Origin: Pseudomonadota bacterium
GTDB taxonomy: Bacteria > Pseudomonadota > Gammaproteobacteria > Acidiferrobacterales > Acidiferrobacteraceae
DNA: 58,533 bases
Direction: 5' to 3'
Assembly: GCA_021785035.1 (NCBI GenBank)
Contig: JAJYGP010000032.1
Span: 1-58,533 of the forward strand
A model generated the notes under the pieces. The model saw nothing but the letters and a program-made list of their open reading frames with translations. It had not been told where the DNA came from and searched no databases. Shown here piece after piece: positions 1-58,533 of the stretch. The position numbers were made by a program, and so were the translations under genes. Position 1 is the stretch's first letter. Each line of letters starts with the position of its first letter.

Positions 1-226
1 TCTTCAACGCATCAATATCACGGACATGAAACTGGGCACCCAACCCCGCCCGCAACTGCCGGGCCCGGGCCAGCCGATCACTAGAGGTCATTTTGGTCGG
101 TATAAGCACGGCCTCGAGGCACACTATGGCCTCGCTATTCAAGCTGCGACGATGCGCCGCTGCCGCCGCTTTCAGGCGCTCGTACACCTCGTCGGGAATA
201 TTTTTCAAGGTTAGTGTCGTCGGCAT
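1..226 (-). CDS. FitA-like ribbon-helix-helix antitoxin, 3' end beyond window
   Basis: The minus strand from the ATG at 226 reads MPTTLTLKNIPDEVYERLK and then AHRRSLNSEAIVCLE. This is the usual start of FitA/Arc-type ribbon-helix-helix antitoxins that pair with PIN-domain toxins. The N-terminal strand (TLTLKNIP) contacts DNA in this family, and the rest normally wraps around the toxin. The reading frame is open to position 1, so the C-terminus and any toxin gene lie left of the window. A GGAGG sits four bases before the ATG, preceded by a perfect palindrome and a recognisable promoter, which fits autoregulation. The family call is confident; the toxin partner cannot be seen. Confidence 0.85.
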   Translation of the reverse strand, partial: MPTTLTLKNIPDEVYERLKAAAAAHRRSLNSEAIVCLEAVLIPTKMTSSDRLARARQLRAGLGAQFHVRDIDALK

Positions 227-232
227 TGTACC

Positions 233-262
233 TCCAACCATTATGGCACCATAATGGTTGGA
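233..262 (-). promoter_or_regulatory. Perfect palindromic operator of the antitoxin gene
   Basis: Two 14-base arms, TCCAACCATTATGG (233-246) and CCATAATGGTTGGA (249-262), are exact inverted repeats separated by CA. They lie between the -10 box and the ribosome binding site of the antitoxin gene, so a bound antitoxin or toxin-antitoxin complex would cover the expected transcription start. Confidence 0.8.
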
Positions 263-291
263 GTATACAGAGCATCCGGCCTACATGCCAA
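262..291 (-). promoter_or_regulatory. Sigma70-type promoter of the antitoxin gene
   Basis: On the minus strand TTGGCA (286-291) and TATACT (262-267) are separated by 18 bases. The -10 box touches the palindromic operator, and the start codon lies about 35 bases downstream. Confidence 0.65.
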
Positions 292-479
292 TCGCTAAGT
301 TAACCGGTACATCGTATGCGCGCCATTAACCCCACCCTCCCCTCCCTGGCGTCACGCTGCTATCGTGTGGGCCATGGATAGGTCGATCGGGTGGGCGGGC
401 CAACCGGAGCGGCGGCAGTTCTTTCACAGTCAGGATGCGGGATGATCTGGCCCCGGCGCCCCGGGGTGGGGTGATGAGG

Positions 480-2055
480 TCAGCGCCGGGGCGTAAAGCG
501 GGGCAGCGTGGGATCGGCGGCCAAAGCGTGGGGCAATAAGGCCTCAAGGTCTTCTACGGTCTGGGCTCTAGGGAGACCGGTGAAGAGGCGGCGCAGGTAA
601 TGAGAGGGCTCAAGCCCTGCCGCCTTACAGGTCTCGATGAGACTGTAAGGGGTGGCGGAGGCCTTGGCACCGGCCACGGTGTCATGGAAGAGCCAGTTGC
701 GCCGTCCGATACAGAAGGGCCGGATACTGTTCTCGGTGGCGTTATTGTCGATTGCAAGGCGTCCATCCGTGAGATAGATGACAAGCTTATCCCCGTTATG
801 GAGATAGCTGAGCGCCTTGCCCACAGCCGTTTGCGGGGGGACGCCGGGGCGACAAGTGGCAAGCCAGGCCTGGAGCGTATCCCAGAGCGGGCGCGCGTAC
901 TCTTGCCGATAGCGATGACGGTCTGCGGGCGTGAAGTCGCGCGCGGCCTTCTCGATGGCGTAGAGTTTTTGGATCTGTTTCAGGCCTGCTTCGGCCAGGC
1001 CCGGCTTCTTGTGTTTCCCTTGGGCCTTGATGGCCTCATCAAACTTCCGCCGGGCGTGCGCCAGACATCCGGCATGGGTGAGCCCCTGGGCGCGCACTGC
1101 GGCGCAATAACCTGTATAGCCATCGGTTTGGAGGATGCCCGTAAAGCCCGTCAATAAGCGTACAGGGACTGCCGACCCGCGGCTCGGGTCATAGTCAAAC
1201 AGGATGATCGGGTGACCGGGCGGCCCGCCCCGTTGAACCCACAGACAGGATTTTGACTCGGCCGTTTTGCCGGTCTCTTTTAAGACCTGCACCGGGGTCT
1301 CGTCCATCTGAAGGATGTCGTAGGCCAAGAGTTGGTCGCGCAGGAGGTTGATGAGAGGCTGGGCCAATACCCCGGCCTTGATCATCCAATGGGCCAAGGT
1401 CGCCCGCCGGGGGAGATCGACCCCCATCCGTTGCAAGATGGTCTCCTGGCGGTAGAGGGGCAAGGCATCCTGGTACTTCGAGACCACGATATGGGCGAGT
1501 AAGCCGGGGCTCGCCATGGTCTTTGGGAGGGGCTGCAGGGGTAAAGGGGCACTCTTCACACCCGACTCGTCGTCTTTCCGGACCCCATACTTCAGGCGCA
1601 CATGGCGCAACACGCGGATCGTGGCCGGCACGATGTCGAGCTGCTCGCTCACCTCTTTGCCAATCACCACCAGCGGGCGCCCATCGGGGCCTAAGCGTTC
1701 GTCTTCGGGCAGCTCGGAAGGATATCCACCCCGGGGAAGAGCGGCCGGCAAGGGCTTCCGATAGCCCCGAGCCTTGCAGATGCGGCCTGCCACCACGCGC
1801 TCGACGACCGGCGGCTTCAGTGGCGAGGGCCTCCTGCTCGACTTCAACCTCAGCCTCATCAAAGAACCCCATCTGCGGGCTTGGGCCCTTCTCGCTGCGC
1901 GCGCTATAGCGCCTAGCGATCGCGAGGTTCAGTTGTTCCTGCAGGAGTTCAGCCTGACGAGTCAAGCGTTCGATCGTGGCATCGCGCTCGACGATCACGG
2001 CCTTCAGGGCCTCGATATCGTTCGGTAGCGCCGTGTCCCGTATGCTGTTTGTCAT
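480..2055 (-). pseudogene. tnpC: IS66 transposase TnpC, frameshifted
   Basis: The 5' part starts at the ATG at 2055 (MTNSIRDTALPND) and encodes the N-terminal coiled coil typical of TnpC (IEALKAVIVERDATIERL). The remainder, including the HTH and catalytic domains, continues in another frame down to 480. The switch lies roughly between 1760 and 1830. The catalytic acidic residues of the DDE domain are still readable in MDETPVQV, TDGYTGY and NNATENSIRPF. The original protein would have been about 520 residues. Without frameshifting only a truncated N-terminus, or a protein lacking it, could be made. Confidence 0.85.
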
Positions 2056-2111
2056 AGCCACGATTATACGATAATCGAACAGACATCGCACTCAAATGAC
2101 GGCTATTGTCC

Positions 2112-2476
2112 TCAAGAAACCCGCTGATACACCTTGGAGGGATGCGGCGTCATGAGCGTGCTGTCGTAGCCCGCGAGCAGCCACTGAAGCTGGTCTTCTG
2201 TGAGCGCCCACACCGCATCGGGGACCTTGCAGGGCCAGGCAAATCGTGCCGCCTCCAGGCGCTTGACCCACAACGCAAAGCCGGTCTGGCCCAATAGAGG
2301 ATTTTGACGCGGTCCCGCGTACGGTTTGTGAAGGCAAAAAGGGCGCCCGTCAAAGGCGACAAGGCCATCTTTTGCTCCACACGGGTAGCGAGCCCGCCTA
2401 TCCCCACCCGGAAGTCGATGGAATCACGGTGCAGGTACACGGCCATGGGATCCACAAACATGCGCATGGGAATCAC
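2112..2476 (-). pseudogene. tnpB: IS66 accessory protein TnpB, frameshifted
   Basis: The frame begins MIPMRMFVDPMAVYLHR and reads through the family core NRTRDRVKILYW. Continuity is then lost near 2288-2293, where a single G/C appears to be missing from a GGGCC run. The downstream frame continues exactly as expected for the family: QTGFALWVKRLEAARFAWP, then a conserved C-terminal tail ending at 2112. The start overlaps the end of tnpA by four bases, as in functional IS66 elements. TnpB is needed for IS66 transposition, so this lesion alone should disable the element. Confidence 0.85.
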
Positions 2477-2802
2477 GCCTCCAGGGCCATAAGGAGGGCG
2501 GCCACCCAGGCGGGGGAGACGGAAGACGAGAGCGCCAGAGAGGCCCGGCCGACGGTGAGCATGATCACCGCCTGTGGACTGCGGGGTGTGACCGTCACCG
2601 GCACGAAGGCCGCGGCGGTTGGAGTGGGCTGTGTATCTTGCCCCCGGCGACTCGCCGAACGCCCGCGGAGCTCCAGGCTGCGCCGATAGAAGTACGCCAA
2701 CTGCAGGCCATGGCGGGCACAGAAGTCACGCGCACTCTCTTGGCTTGCCTCGTACTTGGCAAAAAGCGCTCGCCAGACTTTACGATTGCGGATCTTCGCC
2801 AC
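2473..2802 (-). CDS. tnpA: IS66 TnpA, helix-turn-helix accessory protein
   Basis: This 109-residue protein starts with GTG at 2802, six bases after GGAGGG. The N-terminus (RNRKVWRALFAKYEASQES, then DFCARHGLQLAYFYR) resembles the helix-turn-helix of IS66 TnpA proteins, followed by a variable linker. It is the only intact frame in the element and overlaps tnpB by four bases. In IS66 elements TnpA cooperates with TnpB and TnpC in transposition; here it is probably a relic. Confidence 0.8.
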   Translation of the reverse strand: MAKIRNRKVWRALFAKYEASQESARDFCARHGLQLAYFYRRSLELRGRSASRRGQDTQPTPTAAAFVPVTVTPRSPQAVIMLTVGRASLALSSSVSPAWVAALLMALEA

Positions 2803-2950
2803 TTGCCACCCTCCATCAATGTGATGGACGGGAAGCGTAACGGGGTCAGGGGAACTGCGGTAGGGTGGAAATTATGGGTCGGTTACTATCTACGGAATAG
2901 TCCGTGCAATATGCGCGCGGCTATTTTGCCTTGCGATTTGGTTTCGGTCG

Positions 2951-2994
2951 GGAATGCGCCTTATGCCGAGTTACCGATAAGGCGCGCGTTCCTT
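2951..2994. repeat. Inverted repeat between the IS66 element and aroG
   Basis: GCGCCTTAT (2956-2964) and ATAAGGCGC (2977-2985) are perfect inverted repeats around a 12-base loop. GGAA (2951-2954) and TTCC further out can extend the stem. It lies downstream of aroG and could act as a transcription terminator for it, but no clear T-tract follows on the minus strand. The rest of 2869-3055 shows nothing else. Confidence 0.45.
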
Positions 2995-3055
2995 CCAAAA
3001 TTCTGGTGAGGGTTTAGTGAGAAATGTTGTCAAGACAATGGACTCCATCGCGGCC

Positions 3056-4132
3056 TTAGCGCTTCAAGTCCTTGAGCCTTTCGTGCGCTTTGCGCAACAG
3101 CTTCTCGGTGGTCATCCAATCGATGCACGGGTCGGTCACTGATACGCCATACTTGAGCTGTGTGAGGTCATTGGGGATAAGTTGAGCACCCCATTCGAGA
3201 TTGCTTTCCAACATCAACGCGACGATGGAGCGGTTACCTTCAAAGATCTGGTCCAGACAACGCTCTGCGACCAGCGGCTGCAACGCGGCATCCTTGTTGG
3301 AGTTGCCGTGACTGCAATCCACAGCGATACTCAGCGGCAACCCAGCCGCTGTCAGTGCCTGCTCGCACAGGGCGATGTGTTCGGAGTCGTAGTTGGGGCG
3401 CCCATTACCACCACGCAGCACGACATGGCCGTATCGGTTACCACGGGTGCGGAACACCGCGCACTGACCATCTTGGTTTATGCCGAGAAAATGGTGTGGC
3501 CGAGCTGCTGAAAGCAGCGCGTTGATGGCGACATCGAGGCTGCCATCAGTCCCGTTCTTGAATCCAACTGGCGTGGACAAACCACTGGCCAGCTCGCGAT
3601 GCGTCTGAGACTCGGCAGTGCGCGCACCTATCGCAGTCCAGGTGATCAGGTCGGATAGATACTGCGGCGTAATGGGATCCAATGCCTCAGTCGCCGAGGG
3701 CAGGCCTAGCTCCGCAAGATAAAGGAGCAGCTCACGGGCAAGATACAGCCCCTTTTCTATATGGAAGGAATCATCCATGAGAGGATCATTTATGAGGCCT
3801 TTCCAGCCGGTCGTGGTACGCGGCTTCTCGAAATACACGCGCATGACCAGATACAAAGTGTCGCTTACTTCGTCTGCAAGGGCCTTGAGTTTTTCCGCGT
3901 ACTCGCGCGCGGCGCGCGGGTCGTGGATGGAGCATGGCCCGACTACGATAAAGAGGCGGTGATCCTGGCGATCCAAGATACGCCGCACGACCTCCCTCCC
4001 ATCGATCACCGTCTTCCGCGCCTGGGCAGTCATTGGCCATTTGGCCTTGACCTGATCCGGCGTAGGCAACAATTCCTGGGCGACGACGTTGACATTGTGA
4101 ATCAAATCCTGGGGCACGGCGTACTCGCTCAA
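3056..4132 (-). CDS. aroG: 3-deoxy-7-phosphoheptulonate (DAHP) synthase, class I
   Basis: This enzyme condenses phosphoenolpyruvate with erythrose 4-phosphate, the first step of the shikimate pathway. The 358-residue protein has the family hallmarks: GPCSIHD near residues 65-71 with the metal-binding Cys, MRVYFEKPRTTTGWKG near 97-112, and then GARTAESQTHRELASG, GFKNGTDG and DCSHGNSNKD. Length and motif order match the E. coli AroF/G/H type. Which aromatic amino acid inhibits it cannot be read from sequence by eye. The apparent start is TTG at 4132, because the in-frame upstream region has only a stop (TAG near 4157) and no ATG. It stands alone, beside an IS remnant and a poorly coding stretch. 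Confidence 0.93.
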   Translation of the reverse strand: MSEYAVPQDLIHNVNVVAQELLPTPDQVKAKWPMTAQARKTVIDGREVVRRILDRQDHRLFIVVGPCSIHDPRAAREYAEKLKALADEVSDTLYLVMRVYFEKPRTTTGWKGLINDPLMDDSFHIEKGLYLARELLLYLAELGLPSATEALDPITPQYLSDLITWTAIGARTAESQTHRELASGLSTPVGFKNGTDGSLDVAINALLSAARPHHFLGINQDGQCAVFRTRGNRYGHVVLRGGNGRPNYDSEHIALCEQALTAAGLPLSIAVDCSHGNSNKDAALQPLVAERCLDQIFEGNRSIVALMLESNLEWGAQLIPNDLTQLKYGVSVTDPCIDWMTTEKLLRKAHERLKDLKR

Positions 4133-4170
4133 TGGGTGGATGGATGAATGGCATGCCTAGACAATGCGGC

Positions 4171-4206
4171 ATTATCCCAGACTTTCCCTTAGGTCCCAAG
4201 CTAAGG
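4171..4206 (-). promoter_or_regulatory. Possible aroG promoter region with small hairpin
   Basis: The minus strand carries GATAAT (plus 4171-4176) as a possible -10 box about 40 bases before the aroG start, with only a weak -35 match. Just upstream, CCTTAG (4187-4192) and CTAAGG (4201-4206) form a perfect six-base inverted repeat that could be an operator for an aromatic-amino-acid repressor. This is suggestive only. Confidence 0.3.
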
Positions 4207-5031
4207 CAAAAAGCACCGTAAGACCGATAGACGAAAAAGTCCCGGGGCTCGGTCCTCGGGATGCGCAACCGGAATATATCAGACGCCATCGTTCCTTTTG
4301 CCGTACTCAGCCTGCGCGTAACCATCATCCTTACGCTCCCACCACGACCAAACAGAGGGGTCCCAGTTGCCTCGCAGGCAAAGGCTATATACCTTTCAGG
4401 CCAACGAGGGGGGTGTCCGCGCACATCGGACGGTTGCCGACATCGCTGCAGGCGCCATCAGGTTAGCAGCTGGGACCCACGCTCACTGTCGACAGAACAT
4501 CGCCAAACACCCCGCCCGGCGGGGATGTCGTGCTTATCGGCTTGTTATGACCTTCGCAAGCTACGGTAGCGCTGCTCCTGGCAGACGACAGGACAAGCGG
4601 GATTGCGAAACGACCGCCGCCAAGCGCTGGCCTGCGGCCGGGTGTCACGAGGCTACGGTCCTCGGCGGCGACTTCTATGGGGCCAGACGCTGCACGAGGC
4701 CGCACGCGCCGAAAGCCGTGATTTCCTTTTGTGTGCAAAGTCGCCTGGCACACCACCCTCACCAAATGGGTCAGGTCGGTCTCAAAGGGCCGCGAGTGCA
4801 TGGATTATAAACCTGTCCGCCGAGTATCAGGCCTAAGCGTCTCGAGCGGTATCCACTCGCGCCTGACACCCGGGACAGGCGTGCGCAAACTTGGCGGATA
4901 GGCCGCCACCACCGGATTTCCAAGCGGTACGAGTTTGCATCGAGAGGGCCTGGAATCTGACTAAAACCCAGGACGCGTGGCGGTGCTTCTGGCGTTGTCA
5001 TCCAAACCACGAGAAATCAGCGGTAAATGCC
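4207..5031. other. Non-coding or decayed stretch
   Basis: No frame here resembles a known protein. The longer open frames lack a plausible ribosome binding site and have the arginine/proline-rich composition of spurious frames in GC-rich DNA. The base composition looks less GC-rich than the flanking core genes, which fits accessory or decaying DNA. Confidence 0.4.
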
Positions 5032-5601
5032 ATGTCAGGCAGCCGACGTCGCCGTAGAAGCACAGCGGATCTCGCTTGTCTCGCCTCCGTCATAGCCGGC
5101 TTGCTTTTCGTCGAAGCAGCGCGGCACAGCCCGAATTTTGCCCACACCGTCGCTTGCTGGTCTTTAATCGGGCTGATCATTGTGGCTGCCGGCCTTACGA
5201 TGGCGTGGTTTTTCGGGAAACGGAGACGCGATAAGTAGCGCACCGCCCTTCTGGCTGCGGGGGCGACCAACGTTCTTTCGTTGACTCCGGAGCGGTACGA
5301 ACAGGTTTGCGTCGCACTCCCTGGCAATAATGGCTGGCAAACCCCGCTTACTCGGAAATCTGGAGATTTTGGGGCCGATATAATTGCCACAAAGGACGGG
5401 CGGGTATTGGTCATTCAGCGCAAGCAGTGGTCCAAATCCGTTGGTATTAGTGCAGTGTAGGAGGCCCGTGCTGCGCTGAGCCATTACCGTGCCACTCAGG
5501 CCGCTGTCGTCACCACTACCGACTACACCGCAACCGCCAAGGCCCTTGCGAGAGGTACGGGAGTACGGCTTCTCAGCCACAAAGATCTGGTCCAGATATA
5601 G
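5032..5601 (+). pseudogene. Mrr-like restriction endonuclease with membrane N-terminus, two in-frame TAG codons
   Basis: A single frame runs from the ATG at 5032 to a final TAG at 5599-5601, interrupted by TAG at codon 69 (5236-5238) and codon 143 (5458-5460). The first 68 codons give a basic N-terminus and two hydrophobic segments (LACLASVIAGLLFVEAA and LIGLIIVAAGLTMAWFF). The rest is a restriction-endonuclease-like Mrr_cat domain: LTPERYEQVCVALPG, then GDFGADIIATKDGRVLVIQ with the RK of the QxK motif, and a conserved tail (AAVVTTTDY, GVRLLSHKDLVQI). Codon 143 falls where homologues usually have Gln (AV-Q-EA), so a CAG-to-TAG change is likely. The catalytic Asp and QxK remain. It is either a recent pseudogene or a gene needing amber suppression; the former is far more likely. 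Confidence 0.75.
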
Positions 5602-6076
5602 GGGAATCGAAACACGGGCGTAAACAGGCAAAAGTGCCAAACCGTCCATACGTCTTAAAAAGCATAAGGTGGGGTACCGATAAATGTGTCAAGGCCGTCG
5701 CCGACCGTGACCTTGCAGGGCTTTTCATCGCCACCCGGGCCAAGAAATGCAGGGGTGCGCGGCACCTTTTGCTTACGTCCCGGGATACTGGCCGCCCGGG
5801 CTTTGGGGCGCGCCGCCACTTTCGCGTCCTCGGTCTTCACACATCGCTTGATCTCACAGCAAAGCTGCGAGAACTCTCCGTCCGGTGTGCGAGCCCTACG
5901 CCTTTTTCATGCGTGCGAGGGTCACTTGGCATAACGGCGTAGCAGACGGACGGCTCCTCTCAGATCGGCTGGCGACTGCCAGATTGGCCCTGAAAACACG
6001 GCGCAACAAATGATCGGGAGCGGAGGCCGCGCCATATCAACAGCTCACAAGTGGCAATTCGCGTCGCGGTTTCGCG
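5602..6076. other. Non-coding or decayed stretch
   Basis: No recognisable gene. A minus-strand frame around 5655-5880 has a Lys/Arg/Ala/Pro-rich translation that might be a low-complexity nucleoid-type protein, but it has no clear start or ribosome binding site and matches no family I recognise. Confidence 0.35.
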
Positions 6077-6538
6077 GTGATGCCTTCGGGTGGCGTTCTG
6101 ATACACCGATACAACGGGGCGTTACCGGGGATCAAGCCGGTCGCCCCCACGGCGCCGCTCCTTGCCGCCGAGGGAACGGTGGCATCACGGGAAAACTATC
6201 GCAGCTGTTGGCGCATAGATAGCCTCTTCGGCGCGCTCGGGGCGCCTGCCAAGAAAACAATCGGTACACTGATTTTGATCATCGCAAAAACTGATGTCGA
6301 TAAGAACACTCGCAAGCTTTGGTGAAGACGTCTGTGGCAAGCCCTGGAGAATAATGATGTCCTGTCTATAGAAGCACTTGGCGACTATTGGGGTGGCCTT
6401 TGTGTCACCCCGGAACTTGCTTGCCTTTGGGCCGACAAGCTCCTACTTTCGATCGCCCGGTGTCTCCAGGCTCAGCGACAAGCCCTTAGTCGTCAGTGGT
6501 GTCACTTTTTTGCCACAAGGGAGCCCCCGAACGAATAG
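6077..6538 (+). pseudogene. Possible gene relic with in-frame TGA
   Basis: One frame reads through TGA at 6323-6325 and continues to TAG at 6536-6538. After the stop the translation looks protein-like: LWQALENNDVLSIEALGDYW, LCVTPELACLWADKLLLSIA, then CLQAQRQALSRQW, amphipathic and unlike the arginine-rich noise nearby. I do not recognise the family. The 3' end overlaps the antitoxin gene on the other strand by about 50 bases. Confidence 0.25.
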
Positions 6539-6656
6539 CAACAATGTCAGCGATAGGCTTGCCGTTACGGAAGACGCGCAGAGTTGACCCCCCTTCAGCG
6601 ATATCAAAATAGTTTTTGACGTGATTGCGCAACTCGATGAGCGCGGTCCCCTTCAT
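6486..6656 (-). CDS. Orphan Phd/YefM-type antitoxin-like protein
   Basis: From the ATG at 6656 the 56-residue product reads MKGTALIELRNHVKNYFDIA, then EGGSTLRVFRNGKPIADIVA. This is the N-terminal DNA-binding fold of Phd/YefM antitoxins (an Ala/Ile-rich helix, then an EG-x-LRV-x-R-x-G-x-PIA-x-I strand). The toxin-binding C-terminus is short and diverged, ending QKSDTTDD, and a frameshift near 6490 is possible. No toxin frame follows downstream on the minus strand, so it is either an orphan or a decayed module. The ribosome binding site is weak. Confidence 0.6.
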   Translation of the reverse strand: MKGTALIELRNHVKNYFDIAEGGSTLRVFRNGKPIADIVAIRSGAPLWQKSDTTDD

Positions 6657-7400
6657 GGATACTTCTGTACTGTGACATGCAGAATTATGTACATAGAGAG
6701 ACGAGGCGCCAGTGCGGTCGTTCCTGTCAGCGGCCCACACCACGCGTGAGTGTGCCATCTTGAGGGGGCGGTTACGCTTCGGCAGCTATCCCACCAGTTA
6801 AAAATCCGGAGATCTTTGTTGAGGATTGGGGTCCGGCTTTTTCAAGTCCGTACCTCATGTCATATAAAGCCTGTATCCTAAGCGGATCGTCGGGGTCGCA
6901 TTGAAGGCTTAAAGTTCTGATAGTCGTCTTTGCCACGGACCGTCAATTCTCCGCTTGCAGCCGCTTTAACAACGTCCAGGCCGTTTAATATACGGCGATT
7001 ACGCGCCGTAAGTAGGCGAACATCAAATGAAACAGGTTCCGTCCATCGGGCTTTAGGCGCGGGCGCCTTCACCCTTAGCGCGGACGTTCTGTCCTCAGTG
7101 CTCGCGAGGATCACCGTGCGCACAAACCTTCGGAACACGTATCGCTGCGGCCAAGGCGTAGATGTCGCCGATGGCCGACTGGCGCGGTCCTATGTGATTG
7201 TGGGCTTCTCCTCTAGGCAGCCATCTGTGGTATAGACTATTCTGGTCGTTTGGAATCGCGGACTTGGAAGTTCCGAAGTCGACAGGCTTTTGTCTTCTAA
7301 AAAGCGGCAGGACTTCGAACCCGCGTGCGGCGTTTTGCGCCACCAGAATGTTCGACACTCAGAGGGTTGTTAAAGAATCGGTAGTTTGTCATCATATCGT
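6657..7400. other. Poorly coding stretch
   Basis: I see no supportable gene. A minus-strand frame at 6878-7138 (ending GELTVRGKDDYQNFKP) looks mildly protein-like but matches nothing I know. At 7312-7345 the minus strand contains GGGTTCGAAGTCC beside a GGCG-CAAAA-CGCC hairpin. It superficially recalls a tRNA T-arm, but no cloverleaf can be built. Confidence 0.35.
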
Positions 7401-7420
7401 GCGGATATTTTAAGATCCGC
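7401..7420 (+). promoter_or_regulatory. Palindromic operator candidate upstream of the DUF2892 gene
   Basis: GCGGATATTTTAAGATCCGC has perfect six-base outer arms (GCGGAT/ATCCGC) around an AT-rich centre and lies about 30 bases before the start codon. DUF2892 (YgaP-like) genes are often controlled by ArsR-family sulfur or redox sensors, so an ArsR-type operator is plausible. No regulator gene is adjacent. Confidence 0.4.
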
Positions 7421-7451
7421 TCAATGCCCACAGATTAGGAGGAAGCTGATC

Positions 7452-7670
7452 ATGAGTGCACTACGCATGCTGTTTCTGTCGATAGCCGGAATAACCATTA
7501 TAGGTATCGCGCTGACAGGATTCGATCGGGTCAGCTGGGTCCTGTACTTGCCCGTGATTCTTTTAAGCTTTGCCGGCATAACAGGAATTTGCCCGGGCCT
7601 CATATTCTGGAGCAAACTCGGCTTTAAAAACGCGCCCCTGTCTTGCGATTTGCCGGGGCGCAAACCCTAG
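7452..7670 (+). CDS. DUF2892 (YgaP-like) inner-membrane protein
   Basis: This 72-residue protein starts at the ATG at 7452 with a strong AGGAGG nine bases upstream. It has two hydrophobic segments (MLFLSIAGITIIGIALTGF and WVLYLPVILLSFAGITGI) and the family signature GICPGLIFWSKLGF. DUF2892 proteins are small two-helix membrane proteins often linked to rhodanese or sulfur metabolism, but no rhodanese domain is attached here. A palindrome precedes it and a hairpin with a T-run follows. Confidence 0.8.
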   Translation: MSALRMLFLSIAGITIIGIALTGFDRVSWVLYLPVILLSFAGITGICPGLIFWSKLGFKNAPLSCDLPGRKP

Positions 7671-7697
7671 GTAAGCGATCTTAAGGGGCGTTTTTTG
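7665..7697 (+). terminator. Probable intrinsic terminator after the DUF2892 gene
   Basis: CCCT-agg-TAAG-cgat-CTTA-AGGG can fold into a bulged hairpin followed by GCG and TTTTTT (7691-7696). It starts within the last codons of the gene. An alternative hairpin (AGGGGCG/GCGCCCT) puts the T-run in its loop. Confidence 0.45.
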
Positions 7698-7836
7698 CGC
7701 CCTCAAGGTCGCGGCCCATCGGGACAGGTGGGTGAAGACCACTTCTCAAGGTGTCGCTTATGACAAAGGGACAGCGTCAAGGTCTTGGCTGCAAAAGGCA
7801 AGGTCCGCGTGCGGTAATCCGAGTTTCCATCAAGGC

Positions 7837-8979
7837 GTGAGTCGTATCGGTCGTTGTATTGCGCACCTCGATATGGACGCGTTTTACGCCTCCGTGGAAC
7901 TTTTGCGTCATCCGGAATTGAAGGGCGTTCCTTTAGTCATTGGGGGACGACGGGCCGAGGGCAGCGCCTTGGCCCCGCATTTCGGGGCTTTGCGGCTACG
8001 CGAATACCTAGGCCGCGGGGTCGTTACCACCTGCACCTACGAAGTGCGTGCTTTGGGCGTCCACTCCGGCATGGGTCTCATGAAGGCAGCCCGGTATGCG
8101 CCTGAAGCCTTGCTCCTTCCTCCCAGTTTCGAGGCCTATAGGCATTACTCGCGACTTTTTAAAGAAGCGGTGGCTACAGTCACCCAGGCCATAGAAGATC
8201 GGGGCATAGACGAGATCTATTTGGAATTCTCGGACTCTGACGGTGAGGCCCGGGTTCTGGGCCAGAGGCTCAAAAACACGGTCAAAGACGCGACGGGACT
8301 CTCGTGCTCCCTCGGGATTGGCCCCAACAAATTGCTCGCCAAAATCGCCTCCGATCTCGAGAAACCCGATGGTCTCACAGTCCTTGCGCTTGCGGACGTT
8401 CCGGATCGGCTGTGGCCGCTTCCGGTCGGCAAAATCAACGGGGTGGGGCCCAAGGTCCAAGCCCGGCTCGCGGCCTTAGGAATAGTCACTATTGGCGACC
8501 TCGCCCACGCACGGGGGGACCTTCTCGAGACGACATTCGGGCCGCGTGTCGGGCAGTGGCTGGCCGATTGCGCCCAGGGACGGGATGACCGTCCCTTAAG
8601 CACGGACACCGAGCCTAAATCTCTGAGTCGCGAGACCACGTTCGAGCAAGATCTCGATGCACGTAGGGACCGTCCAGCGCTTTCTCAGATATTGGCCACC
8701 TTATGCGATCGCTTGGCCGCAGACCTTATTCAGAAGGGCCACAAAGGACGCACTATAGGCATCAAGCTGCGCTACGCCGACTTTCGGACGGTGACCCGGG
8801 ATCACACGCTAGCCCAGCCGACGGCGGATGCGGCCCTCATTAAAGCTGCCGCCCGGGACTGCCTGAAACGGGTGCCGTTCAATCAAAAATTACGACTCCT
8901 CGGCGTGCGCGTGGGCACGCTTTGCCCGGCGAACCCGGAAAGCAGAGCATTTTCCCCGCAAAGAGAACTCCCGTTCTAG
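7837..8979 (+). CDS. dinB: DNA polymerase IV (Y-family translesion polymerase)
   Basis: This is an error-prone Y-family polymerase that copies past DNA lesions. From the GTG at 7837 the 380-residue protein shows the first catalytic Asp in HLDMDAFYASVE (residues 10-21), the second acidic pair in GIDEIYLE (D125, E126), SLGIGPNKLLAKIASDLEKP, helix-hairpin-helix motifs (KINGVGPKVQARLAALG), the little-finger domain (SRETTFEQDL) and a C-terminal QRELPF resembling a beta-clamp-binding motif. Residues 37-60 appear to hold an insertion relative to E. coli Pol IV. A GTG at 7732 would add 35 unconserved residues, so the later start is preferred despite a weak ribosome binding site. No LexA box was seen. 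Confidence 0.93.
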   Translation: MSRIGRCIAHLDMDAFYASVELLRHPELKGVPLVIGGRRAEGSALAPHFGALRLREYLGRGVVTTCTYEVRALGVHSGMGLMKAARYAPEALLLPPSFEAYRHYSRLFKEAVATVTQAIEDRGIDEIYLEFSDSDGEARVLGQRLKNTVKDATGLSCSLGIGPNKLLAKIASDLEKPDGLTVLALADVPDRLWPLPVGKINGVGPKVQARLAALGIVTIGDLAHARGDLLETTFGPRVGQWLADCAQGRDDRPLSTDTEPKSLSRETTFEQDLDARRDRPALSQILATLCDRLAADLIQKGHKGRTIGIKLRYADFRTVTRDHTLAQPTADAALIKAAARDCLKRVPFNQKLRLLGVRVGTLCPANPESRAFSPQRELPF

Positions 8980-9193
8980 AACAACCCCAAGAAAGGCAGA
9001 GTGCTTCTTGCTCTTAATGAATGTAAGGCATTTCCGAACACCCCCTGGCCTTAATCCCCACCCCGGACGGGCCGATGCCCGAGACAACATGCGGAGACAG
9101 GCGAGCGGGCGCAGGTACACGCGGACCGCGCCCTGCCTCAGACCCACACCCCGGGACAGCGCTCTATAGGGCGGGAACCGCCCAGACAAGACC

Positions 9194-9222
9194 TTGCCGA
9201 CTCCGACCCAGGCCTTTACAGT
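9194..9222 (+). promoter_or_regulatory. Promoter of the phosphoketolase-like gene
   Basis: TTGCCG (9194-9199) and TACAGT (9217-9222) are separated by 17 bases and place a start about 25 bases before the ATG at 9254. A GGGCGG-GAA-CCGCCC hairpin (9169-9183) lies just upstream. The remaining intergenic DNA from 8980 shows nothing recognisable. Confidence 0.5.
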
Positions 9223-9253
9223 AACCGACCTTCATTCGCCCGAGAACGCCCCC

Positions 9254-11479
9254 ATGACACGAAAGAGTCCGAACGCCGCTCCAGAAGAGAACATTCCCCC
9301 CTTCTGCGCCGGTATGCAGTCCTTCGGGCCTCTTTGGCCCGACTTCGCGACGCACGCGGCAAGCCCCGCAATTTCAGAAGGCCAGAAAGGCATCAGGGAT
9401 GCGAGCGCCGCGGCCGCCGCGTATCAAACGCTGCTCATGGCCGACGCGCTGCGTTATGTGACATTGCAGATGTGCGCCTCCAAGGGCTCCGGGCACCCCG
9501 GCGGGTTTGCCTCGAGCGCCGAGGCGTACGCCGCCCTTGTTATGTTGGGCCATACCCATATCGTGACCGAGGTCGGGCATCACGCGCCGGGTTTTTACAG
9601 CGCCATGTTTCTCGACACTTCGCTCGAGGCCCTCGGCATTCGCACCATGACCGACCTCATGGCCCGTTTTCGTGAGCAGCATGGTCTTCTCGGCCACCTT
9701 TCGGGGGCCATACCGGGCCTCCTGGCCCCGGCCGGCCCACTCGGTCAGGGCCAGCACTTTGCCATGGCCGGCGCGCTTCTACACCCCGGCACTTTGTTTC
9801 CCGTCACCATCGGAGACGGGGGCTTGGGTGAGCCCTACATCCTGAGTGCCATCAAACACTTCCATACTAGCTATCCCGAAGTGACGAACTTCCTGCCGGT
9901 CCTTGTATGGAACGGCTACAGCCAGGAACACCATTCGATGGTGTCGCGCCTCTCCAATGAAGAGATGATCGCCTACTGGCGGAGCCATGGTTTTGAAGAG
10001 GTGCGGCTCATAGACGCGAAGGACTACGATGACGTAGGCCAAGGCGGGGCCTACGTCGATTCGACGCGGTTTTCCTTTAAGCAAAGACTCGTCTTCGGAC
10101 AAAAGGTCCTCGAAACGATGCAGCAAGCGGCGGACGGGGCCCTTTCTGGGCGCTTGACCGCTGTGATCATAAAGCAGCTAAAGGGGGCCGGGGTCCATGC
10201 CATCGGCGCCAAATCTCACAACCTCTATCCGGCCGACACTCTCGACAAGGACCACATCAGGGCGGGGCTCGGTGCCCGGGCCTTGGCCCCCGAGGCCTGG
10301 GCCATCGTACGCGAAAATTTCGTGCGCGCGGGGGGCGGCCCAGCGGGCAAAACGGTAGTAACTGAGCACGTGCTCGCGCTAGACGACCTTGGGGCCTTTC
10401 CGCTTCACGCCTACGAGCTCGGAGAGAAAGCGACGCCTTCCACGGCCATCGGGGCGCTTGTGGCCTGGGTTGGCACGCGGGACCGGCGCTTTGTGGTGAC
10501 CAATGCCGACGGCAACGAGGCCTCTGGGCTCAAAAACATCAACGATGCCCTCAAGATCCGCCACCCCACTACGGACCCCTTGTACAACCAGGAGCCGCAT
10601 GGACAGGTCTACGAGCCCTTAAGCGAGGACGCGTGTGCGGGTCTCGCCGCGGGCCTGGCACTCTTTGGTGGCCGCAGCCTTTGGCTTTCCTACGAATCGT
10701 TTGCCATCAACGGCTGGCCCATCTGTCAGACAGTGACACAGGCCATGGCCGAATTGCGCCGCAAGACGCCCTCCTTGGTTTGTCTTTTTACGGCCGGCGC
10801 ACTGGAACAAGGACGCAACGGCTGGACCCATCAGCGCCCGGAAATCGAAAGCTACATTGCCGCTCAAATGCGTAACGGAAACGTCTATCTCCTGTTTCCG
10901 CCAGACGCCAACGCCGCCCAGGCTTGCTACGAATACGCGGTTACCAGTTGCAATAAGGGCATGGCTATCGTCGCGTCCAAAACGCCGCTACCCACGCATT
11001 TGACGTTGGAAGCCGGCCAAAAGGGGGTACGAGAAGGGGCCACCGTCCTCCACGAAAGTCGTTCGGGAACGAAAGGCACGGTGGTGCTCGCAGTCACGGG
11101 CGACATGATCCTGCTTGCGGTGTTTGCCGCAAAAGATGAGCTTGAGGCGCAAGGCTTTGCCGTCCGTGTCGTATCGGTCATAAATCCACGCCAGTTGTAT
11201 CGGGCCACGGACGTCGCAGCCGCCACGGTGGCGGAGCCCGACCTTGGCTTTATGTCCGATGATCGCTTCGCCCAGCTTTTCGACGGGGATAGGCTTCTCG
11301 CCATAAGCGGCGGTCCGGCCGCCCCCTTGGAGCCGGTCTTGATCCGCACCAAGACCCCCGCCAGGGCGACGTTGGCATGGCAACGCGGCGACACGACCGC
11401 ATCGACCCAGGAACTCCTGCAACTCAACGGACTCACGAGCGCCGCGATCGTGGCCCGCGTGAACGAACTTGGTCGATAG
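9254..11479 (+). CDS. Phosphoketolase/transketolase-like thiamine-diphosphate enzyme
   Basis: The 741-residue protein mixes features of two ThDP families. The N-terminal part has a transketolase-like SKGSGHPGG, then a phosphoketolase-like cofactor motif (IGDGGLGEPYILSAIKHF followed by LPVLVWNGYS). The central part has LSEDACAGLAAGLALFGG, LWLSYESFAINGWP and RNGWTHQRPEIESYIA followed by VYLLFPPDANAAQACYEYA. These resemble phosphoketolase segments such as NGFTHQDPG and VYLPPDAN. Phosphoketolases split xylulose 5-phosphate or fructose 6-phosphate with phosphate; whether this divergent enzyme does so is unknown. It sits six bases before a DUF1537 acid-sugar kinase gene, suggesting a shared pathway. 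An in-frame TTG at 9194 overlaps the proposed promoter, so the ATG is preferred. Confidence 0.75.
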   Translation: MTRKSPNAAPEENIPPFCAGMQSFGPLWPDFATHAASPAISEGQKGIRDASAAAAAYQTLLMADALRYVTLQMCASKGSGHPGGFASSAEAYAALVMLGHTHIVTEVGHHAPGFYSAMFLDTSLEALGIRTMTDLMARFREQHGLLGHLSGAIPGLLAPAGPLGQGQHFAMAGALLHPGTLFPVTIGDGGLGEPYILSAIKHFHTSYPEVTNFLPVLVWNGYSQEHHSMVSRLSNEEMIAYWRSHGFEEVRLIDAKDYDDVGQGGAYVDSTRFSFKQRLVFGQKVLETMQQAADGALSGRLTAVIIKQLKGAGVHAIGAKSHNLYPADTLDKDHIRAGLGARALAPEAWAIVRENFVRAGGGPAGKTVVTEHVLALDDLGAFPLHAYELGEKATPSTAIGALVAWVGTRDRRFVVTNADGNEASGLKNINDALKIRHPTTDPLYNQEPHGQVYEPLSEDACAGLAAGLALFGGRSLWLSYESFAINGWPICQTVTQAMAELRRKTPSLVCLFTAGALEQGRNGWTHQRPEIESYIAAQMRNGNVYLLFPPDANAAQACYEYAVTSCNKGMAIVASKTPLPTHLTLEAGQKGVREGATVLHESRSGTKGTVVLAVTGDMILLAVFAAKDELEAQGFAVRVVSVINPRQLYRATDVAAATVAEPDLGFMSDDRFAQLFDGDRLLAISGGPAAPLEPVLIRTKTPARATLAWQRGDTTASTQELLQLNGLTSAAIVARVNELGR

Positions 11480-11485
11480 GCCGAG

Positions 11486-12826
11486 ATGACCAAAACGCCT
11501 TCAATCATCCGGGACAAAGTCATCGTCATAGACGACGACCCGACAGGCTCGCAGACCGTGCATTCCTGTCCGCTTTTGACGTGTTGGGACAGTGACACTC
11601 TGTTGTCGGCCCTCACGGATCCCGCGCCGATCTTTTTTATCTTGACGAACACCCGCAGCATGGCGAGCGAACAGGCCGCGGAGGTGACGCGCTCGGTATG
11701 CCGGAGCATCCGCCAAACTCTGGACCGATCCGCCGAGGCCGGGGTTTTGGTGCGACCGCTTTTTGTCAGTCGCTCGGACTCGACCCTGCGCGGCCACTAT
11801 CCCCTGGAAACCGATATCATCGCCTCCGAGCTGGGGCCGTTTGATGCCCACTTTCTGGTGCCGGCGTTTTTCGAGGGTGGGCGAGTCACCCGTGACGGCC
11901 GCCATTATCTATTGATAGATGGGGTCCCCGTCCCAACCCACGAAACGGAGTTTGCCCGCGACAGTGTATTCGGCTATCGGCACAGCTATCTTCCCGACTA
12001 TGTCGAGGAAAAGACCGGCGGCCGGGTGCTTGCGACCCAGGTCGAGAAAATCTCGCTTGCGGATCTGCGAGCCGACGGGTTAGCGAAGCTCCCGACCCTT
12101 AAGGACAATGTGGTCGTGGTTGTGGATGCCGTAGAGCAAAGTGATCTCGACCTGTTTTGCGAGGCGGTGCGCGTAGCGGTCGCTGAAGGGAAGCGGTTTT
12201 TCTTTCGGAGCGCCGCAAGCCTCCTGACATCGTTGGCCCAACTACCGCCCCAACCCGTGGCCCCCAAAGAGATGTCGGCCTACGCTCGTGGAAGCACGGG
12301 GGTCGTGATCGTAGGCTCCCATGTGCGCCGGACCACCGATCAGCTCCGGCGACTGCTTGAGGAGACTGCCACGGTCCCCATAGAGGTCAACGTGGACCAG
12401 TGCGTGGGGTCCAGCGCCCAGGAGCTTTTGTCGGGGGTCATCCAGCGAATCGAAAAGGCCTTTGCCGCCAACAACACGGCGGTGGTTTTTACCAGCCGTT
12501 CGGAGCGACATTTCGCAGACGGCGAAGAGCGGCTGCGTTTCGGGGCGGGCATCTCCGCCTTTCTCATGCAAATCGTACAAAACCTGCCGAGCACGACCGG
12601 GTTTTTGATCAGTAAGGGCGGCATCACCTCCCATAATGTCTTAAGCACAGGGCTCGGGCTCAAAACCTGCCGCGTTTTGGGCCAAGTCTTGGCTGGTTGT
12701 TCGGTCGTGCGCTGCCCCGATACCCATCCGCGCTACCCGGACTTGCCGGTCGTGATCTTTCCGGGGAACGTGGGGGATGAGACCGCCCTTGTCACGGTCT
12801 TCCGGCGCCTTTGCGGCCGACCCTAG
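11486..12826 (+). CDS. Four-carbon acid sugar kinase family protein (DUF1537)
   Basis: This 446-residue protein has the two-domain layout of the DUF1537 kinases (OtnK/DtnK relatives), which phosphorylate acid sugars such as threonate or erythronate with ATP. The N-terminal substrate domain shows [17 protein letters not shown] and [16 protein letters not shown]. The C-terminal nucleotide domain shows [33 protein letters not shown] and [13 protein letters not shown]. It follows the phosphoketolase-like gene by six bases. None of the usual partners (PdxA2, OtnC aldolase, OtnI isomerase) is nearby, so the substrate may differ from the characterised pathways. Confidence 0.85.
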
Positions 12827-12858
12827 CGGGGCCGGCCTCACCGAGACCGGGGCTGGGC

Positions 12859-12887
12859 TTGCGTGCGGTCCCGGTTTTCCTTATAGT
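12859..12887 (+). promoter_or_regulatory. Promoter of rpmE
   Basis: TTGCGT (12859-12864) and TATAGT (12882-12887) with a 17-base spacer lie about 45 bases before the rpmE start. This separates rpmE and the downstream malate genes from the preceding pair. Confidence 0.6.
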
Positions 12888-12930
12888 GCGGCCTCCTTGC
12901 ATCAGCCCATCGCCCTTAGCGAGGCGGACC

Positions 12931-13137
12931 ATGAAACCCGAAATTCATCCTGAGTATCATACCATCAGCGTAAGCTGCGCCTGCGGGAACGTCTTTAAGA
13001 CCGGATCCACGCTCAGCCGCGACCTGCAAGTCGAAGTCTGTTCAGCCTGCCATCCGTTCTATACCGGCAAGCAAAAGATTGTCGATAGCACCGGGCGCGT
13101 CGAGAAGTTCCGTCAGAAATACGGCTTGCGTAAGTAA
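12931..13137 (+). CDS. rpmE: 50S ribosomal protein L31
   Basis: The 68-residue product starts [19 protein letters not shown] and contains the zinc-binding Cys pattern of the long (zinc-type) L31: CAC, then CSAC, followed by [20 protein letters not shown] and the end of the L31 signature. L31 bridges the two ribosomal subunits. A GAGG precedes the ATG. The malic enzyme gene begins 20 bases later, so the two are probably cotranscribed. An rpmE followed directly by malic enzyme also occurs in some other proteobacteria. Confidence 0.96.
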
Positions 13138-13157
13138 GAACCGCGGCGGGGGGCGAT

Positions 13158-14417
13158 ATGACAGAAAACGCGCGCGAAGCAGCGCTTCAGTATCACGCCT
13201 CATCGCCCCCCGGAAAGATTGCCGTCACCCCGACCAAGCCCTGCAACACCCAGGACGAGCTGGCGCTCGCCTACACCCCGGGCGTCGCTGAACCTGTGCG
13301 CGCCATTGCCGCAAACCCCGAAGACGCTTATCGCTACACCGCCAAAGGCAACTTGGTAGCCGTCGTGACCGATGGAACCGCGGTTTTGGGACTCGGCAAT
13401 GTGGGGGCTCTTGCGAGCAAACCGGTGTTGGAGGGCAAGGGCGTGCTGTTCAAGCGCTTTGCCGACATCGACGTATTCGATCTCGAAATCAATGCCCGAG
13501 ACGCCGCGCATTTCATTGATATCGTAGCCGCCCTTGAGCCAACGTTCGGGGGGATCAATATCGAGGACGTCGCGGCCCCCGCCTGCTTCGACATCGAAAA
13601 GGCCCTGACCGAGCGCCTTTCGATACCGGTCTTTCATGACGACCAGCACGGGACTGCGGTCATCGTCTGCGCGGGTCTGTTGAACGCCCTTGAACTCCAA
13701 GGCAAGTCTCTAAGAACCGCGCGTATCGTCTGTTTAGGCGCCGGCGCTGCGGGACTTACCTCCATGCGGCTTTTGCTGACGCTCGGCGCCACCCTTGAAA
13801 ACATCATCCTGGTCGACAGCCGCGGCGTAGTGCACAAAGAGCGCGCCGATCTCAATAGTTATAAACGGCTTTTCGCGCACGAGATACCTTTACGTACCTT
13901 GCGCGAGGCAATGGAAGGCGCGGACGTCTTTGTCGGCGTATCGGCGGCCGATCTGGTCGACGAAGCGATGATCAAGACCATGGCGCCCCATCCCATCGTA
14001 TTCGCGCTGGCCAATCCGGTACCGGAAATCTTACCGGAACTCGCCCACGCCGCGCGCGCCGACCTGGTCATGGCCACTGGACGCTCGGATTACCCTAACC
14101 AAATCAATAATGTCCTCGGTTTCCCGTTTATCTTTCGCGGCGCGCTCGATGTTCGTGCCAAACGAATCAACGAAGCCATGCAGCTCGGGGCGGTCCATGC
14201 CCTGAAAGCGCTGGCGCGGCTTCCGGTGCCCAAGGAGGTCTTAAAGGCCTATCGCCTTGATCATCTTGAATTCGGACCCGACTACTTCATTCCCAAACCG
14301 CTTGATCCGCGATTATTGGCCTGGGTTCCGCCGGCCGTGGCGCAGGCCGCGATCGACACCGGTGTCGCCCAAGCCCCCTACCCTGCGCATTATCCAAAAA
14401 GGCCGCCCAAGTCCTGA
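13158..14417 (+). CDS. maeB: NAD(P)-dependent malic enzyme
   Basis: This enzyme catalyses oxidative decarboxylation of malate to pyruvate and CO2, or the reverse. The 419-residue protein is the short bacterial form, lacking the phosphotransacetylase-like C-terminal domain of E. coli MaeB. Visible motifs are [15 protein letters not shown] with the catalytic Tyr, [17 protein letters not shown] with the catalytic Lys, [20 protein letters not shown] then HGTAV with metal ligands, the Rossmann motif [26 protein letters not shown] and [16 protein letters not shown]. The ATG is preceded by a G-rich ribosome binding site. It lies between rpmE and mdh, so two enzymes acting on malate are adjacent. Confidence 0.92.
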
Positions 14418-14472
14418 TGGCCTTTATCCTCGGCTATACTCAAATCACGTAGCGAGCATAAGGGTCGCGGTC

Positions 14473-15414
14473 ATGAAAAAGATAGCGCTGGTAGGGGCAG
14501 GCCGCGTGGGCGAATCCGCCGCGCAGATCCTTGCCAAAGAGGAGATTTGTCAAGAACTGGTCCTGATCGGGACGCGCGAAGGAGTGGCGCAAGGCACGGC
14601 TTTGGACTTAGCCGAATGCGCGCCGCTTTTTGCTTTTGATACCCAAATCCGCGGCAGCACCGATATCAACAGTATCGCGGACTCAGACGTTATCGTGATA
14701 TCGGCGGGACTGCCGCGCAAACCAGGCATGTCGCGGTCCGACGTTCTCGACGCCAATGCTCCGATCGTGACCCAGGTGGCCGAAAAAGCCCGCTTGCTGG
14801 CGCCACACGCGCTTTTGATTGTCGTCACAAACCCAGTCGACGTCTTGACATACCTCGTGTGGTCCCAGAGCGGTTTTGAGCGCGAGCGGGTGTTCGGCTT
14901 GTCTGGCACGCTCGATGCCGCGCGCATGGCTGGGTTTATCGCCGGTGAGGCGCGGGTTTCGGTGCGCGATGTACGCGCCCTTGTGATCGGTGGCCACGGC
15001 GACACCATGGTGCCGCTGCCGCGTTATAGTACCATCAGCGGAATACCCGTCAGCGAATTTCTGAGCGAAGCCGAGATCGAACGTATCGTGACGCGCACAC
15101 GCGGCGGTGGCGCGGAAGTTCTCGCCCTTAAAAAGACCAGCAGCGCCTACGACGCCCCCGGGGCAGCCATCGCCACCATGATAGACGCCGTGGCCCACAA
15201 TCGGCATCGGCTGTTGCCGTGCGTATGCGTACTTGAGGGGGAATATCGGGAATCCGAGGTATCCATGGGGGTCCCAGCCGTGATCGGCGCCCAGGGCATA
15301 GAAAAGATTATCGAGCTGCCCTTGAACACAGAGGAACATAAACAGATGCAGGAGTCGGCTAAGGCGATTCGCGAAGACTTAAGACGCCTGCAGGCGCCTG
15401 GCCGCGTGGCGTGA
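14473..15414 (+). CDS. mdh: Malate dehydrogenase (LDH-like type)
   Basis: This enzyme interconverts malate and oxaloacetate with NAD. The 313-residue protein has an N-terminal Rossmann motif (IALVGAGRVGESAA), the mobile active-site loop GLPRKPGMSRSDVLDAN with substrate-binding arginines, TNPVDVLTYLVW, and the catalytic His in VIGGHGDTMVPL. The Arg in LPRKPGM favours malate over lactate. Its length is typical of the bacterial LDH-like MDH group rather than the E. coli type. The stop codon overlaps the GTG start of prmB (GTGA), so the two are translationally coupled. Confidence 0.93.
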   Translation: MKKIALVGAGRVGESAAQILAKEEICQELVLIGTREGVAQGTALDLAECAPLFAFDTQIRGSTDINSIADSDVIVISAGLPRKPGMSRSDVLDANAPIVTQVAEKARLLAPHALLIVVTNPVDVLTYLVWSQSGFERERVFGLSGTLDAARMAGFIAGEARVSVRDVRALVIGGHGDTMVPLPRYSTISGIPVSEFLSEAEIERIVTRTRGGGAEVLALKKTSSAYDAPGAAIATMIDAVAHNRHRLLPCVCVLEGEYRESEVSMGVPAVIGAQGIEKIIELPLNTEEHKQMQESAKAIREDLRRLQAPGRVA

Positions 15415-16304
15415 GTTCCGGCGCCCCTCGTACGGTCCGCGACTACGTCTTATACGTCGAACACCGGCTGCTAACCGCCCACGTCTCCTTTGGACATGGG
15501 ACATCAAACGCCCGCGACGAGGCCGCGTGGCTCGTCTCCGGGGCGCTGCGCATTGCGCCTTCGGCGCTTTCGAATCGGCTTGCGACTCTTGTCAAGGGGC
15601 CCGAGAGGGCGCGCATACGCGCGCTTTTGGCGTCACGGCTACGAACGCGCGCGCCCCTGAGCTATCTGCTACGAGAAGCGTGGTTTGCCGGGCGACGATT
15701 CTATGTCGATAAACGCGTGATCGTCCCGCGGTCGCTGATCGGGGAGTTCCTCATGCCGGGCGACCCCTCGCCTTTGGCGCCGCCCGGGATACGCTCGATC
15801 CTGGATTTGTGCACGGGGAGCGGCGCGATCGCGATCAGCGCCGCGCACGCCTATCCCGCCGCGCACGTGGACGCGGTCGATATCTCCGACGAGGCCTTGA
15901 CGGTCGCGGCGCGCAATGTGCGCCTGCATGGGCTCGAAGGGCGCATACAGCTCCTTAAATCCGACCTTTTTACCGCTCTCTCGGGACGGCGCTACGATCT
16001 GATCTTAAGCAATCCCCCCTACGTCGCCGACCAGGACATGGACGATTTACCCTGCGAATACCGACGCGAACCGCGACTTGCATTAGCTGGCGGTCCGGAC
16101 GGACTCGATCTCGTGTTGCCGATCGTGTACCAAAGCCGCGAACACCTGACGGCGCGCGGGCGCTTGGTGCTGGAGGTGGGCGCAAGCCGCGAGGCCCTTG
16201 AAACGCGATTCCCCGAAGCACCGTTTCTCTGGCTAGCGTCCGAGGCCGACGAATGCGTAGGCTATTGGCACAAGGAAGACCTGGATATCTTTCGTCCAAG
16301 CTAG
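15411..16304 (+). CDS. prmB: Ribosomal protein L3 N5-glutamine methyltransferase
   Basis: A SAM-dependent methyltransferase of the PrmB/HemK family, which methylates a Gln of ribosomal protein L3. The 297-residue protein shows the helical N-terminal substrate domain, the linker motif FAGRRFYVDKRVIVPRS that separates PrmB from PrmC, SAM motif I (ILDLCTGSGAIAISAA), VDAVDISDEAL, and the NPPY active-site tetrad in LILSNPPYVAD. It starts with GTG overlapping the mdh stop codon. Confidence 0.92.
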   Translation: MSSGAPRTVRDYVLYVEHRLLTAHVSFGHGTSNARDEAAWLVSGALRIAPSALSNRLATLVKGPERARIRALLASRLRTRAPLSYLLREAWFAGRRFYVDKRVIVPRSLIGEFLMPGDPSPLAPPGIRSILDLCTGSGAIAISAAHAYPAAHVDAVDISDEALTVAARNVRLHGLEGRIQLLKSDLFTALSGRRYDLILSNPPYVADQDMDDLPCEYRREPRLALAGGPDGLDLVLPIVYQSREHLTARGRLVLEVGASREALETRFPEAPFLWLASEADECVGYWHKEDLDIFRPS

Positions 16305-16326
16305 GCGCCCAGGCCCGCTCGAACTG

Positions 16327-16761
16327 TCATCCTCGCTCGCAGAATCCGATGCGCACCCCGGACAAACGTTGGTGTTCGCTGATATTTCCAAGGCTTGTGG
16401 CAAGCGTAATGCGGGAGGTCCCGGTAAAGCTAAGCCCCGAGGACTGCACGAAGAGGTGCGCGACAAGCCTTGCCCGCACTTGCCCCTGTCCGCCCGGGAC
16501 CGGCATCCGGCACTCCTCGCGCACGGTCATATCCGCCCCAACGATCGCAATAGGACCACTTAGACGACAGTGCCGACCTTCCTGGCTCAGTATCTGGAAG
16601 GCGAAATGGTGGTCCTGAACGCAGGTCGAGTAATGCAGGACCCCGGCCGGGGTATAAGCGCTCATGCGCCATTGGCCCGGCACAACGCGGAGATGGGCCA
16701 ACGACAGGCCAGCCCAGGCTAGGGCCATTACAAGAAACCCTATTTCTCGATTCTTGCACAC
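16327..16761 (-). CDS. DUF3617-like secreted protein
   Basis: This 144-residue protein has a GTG start at 16761, a signal-peptide-like hydrophobic stretch (IGFLVMALAWAGLSLA) and then VVPGQWRMSAYTPAGVLHY. The PG-x-W opening followed by scattered Cys (STCVQDHHF, GRHCRLSG, REECRMP) resembles DUF3617 proteins, small periplasmic proteins of unknown function. Two further relatives occur at 40793 and 41540. It lies 28 bases after fadD on the same strand, so it may be the last gene of the beta-oxidation operon. Confidence 0.55.
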   Translation of the reverse strand: MCKNREIGFLVMALAWAGLSLAHLRVVPGQWRMSAYTPAGVLHYSTCVQDHHFAFQILSQEGRHCRLSGPIAIVGADMTVREECRMPVPGGQGQVRARLVAHLFVQSSGLSFTGTSRITLATSLGNISEHQRLSGVRIGFCERG

Positions 16762-16789
16762 ATCAATGATCCTCAGCGGTCTGGGACCG

Positions 16790-18469
16790 TTAGGGCCGCG
16801 CCGAGACGGTATCCGACTTCCGGTAGAGGGCGTCGATTTGCGCCTGATAACGCTGCTCGACTTGCTGGCGGCGCACTTTGAGCGTAGGGGTCAGAAAGCC
16901 GTTTTCTATGGTCCACGGCTCTTGGACCCGCAAGACGTGCTGAACGCGAACATAGCCGGGAAAAGCATGCAGTTGGGCGTTGGCGCGCTCGCGCAAGACC
17001 TGCTCGTCCTCGACCGCGCTGTGCGCCAAGAGCGCGAGCGTTCCGCGCCCCTCGCCTACGATGAGAACCTGTTCGAAGACGAGATCCTCTAGGATCGCCT
17101 GCTCGACATCGGCGGGAGCCACCTTTTCCCCATTCGACAAGACGATGATGTCCTTGGCGCGACCGGTCAGATACAGGAGTCCGTCCTGCAAGCGGCCGAG
17201 ATCGCCGGTATGCAAAAAGCCCTCGCTGTCCAACACCTCGCTTGTCGCCTGCGGTTGACCCCAATATCCTTGCATGACACTAGGCCCCCGCACCCACAAT
17301 TCGTCATTGACGAAGCGGAGCTCGAGTCCTGCCAGGGGACGCCCGACCGAGCGCAGATCGCGATCGTGAAAACGGTGGCAAGTGATGACCGGCGAGGCCT
17401 CGGTCAGGCCATAACCGATCAAAAAACGAAGACCCATGCCGGTAAAGAACGAGAGCAGGGAAGGGGCCGCCGGGGCGCCTCCCAAAAACACAAAACACAG
17501 CCTCCCGCCCAAGCGCCGACGGATGGATCGGGCGACGAGCAGATCTGTGACACGCGCCTCGAGACGTTCCGTCCAATCGAGCGCGCCGCGGCGAAACCGA
17601 AAACCCAAATCGGCGGTGCGCGCGACCAAACGGGCCTTGAGCGGCGCGTCTTTTAAGGTCTCTTGGATGCGGGCGTAGCTACGCTCGAAGATCTTGGGGA
17701 CACTGACCAAGATCGTGGGTTGCGCCATCTTTAAATCCGCGCTCAGCTCGGCTATGCCGCGCGAGAATACCGTCTCAGCACCCATGGCCATGGCCACGTA
17801 CTGGCCGACCGTGCGTTCGAACATGTGGGACAGCGGGAGAAACGATAAAAACCTGTGCTCGCCGGCGGCAATTTCGGGTATGGCCTCCATAAGGGCCGCG
17901 ACGTTGGCCATGATGTTGGCATGGCTCAACATCACGCCCTTTGGCCGGCCCGTTGTTCCCGAAGTATAAACAATGGTCGCCAGGGGGCCAGACTCGTCTA
18001 CGAATGCGCGGGTCGCATGCTCGGGTAAACCCTGGTCCCAAGACACGACACCCGGCACCTCCTTTAAGCCCAAGATCGCCTTTAGACCGCAGGCCAAGAC
18101 CTCGGGCGCGGGGGGGCGATCGACCAACAAAAGACGCACACCGGCATCCTTGAGGCAGTAAGCAGTATTCTCGGGACGGTCGTTAAAAAACAGCGGGACC
18201 ACAGTGAGACCCAGCGACAGCGCCGCGACGTCAGCGAAGACCCAATGCGGCGAGTTATAGGCGCAGAGACCGACACGGTCGCCGGGATGAAGGCCCGCGC
18301 GCGCAAGCCCTTCGCGCATGCGGTTTACCTCTTCCTGGGCCTCCGCCCACGTAAAGTGGCGCCACGCGCCGTGTTCAAAGCCAGCGTAGGCCGGGGCGTT
18401 CGGGCTTTTTGCCGCACGCGCGGCAAAAAGTGCGGGCAGGGTCGCCGAGTCCAGGCCCACGACGGTCAT
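16790..18469 (-). CDS. fadD: Long-chain acyl-CoA synthetase (AMP-binding)
   Basis: This enzyme activates fatty acids to acyl-CoA with ATP via an acyl-AMP intermediate. The 559-residue protein of the ANL superfamily shows the P-loop IVYTSGTTGRPKGVMLSHAN, the fatty-acid-ligase segment FLSFLPLSHMFERTVGQY, YGLTEASPVI, HTGDLGRLQDGLLYLTGRAK then DIIVLSNGEKVAP, and a C-terminal lid with Lys in FLTPTLKVRR. The pattern matches the FadD15-type long-chain ligases. Its ATG overlaps the fadJ stop by four bases. Confidence 0.92.
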   Translation of the reverse strand: MTVVGLDSATLPALFAARAAKSPNAPAYAGFEHGAWRHFTWAEAQEEVNRMREGLARAGLHPGDRVGLCAYNSPHWVFADVAALSLGLTVVPLFFNDRPENTAYCLKDAGVRLLLVDRPPAPEVLACGLKAILGLKEVPGVVSWDQGLPEHATRAFVDESGPLATIVYTSGTTGRPKGVMLSHANIMANVAALMEAIPEIAAGEHRFLSFLPLSHMFERTVGQYVAMAMGAETVFSRGIAELSADLKMAQPTILVSVPKIFERSYARIQETLKDAPLKARLVARTADLGFRFRRGALDWTERLEARVTDLLVARSIRRRLGGRLCFVFLGGAPAAPSLLSFFTGMGLRFLIGYGLTEASPVITCHRFHDRDLRSVGRPLAGLELRFVNDELWVRGPSVMQGYWGQPQATSEVLDSEGFLHTGDLGRLQDGLLYLTGRAKDIIVLSNGEKVAPADVEQAILEDLVFEQVLIVGEGRGTLALLAHSAVEDEQVLRERANAQLHAFPGYVRVQHVLRVQEPWTIENGFLTPTLKVRRQQVEQRYQAQIDALYRKSDTVSARP

Positions 18470-20493
18470 GGTCTCAGCACCCGGCGTGCAAAGAGGTTTT
18501 CTTGGGACCAGGACTCGTCCGGAAGAAAACGCTCGCCAAAGCGCGCGCTTAGCTCCGTCAAGCGACCTTTGATCTCCGACGCGCCCAAGGTCTCGGCATA
18601 GCCCAAGGGCCCCCCACGAAACGGGGCGAAACCCGTTCCATAGACTAAGCCGATATCGACAATGTCAGCATCGGGTACGACCCCGCACCGCAGACACCGC
18701 GCGGCCTCGTTTAAGAGCCGCAGAATAAGCCGCTCAGAAATGACTGGATCGGGCGACGGGCGTTTGGACGCAAAGAAGGGCGACTTGATCGGGTAGACGT
18801 AAAAGCCGCGTCCGGACTTTTTGCCCAATTCGCCGGCGCTTACCTTGCGTGCGAGCAGATCCGGCACCGGTAGCCCTAAGGCGGCACTTAAGGTCTTGGC
18901 GACCGATAAACAAATGTCGAGACCCACGGTGTCGGCAAGGGCGATCGGACCCATGGGCATCCCGAAAGCCACCGCGGCCTGATCGATATCCGCAAGCGAC
19001 ACACCCTCTTCGGCCAAGAGTACGGCCTCCAAAAGATAGGGCATAAGAGCCCGATTGACGAGAAAGCCTGGGGCACTTTGCACGTCGATTGGCAAACGAT
19101 CGAGCGCCACCGCGAAGCTCCTAGCCCGCGCCAAGGCACTGTCTGTTGTACTGGTCCCCGCGATGATCTCGATAAGCTGCATCTTCGCGACGGGGTTAAA
19201 GAAATGCAGGCCGACCAGCCGTCCCGGTGAGCGCAAATCGGCGGCCAAGTCGTCTAAAGGGATGCTTGAGGTGTTGGTCGCGATGACCGTTTGCTCGGAT
19301 ACCTTGCGCTCGACCTCAGCCAGAAGGCCACGCTTCGCATCGCGGTCCTCGATGATCGCCTCTATGACGAGATCTGCGCCACCTAAACCATCGCCCTTGA
19401 GATCAGCAAACAGCCGATCGCGCGCCGCCTGGGCTGAGCGTCCGCGCAGCTTGTCGGCAAAAAGCGCATGGGCGCGCTTGACCGCAAGCCCCAGGGCCTT
19501 GGGTTCGCGATCCTGCAGGCTTACCGAAAATCCCTTATAGGCAGCCCACGCTGCGATGTCGGCACCCATCACGCCGGCCCCTATGACATGGATGTGGCGG
19601 GCCGGAGAGACACTGCCGGTGCGCGCCGAACGCTTCAATTCCTCAGACAACTCGAAGAGGCGCACCAGATGACGGCTGGTGGCAGTGACCACAAGTTCCG
19701 CGCAAGACAGGGCCTCGGCTTCAAGGGATCCTTGGCGAGCCCAAAGCCCCAAGAGCCGACAGGGCGCCGGGTAATGGTTACAATCGACCCGGGCCCGCAA
19801 TTGTCGGCGCATATACGCGCCCACATACGGCCGTAACCAGGGGGCAGCGAGCCAGGCCTGATGCCAAGGCGGACGACCCTTAGGCGGTACCCGTTTAAGC
19901 CGTGTGCGGGCCGCGACCAGTAGGTGACGTTCCGGAACACACTCGTCGACAAGCCCCAGTTTGCGAGCTTGGCGCGCGGCAATCGTGCGCCCACTCAACA
20001 TCAACGATAGGGCGGACAAAGGACCTATCAAGGCCGGCAGTCGCACCGTCCCACCAAAGCCCGGATGGATGCCTAATTTGACCTCGGGTAAGCCAAAAAT
20101 CGTGCGTTCGCTGTCGGAAGCGATTCGATAGCTACAAGCGAGCGCCAATTCAAGCCCGCCACCGAGACACGGTCCTTGGATCAAGGCCAGCGTAGGATAG
20201 GGCAAGAGGTTTAATCGTCGGAGAACCAATTGCCCAGCGCGGGTCAGTTCCGCGGCCCGCGCGGCATCGAGAATGCGACGAAACTCGTGAACATCCGCCC
20301 CGGCGATAAAGCTCCGCGGCTTCGCCGAGCGAATGATGAGGCCGTGCAATGGTCGCCCCTCGATCGTCGCCAAGACTTGGTCGAGCTCCGCCAACACCTC
20401 GCGCGACAAGACATTATGGCTACGTCCCGGAACATCGAGAACAAGTTCCGCGATACCGTCACTTTCGGATAACGACCAACTGTTCACCGTCAT
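18466..20493 (-). CDS. fadJ: Bifunctional enoyl-CoA hydratase / 3-hydroxyacyl-CoA dehydrogenase
   Basis: This enzyme catalyses steps 2 and 3 of beta-oxidation. The 675-residue protein has an N-terminal crotonase domain (FIAGADVHEF oxyanion loop, GPCLGGGLELALACSYRIA with one catalytic Glu, GLPEVKLGIHPGFGGT with the other). The C-terminal domain is 3-hydroxyacyl-CoA dehydrogenase (HVIGAGVMGADIAAWAAYKG, VIEAIIEDRDAK, and GLHFFNPVAKMQLIEII with the catalytic His). FadJ and FadB cannot be separated firmly by eye. The start used is the ATG at 20493, which overlaps the thiolase stop as ATGA; the frame extends further upstream but into thiolase codons. Confidence 0.92.
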   Translation of the reverse strand: MTVNSWSLSESDGIAELVLDVPGRSHNVLSREVLAELDQVLATIEGRPLHGLIIRSAKPRSFIAGADVHEFRRILDAARAAELTRAGQLVLRRLNLLPYPTLALIQGPCLGGGLELALACSYRIASDSERTIFGLPEVKLGIHPGFGGTVRLPALIGPLSALSLMLSGRTIAARQARKLGLVDECVPERHLLVAARTRLKRVPPKGRPPWHQAWLAAPWLRPYVGAYMRRQLRARVDCNHYPAPCRLLGLWARQGSLEAEALSCAELVVTATSRHLVRLFELSEELKRSARTGSVSPARHIHVIGAGVMGADIAAWAAYKGFSVSLQDREPKALGLAVKRAHALFADKLRGRSAQAARDRLFADLKGDGLGGADLVIEAIIEDRDAKRGLLAEVERKVSEQTVIATNTSSIPLDDLAADLRSPGRLVGLHFFNPVAKMQLIEIIAGTSTTDSALARARSFAVALDRLPIDVQSAPGFLVNRALMPYLLEAVLLAEEGVSLADIDQAAVAFGMPMGPIALADTVGLDICLSVAKTLSAALGLPVPDLLARKVSAGELGKKSGRGFYVYPIKSPFFASKRPSPDPVISERLILRLLNEAARCLRCGVVPDADIVDIGLVYGTGFAPFRGGPLGYAETLGASEIKGRLTELSARFGERFLPDESWSQENLFARRVLRP

Positions 20494-21782
20494 AACTGGC
20501 CTCCTGCCCGCACAAGCATTGCCCCACCCTGCCCTCCGCCGATACACAAAGTCGCAAGCCCCAAGGCTCCGGGCTGAGTCTGCAAGGAGCGCGCGAGATG
20601 GAGGACAAGTCGAGCGCCGGTCGCACCGACCGGGTGGCCCAAGGCCACCGCCCCACCCTGGGGATTGAGTCGCGCAGGGTCGATGGCCCCCAAGGGCGCG
20701 TCCAGCGCCAGCTCCTCGCGGGCATAATCGGCGCTCGCAAAAGCCGCCTGGCAGGCCAAAACCTGGGCGCTGAATGCCTCGTTTAATTCGAACTGGGCGA
20801 TGTCGTCCATGCCAAGCTTGTGGGCGGTCAAGAGCTTGGCTGTGGCGTGCACGGGCCCAAGACCCATCTGCGCGGGATCGACCCCGGCCCAGGCATGGTC
20901 GAGGATTTCGCCCAGAACCGGAAGCCGTTCACGCTTAACCATCGTCTCGCTCGCGAGCACGAGCAGTGCTGCACCATCTGTAATCTGCGAGCTGTTGCCC
21001 GAGGTCACGGTGCCATAGTGACGATCAAAAACCGGTTTGAGTTGGGCCAACTTTTCGAGCGTCGTATCGGGACGAACACCGTCGTCTTCAGTATGAAACT
21101 TCCCGTTCGACTCGTAGACCGCCTCGATCTCGTTTTGCAGGACCCCCGCCTCCTGGGCCCGCGCCAAACGCTGGTGGCTTTGCAGGGCAAAGCTGTCTTG
21201 GGCCACACGCCCGATCGCGAAGCGATGGGCGACGATCTCGGCGGTCTGGCCCATGGACAGTCCGACCACCGGATCGCTTAGACCCAACAGCAGCGAAAAC
21301 ACCGGCTTTAAGTGACTCAACCGAAAATCGGCCAACGACTTCAGTTTTTGTTCCACGTTCTTGGCTCGTAAGAAACGCGCGAGCCAGCGACTCATGGCGA
21401 TATTCCACTGGATGGGGGCGCGACTCATGGCCTCGGTGCCACCGGCCAAAATAAGATGGGCGCGCCCTGAGCTTATGCGATCGAAGGCGCTGGCTATAGC
21501 CTGGAGGCCAGACGCGCAGTTGCGTTGGACGGTAAATGCCGGAACCGCCGGACCCGTACCCAAGCGCAGGCCCACGATGCGGGCGATATTGGCCTCGTCG
21601 GGAGCGGCAATGACACAGCCGAGAATCACCTCGTCGAGATCCTCAGCACGAAATGATTGCCGGGCCAGCAAGGCACGGCCTGCCATCACCGCGAGGTCGG
21701 CCGCGCTAAAAGGGCCTGGCTCGTTGCGGGCCTTCAAAAACGGGGTGCGAGACCCGTCTACGATAAATACCCTGGCACTCAT
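20490..21782 (-). CDS. fadI: 3-ketoacyl-CoA thiolase
   Basis: This enzyme cleaves 3-ketoacyl-CoA to acetyl-CoA and a shortened acyl-CoA. The 430-residue protein has the nucleophilic Cys in FTVQRNCASGLQAIASA, the catalytic NEAF motif in FELNEAFSAQVLA, His in GGAVALGHPVGATGAR and the second Cys in LATLCIGGGQGGAML. Its length fits the FadI or trifunctional-beta type (about 430) better than FadA (about 387). It starts at the ATG at 21782, overlapping the stop of the giant fusion gene by four bases, and its own stop overlaps fadJ in the same way. Confidence 0.93.
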   Translation of the reverse strand: MSARVFIVDGSRTPFLKARNEPGPFSAADLAVMAGRALLARQSFRAEDLDEVILGCVIAAPDEANIARIVGLRLGTGPAVPAFTVQRNCASGLQAIASAFDRISSGRAHLILAGGTEAMSRAPIQWNIAMSRWLARFLRAKNVEQKLKSLADFRLSHLKPVFSLLLGLSDPVVGLSMGQTAEIVAHRFAIGRVAQDSFALQSHQRLARAQEAGVLQNEIEAVYESNGKFHTEDDGVRPDTTLEKLAQLKPVFDRHYGTVTSGNSSQITDGAALLVLASETMVKRERLPVLGEILDHAWAGVDPAQMGLGPVHATAKLLTAHKLGMDDIAQFELNEAFSAQVLACQAAFASADYAREELALDAPLGAIDPARLNPQGGAVALGHPVGATGARLVLHLARSLQTQPGALGLATLCIGGGQGGAMLVRAGGQL

Positions 21783-24700
21783 ACCTCCTCCTCAACCCCT
21801 GATGTCGGGATGGCCGCCAAAAGACCTTCCACCCACGTCTGCGCATCCCCAAGGCAGCGAATGACCGGCTGCGCGCCCCGGTCAGCCGTAAATATGGGCG
21901 CCTCCGGGTCTTTATTGATCGCCACCACCTGCGTGCCGCTGCCGATGCCCACGAGATGTTGCGGGGCCCCCGACACCCCTACGGCGAGCAAAATGCGTGG
22001 CGCGACGTGGGTCCCGGTTTGACCGATCTGATGCTCAAGGGGCAAAAGCTTACTCTCCTGAACAACCTTGCGCGTAGCTCCTAATAACACCTTGCAACCC
22101 ATCATAGCCGAGAGTCGCTCGCGAAGCGGTAAAATCCGTCTCTCAAAAAACGTGGCGTCGGCCGCCCCGAAGCCCACATCCAAAATCACCTCGGCGCCCG
22201 CCATGCCATCGGTCTCTTGGCGCGCCAAGGCCCGCGCCAAGGCCCCCGAAGACTTCCTCAGGGGCGCCCAATCATCCACCGCACAGGTCTTGGCTTGCGG
22301 CAATTCGCGGGCCTCGGCCGTTGCCGTGGCAACAAGGATCGCGGTCTCAGGACAGGCGGTAAGCCAGGCCAAATCGGCTTTTTCAAGAACGAGGTTATCC
22401 CCTATCCGTCCCGCCACACCCAAGTAGAGGGGGCGGCCCAAGACTTGGGCGAGAGCGGCCGCCAAATCCGCCCGGTCATAAGGCAATACCAAGCGCGGAC
22501 TCCCCTTCAGCCACTGGGCCAGATGACGGGCAAGGGGGAGCGCCGCGGCTTGCCCCACGACACGCACGACCGGACCTTCAACAGAAGCCGGAGGGACATC
22601 ATCCGAGGCCCCGGTAAGCCAGAGCACTCCCGCGTCCCGACTCCACGCGCGCGCGACCCAAAGAGGCCCCAAGGCCCCGGTCCCGGACCCGACGATGGCC
22701 ACGGTCGGAGGCAGGTCCCGAACCTTTCCTGGAACAATCCGCGCACCGACCTGGGCCACGCCACGCCCCTGTTTACGCAGCCAATCGGCCAAAACCTCTG
22801 GGCTTTCGATGTGTGCCGGCGCCTTCTCGGGGCCAGCGCTTTTACGGTAGGGCATCACCTTATAGCCACTTACCACGGTCTCGGTCGTCGGCTCCCTTAA
22901 CACCTTCAGCCAATTCGTTACCGGAAACTCATCGCTGCGCCCGGTCGCGCTAAAAGACGCGCTGATCACGAGCTTGCGCTTCGCGGCTATGGGACGCGAG
23001 CCGCCAGCGCGCACAATCCCGTAACCCCGACGGCCGCGGGCCTTGATGCCGGTGACGCGGTCGACATAAGTGGCTCCCAAGGCCCCGCTCAGCGCTTGCA
23101 AAAAGAGCGGGTCGTAGCGACCCGCGAGCACGAGATCGGGCTCCCAATCCGCGAGCGCGGCGGCCACCTTCGCCGCATCCGGCCACCCGATACCAACCAA
23201 CGCCGTAACCCGCGCGCCTGCGGCGCGCAGCCGCTGGGTCAGATCCGGGCACGGAGCCTCAGTGATAGTGACTGCGATGATCTCGATCGCGGCTTGCGCA
23301 TCAGCCGCCTCTAGGGCCAGATCGAGAACGGCAAGATCATCGCCGTCCAGGCGCACATCGTCGGCGCCGTACTGCGCCACGCCGCGCACCAGAACGACGA
23401 TCCTCCCCGAGAAACCGGCCTCGATACCGCAGTCCTCCGAGGACGGAGGGGTCGTTCCCCGCTCAGAGAGGCTGCGGACCGCGTCTTCATAGAGGCGTTC
23501 TTCTTTGAAGAGCGCCTTCACCGCCTGGGCACGGGCCCCTGTGGCACGCTCGACCATCGCCTCCAGGGCGGTAAGCGTCTTCAGATAATCCGGGTCCACG
23601 GATTGGGCCTGCAGCGCGAGCCGCCGTTCCACCAAGGCCGCCCACACATAAAGTTCGCCCAGCCAGTCGACCACCGAAAACCAGGCGATTTCGCAATCAC
23701 CATCCACGGCCACCCGCGCCTTCAGGTCTTCGAGGCGAGGGGTCAAGAAATCGGCAAATACCCCCAAGGCCCGGTCCAGACCCTCGCTGCCAGTGGTCTT
23801 CTTCGTCGCAAACGCTGCGAAAAGTCCCGGCACATCCTTCAACACCAGGAACCGCTGGATCTCGTTTGTCCCCTCATAGATATTGAGGATGCGGGCATCG
23901 CGACGCCATTTCTCGATAAGCTCGCAAGTCGCCGCCGCCATCGGCCCACGCGCTGATTCGAGCGCCAAGAGCACACGATGCAGCCCTTCGGAGGCCAGGA
24001 ACTTGGAGAGCGCGGCCTCCATGCGAAAATCGCCGGCCGTGAGATCAGCCCGGTCCATGAGGCCCATGAGACGCGCGCCGAGCGTGCGTATACGCTCATG
24101 TTCATACCGTGCAAGCGCCAAAGCTTCGGGGGCATCCGCCAAAATCGGACCATAGTCCTTGAGGACACGCTCAAGCAGGCTCCCGCAACCGACCACCAAG
24201 CCGCCACGTCCCACACTGAGGGTCTCTAGCGCGCTTACCTGGCCATGTCCTCGGTAGCCTATGATATGGCTGACACACACCCGCACCGCAGAAAGACTCA
24301 ATTCGTTGGTAGGCGAGGCCCGCTGCCCCAACTTGCGTTCGTTTTGACCAATATGCAGGCCCTCGGAACGGCGTTCGATCATGAAGCCGGTTTCGCCCCA
24401 CTCGGTCTGTGCGTACAAGCAGTAGCGATCAGCCAGCGAGCCATTGGTGATCCACATCTTAGCGCCGGACAGCTGGTAATGGTCGTAGACAAAACCGTGG
24501 TCGGTCGCAGTCGGTGTGCCGATATCGTCGTACTCGTAGCTCACCCCGGAATCGAGCACGAGGCGGCGCTTACCACACTGACGCTCCATATCCCAACCGC
24601 TATCGTCGAGACGCGCGCGCGTCTCGTTCAGCAGCCGGTAGGTCACGGCCGAGCCATTCAAATCGAGCCGCCGTTCGTCGAGTAAAATGCGGGAACCCCC

Positions 24701-27700
24701 CTCTATGCTAAAGTGCCAGAGGCCGAGAGCATCTTGCGTAAGAGGGACTTTGACGCGACGTGCTCGCGTGGTGACGCCACCGGTGTCCGAGCCGGCGTTA
24801 GGCTCGGTCAGGGCGAAGGCGCTGATCTGACCGTGAGCGAGAAACTCTAAAAAATGTTGATGGGCAAGCACGCGTCCGGGAAGCATGGCCCGCTCCTCGT
24901 CCAAGGCCTCGGACAACCGCATGAGGCCCCGGGCCAAGGCCTGAGTCTTCAGATCCAGTTCGTCCAGGTCGCGGGCCCGGGCGACCGCCACCAGATCGCG
25001 GAAATCGAGCAATACATCCCGGGCCAGATACTTGAGCGCTGAGCCGTGACCCAAAAACAATCCCCTAAAGAGCCGTTCGAGAGCCCGGATCGTGGCCTTG
25101 ATAGCGCTTGGGCGCGGACGCGCGCATAGGCCCCGCAGACGCGTGCACAAGGCCTGGAGCCGGGCAAAGGCCGACCCCGGAAAGGCCGCCAATTCGCCAC
25201 GCAGTCGCGGAAGATCCTTGTCTAGCGCCAGTAAGACCGGCATCGTGCCGATACTCGTGCTCGCCATAACAAGAAGACCGACGGAGGTGTCAGCGCGACC
25301 CATAAGTAGGCTCGTCAGCACCGCGTATTCGGCCTTGCTAAGACCCTTCCCTCCTAGGGCTTCAGGGACCACCGTGGCAAAAGCCTTAAAGGCGCGCAAA
25401 TGGTCGATGTCGGCCGGCGGCATGCCATGGAGTCGATCGATATAACGGCCGTACGGGCCGCCCTCGGGGTCGCGGAAACCGCTGCGCAAAAGTCTGAGGA
25501 CTTGGGCACGCATATGCCGCAAACGCGGATCCGCCAAAAAATACTCGGGCAGAAAAACCGCATCCGGGCCCAAGGTGTCACCCAGCAGAAAGCTGCCGCT
25601 CTGGTAAGGAAAAGGGGTTGCCGCAGGCATCGTGAGGCCGCGCAGGCGGTGCCTCAAGGGCGGCAGCAGAGCCGGGGGTGGCGCGACGAAGACACCGTGG
25701 CGCAAAAAGTAGGCCTCAGAATCATGGCGCAAGGCCTTACGCCAAAGGGCCGCTTCCCAGGGGACGTCGGTGCGCAAAGGCACAGCCCCGGGCCATTGGG
25801 CGAATACCATCGCATCGCGGTAACGAGGGGCCAGTATATCGTCTTCGGAGTAGGCAATACCCCCAAACACCTGGCCCGCGACCCAGGCCACGCCGTCTTG
25901 CGACACGCCAAAACGCGCCTTGAGAAGACTGACAACCGCCTGCGGGTCCTGATCGCAAGTCGCCGACATCGTGCGCGCCAGGGTCAGGCTATATTCGATG
26001 AGCGCCACTAAGCGCTTGACGGCCCCGAACTTGATAATCGCAGTTCGACCCTCTCGATCCCGATAGGATTCGCCAAACTGCTTGCGGCTAAGCACGTAGG
26101 CGCTGGCGCGCGCAAGCAAGCCGCGTCCAAATCCTTCCATAAGCGCAGTATAATAGCGGGCAAACAGGGGTCCTATGTGCCATGGCTCGACATCCCGTTC
26201 CGCCACTTGCGCACGGATCGGGCGCGCAACATCAAGCCCGGCTGCGCCCGTTGCCACACGAAGGTCAAGGGCTCCATGTCTCCCCCAATAGACCCCGCCC
26301 GTGTCCGGCAGCCAGTCCGACAGGCCATCGGACTCGATGTGCACGAGCGCCGTGAGGTCCGCCAAACGCTGTCCGCGGTAGTCCTCGGCCAAGAGATGGT
26401 GCGCGGCAACGAACCCCAGTGCCGGCGTATGCTCGGCCAGGGCCGCGAGCAAGACCTCAGGCGATTCGACGCCGCGATGTAAAAAATTCACAAGGTCCTG
26501 TCTGTCAGCCGCGGTCCACCGCGTGGCCATAATCGCAAGCCGCGCGGCCGGAAAGAGTCGCGTGAGCTGGGCGCGCAGGCGGAGCCTGGGCGAATGCGCC
26601 GTCGGCCGCTCGCGGGTCCAGGGCAATTGGCCGGCGAGCATCGCCTCCAGCGTCCCCCAAGCCCCCTGATCGCACAACGCCACACAGCGCGCGGAATCTG
26701 CGACCGCGGTCATGAGGGCCGAACGCACGGCTTGTCGCCAGAGCGGTCCTGGGGCCACAGGGCGGCTTTTCACGACCTCGTAGATCTCCCGCAAAGTGGG
26801 GTCTTCGACTACAGGTGGGCAACTGGCTTCGATCTCGCTCTGGGCGCTTCCGTCTAGGCCGAAACGCCGGGCCTCTGGTAGCTCGTATATGAAACGATGG
26901 CTACTCAGCCGATTCCAATCGATGTCCGGGACTGTGAGCCGGCACGATTCGCACTTGATACAGTTTTCCGGAACGGTCCCAGCACCAGCCACCGCACTCC
27001 CGAGACTGTAGACCTCGGCCGGGCACACACGCCGCAAGCGCTGTGCCTGGGCGCTCGCCAAATCGGAGGGGACCCTTAAGTGCCGCACATCGGGGCGCAG
27101 ACGACCTAGCGGCGCAAGCCAGGTCAGGGGGGAATAAGGTGGCTCATGGTCCCAAGACAGTTGCGCCCGTGACAACCGTTCCCTCTGATAATAAGGGCGG
27201 CTTGCGAGAACCGTGCGCGAGCGGGCCGCCACCGCTATCGCGTCACCCAGAAACGCCGCTCCTCCCACCACAATCAAAGGCGCGCTCCGCGCTAGGGCGT
27301 AAGCCGCGGCCCCCCCCCACGGACGGGCATAAATGGCCGCGACCCGGGTCTCCAGGAGCGGTAGGCCGCGCCCATAGAGATAGCCGATGGCGCGCGCGAG
27401 ATAAGCAAAGGCCGCCCCCTCCACCGCGACATTCTCGAGTCGGGCCGAGCGCGCATAGAGCCAGCGAACCGCAAGCGGTGGTATGTCAGAGGTCCGGGGT
27501 ATCCTCGGTACGGCCGCCACCGCGGACAAAGTCGCGCCATCGCGAGTCAGAGACAAGGCGGTCCTCGCAAACGCTCGCGCACGCGTGGCTCGACTCGAAC
27601 CCAGCGCTCCCACAAGTTCGGGCAAGTGATCGAACATCAGCGAGGTCTCGTGCAAAGCCTTAGGCCAAGCACGTGAGAACTGGGCGTTCTGGTAATCGGT

Positions 27701-28783
27701 GCCGCGCGCCAAACGGCCGCCATAGGCCTCCGACAAGGCGGCCGCGGAATAGTCCTGACGCGCGCGCAATTCGAGTACCGCGTCTGCGAACGCAACCCCA
27801 GTGGCGGCGGCCGGGCCCATGAAATTTGGATAGGGGAACTCTTGTCCAAGCCCCAATAGGGCACCGCCGATGGCGAGTCCATCATGGGCGCAACTCGCCC
27901 CCTCGCTCAAACCGCCCGACCGAATAACCTTTACGCCATAGGCGATCTGGCGCGCCCCCTCCAAAAGGGTGGCGACCTCGGGAAGACGCAGGAAGTGATT
28001 CAAGAGTTGCGGGTGATCGACCGGACCGTGTTCGGCAACACGTTCGAGCGGCAACACAAGACCCACCGACAAGCTATCGCGATTGGTGTAGAGAAAACCG
28101 GTGGCGTTTAAAGGCTTTAGGCGCCCCTGAAAGGATCCGTTGCGCAGGAGCCACTCCTGCGCCAAGCCTTCGCCGGGAGCGAGCGCAAATCGCTCCTCTA
28201 TGACCGAAGCCGGAAGCGCGAACACCGCCTTGATGCCTTGCGCGTAATGGACGCCGCCCGAGTCAAGGCCAGCCCGACTCAAGAGCTGTCCGGCGTCGCC
28301 CTCGGCCAAAAACACCACCGGCGCCAAAAGAGGTCCGCGCGCGGTCTCCACGCCGACCACCCGCCCTTGCCCATAACGCAGCGCAGTCACGGCCGTGCGC
28401 GGGAGAATGGTTACGCCGCAGCGAACGGCATAGGCCGCCACATAGCGGTCGAACTTGGGTCGCAGTACGGTCCACGCCGCACCGTAGTCGTTATGCTCTA
28501 CCGCGCGCGCCTCGAACCCGCCACAGTTCGCCCCATCATGAACAAGCAACTGGCGAGCCGTGATACGCCGCTCCTTGGGCGCCTTAGCAAAAGCCTCGGT
28601 GCCCAACACATCATCCCGCAAAAGCGGTTCGGCATGATAAACCCCGCCTGACCAGTTTTCGGCTCCAACGAATTCCGCGCCCTCCAGCAACAGGGTACGA
28701 ACCCCGGCCCGCGCCAAACGTAAGGCCGCGGCGATCCCCGCTGGACCACCGCCTATGATCAGAACCTCAGGGTTCTTCTGCAT
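21779..28783 (-). CDS. Giant fusion: ETF-QO + 4Fe-4S + pseudo-ACAD + acyl-CoA dehydrogenase + EtfB + EtfA
   Basis: A continuous 2,334-codon frame. The ATG at 28783 is chosen because GAGGG lies upstream and IIGGGPAG follows at once. Modules (approximate residues): 5-420, FAD domain of FixC/ETF-quinone oxidoreductase (GGGPAG at 11-16, GAENWSGGVY); 423-581, unassigned; 585-625, ETF-QO 4Fe-4S domain with C587, C608, C611, C614 (ENCIKCESC); 676-1031, acyl-CoA-dehydrogenase-like but without the catalytic Glu; 1080-1665, acyl-CoA dehydrogenase with ALTEPNAGSDTGG, KMWITNGSLADRY and the catalytic Glu E1637 in NIYEGTNEIQRF; 1665-1780, its helical tail; 1790-1985, EtfB-like; 2025-2334, EtfA with the FAD motifs HQIGQTGTHVAP, VGVSGAPQHLVG and VAINKDPEAPIF. 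It would pass electrons from acyl-CoA through ETF to quinone within one chain. The first gene of an ATGA-coupled series. I know of no described protein with this complete arrangement. Confidence 0.9.
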   Translation of the reverse strand: MQKNPEVLIIGGGPAGIAAALRLARAGVRTLLLEGAEFVGAENWSGGVYHAEPLLRDDVLGTEAFAKAPKERRITARQLLVHDGANCGGFEARAVEHNDYGAAWTVLRPKFDRYVAAYAVRCGVTILPRTAVTALRYGQGRVVGVETARGPLLAPVVFLAEGDAGQLLSRAGLDSGGVHYAQGIKAVFALPASVIEERFALAPGEGLAQEWLLRNGSFQGRLKPLNATGFLYTNRDSLSVGLVLPLERVAEHGPVDHPQLLNHFLRLPEVATLLEGARQIAYGVKVIRSGGLSEGASCAHDGLAIGGALLGLGQEFPYPNFMGPAAATGVAFADAVLELRARQDYSAAALSEAYGGRLARGTDYQNAQFSRAWPKALHETSLMFDHLPELVGALGSSRATRARAFARTALSLTRDGATLSAVAAVPRIPRTSDIPPLAVRWLYARSARLENVAVEGAAFAYLARAIGYLYGRGLPLLETRVAAIYARPWGGAAAYALARSAPLIVVGGAAFLGDAIAVAARSRTVLASRPYYQRERLSRAQLSWDHEPPYSPLTWLAPLGRLRPDVRHLRVPSDLASAQAQRLRRVCPAEVYSLGSAVAGAGTVPENCIKCESCRLTVPDIDWNRLSSHRFIYELPEARRFGLDGSAQSEIEASCPPVVEDPTLREIYEVVKSRPVAPGPLWRQAVRSALMTAVADSARCVALCDQGAWGTLEAMLAGQLPWTRERPTAHSPRLRLRAQLTRLFPAARLAIMATRWTAADRQDLVNFLHRGVESPEVLLAALAEHTPALGFVAAHHLLAEDYRGQRLADLTALVHIESDGLSDWLPDTGGVYWGRHGALDLRVATGAAGLDVARPIRAQVAERDVEPWHIGPLFARYYTALMEGFGRGLLARASAYVLSRKQFGESYRDREGRTAIIKFGAVKRLVALIEYSLTLARTMSATCDQDPQAVVSLLKARFGVSQDGVAWVAGQVFGGIAYSEDDILAPRYRDAMVFAQWPGAVPLRTDVPWEAALWRKALRHDSEAYFLRHGVFVAPPPALLPPLRHRLRGLTMPAATPFPYQSGSFLLGDTLGPDAVFLPEYFLADPRLRHMRAQVLRLLRSGFRDPEGGPYGRYIDRLHGMPPADIDHLRAFKAFATVVPEALGGKGLSKAEYAVLTSLLMGRADTSVGLLVMASTSIGTMPVLLALDKDLPRLRGELAAFPGSAFARLQALCTRLRGLCARPRPSAIKATIRALERLFRGLFLGHGSALKYLARDVLLDFRDLVAVARARDLDELDLKTQALARGLMRLSEALDEERAMLPGRVLAHQHFLEFLAHGQISAFALTEPNAGSDTGGVTTRARRVKVPLTQDALGLWHFSIEGGSRILLDERRLDLNGSAVTYRLLNETRARLDDSGWDMERQCGKRRLVLDSGVSYEYDDIGTPTATDHGFVYDHYQLSGAKMWITNGSLADRYCLYAQTEWGETGFMIERRSEGLHIGQNERKLGQRASPTNELSLSAVRVCVSHIIGYRGHGQVSALETLSVGRGGLVVGCGSLLERVLKDYGPILADAPEALALARYEHERIRTLGARLMGLMDRADLTAGDFRMEAALSKFLASEGLHRVLLALESARGPMAAATCELIEKWRRDARILNIYEGTNEIQRFLVLKDVPGLFAAFATKKTTGSEGLDRALGVFADFLTPRLEDLKARVAVDGDCEIAWFSVVDWLGELYVWAALVERRLALQAQSVDPDYLKTLTALEAMVERATGARAQAVKALFKEERLYEDAVRSLSERGTTPPSSEDCGIEAGFSGRIVVLVRGVAQYGADDVRLDGDDLAVLDLALEAADAQAAIEIIAVTITEAPCPDLTQRLRAAGARVTALVGIGWPDAAKVAAALADWEPDLVLAGRYDPLFLQALSGALGATYVDRVTGIKARGRRGYGIVRAGGSRPIAAKRKLVISASFSATGRSDEFPVTNWLKVLREPTTETVVSGYKVMPYRKSAGPEKAPAHIESPEVLADWLRKQGRGVAQVGARIVPGKVRDLPPTVAIVGSGTGALGPLWVARAWSRDAGVLWLTGASDDVPPASVEGPVVRVVGQAAALPLARHLAQWLKGSPRLVLPYDRADLAAALAQVLGRPLYLGVAGRIGDNLVLEKADLAWLTACPETAILVATATAEARELPQAKTCAVDDWAPLRKSSGALARALARQETDGMAGAEVILDVGFGAADATFFERRILPLRERLSAMMGCKVLLGATRKVVQESKLLPLEHQIGQTGTHVAPRILLAVGVSGAPQHLVGIGSGTQVVAINKDPEAPIFTADRGAQPVIRCLGDAQTWVEGLLAAIPTSGVEEEV

Positions 28784-28864
28784 GCTCTTGCCCTCACAGC
28801 GGAGTATAGACGGGTAGCGGGACACGCGTAACGAAAGATCCCTTGGCGCCTCGTTACAAGGACG

Positions 28865-29698
28865 CTAGCCTGAGCCATCCGGGACGATAGGGTCCCGCAT
28901 TTTTGATGCCTCGACGGAGGACGGCGCGTCCTCCGTCTCCCACACAACCGACCGATAATCATGGTAGGTCAAGGGCGTCACTTTGATGATATCGAAAAAG
29001 GGCGAAATATCGAAATCCTTTGGAAGCGAAAAACGACTGTCGCGACGATACCATAAGGTCGCGTGGCCGCGCCGAACGAGCATCGGGAGAATCGGAAAAC
29101 CCACCGACTGAAAGGCCTCAGCGATCAAAGCCGAGCAAACGGTACGGGTATGGGGCCCGGCGCGGCGCGCAAAAAGACCGGAGCGAAAACGTCGCGGAAC
29201 AAAGTGCCACGGCAAGGTCAAGCGCGCAAGGTCGAGCAGCTGGCGGAGGTCATAACCGTAGCCTATCCGCGCCAAAGCATAGCGCACGACCGCGGCCCGA
29301 TCAGCGGGAGCAAGTCCGCGCGGGCGACACAGGCGCAGATGCGTATGGTTATAATCGCGCAAAGGTTTGAGCACGGCGCCTTGACCCAATAGGACCTCCA
29401 ACAAGAGCGGTCCTTGCGACCAGGGATCGGTGGCAGCCTGCGAAAGATCGTCGCGATTCAGGCCCGACAGCTCGCCGCCACTCCCGACACACAAAGCGGC
29501 ATGCGACCACGTGCTTTGGCCTATAGTCTTGATCATAGCCCCCACGCGCGTCATACCTTCCATCAGCACGACATCGCCCGGACGAACCGTGCGCATCAGG
29601 GCCTCGTGGTCGGCAAGCGATTCGAGCAAGGGACTGCTTGGCCGTTCGGTCGTGAGCCAAGCTATGGCCTTAAGAGCAAACCAACGGCGAATCGCCAT
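28865..29698 (-). CDS. YiiX/C92-type NlpC/P60-like cysteine hydrolase
   Basis: This 277-residue protein resembles the permuted papain-fold family (Peptidase_C92, YiiX/YebB), whose members cleave amide or acyl bonds in lipids or peptidoglycan. Visible are RPGDVVLMEG near residue 39, the catalytic His in STWSHAALCVG (H66) and the catalytic Cys in TVCSALIAEAFQSVGFP (C188). No signal peptide is evident, though the N-terminus is amphipathic. The ATG at 29698 is preferred to an upstream start that would add 52 low-quality residues. It lies 81 bases before the fusion gene on the same strand and may head that operon, and is divergent from sor. Confidence 0.7.
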   Translation of the reverse strand: MAIRRWFALKAIAWLTTERPSSPLLESLADHEALMRTVRPGDVVLMEGMTRVGAMIKTIGQSTWSHAALCVGSGGELSGLNRDDLSQAATDPWSQGPLLLEVLLGQGAVLKPLRDYNHTHLRLCRPRGLAPADRAAVVRYALARIGYGYDLRQLLDLARLTLPWHFVPRRFRSGLFARRAGPHTRTVCSALIAEAFQSVGFPILPMLVRRGHATLWYRRDSRFSLPKDFDISPFFDIIKVTPLTYHDYRSVVWETEDAPSSVEASKMRDPIVPDGSG

Positions 29699-29852
29699 GC
29701 GACACGTCCCGGCGTAAACCACTTTGTCCCAGTGTAAGCCAAAAACGGAGCAAATTCCGCACCCGCGAAAGCGGGCACTGGGCACTGGCCTAGGTCGGAT
29801 CAAGAATACAGGGGGACGACGTAGGATAAGGCCTCTGCCTACGGAGGACGTC

Positions 29853-30824
29853 ATGCGAGACCGCCCAATGCCTCACGACCAAGCCCAGGGGAACGGCGCG
29901 AACCCCATCATAGCAATCAACATAGCACGCATCGCCAATCACCGGGAAAACTATGAGGTCATGTATAAGGTCGGGCCCCAAGTCTGCATAACGACCGCGG
30001 CCCATCCGGGTTTTCTCGGCTTCGACCAGCTCCTTCAAGTTGGCATTCACCCGATGGCCGGACGTTATGGGGGTGGTGCCTTGGATATGCGCGAGATCCT
30101 CAACCCAATCAGTATGTTTCAGTATACCGTCTGGAAGGATGCCAAATCCCACGAGGAGATGCACTACCTGCCGTTCGACACGAACTACGAATTGTGCTCC
30201 CACTGCTTGGCCATGGTGATCGAGGGCCCCTGGGAGCCGCTTTACGAGATACTGGCCTCCGACCTGCCGCCGTCGATTGGGATGACGGATGTCCCGAAGA
30301 TCATGATGGAACGGGCCGGCGCCCAACAACCCGTACCGAAACTTGCCTTGCCCAATCGCACCATAGCGCGCGGTGATCACAGCGCCATGCATGGTCACGA
30401 GACCGATTTTGAGCAGGGGGTCGAAGACACCATGAAGTGGCTCATGAGACATGCGCCCGGCATGCTCGGGTGGATGTTTTTAAAGCACATCGGGGTATCT
30501 GCGATCGGATCGTTTCAATTGGACCCACAGGGAACGACCAAGGCGACGCTTGGGGCCAACCCGCCGAAGTACGGAACGAACTATGGCGACAAACCGCTCG
30601 ACCATCCACCGATTCCGGCCGCGACCCCGGCCCAATATTTCGTGCACATGGAATGGGAGACGCCGGAGTTGGCGCACCAGGGCCTAGGCAAGATACTCGT
30701 CAATTACGAAGCTCGAAAGATCCACGACCAAGGCGTGTTGGCACACATAAACCGCGGTCCCTACTACATGCTATTCACCTCCATGATGGAGGAAGGCTCG
30801 TGGCGGGATCATCTTGTCCACTAG
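29853..30824 (+). CDS. sor: Sulfur oxygenase reductase
   Basis: This cytoplasmic non-haem iron enzyme converts elemental sulfur with O2 to sulfite, thiosulfate and sulfide, without external cofactors. The 323-residue protein aligns with the Acidianus ambivalens enzyme at a constant offset of 14. The persulfide-carrying C31 corresponds to C45 (VGPQVCITTAAHPGF), iron ligands H86, H90 and E114 to H100, H104 (SHEEMH) and E128 (GPWEPLYE), and C101 and C104 to C115 and C118 (LCSHC). The C-terminus keeps GPYYMLF and MMEEGSWRD. Family members form large hollow 24-mers. The start is the ATG at 29853 with GGAGG five bases upstream. It is followed by an SQR gene nine bases later. Confidence 0.95.
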   Translation: MRDRPMPHDQAQGNGANPIIAINIARIANHRENYEVMYKVGPQVCITTAAHPGFLGFDQLLQVGIHPMAGRYGGGALDMREILNPISMFQYTVWKDAKSHEEMHYLPFDTNYELCSHCLAMVIEGPWEPLYEILASDLPPSIGMTDVPKIMMERAGAQQPVPKLALPNRTIARGDHSAMHGHETDFEQGVEDTMKWLMRHAPGMLGWMFLKHIGVSAIGSFQLDPQGTTKATLGANPPKYGTNYGDKPLDHPPIPAATPAQYFVHMEWETPELAHQGLGKILVNYEARKIHDQGVLAHINRGPYYMLFTSMMEEGSWRDHLVH

Positions 30825-30833
30825 GAGGCGCTC

Positions 30834-32114
30834 ATGATGACAAACGGCAAACCAAAAGTGGTGGTCTTGGGCGGGAATTTCGCGGGACTCGCCAGCACCC
30901 AAAAGATCCGGGAATACGCCGGCGACGCGGTCGATATCACCGTCATAGACCGTAACCCTTATCTTTTATTCATCCCGAACATCCCCGGGGAGGTCTTCGA
31001 GAACCGCGATCCGGCGGCCAGTCTCAGAATGGATACTTACAAGGCCTGGCAAGAGGCGCGAGTGGACTTTATCCAGGGCGAGGTACGCGGCATTAACCCT
31101 GATACCCGGGTGGTCGAATTTACCTCTCGGGAGCGCGAGGGGTCGGCATACGAGACAACTCCCTACGATTACCTGGTTGTCGCCTTCGGTTGCCGGCTCG
31201 CCTACGACCGCATCCCAGGGTTTGCCGAACACGGGCACACGGTCTCCGACACGTATTATGGGAACAAACTTCGGCGCACACTATTCGACGGCGGTTATAA
31301 AGGCGGGCCAATCGCCGTAGGCTCGGCTCGCTTTCACCAAGGGACGGCGGTCAAGGACCTCGTCCCGATGGCCGATGCCGCCTGCGAAGGGCCACCGATC
31401 GAGATCATGATGTCGATGGCGACCTGGCTCAAAAATCGCGGCTTCGGCGGCCCCGACAAGATCACGGTATTCACCCCTGGGCGACTCATTGCCGAAGACG
31501 CTGGCGAGAAGATCGTCAATGCCTTGTTGGGGATCGCCAGCAAGATGGGCTTTCACTACCGCAATAATGTGGGCGATATCGTCGAGGTCACGGCCGAGGG
31601 CGTGCGCTTTGCGAACGGTGACGGGCTTGAGGCGGAGCTTAAGATCTTGCTTCCTGACTGGGTGCCGCACACCTTCATGATGGGGCTCCCCGTTTGCGAT
31701 GAAGAAGGCTTCGTCGTGACCGATATGCTCATGCGCAATCCCAAATATCCCGAGGTCCTGGCTTGCGGGGACGCGGCCGCGGTCACGGTCCCGAAATTGG
31801 GGGCAATAGGGCACCAAGAGAGCGAGATCGTCGGGAAGCAGATCGCCCTGGACCTCGGACGCGTCAGCGCCGAGTTTGCCGCCGAACCCTTAAAACCGCT
31901 GGTCTACTGCATAGGCGACATGGGCGATAAGCAGGCCTTTTACATCCGGTCGAATTCCTGGTTTGGCGGCGACACCCAGATCCTGAAAATGGGGCGGGTA
32001 CCCTACCTGCTTAAGATGCAGTACAAGGATCTTTTCTTTCGCACCCAAGGCAAGGTCCCGCCGTGGGGTCTCGACGCGGCCCAGTTCCTGGCGGAGCGGC
32101 TCTTTGCCGCCTAA
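30834..32114 (+). CDS. sqr: Sulfide:quinone oxidoreductase
   Basis: This FAD enzyme oxidises sulfide to polysulfide or sulfur and reduces quinone at the membrane. The 426-residue protein has the N-terminal dinucleotide fold (VVVLGGNFAGLAS). Three Cys correspond to the catalytic set of the A. ferrooxidans enzyme: C120 (AFGCRLAYDRIPG), C184 (ADAACEGPPIE) and C359 (VYCIGDMGDKQAF). It also has VLACGDAAAVTVPKLG for FAD binding. A C-terminal amphipathic stretch (YLLKMQYKDLFF) could anchor it to the membrane. AGGAGG overlaps the sor stop codon; the start may be either of the tandem ATGs at 30834 and 30837. Confidence 0.9.
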   Translation: MMTNGKPKVVVLGGNFAGLASTQKIREYAGDAVDITVIDRNPYLLFIPNIPGEVFENRDPAASLRMDTYKAWQEARVDFIQGEVRGINPDTRVVEFTSREREGSAYETTPYDYLVVAFGCRLAYDRIPGFAEHGHTVSDTYYGNKLRRTLFDGGYKGGPIAVGSARFHQGTAVKDLVPMADAACEGPPIEIMMSMATWLKNRGFGGPDKITVFTPGRLIAEDAGEKIVNALLGIASKMGFHYRNNVGDIVEVTAEGVRFANGDGLEAELKILLPDWVPHTFMMGLPVCDEEGFVVTDMLMRNPKYPEVLACGDAAAVTVPKLGAIGHQESEIVGKQIALDLGRVSAEFAAEPLKPLVYCIGDMGDKQAFYIRSNSWFGGDTQILKMGRVPYLLKMQYKDLFFRTQGKVPPWGLDAAQFLAERLFAA

Positions 32115-33308
32115 ATGATGAGTGGACCTATTCCCACGGAGAGCACGCGCAGCGTCGGGTCGGTGCCGCAAACTTACCTCGACCCGGATCAGTGGCAAGC
32201 CTTAGCGCGCCTTGCCGATCGCGTCATGGCCCTGGAAGAGGCCGGAAGAGGACCCCTGGGGCAGGCGGCCGGCGACTGGGCTCTGAAGGCCGCGGCCGTC
32301 GTTCAGGGACATGATCTGGAAACCTTGAGCCAGGATGTCTGGCGCGCACTCGAGGCCCTGTCCGATGCCGGCCTGTGGGCGACTGTCGCCGACAGCGCGC
32401 GCACCCTGAAAAACAGTCTGGATGCCGTCCCTTTCGACCCGGCCGCGATCCAAAAGGCGATCGTAAGCGCCGAAGGCCTGGAGCGGGACGTACGGGTATT
32501 ACGCGGTTTTGCCGAACGCCTGCTCGCCCTCCAGGAATTCTTGGCCGGACCGGTCGGACAAGCGCTTTCCGAGGCCTGGGTCACATGGTCGGCGGCCACG
32601 GAAGGCCTGAATCTCGCGACCCTCGGGCAAGAGCTCGCGCAGACTTTAAAGGCCCTGTCAGAAAGCGGTTCCTTACGGTTTTTGGCGGACAATCTGCCCT
32701 CTCTTGCGGCAAGCCTCCGGCATATCAGCGCAACCAGTCCCGAGCTTGTGGCGGCCTTGGGTCCACTCGTTGATACGGTGCGCGAGGATCTCACCTTGGC
32801 CCACAAGCTCGCCGCATGGATCCGGCATACCGAGGCCTTTCTCGCGGGCCCGGCGGGACAGGCGGCGGTGGGCGCCTGGGTCGCCGCAAGTCAGACATTC
32901 ACGGACCAAGACCTCGGGGGACTTGCGGGCGATATCGTGGAGCTCTTGCTCGCTTGGCGGCGCATGGGGCTTTTCCCTGTCCTGCGCGACGTCGGCGGCG
33001 GGCTTGTAACATTGACCGAGGTGTGGCGGGCCGCCGGCGGAAGCGCGGCCTTGCAGGAAACAGTAGGCGGGATCGCAGCCCCTTCCGAAAACGGGCCCGG
33101 CTGGCAACGAATCGGGGCCCTATGGGCCGCCATGAGAACCGCGAGCGCCGACCAGCCACCCTCGGAGGGCGGGGTCAAGGGGCTCTATAAACTCCTCACA
33201 GACCCCGTGGTGCAAGACGGCGCCCGCCAAGCGGCGATGATTCTGCGCCTTGTAAGCGCCTCACTCGCCCCACGCCACGAGGCCGCAGACCCAAACAAAG
33301 GCGCGTAG
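32115..33308 (+). CDS. DUF1641-like protein with three internal repeats
   Basis: This 397-residue, Ala/Leu-rich helical protein starts immediately after the sqr stop codon. It contains three related units of about 100 residues, each marked by an amphipathic helix ending in G-P-x-G-Q-A (residues 46-51, 145-150, 245-250). The C-terminus (EGGVKGLYKLLTDPVVQDGA, then RQAAMILRLV) matches the DUF1641 pattern. DUF1641 proteins are encoded beside SQR-like oxidoreductases in sulfur oxidisers and beside formate dehydrogenases elsewhere. A scaffold or membrane-association role for SQR is inference. No transmembrane segment is obvious. Confidence 0.75.
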   Translation: MMSGPIPTESTRSVGSVPQTYLDPDQWQALARLADRVMALEEAGRGPLGQAAGDWALKAAAVVQGHDLETLSQDVWRALEALSDAGLWATVADSARTLKNSLDAVPFDPAAIQKAIVSAEGLERDVRVLRGFAERLLALQEFLAGPVGQALSEAWVTWSAATEGLNLATLGQELAQTLKALSESGSLRFLADNLPSLAASLRHISATSPELVAALGPLVDTVREDLTLAHKLAAWIRHTEAFLAGPAGQAAVGAWVAASQTFTDQDLGGLAGDIVELLLAWRRMGLFPVLRDVGGGLVTLTEVWRAAGGSAALQETVGGIAAPSENGPGWQRIGALWAAMRTASADQPPSEGGVKGLYKLLTDPVVQDGARQAAMILRLVSASLAPRHEAADPNKGA

Positions 33309-33556
33309 GCCACCTCCCTCCGAGGCATGCCCATCGCACCCGAGATCCAGGACTAGAGATCCAGATAAGCGGGGTCAGAAGCCGTCCCGTCAGCACCGCC
33401 GCGCACCTAAGTCCTCCTACTGCTCAGGGCCGCCTCTATCCCCCGCAGGGACCATAGACCGCGCAGTTCGCTTGGCGCACCATAAGAGGCCAGCACGGTG
33501 GGGGTGAGGATAAACACGTAGCGGACACTAATACCTTTTATCGACACGGAGGTCGT

Positions 33557-34258
33557 ATGCCAGAACTTGCGGATCGCGTCACAAGCGAAGGCGCAGTACA
33601 GCATCGGGCCGGGCCTTCCGGGCCCAGAGTCAACTTGGGTTGCGGCCCGGTCATGAAGGACGACTGGATCAACGTGGACGGCAGTCACAGGGCCTGGCTC
33701 GTGGCACAGGCCTCGCCGCTCGATCGGCTGCTCGTTCGTCTGGGCCTTATCGCGCCGACCGCCTTCAAACCCTCCGTTGTTTACCACAACCTCCTCAAAC
33801 CCTTGCCCTGGGCCAGTGGCTCGATCGCCGCCATATACGCGGGCGAAGTCTGGGAACACCTGAGATACGCAGACGCCGAACGGCTCACGCGCGAGTGTTA
33901 TCGGGTGCTGGCCAAAGGCGGTGTCTTGCGTCTCTGCGTTCCGGATGGCGTGGAGTTTTGGCGACGCTATCTCGAGATATTCGCGGAAGAGCATGCGACC
34001 GCGCGTCCGAGGCGCCGTCCCGAGCGCCTGCGTCGCCACGTGCAGATGTATTTCGACGACATCTGTACGGCAAGAAACCTGATCATGTCATTCGGTCATT
34101 TCCATAAATGGCAGTACGATGAGGTTCAACTCGTGGACCTGATGGAACAGAATGGATTTACCGAGGTGGAGCGCGAGCCGTTTTGGGTCAGCCGCATCGC
34201 CGGTATCGAGGCCATCGAGCGCTCGGATTTTTTGATCGTCGAGGGCGTGAAGGCCTAA
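33557..34258 (+). CDS. SAM-dependent methyltransferase
   Basis: This 233-residue protein shows a methyltransferase motif I (RVNLGCGPVMKDDWINVDGS), IYAGEVWEHLRYADAERLTR and VLAKGGVLRLCVPDG, typical of the Methyltransf_11 group, often annotated as predicted SAM-dependent methyltransferases or glycan-associated proteins. A GGAGG precedes the ATG. The substrate cannot be inferred. The preceding 248 bases after the sulfur operon show no gene. Confidence 0.75.
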   Translation: MPELADRVTSEGAVQHRAGPSGPRVNLGCGPVMKDDWINVDGSHRAWLVAQASPLDRLLVRLGLIAPTAFKPSVVYHNLLKPLPWASGSIAAIYAGEVWEHLRYADAERLTRECYRVLAKGGVLRLCVPDGVEFWRRYLEIFAEEHATARPRRRPERLRRHVQMYFDDICTARNLIMSFGHFHKWQYDEVQLVDLMEQNGFTEVEREPFWVSRIAGIEAIERSDFLIVEGVKA

Positions 34259-34295
34259 GTCGCGACCGGAGATGTCCGTGCGCACCACCGAGAGC

Positions 34296-36260
34296 TCAAT
34301 GGGACTTGGTGCGTTTGGCGATAGCCTTCAAAGCCTCGGCTCGCGCCTTGGGGCCGGCCTTCTGCAAAAGCGCTGGGCAATCCACCTTGTGACCCGGCGC
34401 GGTGTCGATCAAAGGCAAAAGCGCCGCAGCCGGAGTCAAGAGCGCCCCGAGGGCCACCGCCGCCCCGGCCCGCTCGATCAAGGCGGTTCGGTCTACGCTG
34501 AAGGTCGGCTTCTTGAACGTTCCGCCGACCTTCAAGGGCCCACGGGCACTGATAAGGCTTACGTGTTTGGGCTTTGTGTAAATGGTGAGGTGCAAGGTCT
34601 CGCTTCTCATGTTGATGGTGCCCTTTCCAAGAATGTTCGCCGCCGGCGTATCGACCAGGAAGGTGCGGGTCTTCACGAGCCCGTTGCGCATCCCAAAGCG
34701 GGCCACGGCGCACGGAATGCGCTCCTGTTTCATGCCGGATAGCCAGTCCAAGGCCGCATTGCCGACGTGGATTTGGGCGAGCGCCACATAGAGGTTGTTC
34801 ACGCTGCCCTGCGCAAGGGCAAGACCGAGATGACCGGTGGCATGGGCGGCCATGGCAGCGATGGAATTTCCGGGCGCAGCCAGCGCAAGGCGCCCCCCGA
34901 TGCGACCGGTGCCGGCGCTTTTAAACTTGATCTTCGGAAACAAAAGACGCAGGCGCAGGCCGCGGGCAATGGCACGCAGCTCGGTCTCGTAGAGGGGGCG
35001 GGAGGCGTTCATGGTGAGATCGGCATGAACGAGGCCGTCGGCCATCCCGAAATTCAAGGGGTCTAGATGGACCACGTTATTTTGCAGTACGAGGTGGGTG
35101 GCCAAATCCTGGATGCGCATGTGCGAGGCATACACATGCTCAGCGTGGTAAACGACATCGGCATTGAGCCTGAGAAGGTGGCTGCGCTTATAAGGCTTTG
35201 CGGGTAGGGCCTTCTTGGTGCTTTGGGCGTGGGCCACGACCCGCACGTGGCCATGGACCGTCTTCGGCTTGGCCTTCACAAAGCCGGCGAGATCCTTGAA
35301 ATTGAGACGGTGCGAGATCAGTACCGCATGAAGGTCCATGGGGTGGCCGGGGCGCACACTGATTGTGCCCTCAAGATCGCTCTTGCCGACAAGGCCCCGG
35401 AAACGGGCCAATGTCCAAGTCTTGTAGGCATATGTCAGCTGTCCCGAAATCCTAAAAGGCCCGGTCTCGGGCAACGGGAGGTTCGCGGCCTTATTGACGC
35501 GCCCAAGGCCTGAACCCACCAGCAACACATGAAGATTGACCCGTTTAAGCGCGAGCGGCCCGGTCAAGGCGCCGTCGATGCGCGCAAAGAAGCGCCCGAT
35601 GCGGATCTCGACCAAGACCGGGTAGGGGGCATGCGGCTTGGTCACGGTCGTAGGCGATCCCAGGGCGCCTGTCAGGGTAAACGGCGAGCCCTTATAACGG
35701 CCGTGGCCCGCCAGGAGGAGATGAGTCGAGGGCGTGCGACTGCGCACCGTCAGGACCAATTGGGTGTGGGCTTGCGTATCGTTCACCGTGACTAGGCCAT
35801 GGGTGATGACAAGACGCCCGATCTGTGGGAACGCAGTCGATGTTTTATGGGCCTTGGTGTGGGGGGTGAAGACCCAATTGGCGCGCGTGGGCGAAGGCTT
35901 ATCGAGGTGGACGTGCGGCCGGCGAAGGATAAGCTCGGGCAAGACGAGACGACCATGAAGCAAGGGCCACAGGACCACACGCAGACGCAACTGCTTTAGG
36001 CTCACCATGCGGCCGGGGGCCCAGCGGGGATTGGCAATAGTCAGGGAGTTTACGGTAATCCTTGGGGCAGTCGACCAATCGATAGTAACGGGTCCGTGGA
36101 TCACGACCCGGCGATGGAGCTTCACCCTCCCCTCGTGTTCGATCGCGGTCTTAAGGAGAGACGGGGCGAGGGTCACGAGAATCGCAAGCGTAATAACGAC
36201 CAGCAGAATCACGCCGCTCGTGACCTTTGCCCACAACGGGAGTTTTCTCTTCTGTGCCAC
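34296..36260 (-). CDS. AsmA-family protein
   Basis: This 654-residue protein has a short basic N-terminus and one transmembrane helix (VTSGVILLVVITLAILVTLA), followed by a long beta-rich region characteristic of the AsmA family: VVIHGPVTIDWSTAPRITV, LTIANPRWAPGRMVSL, VLWPLLHGRLVLPELILRR and a C-terminal domain with MRSETLHLTIYTKPKHVSL. AsmA proteins are inner-membrane-anchored periplasmic proteins linked to phospholipid transport and outer-membrane assembly. The start is GTG at 36260 with CGGAG upstream. The His/Lys content is high for the family. Confidence 0.8.
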   Translation of the reverse strand: MAQKRKLPLWAKVTSGVILLVVITLAILVTLAPSLLKTAIEHEGRVKLHRRVVIHGPVTIDWSTAPRITVNSLTIANPRWAPGRMVSLKQLRLRVVLWPLLHGRLVLPELILRRPHVHLDKPSPTRANWVFTPHTKAHKTSTAFPQIGRLVITHGLVTVNDTQAHTQLVLTVRSRTPSTHLLLAGHGRYKGSPFTLTGALGSPTTVTKPHAPYPVLVEIRIGRFFARIDGALTGPLALKRVNLHVLLVGSGLGRVNKAANLPLPETGPFRISGQLTYAYKTWTLARFRGLVGKSDLEGTISVRPGHPMDLHAVLISHRLNFKDLAGFVKAKPKTVHGHVRVVAHAQSTKKALPAKPYKRSHLLRLNADVVYHAEHVYASHMRIQDLATHLVLQNNVVHLDPLNFGMADGLVHADLTMNASRPLYETELRAIARGLRLRLLFPKIKFKSAGTGRIGGRLALAAPGNSIAAMAAHATGHLGLALAQGSVNNLYVALAQIHVGNAALDWLSGMKQERIPCAVARFGMRNGLVKTRTFLVDTPAANILGKGTINMRSETLHLTIYTKPKHVSLISARGPLKVGGTFKKPTFSVDRTALIERAGAAVALGALLTPAAALLPLIDTAPGHKVDCPALLQKAGPKARAEALKAIAKRTKSH

Positions 36261-36323
36261 AGTCGATCTCCGTGGCCATTGATGCTAGCGGGCCTAGGCT
36301 CGCTTCGGTATCCCCTCTTCGGC

Positions 36324-37982
36324 CTAACCCACAAACACGGTCGGGAGATCGATCACGTCGTCGATCCCCTCCCCATCTTTGGACAAGACAGCCAACGCTT
36401 GACGGCCATGGAGTCTGCGTACGACAAGCGCGGTAACAAGGGCCGTATCGCGGCGCCGATCATAGACAGCGCGCCCCAACAGGCGTTCAAAAAAATGGAT
36501 TGTATGAATGTCGTCGGTGCGTAAACAAAGTTTCTGCCGGAAATTTTGGAGCAAGGTATCGGCGAGATCACGATCACCGAGGGCTGCGTAGAAGCTTGCG
36601 ATCGATTGGGCCGATATCACCCCGAGAGTGCCGAAGGCGCGGCCCTTGTCCCAAAAGTTGAGGTCCGATAGGCCGTCTTTGTTGGCGCTCACAATTTCCT
36701 GATACTCATCGCAGAGAAACAGGACCGGACGCGTCCGTTCCTGAGTCGAGCGCCGCTGCATGTATTGAAAGAACCGAAGCTTGATAAACGTGTAGATGAC
36801 TTTCGCCCCCACGCCCCACACGGCTAGCGGGAGGTCGACGAGAAAGACGTCGCCCGCACCGAGGCTGTCTATGGTCAGGGCATCGACCGGAGGACAAAAG
36901 GCGTCGACCAGATCCGGATGGGTAAAGGGGGTCAGCACCTGGGCGGCGCTCGCCAATACGCCGGCGACGACCTTGGCATCAAAGCGCGCAAAAACGCCCT
37001 CATGATAGGACTGGTAGCTGCGTAAGAGGCGCAGCGCCTGGGGACTTAAGCCTACGGCCTCATGGGCGAGTTCCCGATCCCAGCGTTCACGCGCCTCATC
37101 ATGGAAGAGGTACTCGTAAAGGCCCGCCAAGCTATAGTGCTCGGGGAGAAAAGACAGGACCCCCAAGGCATTGCGACAGAGTTCGATGGCGGTGTCGATC
37201 CAAAATGGGTCGCTCGGCGAACCGGTAAGCAAGAGTGCCGACTTTAAAAAACCCGCGGCGGCCTCGGGGGTCAGACCACGCAAAAGATTAAAGGCCCGGC
37301 GCTTAGGACCGATTATGGTGAGCGTGCGATGGGCCGCGCGCCCAAGGCCCATGGCCGCCACCCCGAAATCGCCCTTAATGTCGAAGATCAAGCCACCCAC
37401 CCCGTGACGCAAACACTGCCATAAGACCGGCTGAATGACAGAGGTTGTCTTGCCTGAGCCAATCCCACCCAAAACAAGAAGATTTTGTCCCAGGTCTGAT
37501 GAGTCAAGAACAACCGGACGGCGTCCCGGGTCGCGATAATGGGCACGGTTGTGGAGAAGGCCTGTGCTGACGCCAAGCCACACCGTCAGTACCGGTTCAG
37601 GCTGGGGGCGCGATTTGAGGCAGCGTAAGAATCGGCTCAGGGCCGCGCCGGGGAGACCCAGCCATGCCAGAGCTATGAGCAGACGGTAGAGACGGTGCGA
37701 GCGCGGCTTGGGGCGAGCGAGCGGCCGGCCTCGGGGGACGGCATCCCAGCCGTCGGCGTTCGGGAGCTTCGAGCCTGGAGGAGCAGGATGGGCACGGACC
37801 CCTCGAGACAAGTGCTCGGCAAGCCGGTCTGTTTGGTACAAGAGGCCGTGCGCCTCGACTCGCTCACCGGCATCCATAAGCGCTCGTAGGCGTCGGCGAT
37901 CGGCACGATTACGGGTCTTAAAAGACGCTTGCGGTTTTACCGACGGCACCGGGTTTCTCCCGATAAAAAGCCAAGCTAGCAA
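36324..37982 (-). CDS. VirD4/TraG-like type IV coupling ATPase
   Basis: The product is an ATPase of the conjugative coupling-protein family: Walker A in LVLGGIGSGKTTSVIQPV, then GGLIFDIKGDFG, Walker B in PVLFLCDEYQEIVSANKDG, and GTLGVISAQSIASFYAAL. In conjugation it connects the relaxosome to a type IV secretion channel. The apparent start is TTG at 37982; an ATG at 37877 is an alternative that drops 35 unconserved basic residues. One hydrophobic stretch (LYRLLIALAWLGLPGAAL) precedes the ATPase. It is divergent from a relaxase gene 43 bases away. No other secretion genes are present, so this looks like a mobilisation remnant. Confidence 0.8.
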   Translation of the reverse strand: MLAWLFIGRNPVPSVKPQASFKTRNRADRRRLRALMDAGERVEAHGLLYQTDRLAEHLSRGVRAHPAPPGSKLPNADGWDAVPRGRPLARPKPRSHRLYRLLIALAWLGLPGAALSRFLRCLKSRPQPEPVLTVWLGVSTGLLHNRAHYRDPGRRPVVLDSSDLGQNLLVLGGIGSGKTTSVIQPVLWQCLRHGVGGLIFDIKGDFGVAAMGLGRAAHRTLTIIGPKRRAFNLLRGLTPEAAAGFLKSALLLTGSPSDPFWIDTAIELCRNALGVLSFLPEHYSLAGLYEYLFHDEARERWDRELAHEAVGLSPQALRLLRSYQSYHEGVFARFDAKVVAGVLASAAQVLTPFTHPDLVDAFCPPVDALTIDSLGAGDVFLVDLPLAVWGVGAKVIYTFIKLRFFQYMQRRSTQERTRPVLFLCDEYQEIVSANKDGLSDLNFWDKGRAFGTLGVISAQSIASFYAALGDRDLADTLLQNFRQKLCLRTDDIHTIHFFERLLGRAVYDRRRDTALVTALVVRRLHGRQALAVLSKDGEGIDDVIDLPTVFVG

Positions 37983-38025
37983 ACGTTATGGTCGACGCCT
38001 ACTCTCCAATCGCCGAGGATCCCGC

Positions 38026-38793
38026 GTGAATACCGTCCTTTTTGTGCGCAACATCTCCCGTGGCCAGGGGCAAAGCGTGGTGCGCGCGGCCGCCTACTGC
38101 GGACGCAGACGCCTTTATGATGAAAGGCTAGGAAAGACCTTTAATTTTACAAAACGGCCGGGGCTTGGCTATTCCGAACTGCGGCTTCCCGCCTACGTAA
38201 ATAATCCGGTCTTACACGATTCGGGCCGGCTTTGGAATGCTGTCGAGGCCCATCTTACCCGCGCCAACGCGCGGCTCGCCCGCGAACTGATCGTGCCATT
38301 GCCGCGCGGCTGGTCGCTTGAATCCCAGATCCTGCTTGTGCGCGGATTTTTGGAAGACGAGTTCGTGGCCCGCGGACACGCGGTCGATTGGCACGTCCAT
38401 CTCGACCAGCCACGCAACCCCCATGTTCATGCCTTGGTCAGCTTTCCGACTTGGGACACCAAAGGCTTTGCTCCTGCAGACAAAAATTGGGACCGGCGCG
38501 CCTGGCTTGTCAGCCTCCACGCTGTGTGGCGCAGGCACTGCGACCGCCAGGGACTAACGGCGTCATCTGATCCGGGTCGCGGAGGAGGGTCGCTCCATTT
38601 GGGCGGGGCACACGCCCTCTCCAAGCGTGGCGTCATCACGCGCCAAGGACAAAGACTCGCCGCCTTACGGGCCTTGTCCACCGTACGGCGCCCACACAAA
38701 TGGCCCGCATGGCTGCGGGTTCGCCTGCGCCGCCGGGACAATGTCGGACGTAAACGGCAGCGGGTTCGGGAAAGAGTGTTCCGCGACCGCTAA
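38026..38793 (+). CDS. MobA/MobL-family relaxase domain protein
   Basis: The 255-residue protein starts with GTG at 38026, seven bases after GAGG. It shows the relaxase fold of the MobA/MobL family: an N-terminal NTVLFVRNISRGQGQSVVR, then AAAYCGRRRLYDE with the candidate nucleophilic Tyr, the segment RELIVPLPRGWSLE, and the metal-binding histidines in WHVHLDQPRNPHVHALVSF. Full MobA proteins usually carry a long C-terminal helicase or primase part that is absent here. It may nick an oriT; the 43 bases between the two divergent genes are the obvious place to look. Confidence 0.8.
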   Translation: MNTVLFVRNISRGQGQSVVRAAAYCGRRRLYDERLGKTFNFTKRPGLGYSELRLPAYVNNPVLHDSGRLWNAVEAHLTRANARLARELIVPLPRGWSLESQILLVRGFLEDEFVARGHAVDWHVHLDQPRNPHVHALVSFPTWDTKGFAPADKNWDRRAWLVSLHAVWRRHCDRQGLTASSDPGRGGGSLHLGGAHALSKRGVITRQGQRLAALRALSTVRRPHKWPAWLRVRLRRRDNVGRKRQRVRERVFRDR

Positions 38794-39108
38794 CGCGCTC
38801 GCCAGAGGGGCCTTAGGCGCGGATCCCTGACAAGCCATGTCACCCCGACATCCACCGATACGGGTTGGCCGCACAAGCCCTACGGGCGATTTCTGCCATG
38901 ATGCTTTATCGGGTTAACATCCGATCGGCGCCTGCGATGAGCGAAATTTGGGTACGTTGGTCTGGCGCATAACCGTGGAGGACGAGACCGAGATCGTGCG
39001 CACACCGCTTGCCGAAGTTTTTTCGAACGAAACCTGCGCCCGAATAGCCGCAACGGGCCAAGCGACCGCACCCACGAGTCAGATGCCTTTATTCTAGCCC
39101 GTGCCCTT
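38794..39108. other. Intergenic, no gene recognised
   Basis: No supportable reading frame between the relaxase gene and the transporter remnant. The stretch contains degraded-looking sequence and no obvious hairpin or promoter. Confidence 0.4.
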
Positions 39109-39660
39109 ATGGTCGCGGTATCTCTTGGCTACTTTGTGGTTTGGCTTGACGTATCGAGGGTCAACCTAGGCCTGCCCGCGACTCAAGCCTCTTATCACGC
39201 CGACGTAGCGGCACTGCAGTGGATCACCATAGCCTACACCCAATTTTTTTCGATGCTTCTGCTATCGGCCGGAATACTGGGCGATCGCTATGGCGATAGG
39301 TGTTTTTTATCATAGGCCACGGCTTGTTCCTCACGAGTTCGCTGGCCTGCGCTTTTGCGCCTACGATCCTCCGCTAGACTCGCCGCGCGCTTTTTCCAAG
39401 GCTCTGGCACCGCCTTTATCGTCCCGAACCCACTTGCGGTCATAATGGTTTGGTTTGCGCTTCCCGTGGTAGACAGTCAATACAGCGAGATGCTGCCCGC
39501 GTTTAGAGTGGTATCGCTTGGCATGGACTTCATGACGTCGATGATTACTTCCCTTGCGCTGCTCTCGGTGGACCCGAAACGAAGCGGCATGATTTCGGCC
39601 GCCGTGAACCTCTTTCGTCAGATATCAGGGGCGTTCATGGCATCTGGCGCCAGAGGGTCC
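39109..39660 (+). pseudogene. MFS transporter (DHA2/EmrB-QacA type) remnant
   Basis: The first 68 codons read SLGYFVVWLDVSRVNLGLPA, LQWITIAYTQFFSMLLLSAG and ILGDRYGDR, the first three helices and loop motif of DHA2 drug-proton antiporters. The frame then stops at 39313-39315. A neighbouring frame continues with RLAARFFQGSGTAFIVPNPL (helix 4) and jumps to AFRVVSLGMDFMTSMITSLA and PKRSGMISAAVNLFRQISGA, which belong near the C-terminus. So there is at least one frameshift plus a large internal deletion. It cannot encode a functional transporter. Confidence 0.8.
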
Positions 39661-39958
39661 GGCTCACGAACGCATCCGCCGCTCAACGACTTGCGCAAAG
39701 AAAGGAGCTCTGCGCCCCCAGGCGCCGCCGAAACCAAGCGCTGTCGCGAGCCAAGCTTTGAGTTGAGTTTTCGTGACCAAGAGATCGGCGGTTGCGGCGT
39801 CTCGAAAGGCGCGTCATTTCCTTGTCATTCTGCCGTCTGTTACGGTCTCTGCCGGAAAAGGTCGCGGCATAAGATCCCCATTACCGTGGCGCATGGATGT
39901 GCTTGGTAGGAAGTAGTCGGAGAAATATCGGCGAACACAAGAGAGCGATCGACATGTG
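39661..39958. other. Intergenic, no gene recognised
   Basis: The open frame that continues from the transporter remnant becomes low-complexity and Arg/Ser/Cys-rich here, with no family resemblance. Nothing else was seen. Confidence 0.4.
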
Positions 39959-40471
39959 TCATACCATGCTCTGGCGATGAAACCGTGTGTTGTGGCAACT
40001 CGGGCAGGGCGGGATGTGGCCTGGTTTATAAAAGCAGAGACTGCCATGGCATTGATCGCAAACCAGCGTTCCTAGGCCCGTCATTTCCCCCGTGTGGTAG
40101 CCAGCGGCGTATGCTTGGATTCTGAGCTGGAGCAACTCTGCCGTAGTTTTGTTGGCGGCTTCGGAAAACATAGTCAAGAACGCCCGCTCCGTTAAGGCCG
40201 CGTCAAAGCCTAACCAATCCGCCAGTTCGTGACCAGTTCTACCTAGATAGTAGGCGGCATCCGTTAGATCGCGCTTAAGATAGTGTTCTAGCTGGGCTAT
40301 CTCACGCTCGCCCACCCGGCCCATAGCAATAAGCTCGCCCCGCGTCTCGCTGATCACGTGATGGAGGAGAGCGCCTGTGTGTCGGGCTTTTTGTAGGGCC
40401 TTTCCGAGCAACTCTCGGTACGCGTCACCAAGAGTTTCACGGTCTTCTGGCACTGGGGGCAAGTCTTTCAT
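39959..40471 (-). CDS. Zinc-ribbon protein (DUF1451/YbeL-like)
   Basis: This 170-residue protein has an N-terminal helical half (TLGDAYRELLGKALQKAR, IAQLEHYLKRDLTDAAYYL) and a C-terminal zinc ribbon with paired Cys (VCDQCHGSLCFYKPGHIPPC, then PSCHNTRFHR). The layout matches DUF1451 proteins such as E. coli YbeL, whose function is unknown. The ATG at 40471 follows GGGAG by six bases. Confidence 0.75.
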   Translation of the reverse strand: MKDLPPVPEDRETLGDAYRELLGKALQKARHTGALLHHVISETRGELIAMGRVGEREIAQLEHYLKRDLTDAAYYLGRTGHELADWLGFDAALTERAFLTMFSEAANKTTAELLQLRIQAYAAGYHTGEMTGLGTLVCDQCHGSLCFYKPGHIPPCPSCHNTRFHRQSMV

Positions 40472-40792
40472 AATAGCTCCCTATAGTATGAGTGGGAGCA
40501 ACAGCTCCCCTAGCAAGACGGGTAGCAAGATCATAGTGGCGCGATCGATAGGCCAAAGCAATACTCCCTTGCGGGCCCCTTAGAGTGACGTGTGCATACG
40601 GATCATGCCTGTGCCTTTCCCCGTCGGTTGCCGGCGTAATAGCGTCACCTTCTTACGCCATGGTGTCCATAAATTTTCTGCTCACGACAGCGGCGTGTCT
40701 CTTGTGCGGACAAGGCGGAAACCGCGCAAGGCCAAAGAGCCCCGCTTACCCCTTGGCCTACGGCCTAGAAGAAAAAATGCGCCAGCCCCTGT
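40472..40792. other. Intergenic, no gene recognised
   Basis: This region should hold the promoter of the zinc-ribbon gene on the minus strand and the 3' flank of the DUF3617-like gene. The plus-strand frames inside are not protein-like. Confidence 0.4.
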
Positions 40793-41206
40793 TTAACCGG
40801 AGGTGCAGATCGGCGACAACCAACGAGCCACGACAGACTCTTGGCTCCTAAAGACCCCCACCGGCGTTTGGACACGGGCGGCAATGTGGCCAGAATAACT
40901 TTTATGGTTTGGTCCGAGAGTCAGATGAATATCGGTACGCGTCGCTGCAACACCGCCATTCGGCATAGTCTGGTAGCAGACCTCGCGCCCCTGAACAGCG
41001 CGTCCTGTTTGCCGCCAAGAGACCACATGACATTTTTGGCCGGCCTGACGCACCATCCAGCCTGAAGCGGCGGCGCCGCGATCACAGGTTGTGTACGTCG
41101 TGTTGAGGTAAGGACTATGGACCGTCACGCGCCATTGCCCTAGGGCGAGGGTCGCCGCGTGAACCTGCAACCCAACGGTTATCAGCATAAGTCCCCAGAC
41201 ACGCAT
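40793..41206 (-). CDS. DUF3617-like secreted protein
   Basis: The 137-residue product begins with a signal-peptide-like MRVWGLMLITVGLQVHAAT, followed by LALGQWRVTVHSPYLNTTYT and three spaced Cys regions (TTCDRG, QKCHVV, REVCYQ), then a beta-rich C-terminus with IHLTLGPNHKSYSGHIAARV. The G-x-W opening and overall layout match the protein at 16327 and the larger one at 41540. GAGGGAG precedes the ATG. Probably periplasmic; function unknown. Confidence 0.6.
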   Translation of the reverse strand: MRVWGLMLITVGLQVHAATLALGQWRVTVHSPYLNTTYTTCDRGAAASGWMVRQAGQKCHVVSWRQTGRAVQGREVCYQTMPNGGVAATRTDIHLTLGPNHKSYSGHIAARVQTPVGVFRSQESVVARWLSPICTSG

Positions 41207-41539
41207 GGCTATCTCCCTCGAGTCTTTTTGATGAACGGAATTGTCGTCGCTAGAGCGTGCCGGGAAGATGGGTGTTTCGTCAAGCTAAAGGCCGTAGATT
41301 TCACATTGACCACAAAAGCCCGAAACGCGAGAATGTGCTGGGCGGGCTGCTTGGAGGCGGTGATGTCGCGCGCGGTGGCGGGGTTGAGGAATCAGGGGGC
41401 GGCACATATCTGCACCGACAACGGTTTAGGGCGGCACCGGGAAGATTACGACCAAGGTCGCCTCTCCATCAACAGACCGCGATCCGGCGGATCCATCGTT
41501 CCCAGCGCCCATCACTCAGCCTTCGCCACAAGGATATGT
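41207..41539. other. Divergent intergenic region
   Basis: This separates two divergent DUF3617-like genes and should contain both promoters. A TTGACC near 41308 is the best -35-like hexamer, but its -10 partner is weak. No palindrome was noticed. Confidence 0.35.
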
Positions 41540-42118
41540 ATGGCTAAACGCGCGCTTGCCAAAACCTTCGTTTTCTGGGGGATATTGGCATCCCAAGGAG
41601 CGTGGGCCGCCCACGGCTTTCGCCCCGGCTTATGGGCGGTCCGAGAGGTATTTACGGGCTCCTTGCGGCTCACAAGCCGTGGACTACGTTGCTTGCAGAA
41701 TCTGGGCCAAGGCCAAAATGGCGTAGCGGTGTTGGGCCCCGCCGGTGGACTTAGTGGTCCCGTGGCGATACACATAAAGCGCGGGGTCCATGAAACCAAA
41801 GTGGTATGGCGCGATAATCTCCGTCTTGGGCCAACGACCACCATCGACTATGGGCGATATACGTTTACAGATCGCGCGCGGGGTGATTTTTTACACGGCT
41901 CTTGGACCCGAACACAGACCTTCCCGGGTCGCACGACAATCATGCATGAGGCCTTGCAAGGCCACTGGGTCGCCCATACCTGCCCTGGCACCTTACCGTC
42001 TTCCACCCGGTCGTCCCCAACCCTTGCCGCTTTAGCCACCGAAACAGCGGCGCTTAAGGCTGGCGCTGCCAGCACGCGGGCCCAGCTCGCACAAATGAAG
42101 CAGGATGGTTTTCCCTAA
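41540..42118 (+). CDS. DUF3617-like secreted protein with C-terminal helix
   Basis: This 192-residue protein starts at the ATG at 41540, five bases after AAGGA. It has a signal peptide (LAKTFVFWGILASQGAWA) and then FRPGLWAVREVFTGSLRL, the PG-x-W opening of DUF3617. LRCLQNL, GPVAIHIKRGVHETKVVW, a beta-rich part and HTCPG follow. The last 40 residues (LAALATETAALKAGAASTRA) form a predicted amphipathic helix absent from the two shorter relatives. Longer in-frame starts upstream have no ribosome binding site. Function unknown, likely periplasmic. Confidence 0.6.
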   Translation: MAKRALAKTFVFWGILASQGAWAAHGFRPGLWAVREVFTGSLRLTSRGLRCLQNLGQGQNGVAVLGPAGGLSGPVAIHIKRGVHETKVVWRDNLRLGPTTTIDYGRYTFTDRARGDFLHGSWTRTQTFPGRTTIMHEALQGHWVAHTCPGTLPSSTRSSPTLAALATETAALKAGAASTRAQLAQMKQDGFP

Positions 42119-42154
42119 TGCGGCTTCTTGTACAGCCTACAAAGTCGGAACCTT

Positions 42155-42805
42155 CTACGGTTTTTGGTGAGAGAGCAGCACTAAATCATGTGCTGCTGCG
42201 GCATCCCCTTGCGCGGCCGCCCTCTTATACCAGTACAGGGCCTTAGCATAGCTTTGCACGACCCCTTGACCATGCTGGTAGAGGTAGGCGAGGTTGGTCT
42301 GCGCCAAACTATTCCCCTGCCGGGCCGCCTTCGTCCACCAGTAGGTGCCCTTCGCATAATTTTGTGGAACAGCTTCCCCGTACTCATAGAGAAACCCCAA
42401 GTTGACTTCAGCCAAGCTATACCCCTGCCGGGCCGCCTTGCGCCACCAATACACCACTTGCGCCGCATTCGGGGGGACACCCTGACCGCGAGCGTAATAA
42501 TAACCGAGCATGTATTCTCCGGGGGCAAATCCCTGGAGCGCCGCCTTGCGCATCCAGAACACGGCTTTGGTGAAGTTTTTTGGGACACCGTGACCGGTGT
42601 TCCAGTCATTCGCAAGATTAAACTGGGCGATGCGGTTTCCACCCCGAGCCAGAACGGTGAGTTGGCGCAAAGCCTTTCGGGCACCATGCACCGCTGAGCG
42701 TTCAACATGGCTAGGCGTCTGGACAGTCACCGCCCTTGCTGTGGGCATGAAAAGAAAGCACGGCATGGTGGCCCACAAAAAATGTTCAGATCTTGTGCCG
42801 TGCAT
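42155..42805 (-). CDS. Sel1-repeat (TPR-like) secreted protein
   Basis: This 216-residue protein has a hydrophobic N-terminus ending MPTARA, likely a signal peptide, and four Sel1 repeats of about 36 residues. They are recognisable by GYYYARGQGVP, GFLYEYGEAVP and AYLYQHGQGVV, each followed by YW-x-KAA-x-QG. Sel1 repeats form helical solenoids for protein-protein contacts, often in periplasmic or envelope proteins. GGGAGC precedes the ATG. The partner is unknown. Confidence 0.85.
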   Translation of the reverse strand: MHGTRSEHFLWATMPCFLFMPTARAVTVQTPSHVERSAVHGARKALRQLTVLARGGNRIAQFNLANDWNTGHGVPKNFTKAVFWMRKAALQGFAPGEYMLGYYYARGQGVPPNAAQVVYWWRKAARQGYSLAEVNLGFLYEYGEAVPQNYAKGTYWWTKAARQGNSLAQTNLAYLYQHGQGVVQSYAKALYWYKRAAAQGDAAAAHDLVLLSHQKP

Positions 42806-43033
42806 AAGCGCTCCCCGTATTGTGCTTCGACCTCGCTCCGTATCGCCAACCGTGGCCGGGCGAATCGCGCCTATTGTAACGCCTGCTGAGGCTTCTCGCT
42901 TGCTCTCCTAGCGATGAGGCCACTGTCTCCAACAGGTAGCCGCGGGAGCACGCTAGAGCATACGACCTTAGGTGGGTCAGAAACGCTTGCAGTTGTGGTA
43001 GCTTCGCTCCATTAAAGCCAGCGGGGTGATGCA

Positions 43034-43276
43034 ATGAGAGGAATAAGGGTGTTCGCAATTATCTCGGTCATCCTGGGAATTTTGGGCACAGTCTATGGAG
43101 GATTCAGTTACACCCATAAATCCAAGGAAGCGCAGCTCGGTCCGCTTTCTTTATCCGTCAAAAAGAAACATCATGTCAATATTCCTTTGTGGGTGGGTGT
43201 CGGTGCCGTGGTGATAGGTGGGGTCCTGTTGCTGATCGCCAGGAATGATCACACGACCGGAAACAGGCTCGGCTAG
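43034..43276 (+). CDS. Small two-helix membrane protein (DUF3185-like)
   Basis: The 80-residue protein has two hydrophobic helices (VFAIISVILGILGTVYGGF and IPLWVGVGAVVIGGVLLLIA) flanking a polar loop, AQLGPLSLSVKKKHHVNIPL. The layout resembles small DUF3185-type inner-membrane proteins of unknown function. G-rich sequence precedes the ATG. The 187 bases after it hold only a GC-rich inverted repeat near 43280-43310. Confidence 0.6.
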   Translation: MRGIRVFAIISVILGILGTVYGGFSYTHKSKEAQLGPLSLSVKKKHHVNIPLWVGVGAVVIGGVLLLIARNDHTTGNRLG

Positions 43277-43463
43277 GACAGGGACCCTGCCGGCCACGAC
43301 CGGTCCTCCTGATTTGTCACGGGATCAGCCATTGCGCAAGGGAAACGTCCTTGCTGCGGGAATCAGAGCCAACGAAATAGGTCCGGAGGAATGCGGTCCC
43401 ATAAAAAGACCGGGAGACCGTGAGAAACGCACACCGGGACCGGACGCGTTGGGGTCGCGAAGG

Positions 43464-45101
43464 CTATGTGGGGCAGATCATCTGGCCCAGCTCCTCGGTC
43501 AGACGAATGTTCTCGGTGTAGTCGACCGGACAATCGATCAGGGTGACAGTGGGGGTTTGAAGGGCCTTTCTCAGGGTCGGCAACAGATCCTCAGCGCGCT
43601 CTATGCGGTAACCCTCAGCACCAAAGGCCTTGGCGTACTGTACAAAATCCGGGTTGGTGAACTGGACATTCCCGGTTCGCTTATAGTGGAGCTGCTGCTT
43701 CCATTCAATAAGACCGTAGCAGCGGTCGTTCCAGATGAGGACCACGAAAGCGACGCCTAGGCGCATCGCCGTTTCAATTTCCTGAGAGTTCATGAGAAAG
43801 CCCGCGTCCCCGGTGACGGCGACGACTCGCTTCCCGGGACAGGCCAAAGCCGCCGCCACGGCACCCGGCACCGCAATGCCCATGCTCGCAAAACCGTTCG
43901 AGATGATGCAGGTATTGGGGCGCTCGGCATCGTAGAGCCGCGCCATCCAAAGCTTATGGGCACCAACATCGCATAACACGATGTCCTCCACATCAAGCGC
44001 CGCGCGCAGGTCAGCCACGATCCGTTGAGGCTTTACGGGAAACGCCTGATTGTCGCAAAAGGCGGTAAGCTCACGACGAATGAGTTCGCGCAGATTGCGT
44101 GAAACGCTCGAAGTCCGCGCAGAAATGCGCTCGGCGATGGCCGGCAAGGTCACAGAATAGTCCCCGATCACGCCCGAGGTCACGATGTAATGGGCATCGA
44201 TCTCGGCGGCGCGCAGATCGATATGCACGATCTGTCGATCCGCAGTGCGGTGCCAAAGAATTGGCGGATACTCGACGATGTCATAGCCTATACAGATGAT
44301 AACGTCGGCGCGATCGAACCCGCAGGAGACATAGTCGTGGGCCTGCAAACCCACGGTGCCGAGACTCAAGGAATGCGAGGCCGGAATCGCACCCTTGGCC
44401 ATGAACGTTGTGGCGACCGGTATCTGGAGCTTTTCGGCAAACTGCAGCAGGGCCTCGCAGCCTCGACCACGAACCACCCCGTTGCCGGCCATAATGATGG
44501 GAAACTTTGCGGCCGCGATCACCGTGGCGGCCTCCGCCACTTGCGATGCCGCCGGGTAGGGGGCGGCCGCGACCTGGACCTTGAGCGGCAGGCCCGAGAC
44601 CGGCTTTGCGGCCACGTTCTCCGGGAAATCGATAAAACACGCCCCCGGCTTTTCGATTTGCGAGAGCTTGAATGCCTTGCGGACGATTTCCGTTACCGTT
44701 TCCGGCTCGAGAACCTGAACGGCGTATTTGGTAATCGGCGCGAAAAGATTGACGAGATTTAAAACCTGGTGCGACTCTTTATGAAGTCGCAAGGTCGAGG
44801 CCTGGCCGGCAATGGCGACCAGCGGGGCGCGGTCCATATTGGCATCGGCAACGCCGGTAACAAGATTGGTGGCGCCCGGCCCGAGCGTCGCCAAACAGAC
44901 ACCGGCCTTATGGGTCAGCCGCCCGTAAACGTCGGCCATGAAGGCCGCGCCCTGCTCATGCCTAGTCGTCACGAATTGGATGGAAGAATCGAGCAAAGCA
45001 TCCATGAGCCCGAGGTTCTCCTCCCCCGGGATCCCAAAGATGTACTGAACCCCCTCGTTCTCCAAGCACCGAACAAAGAGCTGGGCGGCGTTCACAGTCA
45101 A
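43464..45101 (-). CDS. alsS: Acetolactate synthase, AlsS type
   Basis: This ThDP enzyme condenses two pyruvates to acetolactate, feeding acetoin or valine/leucine synthesis. The 545-residue protein resembles catabolic AlsS: the activating Glu in VTTRHEQGAAFMADVYGRLT, GPGATNLVTGVADAN, QVLNLVNLFAPITKYAVQV, IGYDIVEYPPILWH and the cofactor motif GDAGFLMNSQEIETAMRLG followed by WND. No regulatory subunit gene is adjacent, which fits the catabolic type. It starts with TTG at 45101, overlapping the dsbA-like stop codon (TTGA), and is therefore translationally coupled to it. Confidence 0.88.
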   Translation of the reverse strand: MTVNAAQLFVRCLENEGVQYIFGIPGEENLGLMDALLDSSIQFVTTRHEQGAAFMADVYGRLTHKAGVCLATLGPGATNLVTGVADANMDRAPLVAIAGQASTLRLHKESHQVLNLVNLFAPITKYAVQVLEPETVTEIVRKAFKLSQIEKPGACFIDFPENVAAKPVSGLPLKVQVAAAPYPAASQVAEAATVIAAAKFPIIMAGNGVVRGRGCEALLQFAEKLQIPVATTFMAKGAIPASHSLSLGTVGLQAHDYVSCGFDRADVIICIGYDIVEYPPILWHRTADRQIVHIDLRAAEIDAHYIVTSGVIGDYSVTLPAIAERISARTSSVSRNLRELIRRELTAFCDNQAFPVKPQRIVADLRAALDVEDIVLCDVGAHKLWMARLYDAERPNTCIISNGFASMGIAVPGAVAAALACPGKRVVAVTGDAGFLMNSQEIETAMRLGVAFVVLIWNDRCYGLIEWKQQLHYKRTGNVQFTNPDFVQYAKAFGAEGYRIERAEDLLPTLRKALQTPTVTLIDCPVDYTENIRLTEELGQMICPT

Positions 45102-45733
45102 CGACCTTTTAAGTGCTGTGCCTTGCGGATCAAGTAATCGACCACGCGCATCATCTGTCGCCGACTCCCAGCTAAGCTTGGGTTGGTGCGGTAGCGCCCG
45201 TCGACGATAAACGTTGGGACCGAATGGATTCCCTCCGCGTCCTGCTGTTGGCGCGCCTTACGAACGGCAAGACCCACGGCAAAGGAGCGGTAGACTTGCA
45301 TGAAGCGGGCCGCCGGCACCCGGCTGTGGCTTGCCACCCACCGCGAGATCGTGGCGGCGTTATCCAAGACCTCATGATGGATGTGGATCGCGTTAAAAAA
45401 TTTATCGTGAAGCGCCGGCACGAGGCCTAGGTCTTTGAACGCAAAAAAGGCGCGCGCTTGCGGCAACCAGTAGGGGCTGATGGCGGCCGCTTGGCGCGAG
45501 AAGACCACATCCTTGGGCTTGTGCGCAAGCCAGCGATTTAGGACCGGCTGGAGATGAAAGCAGTGGGGGCAGCCGTACCAAAAAACCTCCTGGACCTCGA
45601 TCTTCGGGCCGGGGGGTACCGGCTGCACGGGGCTTACCCGCACATACTCCATGCTTTCGACCACATTCGCCTGGACTGCCGCCGTCGTGAGGGCCAAAAA
45701 CACCCCTAGGACCGGGGCCATGTATCTCCTCAT
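45098..45733 (-). CDS. dsbA: DsbA-like periplasmic thiol:disulfide oxidoreductase
   Basis: This enzyme introduces disulfide bonds into exported proteins. The product of about 211 residues has a signal peptide (MAPVLGVFLALTTAAVQA), the active site VFWYGCPHCFHLQPV (CPHC), an inserted helical domain and the cis-Pro loop GIHSVPTFIVDGRYR. The ATG at 45733 is preceded by AAGGAG; a GTG one codon earlier is also possible. The gene overlaps the acetolactate synthase start, an unusual pairing. Confidence 0.9.
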   Translation of the reverse strand: MRRYMAPVLGVFLALTTAAVQANVVESMEYVRVSPVQPVPPGPKIEVQEVFWYGCPHCFHLQPVLNRWLAHKPKDVVFSRQAAAISPYWLPQARAFFAFKDLGLVPALHDKFFNAIHIHHEVLDNAATISRWVASHSRVPAARFMQVYRSFAVGLAVRKARQQQDAEGIHSVPTFIVDGRYRTNPSLAGSRRQMMRVVDYLIRKAQHLKGR

Positions 45734-45848
45734 CACACCATCTCCTTAAGTGTCCGCCATAGGGCTGCATCTATTGTAGCCGCTTTTGTGTTCCCTGCGG
45801 ACAGGGGCTATTCTACGGCCTAAATGCGCGTCGTCGCGGGGACCAGGT

Positions 45849-46340
45849 ATGACCGTAAAATCCAAGGTTGAGCTAGCGGAGTTTCTTACTCACCAATATC
45901 TTTGTGAATCGCTGACGATCAAGGAGGTGGAGACGCTCCTTGAGTACACGGAGCTCGTCCAGTTCCGTAAGAACGCCATCATAGCGGATATAGGGGAAGT
46001 GGGCGAAGCGCTTTATTTTGTGGTGAAAGGCGAGGTCGCTCTCTACTACGACGACGGGGGGGAGGAGCACGAGGTCGGGCGCATGACCGACGGCGAACTG
46101 ATGGGCGAGATGTCGTTCTTCGATCGTAAACCCCGATCGGCACGCATGCGCGCCAAAACCGACGACACCCGGGTTCTGCTCTTGTCGCGCGCCAAATACA
46201 AACGCATGCGGGTGGAGCACCCGTATATCGCCGTGAACCTGTTAGAGCACGCGGTGATTAGTCTCGATCACCTTTTTCGGCGCGTGAGCAATGACGTCGC
46301 GCGCTTCTCGCAGTACATCCACGGCGGAATCAAGATGTAG
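45849..46340 (+). CDS. Cyclic nucleotide-binding domain protein
   Basis: This 163-residue protein contains a cNMP-binding beta-roll: FRKNAIIADIGEVGEALYFV, VKGEVALYYDDGGEEHEVG, and a phosphate-cassette-like GELMGEMSFFDRKPRSARMR. No DNA-binding helix-turn-helix follows; the C-terminus is a short helix (VNLLEHAVISLDHLFRRVS). It is thus a stand-alone sensor or adaptor rather than a Crp-type regulator. The Arg of the cassette (RSAR) is compatible with nucleotide binding. Its 3' end overlaps that of mpl on the other strand by 11 bases. Confidence 0.8.
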   Translation: MTVKSKVELAEFLTHQYLCESLTIKEVETLLEYTELVQFRKNAIIADIGEVGEALYFVVKGEVALYYDDGGEEHEVGRMTDGELMGEMSFFDRKPRSARMRAKTDDTRVLLLSRAKYKRMRVEHPYIAVNLLEHAVISLDHLFRRVSNDVARFSQYIHGGIKM

Positions 46341-47685
46341 ACGCCAAGGCCTCCAGTAGACGTCCGTGGAGGCCGGCAAAGCCGCCGTTACTCATGATCA
46401 AGATGTGATCGCCCGAGCGCGCCTCGCTCACGAGATCGGAAAGGAGCGCCTCGTGGCTTTGGTAGACATGGGATTTGGAACGCCGTGAACAAAACGCGGC
46501 CTCGACATCCCAGCCGATATCGGGCGGCGCATAGACATAGACCCTGTCCGCCCCATCCAGCGAGGGCGCAAGCGTGTCGCGGTGGACGCCTTGGCGCATG
46601 GTGTTGGAGCGCGGCTCAAGAACCGCCAGCACCCGCGCCGATCCGACCCGCGCCTTGAGCGCCTCGAGGGTGGTCTTGATGGCGGTGGGGTGGTGGGCAA
46701 AATCATCGTACACCGTGACGCCCCGCACCTGACCCCGAACCTCGAGCCGCCGCTTGATGCCGCTAAAACGGCGCAGCGCCTCAATGGCCACCTCCGGCGC
46801 CACACCTGCGAACCGCGCCGCGCCCAAGGCCGCCAGGGCATTCGCGATATTGTGCTGCCCCAAGAGACCCCAACGCAGCTCGCCGTAATCCCGGCCCGCA
46901 AACGACACCCGAAAAGCGCTGCCATCAGCCGCCAGGGGTTTGGCCTGCCACCCGTCGGCCCGCGAGAAATACTCGACCGGAGTCCAGACCCCGCTCGCCA
47001 GAACCTCGGCCACGGCCGGATCGGCACCATTGGCTATGACCCGCCCTTGACTTGGCACCGTGCGCAAAAGATGCTGGAATTGCCGGGAGATTGCCGCAAG
47101 ATCCGGGTAGATATCGGCGTGATCGAATTCAAGATTATTAAGGATTGCGACCCGTGGCCGATAGTGGACGAATTTGGCCCGCTTATCAAAAAAGGCGGTG
47201 TCGTACTCGTCGGCCTCGACAACGAAGAACCGCGACTCGGTCACCCGGGCCGAGACCCCGAAATTGGTTGGAACGCCGCCGATCAAGAATCCGGGCTTGA
47301 GGCCCGCCTCCTCAAGGATCCAGGCGACTAGACTCGTGACCGTTGTCTTCCCGTGGGTCCCGGCCACCGCCACGACGAATTTGTCCTTTAAGACCTGTTC
47401 GGCCAGCCATTGCGGACCGGATGTGTAGGGAATCCCTTGATCGAGAACCTGCTCCACAGCCGGATTGCCTCGCGAGAGGGCGTTGCCGATGACCACTATG
47501 TCGGGGGCCGGATTGGGGAGGCCCGCGTAACCCTCGGTCACTGCGATGCCACTCGCCAGCAACTGGTCGCTCATGGGCGGATAGAGCCCGCGATCAGCGC
47601 CCGTCACATGAAACCCGGCGGCCTTGGCTATCAAGGCCAAGCCGCCCATAAAGGTCCCGCCAATTCCTAGGATATGGATGCGCAT
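46330..47685 (-). CDS. mpl: UDP-N-acetylmuramate:L-Ala-gamma-D-Glu-meso-DAP ligase
   Basis: A peptidoglycan-recycling ligase that attaches recovered tripeptide to UDP-MurNAc. The 451-residue protein opens MRIHILGIGGTFMGGLALIA, characteristic of Mpl rather than MurC. The ATP P-loop is VAVAGTHGKTTVTSLVAWIL; VVEADEYDTAFFDKRAKFVH, LNNLEFDHADIYPDLAAI, YDDFAHHPTAIKTTLEAL and LEPRSNTMRQGVH are all present. The ATG overlaps the stop codon of the upstream membrane-protein gene (TAATG). The frame extends about 630 bases further upstream, but into sequence without ligase similarity. Confidence 0.95.
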   Translation of the reverse strand: MRIHILGIGGTFMGGLALIAKAAGFHVTGADRGLYPPMSDQLLASGIAVTEGYAGLPNPAPDIVVIGNALSRGNPAVEQVLDQGIPYTSGPQWLAEQVLKDKFVVAVAGTHGKTTVTSLVAWILEEAGLKPGFLIGGVPTNFGVSARVTESRFFVVEADEYDTAFFDKRAKFVHYRPRVAILNNLEFDHADIYPDLAAISRQFQHLLRTVPSQGRVIANGADPAVAEVLASGVWTPVEYFSRADGWQAKPLAADGSAFRVSFAGRDYGELRWGLLGQHNIANALAALGAARFAGVAPEVAIEALRRFSGIKRRLEVRGQVRGVTVYDDFAHHPTAIKTTLEALKARVGSARVLAVLEPRSNTMRQGVHRDTLAPSLDGADRVYVYAPPDIGWDVEAAFCSRRSKSHVYQSHEALLSDLVSEARSGDHILIMSNGGFAGLHGRLLEALASTS

Positions 47686-48185
47686 TAGCTCGGTGGTAAA
47701 GGAAAAAGAGTGATCAATACCCAGCCGCTCACGACGACCCCCGTGAGACTCATCAGGGCGCTCAAGACCAACGGGAGCTCGACGGCGTGCCAGAGGATCT
47801 TGGTGATGATGGCCACAAACCACACCGCTAGGGCAATCGCCAAGATCTCGGACCCCAAGGCACCAAAACCCCGGCCAAAGGACAGTGGCCAGGTAATGAG
47901 ATTGATTAGCACATTGCTTCCATACACGGCGGATACAGTCTGTCCGTAGCGAACCCACAAGCGCCGCGCCGACAAGACCAGCCCTATCCAAAGACCGAGC
48001 AAAGACGTTTGCGCTAACGCGAAATCGAGCCGTTGACCATTCTGGGTGAACCCGGTATCCACCGCATAGTTCGTCAAAAACGCCAGGATCCCGGTCACTA
48101 TCGGTAGACTGCGGGAGGCCGGCAAGTCCTGCGGACGCCCCGATAAAAAACCAATATCCAGGAAAAGGCCGAGAAGTGCGCCCAT
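47685..48185 (-). CDS. Four-helix membrane protein of unknown function
   Basis: This 166-residue hydrophobic protein has about four transmembrane segments (SLPIVTGILAFLTNYAV, TSLLGLWIGLVLSARRL, LAIALAVWFVAIITKIL, LTGVVVSGWVLITLFPL). I do not recognise the family. The stop codon overlaps the mpl start, so the two are coupled. The ATG lacks a clear ribosome binding site. It is divergent from rnd, with 109 bases between. Confidence 0.6.
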   Translation of the reverse strand: MGALLGLFLDIGFLSGRPQDLPASRSLPIVTGILAFLTNYAVDTGFTQNGQRLDFALAQTSLLGLWIGLVLSARRLWVRYGQTVSAVYGSNVLINLITWPLSFGRGFGALGSEILAIALAVWFVAIITKILWHAVELPLVLSALMSLTGVVVSGWVLITLFPLPPS

Positions 48186-48294
48186 CTAACGGCGCACAAG
48201 GATAAGAGGCGAAAACGGGTTCAAAAGCATGAGGGCATAATAAACCGCTTTGCGGCTGGAACAAAACCGCCCATCCCTCTACACTGCGCCGTTC

Positions 48295-49401
48295 ATGACC
48301 GAACTTCTGATCGACCAAGAGGCCCTCGAGGCCTTATGCCACGCCCTGACCAAGGCCTCATGGGTGGGCCTCGATACCGAATTTGTTCGCGAACGCACCT
48401 ACTATGCCGAGCTCTGCTTGGTGCAGCTGGCGCTTCCCGATGCCTTGGTGTTGGTAGACCCCCTTAAAGTCGATATACGGCCCCTCGCTCAGGCCTTACG
48501 GGGACCAGGCCCGAAGATCGTGCACGCCGGCCGTCAGGACCTCGAGCTTTTGCTGCAAGAAACCGGGGGCCTGCCGTCTCCTCTCTTCGATACCCAGATC
48601 GCGGCGGCCCTGATTGGCCATCACGACCAGGTCGGATATGCAAAACTGGTGGCACAATTGCTTGCGGTGGAACTCAACAAGGATGCCACGCGCACGAACT
48701 GGGCGCTGCGGCCCTTGAGCGAACGCCAGCTTGCCTACGCCCAAGACGATGTCCGCTACCTGGACGCCTTACGCGACAAACTGGGGTCAGAATTGGTGCG
48801 CTTGGGGCGCATGGACTGGCTTACTGAAGACTGCGAGGCCTTAACCGAGCCAGGACTCTATCGTTTCCATCCCGATCAACTCGTGCACCGTTACCGCCAA
48901 GGCGCCAGTCTTTCGCCCGGCGGCCAGGCGATTTTTCAGGAGCTGTTGGTGTGGCGCGAGGCCGCCGCCCAAGAGGCCAATCTTCCGCGCAACTGGGTCC
49001 TCCCGGATACAGTGCTGGCCGAACTTGCAGCGCGTCCGCCCAAGAACCAAACCGAGCTCGCCGCCCACCGCGGCCTTAGCCCACAGAGTCTCGAACGTTG
49101 GGGGGGCGCGGCCATGGCGACCATCGAACGTGCCGGAGACAGTCCGCGCCGGCCATGGGCCCTGCCGCGGCTCGATCCCGAGCAAGAGCGCCTCTATATG
49201 GCACTCGCAGTCCACGTCGACGCCTGCGCAAAGGCCCTGGCCATAGAAGCCGGAGTTCTCTGTTCGCGCCGCACCTTGAAAGAGATAGTGCAAGGGGCGC
49301 CACCGGGGAACCTCGTGCGTGGTTGGCGGGCCGAGGTCTTAGGATCACAAGGCGCTCGGCTTTTGGCCGAGATGGGAAATCTCCATGCCCAATCTACATG
49401 A
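48295..49401 (+). CDS. rnd: Ribonuclease D
   Basis: A 3'-5' exoribonuclease that trims tRNA and other stable RNA 3' ends. The 368-residue protein has the DEDD exonuclease motifs (WVGLDTEFVRERTYYAELCL, IVHAGRQDLELLLQETGG, AYAQDDVRYLDALRDKL) and an HRDC domain (FQELLVWREAAAQEANLPRN). The length matches E. coli Rnd (375). The 3' end overlaps engB by 17 bases. Confidence 0.94.
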   Translation: MTELLIDQEALEALCHALTKASWVGLDTEFVRERTYYAELCLVQLALPDALVLVDPLKVDIRPLAQALRGPGPKIVHAGRQDLELLLQETGGLPSPLFDTQIAAALIGHHDQVGYAKLVAQLLAVELNKDATRTNWALRPLSERQLAYAQDDVRYLDALRDKLGSELVRLGRMDWLTEDCEALTEPGLYRFHPDQLVHRYRQGASLSPGGQAIFQELLVWREAAAQEANLPRNWVLPDTVLAELAARPPKNQTELAAHRGLSPQSLERWGGAAMATIERAGDSPRRPWALPRLDPEQERLYMALAVHVDACAKALAIEAGVLCSRRTLKEIVQGAPPGNLVRGWRAEVLGSQGARLLAEMGNLHAQST

Positions 49402-49981
49402 CGCGACGTTCGTGGCCGGAGCCGTGCGACTGCGCGATTTGCCTCCTGACACCGGATACGAAGTGGCCTTCACCGGCCGCTCCAATGCCGGGAAATCCAG
49501 CGCCCTCAACATATTGACCGGCCGATCGGGGCTGGCGCGCGTGAGCAAGACGCCGGGGCGCACTCAACAACTGAATGTCTTTGCGCTCGACGCGAGCCAT
49601 CACCTTATCGACCTCCCCGGCTATGGCTACGCTAAGGTGCCGCAGGCCTTACGCCAGGGTTTTTTGACCCTGATCTCAGACTACCTGTCCGAACGGCGGA
49701 GCCTGCAGGCCTTGGTGCTGCTCGCCGACATCCGCCATGGCCTGAAGACCGAGGATCGGGCGCTGTTGGCAAAGCGCGCCGATCTTCCAATTCTGGTCCT
49801 GCTTTCGAAGGCCGACAAAGTCAACCGCAGCGAGCGCGCCAAACAAACGCGCGAGATGGCGAAAAGCGCGCCATCCAATGCCTTTTTCTTGCCATTTTCA
49901 GCCCATAGCCAAGAGGGGGTGGAAGAGGCACGGGCACTGGTTCTGGGATTCTTGAAACTCGATGACAGAGCACCCTCTTAG
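49385..49981 (+). CDS. engB: Ribosome biogenesis GTPase YihA/EngB
   Basis: An essential GTPase for 50S subunit assembly. The 198-residue protein shows G1 (VAFTGRSNAGKSSALNIL), G2/G3 (SKTPGRTQQLNVF, HLIDLPGYGYAKVP), G4 (LSKADKVN) and G5 (LPFSAHSQEGVEE). The start lies inside the end of rnd, so the two form a unit. Confidence 0.95.
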   Translation: MPNLHDATFVAGAVRLRDLPPDTGYEVAFTGRSNAGKSSALNILTGRSGLARVSKTPGRTQQLNVFALDASHHLIDLPGYGYAKVPQALRQGFLTLISDYLSERRSLQALVLLADIRHGLKTEDRALLAKRADLPILVLLSKADKVNRSERAKQTREMAKSAPSNAFFLPFSAHSQEGVEEARALVLGFLKLDDRAPS

Positions 49982-50019
49982 GCCCCGCACAACCACCGTT
50001 CTCAGAGCGGAGAACAGAC

Positions 50020-50053
50020 AAAAAACCCCCGGGCACAAAGAGGGGGCCCGGGG
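50020..50053 (-). terminator. Intrinsic terminator of polA
   Basis: On the minus strand CCCCGGGC and GCCCGGGG (plus 50046-50053 and 50027-50034) form a perfect eight-base stem with an 11-base loop, directly followed by G and six T residues (plus A-run 50020-50025). It lies about 110 bases beyond the polA stop. The opposite strand has no T-run, so it serves polA only. Confidence 0.85.
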
Positions 50054-50162
50054 TACAACAAGGTCCCGGATCTAGCGATCCAGGTTGCCCGCTCAGGGAG
50101 GAGAAGCGGGCAAAGGACATAATCGTCCTACCCCTGTAGACCCTCGCCCCACACAGAAGTTC

Positions 50163-52832
50163 CTAGTGGGCCTCGTCCCAATTCGCGCCTATCCCACAAT
50201 CGACGATCAGCGGTACCGAAAGACTGGCGACCGACTCCATTCGGGCGACAACCCCCTCCTGAAGGGCCGCCAACTCGTCCCCAGGGGCCTCGAAAACAAG
50301 CTCGTCGTGGACCTGCATGATCATGCGGGCCTTAAGGCCCGCCTCGTCCATAAAGGCGTCGACAGTCAACATCGCCATTTTGATGAGGTCGGCCGCCGTC
50401 CCCTGCAAAGGCGCATTGATCGCGGTCCGCTCCGCATACTGGCGGCGCGCCGTATGGCTCGCCTTGATATCGGGGATATAGAGTCTGCGCCCAAACAGGG
50501 TCTCGACGTAACCTTGCTCGCGGGCCTGGACGCGCATGGTCTCCATATAGCGCTGGACGCCGGGATAGCGCTTGAAGTAGAGGTCGCAATAGCCCTGGGC
50601 GTGGACCTGGTCGATGCGCAACTGGCGCGCGAGACCAAAGGCCGACATACCGTACATAAGACCGAAGTTGATGGCTTTGGCGGCTCGCCGCTGATCGTCT
50701 GTCACATCGCCCAAAGCCACCCCAAAGACCTCCGCGGCCGTGGCCCTGTGGACGTCCCGACCCTCGCGAAAGGCCCGCACCAAACCCTCATCTGCGGACA
50801 GATGGGCCATGAGGCGCAGCTCGATCTGGGAATAGTCGGCCGACAGGATCCGCTTGCCCGGCCCGGCCACAAAAGCCTGGCGAATGCGCCGCCCCTCTGG
50901 CGTGCGCACCGGAATGTTTTGGAGATTGGGGTCGCTCGAGGAGAGGCGGCCGGTGGCGGCCACCGCTTGGTGGTAGTGGGTATGGATGCGCCCCGTGCGC
51001 GGGTCACACATGAGCGGCAATTTGTCAGTATAAGTGCTTTTGAGCTTCCCGACTCCGCGATAATCCAAGATGAGCCGGGGGAGCGGGTAATCGAGGGCCA
51101 GCTCGGCCAAAGTCTCCTCGGCAGTCGAGGGCTGGCCTTTGGGTGTTCGCCGTTTGATGGGCAACTTCAGATCGGTAAAAAGAATGTGTTGGATCTGGGT
51201 GGGAGAATTGAGATTGAAAGCGGTTCCGGCGAGCTTATGGGCCGAGGCCTCTAAGGTCTTCAGGGTCTCGGCCAGCTCGACGCCGTGGGCCTTTAGCATC
51301 TGGCAATCGATCGGAACGCCGTTGGCCTCGATTCGCGCCAACACCGGGGCCAAGGGCCGCTCGATGTCCCGATAGACCCAAGCGAGCCTGGGCTCTTTCG
51401 CAAGACGCGTCATGAGCTCTTTGTGCAGCTCGCACAACGCCTGCGCCGTATCCGCTGCCGCCGCAAGAATTTCGTGCCGGGGGATTTCCGTAAGCGCGCG
51501 CAGTTCGCGGCCGTGGCCGCGAACTGTTGCTTCGGTAGCCACCGGGCGCCCCAGATATTTGAGCGCCAGGGTGGCGAGATCGTGGCCCGGTGCGCCACTG
51601 TCGAGCACGTAGGACGCGAGCATCACGTCCTCGGCGGTCCCGAACCCGGCGCCGACCTCCGGCCCAAGAAGGCGCAGGAGGCGCTTAGCGTCATGGACGA
51701 CGGCCGTTCGGGCATCGGCCCATAAGGGGCCTAGGACCGCCCACACATCCGAGGGTCTGAGCGATGCGAACAAGCCCTCTTGGACCGGAATGAAGGCACA
51801 AGACGCGCTCGTGCCCACCACCCACGCCGCGATCTTTCCGTCCTCGGCCCACAGATCGAAGGCCAGAAGTGGGGCCTCTGTCCATTGCGGCACGAGCTCG
51901 TTGAGCGCAGACAGTTCAGTTACGAAGACAGCTGCGGGCGATTTTTGGTCGGAACGGCCAGGGCCTAGTTCCCTAAGCCAGGCCTTGAACTCGAGCTGAC
52001 CGTACAGGCGCCGCAAGGCCTCCTGATCGGGGGCCTCAGGCACGAGGTCCTCAAGGCCCAAGGGCAAAGGGACATCGCAGCGGATGGTCACAAGCGTCCG
52101 GGCCAAGGCCAGTTGTTCTTGGTGGGCCCGCAGGGCCTCCCCGAGACGCCCCGGGATCTCGGCTACGTGCGCCAAAAGCCCCTCGAGCGAGCCATAGGTA
52201 GTGAGCCAGCGAACGGCGGTCTTGGGCCCGGCGCCCGGGATCCCCGGCACGTTATCGACCTTGTCTCCGACGATCGCGAGATAATCCACGATCCGCTCCG
52301 GAGGGACCCCGAAGCGGGCGCATACGCCGGCGCTATCTAGAGCCTGGTCGGTCATAGTGTTGATCAGGGTGACATTCGGTCCCACGAGCTGCGCCATATC
52401 CTTGTCGCCGGTCGAGATCACAACCTGAAAGCCGCGCGCGCAGGCGCTCGTGGCCAGGGTCCCGATCACATCGTCGGCCTCGACACCCGGAATCGCGAGA
52501 AGTGGAACGCCCAGGGCACGAATCAGCTCGTTAAGGGGCGGGATTTGGACGGCCAGATCATCGGGCATGCCACTGCGCGTGGCCTTATAATCGGCATAAA
52601 GGTCATCGCGAAACGTGCCGCCGGGGGCGTCGAAGACCATGGCCAGTCGCGCCGGCTTGTAATCCGAGCGCAACTTGCGCAGCATGTTCACCACTCCGTA
52701 CACCGCGCCAGTCGGTTCGCCTCGGGTGTTGCGCAAATCGGGCATGGCGTGAAACGCCCGGTACAGATAGGATGAGGCATCCACCAACAACAGCAATTGC
52801 CCAGGATTCTCTGTCTCTGCTATGACGTCCAC
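50163..52832 (-). CDS. polA: DNA polymerase I
   Basis: The enzyme for Okazaki-fragment maturation and repair. The 889-residue protein has an N-terminal 5' nuclease domain (LLLVDASSYLYRAFHAMPD, VFDAPGGTFRDDLYADYKA, IPGVEADDVIGTLA, GDKVDNVPGIPGAGPKTA), a central 3'-5' exonuclease-like domain, and a family A polymerase domain (RLSSSDPNLQNIPVRTPEG, ADYSQIELRLMAHLSADEGL, RRAAKAINFGLMYGMSAFGL, MQVHDELVFEAP). By eye the exonuclease active-site residues are replaced: the usual DTE reads FDLWAED, and the other acidic positions also differ. The start is GTG at 52832 with GAGG four bases upstream. The 5' end overlaps the divergent LOG-family gene by 11 bases. Confidence 0.95.
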   Translation of the reverse strand: MDVIAETENPGQLLLLVDASSYLYRAFHAMPDLRNTRGEPTGAVYGVVNMLRKLRSDYKPARLAMVFDAPGGTFRDDLYADYKATRSGMPDDLAVQIPPLNELIRALGVPLLAIPGVEADDVIGTLATSACARGFQVVISTGDKDMAQLVGPNVTLINTMTDQALDSAGVCARFGVPPERIVDYLAIVGDKVDNVPGIPGAGPKTAVRWLTTYGSLEGLLAHVAEIPGRLGEALRAHQEQLALARTLVTIRCDVPLPLGLEDLVPEAPDQEALRRLYGQLEFKAWLRELGPGRSDQKSPAAVFVTELSALNELVPQWTEAPLLAFDLWAEDGKIAAWVVGTSASCAFIPVQEGLFASLRPSDVWAVLGPLWADARTAVVHDAKRLLRLLGPEVGAGFGTAEDVMLASYVLDSGAPGHDLATLALKYLGRPVATEATVRGHGRELRALTEIPRHEILAAAADTAQALCELHKELMTRLAKEPRLAWVYRDIERPLAPVLARIEANGVPIDCQMLKAHGVELAETLKTLEASAHKLAGTAFNLNSPTQIQHILFTDLKLPIKRRTPKGQPSTAEETLAELALDYPLPRLILDYRGVGKLKSTYTDKLPLMCDPRTGRIHTHYHQAVAATGRLSSSDPNLQNIPVRTPEGRRIRQAFVAGPGKRILSADYSQIELRLMAHLSADEGLVRAFREGRDVHRATAAEVFGVALGDVTDDQRRAAKAINFGLMYGMSAFGLARQLRIDQVHAQGYCDLYFKRYPGVQRYMETMRVQAREQGYVETLFGRRLYIPDIKASHTARRQYAERTAINAPLQGTAADLIKMAMLTVDAFMDEAGLKARMIMQVHDELVFEAPGDELAALQEGVVARMESVASLSVPLIVDCGIGANWDEAH

Positions 52833-53574
52833 AAAACCTCACAAAGCTGTTATCAAAAGAAAACCGTCGGCCCCACACACGGACAACCCTTTGCACGAGG
52901 GCGCGCTGTCGCGCGAAGCCTGGAAGATCTTCCAGATTATGGCGGAGTTTGTCGAAGGCTTCGAAGCATTAGCCCAGATCCGGCCTTCGGTCAGCATCTT
53001 TGGTTCAGCACGCATCGCGCCTGGGCACCCCTACTTCGTGCTCGCCGAAGAGATCGCCCGCAAGCTGTCGGACGCTGGCTTTAGCGTTGTGAGCGGCGGC
53101 GGTCCTGGAATCATGGAGGCGGCCAATAAGGGTGCGTATGCTGGCCACTCGCCGAGCGTCGGCCTCAACATACGCCTGCCGCATGAACAATCGGGCAATG
53201 CCTTTCAGGACATCCGATTGACCTTCCAACATTTTTTTGCGCGCAAGGTCATGTTCGTCAAGTATGCCACAGCCTATGTGGTGATGCCGGGGGGCTTTGG
53301 GACCCTGGATGAGCTGATGGAGATCCTCACCTTAGTCCAGACCGGCAAAAGTCGACGCATTCCCATCATCCTGGTCCATACTCCGTTTTGGTCGGGCCTT
53401 GTGGACTGGTTTCGCGACACCATGATCAAAGACGGTGTGATCGGCCCCCACGATATGGAGCTTTTCGTCATGCTGGATCGACCCGACGATGTGGTCGATG
53501 CCATCTTCCGGTATTATGAATTGAGCGGGTTCGAGCCGTCCGAAGAGGAAAAGGAGATCCAGCTAAACCTCTAA
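52822..53574 (+). CDS. LOG-family (TIGR00730) Rossmann-fold nucleotide hydrolase
   Basis: This 250-residue protein carries the LOG signatures VVSGGGPGIMEAANKGAYAG and VVMPGGFGTLDELMEILTLV. The family, often mislabelled lysine decarboxylase, hydrolyses cytokinin or purine nucleoside 5'-monophosphates. An N-terminal extension of about 50 residues (IFQIMAEFVEGFEALAQIRP) precedes the Rossmann fold, as in related proteobacterial proteins. The ATG at 52822 overlaps the polA start region on the other strand; a later start is possible, but no better ribosome binding site is visible. thrB follows closely. Confidence 0.85.
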   Translation: MTSTKPHKAVIKRKPSAPHTDNPLHEGALSREAWKIFQIMAEFVEGFEALAQIRPSVSIFGSARIAPGHPYFVLAEEIARKLSDAGFSVVSGGGPGIMEAANKGAYAGHSPSVGLNIRLPHEQSGNAFQDIRLTFQHFFARKVMFVKYATAYVVMPGGFGTLDELMEILTLVQTGKSRRIPIILVHTPFWSGLVDWFRDTMIKDGVIGPHDMELFVMLDRPDDVVDAIFRYYELSGFEPSEEEKEIQLNL

Positions 53575-53593
53575 TAGAGGCGCTCGATCCAGT

Positions 53594-54571
53594 ATGTCAG
53601 TCTTTACACGCATCGAACAAAACGAGCTTGCGCGCTTTCTCGCGCACTACGCGGCCGGCACCCTGGTGTCTTTTACAGGCATCGAAAGCGGCATCGAGAA
53701 CACGAATTACTTCGTCTCGACCGATATGGGTGAGTATGTGCTCACAATCTTTGAGACCGTCTCTTCGAGCGATCTGCCCTTCTTCTTGGATCTCACAGCC
53801 TTTCTCGCCGAACACGCCGTCCCATGCGCCCACCCGCAGCGCAACACAGACGGGGAGTATGTAGCCTCCCTACACGGGAAGCCTGCGGCCCTGGTGACCC
53901 GACTCTACGGGGTCTCGGTGATGGATCCGGGTCTCGCGCAGTGTGCCGCCATAGGGCAGGCCCTGGGGTCGCTTCATAAGGCCGGTAGCGCGTTCAGGCT
54001 TGCTCGGCCCAACCCACGAGGACCTCAGTGGTGGCGTCAGGCCGCGGGTCGGCTTGCAGGCCACCTCGCCGCCGAAGATGAGACCCGGTTGCGCGAGGAA
54101 CTCCGCTTCCAGGCCCTCTATCGCTTCGCCGACCTACCGCGGGGCATCATTCACGCGGACCTCTTTCGCGACAACGCGCTGTTCGACGGGGAACGGCTGA
54201 CAGGGGTTATCGACTTTTATTACGCCTGTACCGACACCTGGCTCTACGATCTCGCCATTACCGTGAACGATTGGTGTAGCTTCGAGGACGGGCGTCTGGA
54301 TTTCGAGCGCGCACAGGCCTTGGTCTTGGCCTACCAGAGAAATCGGCCGCTCACTCACATGGAGCGCGGGGCGTGGCCGGCCATGCTGCGCGCCGCGGCC
54401 TTGCGCTTCTGGTTGTCGCGCTTAGGCGACCTCCACTTCCCAAGACCGGGCGAACTGACGCACACTAAGGACCCGTTGGTCTTTCGGCGCATCCTTGATG
54501 CGCGGCGAAGCGAAACTGCGCGTCTTCGCCGCTTGTGGCCACAGCCCCAAGCCGACACGCAGGGACCATGA
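53594..54571 (+). CDS. thrB: Homoserine kinase (ThrB, type II)
   Basis: This enzyme phosphorylates homoserine on the route to threonine. The 325-residue protein belongs to the aminoglycoside-phosphotransferase-like type of ThrB, not the GHMP type of E. coli. It opens MSVFTRIEQNELARFLAHY, then GIESGIENTNYFVST, the catalytic loop RGIIHADLFRDNALFDGE, the metal-binding GVIDFYYACTDTWLYDLAI and a conserved tail (LRAAALRFWLSRL, FPRPG, HTKDP). The gene often lies near polA in gammaproteobacteria, as here. Confidence 0.93.
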   Translation: MSVFTRIEQNELARFLAHYAAGTLVSFTGIESGIENTNYFVSTDMGEYVLTIFETVSSSDLPFFLDLTAFLAEHAVPCAHPQRNTDGEYVASLHGKPAALVTRLYGVSVMDPGLAQCAAIGQALGSLHKAGSAFRLARPNPRGPQWWRQAAGRLAGHLAAEDETRLREELRFQALYRFADLPRGIIHADLFRDNALFDGERLTGVIDFYYACTDTWLYDLAITVNDWCSFEDGRLDFERAQALVLAYQRNRPLTHMERGAWPAMLRAAALRFWLSRLGDLHFPRPGELTHTKDPLVFRRILDARRSETARLRRLWPQPQADTQGP

Positions 54572-54586
54572 GGCGGTGAACACCCT

Positions 54587-55318
54587 ATGGACAAGGACAT
54601 CGTGAATGTGACGGCTTGGGTGAAAAATGCCTATACCCTCGCCTTTTCTCATATCGTCTGGTGGGCTGGAATTACGGCTCTATATCTTACCCTGGCCGCC
54701 CTGATCTTGGGCCTGCCGTTCGTAGGCGGGGTGCTATTGGTATTTCTCACACCAGCCGTGATCGCAGGTGTTTTGAAAGAGGCCGCGACCCCCCACCCCA
54801 TCAAAAGCCCGCTGGTCCGAGCCGCAGACGTCTTTACAGGGGCGCTGCGAGACCGCAACCTCGCCTTGCCCGTCATGAGCGTAGCGACCATCCTCTTGGG
54901 GGCCTGGGTCTTTTTAAGCGTGGTCGCCATGGTGCTGGGCGTCGACGGCCTCACTCTATCAGGTCTTTTTGCCCATCGCGACACGGTCGGCGCGGGCTTC
55001 ACGGCCGTGCTTTTGCTGGCCTTCTGGAGTTTGCAGGTGGGCCTTGTCACGACCGTGCTTTATGTCTTAGCAGGGGTGGTCTTAGACGCTCTGAAACCGG
55101 TCGACGCCTTGGAGCGAACAGTGGCCCTCTGGCGCGCCCACCCGGTCCCAATAGGCGTCCTAGGCCTCATCTTGGCCTTCCCCCTGATCCTGGCCTTCTA
55201 CGGCGAACCCTGGATCCGGATCGTCGTGGCGACCGTCACGCTTGTACCGTTTACGCTCGCAGTCTATGTGAGTTACGGGACCTTACGCCTGGGAGGGGCA
55301 GTGGGCGAGGCCCCCTAA
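54587..55318 (+). CDS. Multipass membrane protein (BPSS1780-like)
   Basis: This 243-residue hydrophobic protein has about six predicted transmembrane helices (IVWWAGITALYLTLAALIL, GVLLVFLTPAVIAGVL, LPVMSVATILLGAWVFLSV, AVLLLAFWSLQVGLVTTVLY, IGVLGLILAFPLILAF, IVVATVTLVPFTLAVYV) and the element VNVTAWVKNAYTLA near the N-terminus. This resembles BPSS1780-type integral membrane proteins of unknown function. It follows thrB by 15 bases and overlaps the convergent GGDEF gene by four bases. Confidence 0.65.
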   Translation: MDKDIVNVTAWVKNAYTLAFSHIVWWAGITALYLTLAALILGLPFVGGVLLVFLTPAVIAGVLKEAATPHPIKSPLVRAADVFTGALRDRNLALPVMSVATILLGAWVFLSVVAMVLGVDGLTLSGLFAHRDTVGAGFTAVLLLAFWSLQVGLVTTVLYVLAGVVLDALKPVDALERTVALWRAHPVPIGVLGLILAFPLILAFYGEPWIRIVVATVTLVPFTLAVYVSYGTLRLGGAVGEAP

Positions 55319-56079
55319 GAAGAAGTGGCGCCCTTGGCGCGCAAAGGCTTGAAGGATGAGACCCGATTGCCACCCTCTTTTTGCGCTTGGCGCAGGGCCT
55401 CGCAGGCATTAGCCAAAAACCGCTCCAGGTCCTGGCCCCGGCCGAATTCGGCCACCCCACCGCTCACGGTGACCGTGGCGCCCTCTCCCTTCACCGAAAT
55501 CGGGTTCGCGACGACCGCGGCCCGCAGCCGCTCGGCAACAATAGCAGCCTGCTGCGAGCGGGTCTGGGGAAGAACCACGAGAAACTCCCAGTCCTGGTAG
55601 CGCCCTAAACGATCGGGAAGCCGCAAAACTTCACCCAAAGTACTAGCCACTGATTCGAGAATTGCGCCCTCGGCCCCGGCTCCCCATCTCTCGGTCAATT
55701 CCTCGACCCCGTCGACACTGATGCGGACCAGCGATACCGGCGTGCTGTAGCGTTGCGACTGGGCCATGGCCTCAATAAGACTTGAGGTAATGCCGCGCCG
55801 GTTCAGGGTGCGCGTCAGCTCATCGACAAGTCCGGTCCCCTGCGGCGGCGGGCTCCCTAACAAGGGTTCGGCCTTTACGGATGGTCGCCAAACCAGCGCG
55901 TAGAGCAGGGGCGCGAGCACCGCCGTCTGGAGGACAACGAATAAGCCCCACAAGTGCGGCCAGGCCAAGCTTAGGAGGGTCACGCTCACAGCCACAAAAA
56001 ACACCAAAACGGCGATCAAGCCCATGGTGCGTCCAGGCGGAAACCCGCCCTGCTTACTGGTAAACATCGAAAAATTCAC
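55315..56079 (-). CDS. Membrane-anchored GGDEF-like protein with degenerate active site
   Basis: The 254-residue protein has two N-terminal transmembrane helices (MGLIAVLVFFVAVSVTLLSL and LWGLFVVLQTAVLAPLLYAL) and a GGDEF-fold domain (LVDELTRTLNRRGITSSLIE, VSLVRISVDGVEELTERWGA, VASTLGEVLRLPDRLGRYQD, VVLPQTRSQQAAIVAERLR). The signature GGDEF loop reads YQDWEF, so the cyclic-di-GMP synthase site is probably non-functional. The protein may instead act as a sensor or scaffold. The start is GTG at 56079; an ATG at 56067 is possible. Confidence 0.75.
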   Translation of the reverse strand: MNFSMFTSKQGGFPPGRTMGLIAVLVFFVAVSVTLLSLAWPHLWGLFVVLQTAVLAPLLYALVWRPSVKAEPLLGSPPPQGTGLVDELTRTLNRRGITSSLIEAMAQSQRYSTPVSLVRISVDGVEELTERWGAGAEGAILESVASTLGEVLRLPDRLGRYQDWEFLVVLPQTRSQQAAIVAERLRAAVVANPISVKGEGATVTVSGGVAEFGRGQDLERFLANACEALRQAQKEGGNRVSSFKPLRAKGATSS

Positions 56080-56144
56080 GGCTTAGTCCGGATTTAGGTT
56101 CCTCTCGAACTATAGGCGTCTAAAGCGCGGCTTTCCAATCCCCC

Positions 56145-58280
56145 TTAAAGAATAGTGAGCCCGGCATAGGCCAAAACCAGCCATTTCACGCCCGAACCGG
56201 CGAACCGAACCTGGACCCGCGCCTGCTCCCCACGCCCCTCGCAGTCGATAATCACGCCTTCCCCGAAGGTAGCGTGGGCGACCCGCCCCCCAATCGTGGG
56301 GCCGACCCGATTTGGGCTTGAGACACCGGGCCCGGACCCAGACTCGACCTGCGAGCGCGGCCGCACGTGTTCTAACAGCTCGTCCGGGATTTCGGTCAGA
56401 AATCGCGAGGGCGCGCAGTAGAGGTCCTGCCCATGAATGCGTCGCGTCTCGGCATAGCTCAAGGTCAGTTCGCGCATGGCACGCGTGATCCCGACATAGC
56501 AAAGCCTCCGCTCCTCTTCGAGGCGTGCTTCGTCGTGAACGGACCGCTCGTGCGGAAACAGACCCTCTTCGAGGCCAGTCAAAAAGACGATCGGGAATTC
56601 CAGGCCCTTGGCCGCATGGAGGGTCATGAGCTGAACCGAGTCTTGGCCCTCGCTGGCTTGCCCCTCGCCGGCCTCAAGGGCTGCGTGCGCCAGGAACTCA
56701 ACGATATCCTGGCCCTCGTGCTCTTCGGCAACAAAAAAGCGTGCCGCTGAGACCAACTCGTCTAAGTTTTCGCCGCGCGCCTCGCCGCGCTCCCGGCCCT
56801 CTTCCCGGTAATACTCGAGCAGCCCTGTTTCCTTAATGATGGTCTCAACTACGATGTCGAGCGCAGAACCGCCGGTATCCGCGCTGAGGCGCTCAATCAA
56901 GGCCACAAACGCCCGAATCGCGGTACCGGACTTTCCGCCGAGACCGCCCTCCTCCGTCAAGGCCAAAGCCGCCGCCCACAAAGACGTACCCTCAGCCTTG
57001 GCCTTGGCCCTCAAACTTTCCACGGTCCGCGCCCCTATGCCCCGGGTCGGAACGTTGACGATGCGTTCAAAAGCGGTGTCGTCGTGGCGGTTCATCACAA
57101 GCCGCAAATAAGCGAGGGCGTCTTTGATCTCGGTACGATCGAAAAAGCGGAGGCCGCCGTACACCCGATAGGGAATGCCGGCTCGCACCAGAAGTTCTTC
57201 GAAAAGACGCGACTGGGCGTTGGAGCGATACAATATGGCGATATCGCGCGGATTCAGGTCTTCCGACAAAAGCCGGCGGATACGCTCCACCACGAACCGG
57301 GCCTCGTCTATGCCGCTATAAGCGGCATAGACGGCCACCGGCCGCCCTTCCCGGCCCGCAGTCCACAAGGTCTTGCCGAGCCGTTGGCTATTGTGGGCGA
57401 TGATGGCGTTCGCGGCCCCCAAAATGCGCCCGGTCGAACGGTAGTTCTGCTCTAGGCGGATCGTGCGTGTGCCTGGGAAATCACGCTCGAAGCGCAAGAT
57501 GTTCTCGATCTCGGCGCCGCGCCAGCCGTAGATCGACTGGTCGTCGTCGCCGACCACAAACAAGTGGCCTCCGAAACCGAAGGCCTTCAGCCACTCGTAT
57601 TGAACGGCATTGGTGTCCTGAAACTCGTCGACCAGGGTGTGCTGAAACCGCTTCTGATAGTGTTCACGCAAGGAGACCTGGGTGCGCATGAGCTCGAGCG
57701 GGCGCAGCAGGAGCTCGGCAAAATCGACTAGGCCCTGATCTCGGCACAGCTGCTCGTAGGCCTGATAGATCTGAAGCAGGGCACGCTGCGTCGGATCGGG
57801 GCCCGGGCTCATCTTCTGGGCCCGTCGCCCGGCGTCCTTGTGGCCGTTGATAAAGGACTGCACTTGGCGGGGGGGAAAGCGAGCCTCATCCAAGCCTTGG
57901 GCGCGCAATAGGCGCTTGATCAATCGCTGCTGGTCATCGCTATCGAGGATTTGGAAGGCCTCGGGGAGACCGGCCTCGCGCCAGTGGGCCCGCAAAAACC
58001 GGTGCGAAAGCCCATGAAAGGTCCCGATCCAGAGCCCCGACACCGATTGCGACAACAGGCGTTCGATGCGCCGGCGCATTTCCATCGCCGCCTTGTTGGT
58101 AAAGGTAACCGCGATCAGGGCGAACGGGGACACGCCTTGCTGGACGAGCCAAGCGATGCGTTGGGTGAGCACCCGCGTTTTGCCGCTACCGGCGCCGGCC
58201 AAGACGCGCACCGGGCCGAAAGACGCGGTTACGGCCCCGAGCTGGGCCTCGTTAAGCCCGTTTACCAAAGGGGATTCCAT
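56145..58280 (-). CDS. uvrD: DNA helicase II
   Basis: A superfamily 1 3'-5' helicase for nucleotide-excision and mismatch repair. The 711-residue protein shows motif I (VLAGAGSGKTRVLTQRIAWL), Ia (AVTFTNKAAMEMRRR), II (LVDEFQDTNAVQYEWLKAF), III (VVGDDDQSIYGWRGAEIENI), IV (LEQNYRSTGRILGAANAII), V/VI (QLMTLHAAKGLEFPIVFLTG, EERRLCYVGITRAMRELTL) and a C-terminal tail with VAHATFGEGVIIDCEG. The start is the ATG at 58280 (MESPLVNGLNEAQ), matching the UvrD N-terminus; a GTG 12 codons earlier is less likely. Confidence 0.95.
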   Translation of the reverse strand: MESPLVNGLNEAQLGAVTASFGPVRVLAGAGSGKTRVLTQRIAWLVQQGVSPFALIAVTFTNKAAMEMRRRIERLLSQSVSGLWIGTFHGLSHRFLRAHWREAGLPEAFQILDSDDQQRLIKRLLRAQGLDEARFPPRQVQSFINGHKDAGRRAQKMSPGPDPTQRALLQIYQAYEQLCRDQGLVDFAELLLRPLELMRTQVSLREHYQKRFQHTLVDEFQDTNAVQYEWLKAFGFGGHLFVVGDDDQSIYGWRGAEIENILRFERDFPGTRTIRLEQNYRSTGRILGAANAIIAHNSQRLGKTLWTAGREGRPVAVYAAYSGIDEARFVVERIRRLLSEDLNPRDIAILYRSNAQSRLFEELLVRAGIPYRVYGGLRFFDRTEIKDALAYLRLVMNRHDDTAFERIVNVPTRGIGARTVESLRAKAKAEGTSLWAAALALTEEGGLGGKSGTAIRAFVALIERLSADTGGSALDIVVETIIKETGLLEYYREEGRERGEARGENLDELVSAARFFVAEEHEGQDIVEFLAHAALEAGEGQASEGQDSVQLMTLHAAKGLEFPIVFLTGLEEGLFPHERSVHDEARLEEERRLCYVGITRAMRELTLSYAETRRIHGQDLYCAPSRFLTEIPDELLEHVRPRSQVESGSGPGVSSPNRVGPTIGGRVAHATFGEGVIIDCEGRGEQARVQVRFAGSGVKWLVLAYAGLTIL

Positions 58281-58426
58281 GCCAGGAGTGTACCTGTTGG
58301 CGGCCCGCGAAAACACCCGGGTTTCACAGCGCTCGCAGGCCTGCTCCGAGGTGACGGACGCGCCGCAAACATTGCAATCGCCCCCTAAGTGGTGTCAACT
58401 AGGCGGTGGGCGTTTTGAGGTGCACC

Positions 58427-58533
58427 ATGGACGAGATCAACAGCTTCGACCTCCACGCCGCCTGGATCCGGCGCGCAGAAACCGATCTTCACGCGTTTCT
58501 GGAGGCCTTGGCCACCCGGCTTGAGCAGGCCCT
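58427..58533 (+). CDS. Unidentified protein, N-terminal fragment
   Basis: The ATG at 58427 opens a frame to the window end reading MDEINSFDLHAAWIRRAETD and continuing LHAFLEALATRLEQA. It is acidic-amphipathic and protein-like, with GAGG 10 bases upstream. Too little is visible to assign a family. It is divergent from uvrD. Confidence 0.55.
   Translation, partial: MDEINSFDLHAAWIRRAETDLHAFLEALATRLEQA

Follow-up and report, generated by a model that had tools for sequence, protein, structure and literature searches.

A predicted single-chain acyl-CoA:quinone oxidoreductase in the operon slot of fadE

Can the modules that relay electrons from an acyl-CoA to quinone reside on one polypeptide, and what would such a polypeptide replace? 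The question is raised by a single gene in the window, i.e., the whole 58,533-nucleotide stretch of DNA analysed here, for which the original prediction proposed an uninterrupted frame of 2,334 residues joining ETF-QO, 4Fe-4S, two acyl-CoA dehydrogenase (ACAD), EtfB and EtfA modules. The frame was indeed found to be intact; it occupies 21779..28783 on the minus strand, which had not been specified, and runs through 2,334 codons from an ATG at 28783 to a TGA stop at 21781-21779. The residue numbers given earlier for the cluster cysteines (C587, C608, C611, C614) and the glutamate (E1637) are all correct, and a plus-strand reading of the region was ruled out, as it is full of stops. Upstream, the open frame extends to a GTG at 28825. 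The ATG at 28783 is supported by the occurrence of a start codon exactly 10 residues ahead of the G(A/G)GPAG motif in all 19 loci that contain the N-terminus (ATG in 18, GTG in locus L005); other possible starts lie further upstream in some of them.

The source of the window is a draft of 107 contigs, and an assembly or annotation artefact was therefore considered, but its probability is judged to be negligible. Another 16 genomes, from two families, contain full-length, co-linear relatives with 43-92% identity across the whole length. Two of the genomes, namely G001 (a single 3.4-Mb contig) and G013 (4 contigs), both carry the fusion in a single frame, so that neither a missed stop nor a chimaeric assembly can account for it. 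Within the order, 38 of the 57 genomes had any match, and a reading of the same results gave 20 carriers; the frame is uninterrupted in 17 of these, the window's genome included, and is cut by contig ends in the other three (G011, G012, G014). One TGA was flagged in G010; it was read as a natural stop, since the protein encoded at this locus (L007) has the same end point as its close relatives. All modules of the fusion are under purifying selection: across ten stretches, among them the linkers, the 40 comparisons made in four close pairs all gave dN/dS below 0.4, with 0.36 as the highest value.

The modules are described below in the order of the protein, all coordinates being on the minus strand. 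The first, a flavoprotein module (residues 1-390; 27614..28783), had been assigned to FixC/ETF-QO, and this was borne out by two NCBIfam models of the FixC type (8e-44 and 2e-39, each falling far short of the curated cut-off) and by profiles of solved structures, in which it was closer to FixC (7koe_C, 8e-40) than to ETF-QO (2gmh, 2e-11); 7koe_C was also the top Foldseek match, obtained on a low-confidence model. The ETF-QO ubiquinone-binding profile PF21162 gave weak matches in 7/18 members (best 7e-4). The middle region that follows (residues 391-586; 27026..27613; dN/dS 0.14-0.30) contains, by a Kyte-Doolittle scan, a hydrophobic stretch at 502-520 that most relatives lack. Peaks in this crude scan of the fusion were only scattered, and those at residues 502 (1.9) and 1168 (1.8) exceed the usual threshold of 1.6; the former is among the top four peaks in only 4 of 18 sequences and the latter lies inside ACAD2. 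A transmembrane anchor is not supported, though there may be one. Next is a putative single [4Fe-4S] domain (residues 587-645; 26849..27025), the four cysteines of which, spaced C587-x20-C608-x2-C611-x2-C614, are invariant in 18/18 aligned sequences. It resembles the FixX chain 7koe_D (2e-4), and with E values of up to 1 allowed, PF05187 matches 17/17 members, the match in the window's protein falling below the cut-off; a PF05187 search of the window's whole genome gave no match.

The two ACAD modules stood as architecture, but not as two enzymes. ACAD1 (residues 735-1005; 25769..26581) keeps the motifs that grip the FAD of a neighbouring subunit, R900-x-Q902-F903 and Q971-x2-G974-G975, in 18/18 sequences, while the position of the catalytic glutamate is occupied by a proline (Pro998), also in 18/18. 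It matched a butyryl-CoA dehydrogenase C-domain (7e-5) and, in 3/18 members, PF00441, whereas the middle (beta) domain, PF02770, was detected in 0/18. ACAD2 (residues 1077-1665; 23789..25555) has both PF02770 and PF00441 in 18/18 and PF02771 in 12/18, with E1637 in NIYEGTNEI conserved in all 18 and a beta domain marked by MWI(T/S)NG; its closest solved relative is VLCAD, and Foldseek matched it to ACADVL and ACAD9. The motifs are strictly partitioned, in that RxQF occurs once per protein, always in ACAD1, and YEGT once, always in ACAD2 (18/18). ACAD2 is devoid of its own RxQFG and QxxGG motifs in all 18, as is also seen in an alignment to VLCAD; Q..GG does occur outside ACAD1 in 6/18, but never at the aligned place in ACAD2. 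Since hhalign between ACAD1 and ACAD2 detected no similarity, their kinship rests on their separate matches to ACADs. FAD in ACADs is known to be shared between subunits, as in human IVD, where Arg312, Gln323 and Gly384 are described as coming from bordering monomers (PMC12369846), and in the mycobacterial ChsE4-ChsE5, where the alpha subunit is described as holding the isoalloxazine and the glutamate, and the beta subunit the ADP-ribose part (PMC11153573). Because the motifs of ACAD1 and the glutamate and beta domain of ACAD2 complement each other, we predict from the sequences that the two form one composite active site within one chain, in which only ACAD2 can be catalytic, and ACAD1 should be a non-catalytic partner that completes the flavin site. 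ACAD2 is followed by an extension of predicted helices (residues 1666-1790; 23414..23788), the position of which resembles that of the extra C-terminal helices of VLCAD.

The EtfA claim was upheld for the last module (residues 2001-2334; 21782..22783), which matches PF00766 over the cut-off in the window's protein (7e-16) and in 17/18 members, the 18th being cut by a contig end, as well as 5ow0_A (1e-30), and conserves the FAD motif GQTGxxVAP..GVSGAPQH..AINxDPxAPIF. The preceding EtfB-like module (residues 1791-2000; 22784..23413) is strongly diverged, and its assignment is tentative. In favor of the predicted EtfB, hhalign against a profile built from nine stand-alone EtfB rows gave P 2e-4 (probability 46%, 88 columns), compared with P 0.24-0.39 when three control profiles were used, and alternating strands and helices are predicted. 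By sequence, however, it is barely recognisable, and other profiles score equally well or better: PF01012 matched 2/17 members (best 0.026) and the unrelated CbiZ model 5/17 (best 0.0013), whereas among PDB profiles glycoside hydrolases were best (0.009) and the ETF subunit CarD fifth (0.018). EtfB and the quinone site are the weakest assignments of the fusion. A terminator-like hairpin within the EtfB part was discounted, the region showing no excess over shuffles. The two structure models are both weak (mean pLDDT 56.4 and 68.5). In the window's genome, the fusion is the only ETF-alpha and the only ACAD middle domain detected, and a search for PF01012 elsewhere in that genome found no match. 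Among the 20 carriers, no ETF besides the fusion was detected in 8; the other 12 have a separate ETF, which in 11 is an EtfA beside a FixC-type gene and in the twelfth an ETF domain located at the edge of a contig.

The genomic neighborhood points to beta-oxidation. In all 17 loci that extend past the fusion, it heads an operon in which it is followed by a thiolase (20490..21782; PRK08170.1, 3e-195, over the cut-off), a FadJ/FadB-type enoyl-CoA hydratase/3-hydroxyacyl-CoA dehydrogenase (18466..20547; FadJ, 1e-159, below the cut-off) and a FadD-type acyl-CoA synthetase (16790..18469; fatty acid CoA ligase models, best 2e-67, below the cut-off); the thiolase start overlaps the fusion stop (ATGA). 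Genes of sulfur metabolism are among those just outside the operon. In 22/22 relatives fetched that lack the fusion, its operon slot is taken by fadE, and none of the 57 genomes (20 with the fusion, 29 with FadE, 8 with neither) has both the fusion and a FadE-length ACAD frame. Exclusivity towards ACADs in general holds only in part, because 7/20 carriers have another ACAD over the cut-off, in frames of 387-619 codons. The fusion itself is no FadE by profile: the E. coli-type model PRK09463.1 covered only 32 residues (9e-6), and the shorter Bacillus model, at 2e-34, reached 119 of the 600 bits needed. The best reading is that the fusion stands in for FadE in this operon. In a tree of thiolase and FadJ, the fusion operons of family f7 group with the fadE operons of f7 (FastTree 0.99; SH-aLRT 95, two changes). 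Two independent exchanges are nonetheless not claimed, since the AU test did not reject a single fusion clade (p 0.33).

Taken at the level of sequence, the gene probably encodes a single-chain acyl-CoA:quinone oxidoreductase that performs the first step of beta-oxidation in place of FadE. The acyl-CoA would be dehydrogenated in ACAD2, with Glu1637 as the base; the ACAD2 FAD would be held jointly, its isoalloxazine by ACAD2 and its ADP half by ACAD1 of the same chain or, alternatively, by that of the other chain in a swapped dimer. From there, the FAD of the tethered EtfA/EtfB module would receive the electrons and hand them on to the single [4Fe-4S] cluster and the FAD of the ETF-QO module, which may dock on the membrane and reduce quinone. 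The covalent wire from acyl-CoA to quinone that was originally proposed is consistent with one frame holding the needed parts in 20 genomes; the role of ACAD1 as a partner, the fadE slot and the lack of any other detected ETF in 8 of these genomes had not been foreseen.

The chain would presumably stay whole. That it is instead cut after synthesis to yield the usual separate ACAD, ETF and ETF-QO, with fusion only fixing their ratio, is unlikely. In favor of a cut, residues 641-720 and 1001-1040 belong to the least conserved parts, although some of the ETF modules are equally variable in places. Against it, the linkers are still at dN/dS 0.16-0.33, 17 genomes from two families keep the fusion intact, and a split ACAD site would need reassembly. 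Nor was a conserved internal start seen, less conserved starts and GTG/TTG aside, the internal ATGs common to at least 14 of 17 sequences being all inside ACAD2. It is a little less likely still that the operon serves one compound, with a special acyl-CoA rather than general fatty acyl-CoA as the substrate. The nearby sulfur genes and the poorly modelled substrate pocket would allow this, but VLCAD is the best solved relative and the slot in relatives holds FadE, which in E. coli is the fatty acyl-CoA dehydrogenase. We consider it quite improbable that the EtfB/EtfA and FixC parts run in reverse or bifurcate, reducing enoyl-CoA or yielding low-potential electrons; the first module does have its nearest relative in FixC, a part of the bifurcating FixABCX complex, but the operon has the makeup of an ordinary degradation pathway, the fusion occupies the place of FadE, and only one four-cysteine set is conserved in the cluster domain, as against the two clusters of FixX.

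The predicted single-chain oxidoreductase can be compared with several known systems. The mitochondrial-type chain of ACAD, ETF and ETF-QO has the same kinds of module and the same proposed electron path, but consists of separate proteins with a diffusible ETF, whereas the fusion is one chain with a composite ACAD. ChsE4-ChsE5 (alpha2beta2) likewise pairs a catalytic half with a FAD-ADP-ribose half, the comparison being one of arrangement; it is encoded by two genes, and is not known to have an ETF or ETF-QO attached. FixABCX shares FixC, FixX-like and EtfA relatives with the fusion, but is made of separate, bifurcating chains without an ACAD. In mycobacteria, EtfD couples beta-oxidation to quinone, and is described in PMC13083937 as a membrane protein of its own that has unusual Fe-S clusters, an architecture different from that of the fusion. 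E. coli-type FadE shares the operon slot and the proposed reaction, but has about 815 residues and no ETF or ETF-QO modules, and its electron acceptor is treated as unsettled in PMC11495604 and PMC9329746. Since the fusion sits in the slot of fadE, it bears on how FadE disposes of its electrons; the exchange, together with the lack of a detectable ETF in 22/29 FadE-type genomes of the order, provides comparative evidence on the electron destination of E. coli FadE. We lean slightly towards the broader reading that a whole substrate-to-quinone respiratory branch has become one chain with an internal heterodimer site and trades places with FadE as one gene for another, and that FadE itself would therefore be an ETF-independent acyl-CoA:quinone oxidoreductase. 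As the predicted oxidoreductase, the fusion would replace a diffusible three-protein relay with one self-contained chain, and it gives structural biology a natural construct that spans the whole ACAD-ETF-ETFQO path.

In agreement with the original prediction, no protein of this architecture was found in the literature searched, in which few subscription journals are covered; among the matches listed, no title or abstract opening describes such a fusion. Partial fusions beyond the order were absent from samples of 369 genomes of the class (E 1e-40) and 299 of the phylum (E 1e-45), and a stand-alone ACAD1 from a sample of 299 genomes outside the order (E 1e-6); as these are samples, with some candidates scored per genome, both may occur more widely. 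Coverage of other phyla came only from a scan for six short peptides; this detects nothing but close relatives and failed to pick up the f7 carriers. The best match of the class to the FixC part (G251) is on a 3.4-kb contig, where its neighbors are not visible. Serial fusion of an ancestral operon, as had been suggested, gained no support, as the samples searched yielded no unfused operon of this module order, and what the operons show instead is a swap with fadE. The proposed mirroring of operon order does hold for EtfB-EtfA, though not for the remaining modules, the same order being seen in the separate etfBA neighbors of related genomes.

The gene was found at the predicted coordinates and lies on the minus strand, which the original prediction had not named; it reads from an ATG at 28783 to a stop at 21781-21779 as one frame of 2,334 codons. 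Relatives were collected by a pattern scan of genome contigs (11 loci) and a search of 57 genomes of the same order, of which 20 carry the fusion by our own reading of the search output. The carriers form two groups, one in the window's own family (genus g1, plus a single g2 genome) and the other in genus g26 of a second family, f7, and their proteins are 43-92% identical to the window's. Co-linear homologues exist: 17 copies, the window's included, are uninterrupted single frames, three more are cut by contig ends, and one carrier is assembled as a single 3.4-Mb contig. The start codon stands 10 residues ahead of the G(A/G)GPAG motif in all 19 loci that retain the N-terminus, and in four close pairs synonymous rates exceeded non-synonymous rates in every stretch of the gene, linkers too.

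The FAD of acyl-CoA dehydrogenases (ACADs) sits between two subunits. Arg312, Gln323 and Gly384 of human IVD are contributed by bordering monomers (PMC12369846), and mycobacterial ChsE4-ChsE5 binds the isoalloxazine and carries the Glu in one of its subunits, with the ADP-ribose part held by the other (PMC11153573). The fusion contains two ACAD segments. ACAD1 (residues 735-1005) is a distant ACAD whose profile, built from 18 sequences, matched the C-terminal domain of butyryl-CoA dehydrogenase (7e-5), while ACAD2 (residues 1077-1665) is a clear ACAD with VLCAD as its nearest relative among solved structures; hhalign detected no link between the two. All 18 ACAD1 sequences retain R900-x-Q902-F903 and Q971-x2-G974-G975, carry Pro998 where the catalytic Glu belongs, and give no match to the middle domain (PF02770). 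E1637 and the MWI(T/S)NG region are retained in 18 of 18 ACAD2 sequences; RxQF occurs outside ACAD1 in none of the 18 fusions. ACAD2 also lacks QxxGG at the aligned position, with chance matches elsewhere in six of 18. The references for the ACAD1 alignment were 3pfd, 6fah and butyryl-CoA dehydrogenase, and going by the family motifs its Arg and GG motifs are the probable counterparts of IVD Arg312 and Gly384. Judged from sequence, each polypeptide is predicted to form one composite FAD site shared by ACAD1 and ACAD2, a division of labour equivalent to that of ChsE4-ChsE5 but within a single chain.

Every module belongs to a known family. The domain search bore out FixC/ETF-QO (residues 1-390), ACAD2, and EtfA including its FAD motif (residues 2001-2334). 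In the 4-Cys domain (residues 587-645), C587, C608, C611 and C614 are invariant in all 18 aligned sequences, and the remaining conserved cysteines (C943, C1455, C2310) lie outside it; 17 of 17 members matched PF05187 here, with the match in the window's protein below the cut-off, and a PF05187 search of the window's whole genome gave no match. The tentative EtfB-like module lies between ACAD2 and EtfA (residues 1791-2000), where the Pfam ETF model matched two of 17 members (best 0.026), and the unrelated CbiZ model five (best 0.0013). A PDB profile search placed glycoside hydrolases at the top (0.009) and the ETF subunit CarD fifth (0.018). Nine rows of stand-alone EtfB taken from related genomes were combined into a profile, which matched the segment over 88 columns (P 2e-4, probability 46%), and control profiles of EtfA, thiolase and FadJ gave P 0.24 to 0.39. 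Place, predicted fold and profile match suggest that the segment is likely EtfB. Structure prediction recovered FixC of 7koe and ACADVL/ACAD9 as best Foldseek matches, but from two weak AlphaFold models (mean pLDDT 56.4 and 68.5).

The fusion stop overlaps the thiolase start by ATGA, and the next two genes encode a FadJ-type hydratase/dehydrogenase and an acyl-CoA synthetase; among 20 relative loci examined, this order was kept in all 17 that extend beyond the fusion. A FadE-length ACAD occurs in 29 of the 37 fusion-less genomes; in 28 its frame spans 705-869 codons, and in the remaining one, G039, a contig edge truncates it. In all 22 of these loci whose neighbourhoods were fetched, FadE adjoins relatives of the fusion operon's thiolase (63-71% identity) and FadJ (53-60%); the synthetase comes next in 14, and of the eight others five stop short because the sequence ends, and three (L068, L070, L074) gave no synthetase match in about 2 kb of further sequence. 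No genome among the 57 shows both genes (20 fusion, 29 FadE, 8 neither; Fisher p 3e-9, uncorrected for kinship). Since the operon neighbours are related and the two were not seen together in these genomes, the fusion stands in FadE's slot in this order. The exchange may have taken place once or several times: in a free tree of thiolase and FadJ, f7 fusion operons group with f7 fadE operons, but a single fusion clade was not rejected by the AU test (p 0.33). Further ACADs over the cut-off, with frames of 387-619 codons, occur in seven of the 20 carriers.

The window's genome is 94.5% complete; there, the fusion was the only match to PF00766 and to PF02770, and PF01012 matched nothing. By PF00766 and PF01012, no separate ETF was detected in eight of 20 carriers (G000, G004, G006, G009, G011, an 85% complete draft, G051, G054 and G055). 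The other 12 have one, which counts against a self-contained fusion; EtfA adjoins a FixC-type gene in 11, and in G053 an ETF domain lies at the edge of a contig. The same profiles detected no ETF in 22 of the 29 FadE-type genomes, single-contig G040 and G049 included, which suggests that FadE needs no ETF. These observations on FadE concern L054, L055 and genomes G018-G056; by eye, the FadE of G040 has a long hydrophobic stretch at its start. According to two papers on E. coli (PMC9329746, PMC11495604), FadE has no identified ETF partner, and one of the two raises direct quinone reduction by FadE as a possibility. The present genomes speak for such direct reduction, and their comparison makes the ETF-independent view of FadE testable. 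The literature matches listed contained no description of the fusion architecture, the divided single-chain ACAD or the FadE swap.

Acyl-CoA would be oxidised at the ACAD1/ACAD2 site, and the electrons would reach the EtfA flavin first, the cluster and flavin of the ETF-QO module next, and finally quinone at the membrane, through a putative quinone site. Membrane contact would be expected from the likeness to ETF-QO; a crude hydropathy scan found hydrophobic stretches near residue 502 and within ACAD2, and no anchor common to the relatives. The chain presumably stays whole, with cleavage after synthesis less probable. The degradative operon, the single Cys set and the exchange with FadE argue against a bifurcating FixABCX-like enzyme.

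Within the EtfB part, a terminator-like hairpin of 8 pairs (7 G-C) with a T tract lies on the sense strand (23107-23125, minus), and the total of such hairpins around this part is no higher than in shuffles. By eye, in the window's genus a CTATACT box (28784-28815, minus) closely precedes the start codon, and the f7 carriers have a CTATAAC-like box farther upstream, a possible sign of a short leader; the former was absent from the promoter scan's list. A 761-aa phosphoketolase-like protein (9194-11479, plus) passed the Pfam XFP and XFP_N cut-offs but scored far below those of the NCBIfam phosphoketolase models. Immediately upstream of the fusion, 28865-29854 (minus) resembles YiiX/YaeF papain-like amidases slightly under cut-off, and such a gene adjoins the fusion in three of 20 relative loci. 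Upstream of the fusion operon, on the opposite strand, lies a sulfur oxygenase reductase gene (29724-30824, plus; PF07682, 3e-123), followed at 30834-32114 by a pyridine-nucleotide-disulphide oxidoreductase with a weak, under-cut-off match to a sulfide:quinone reductase model.
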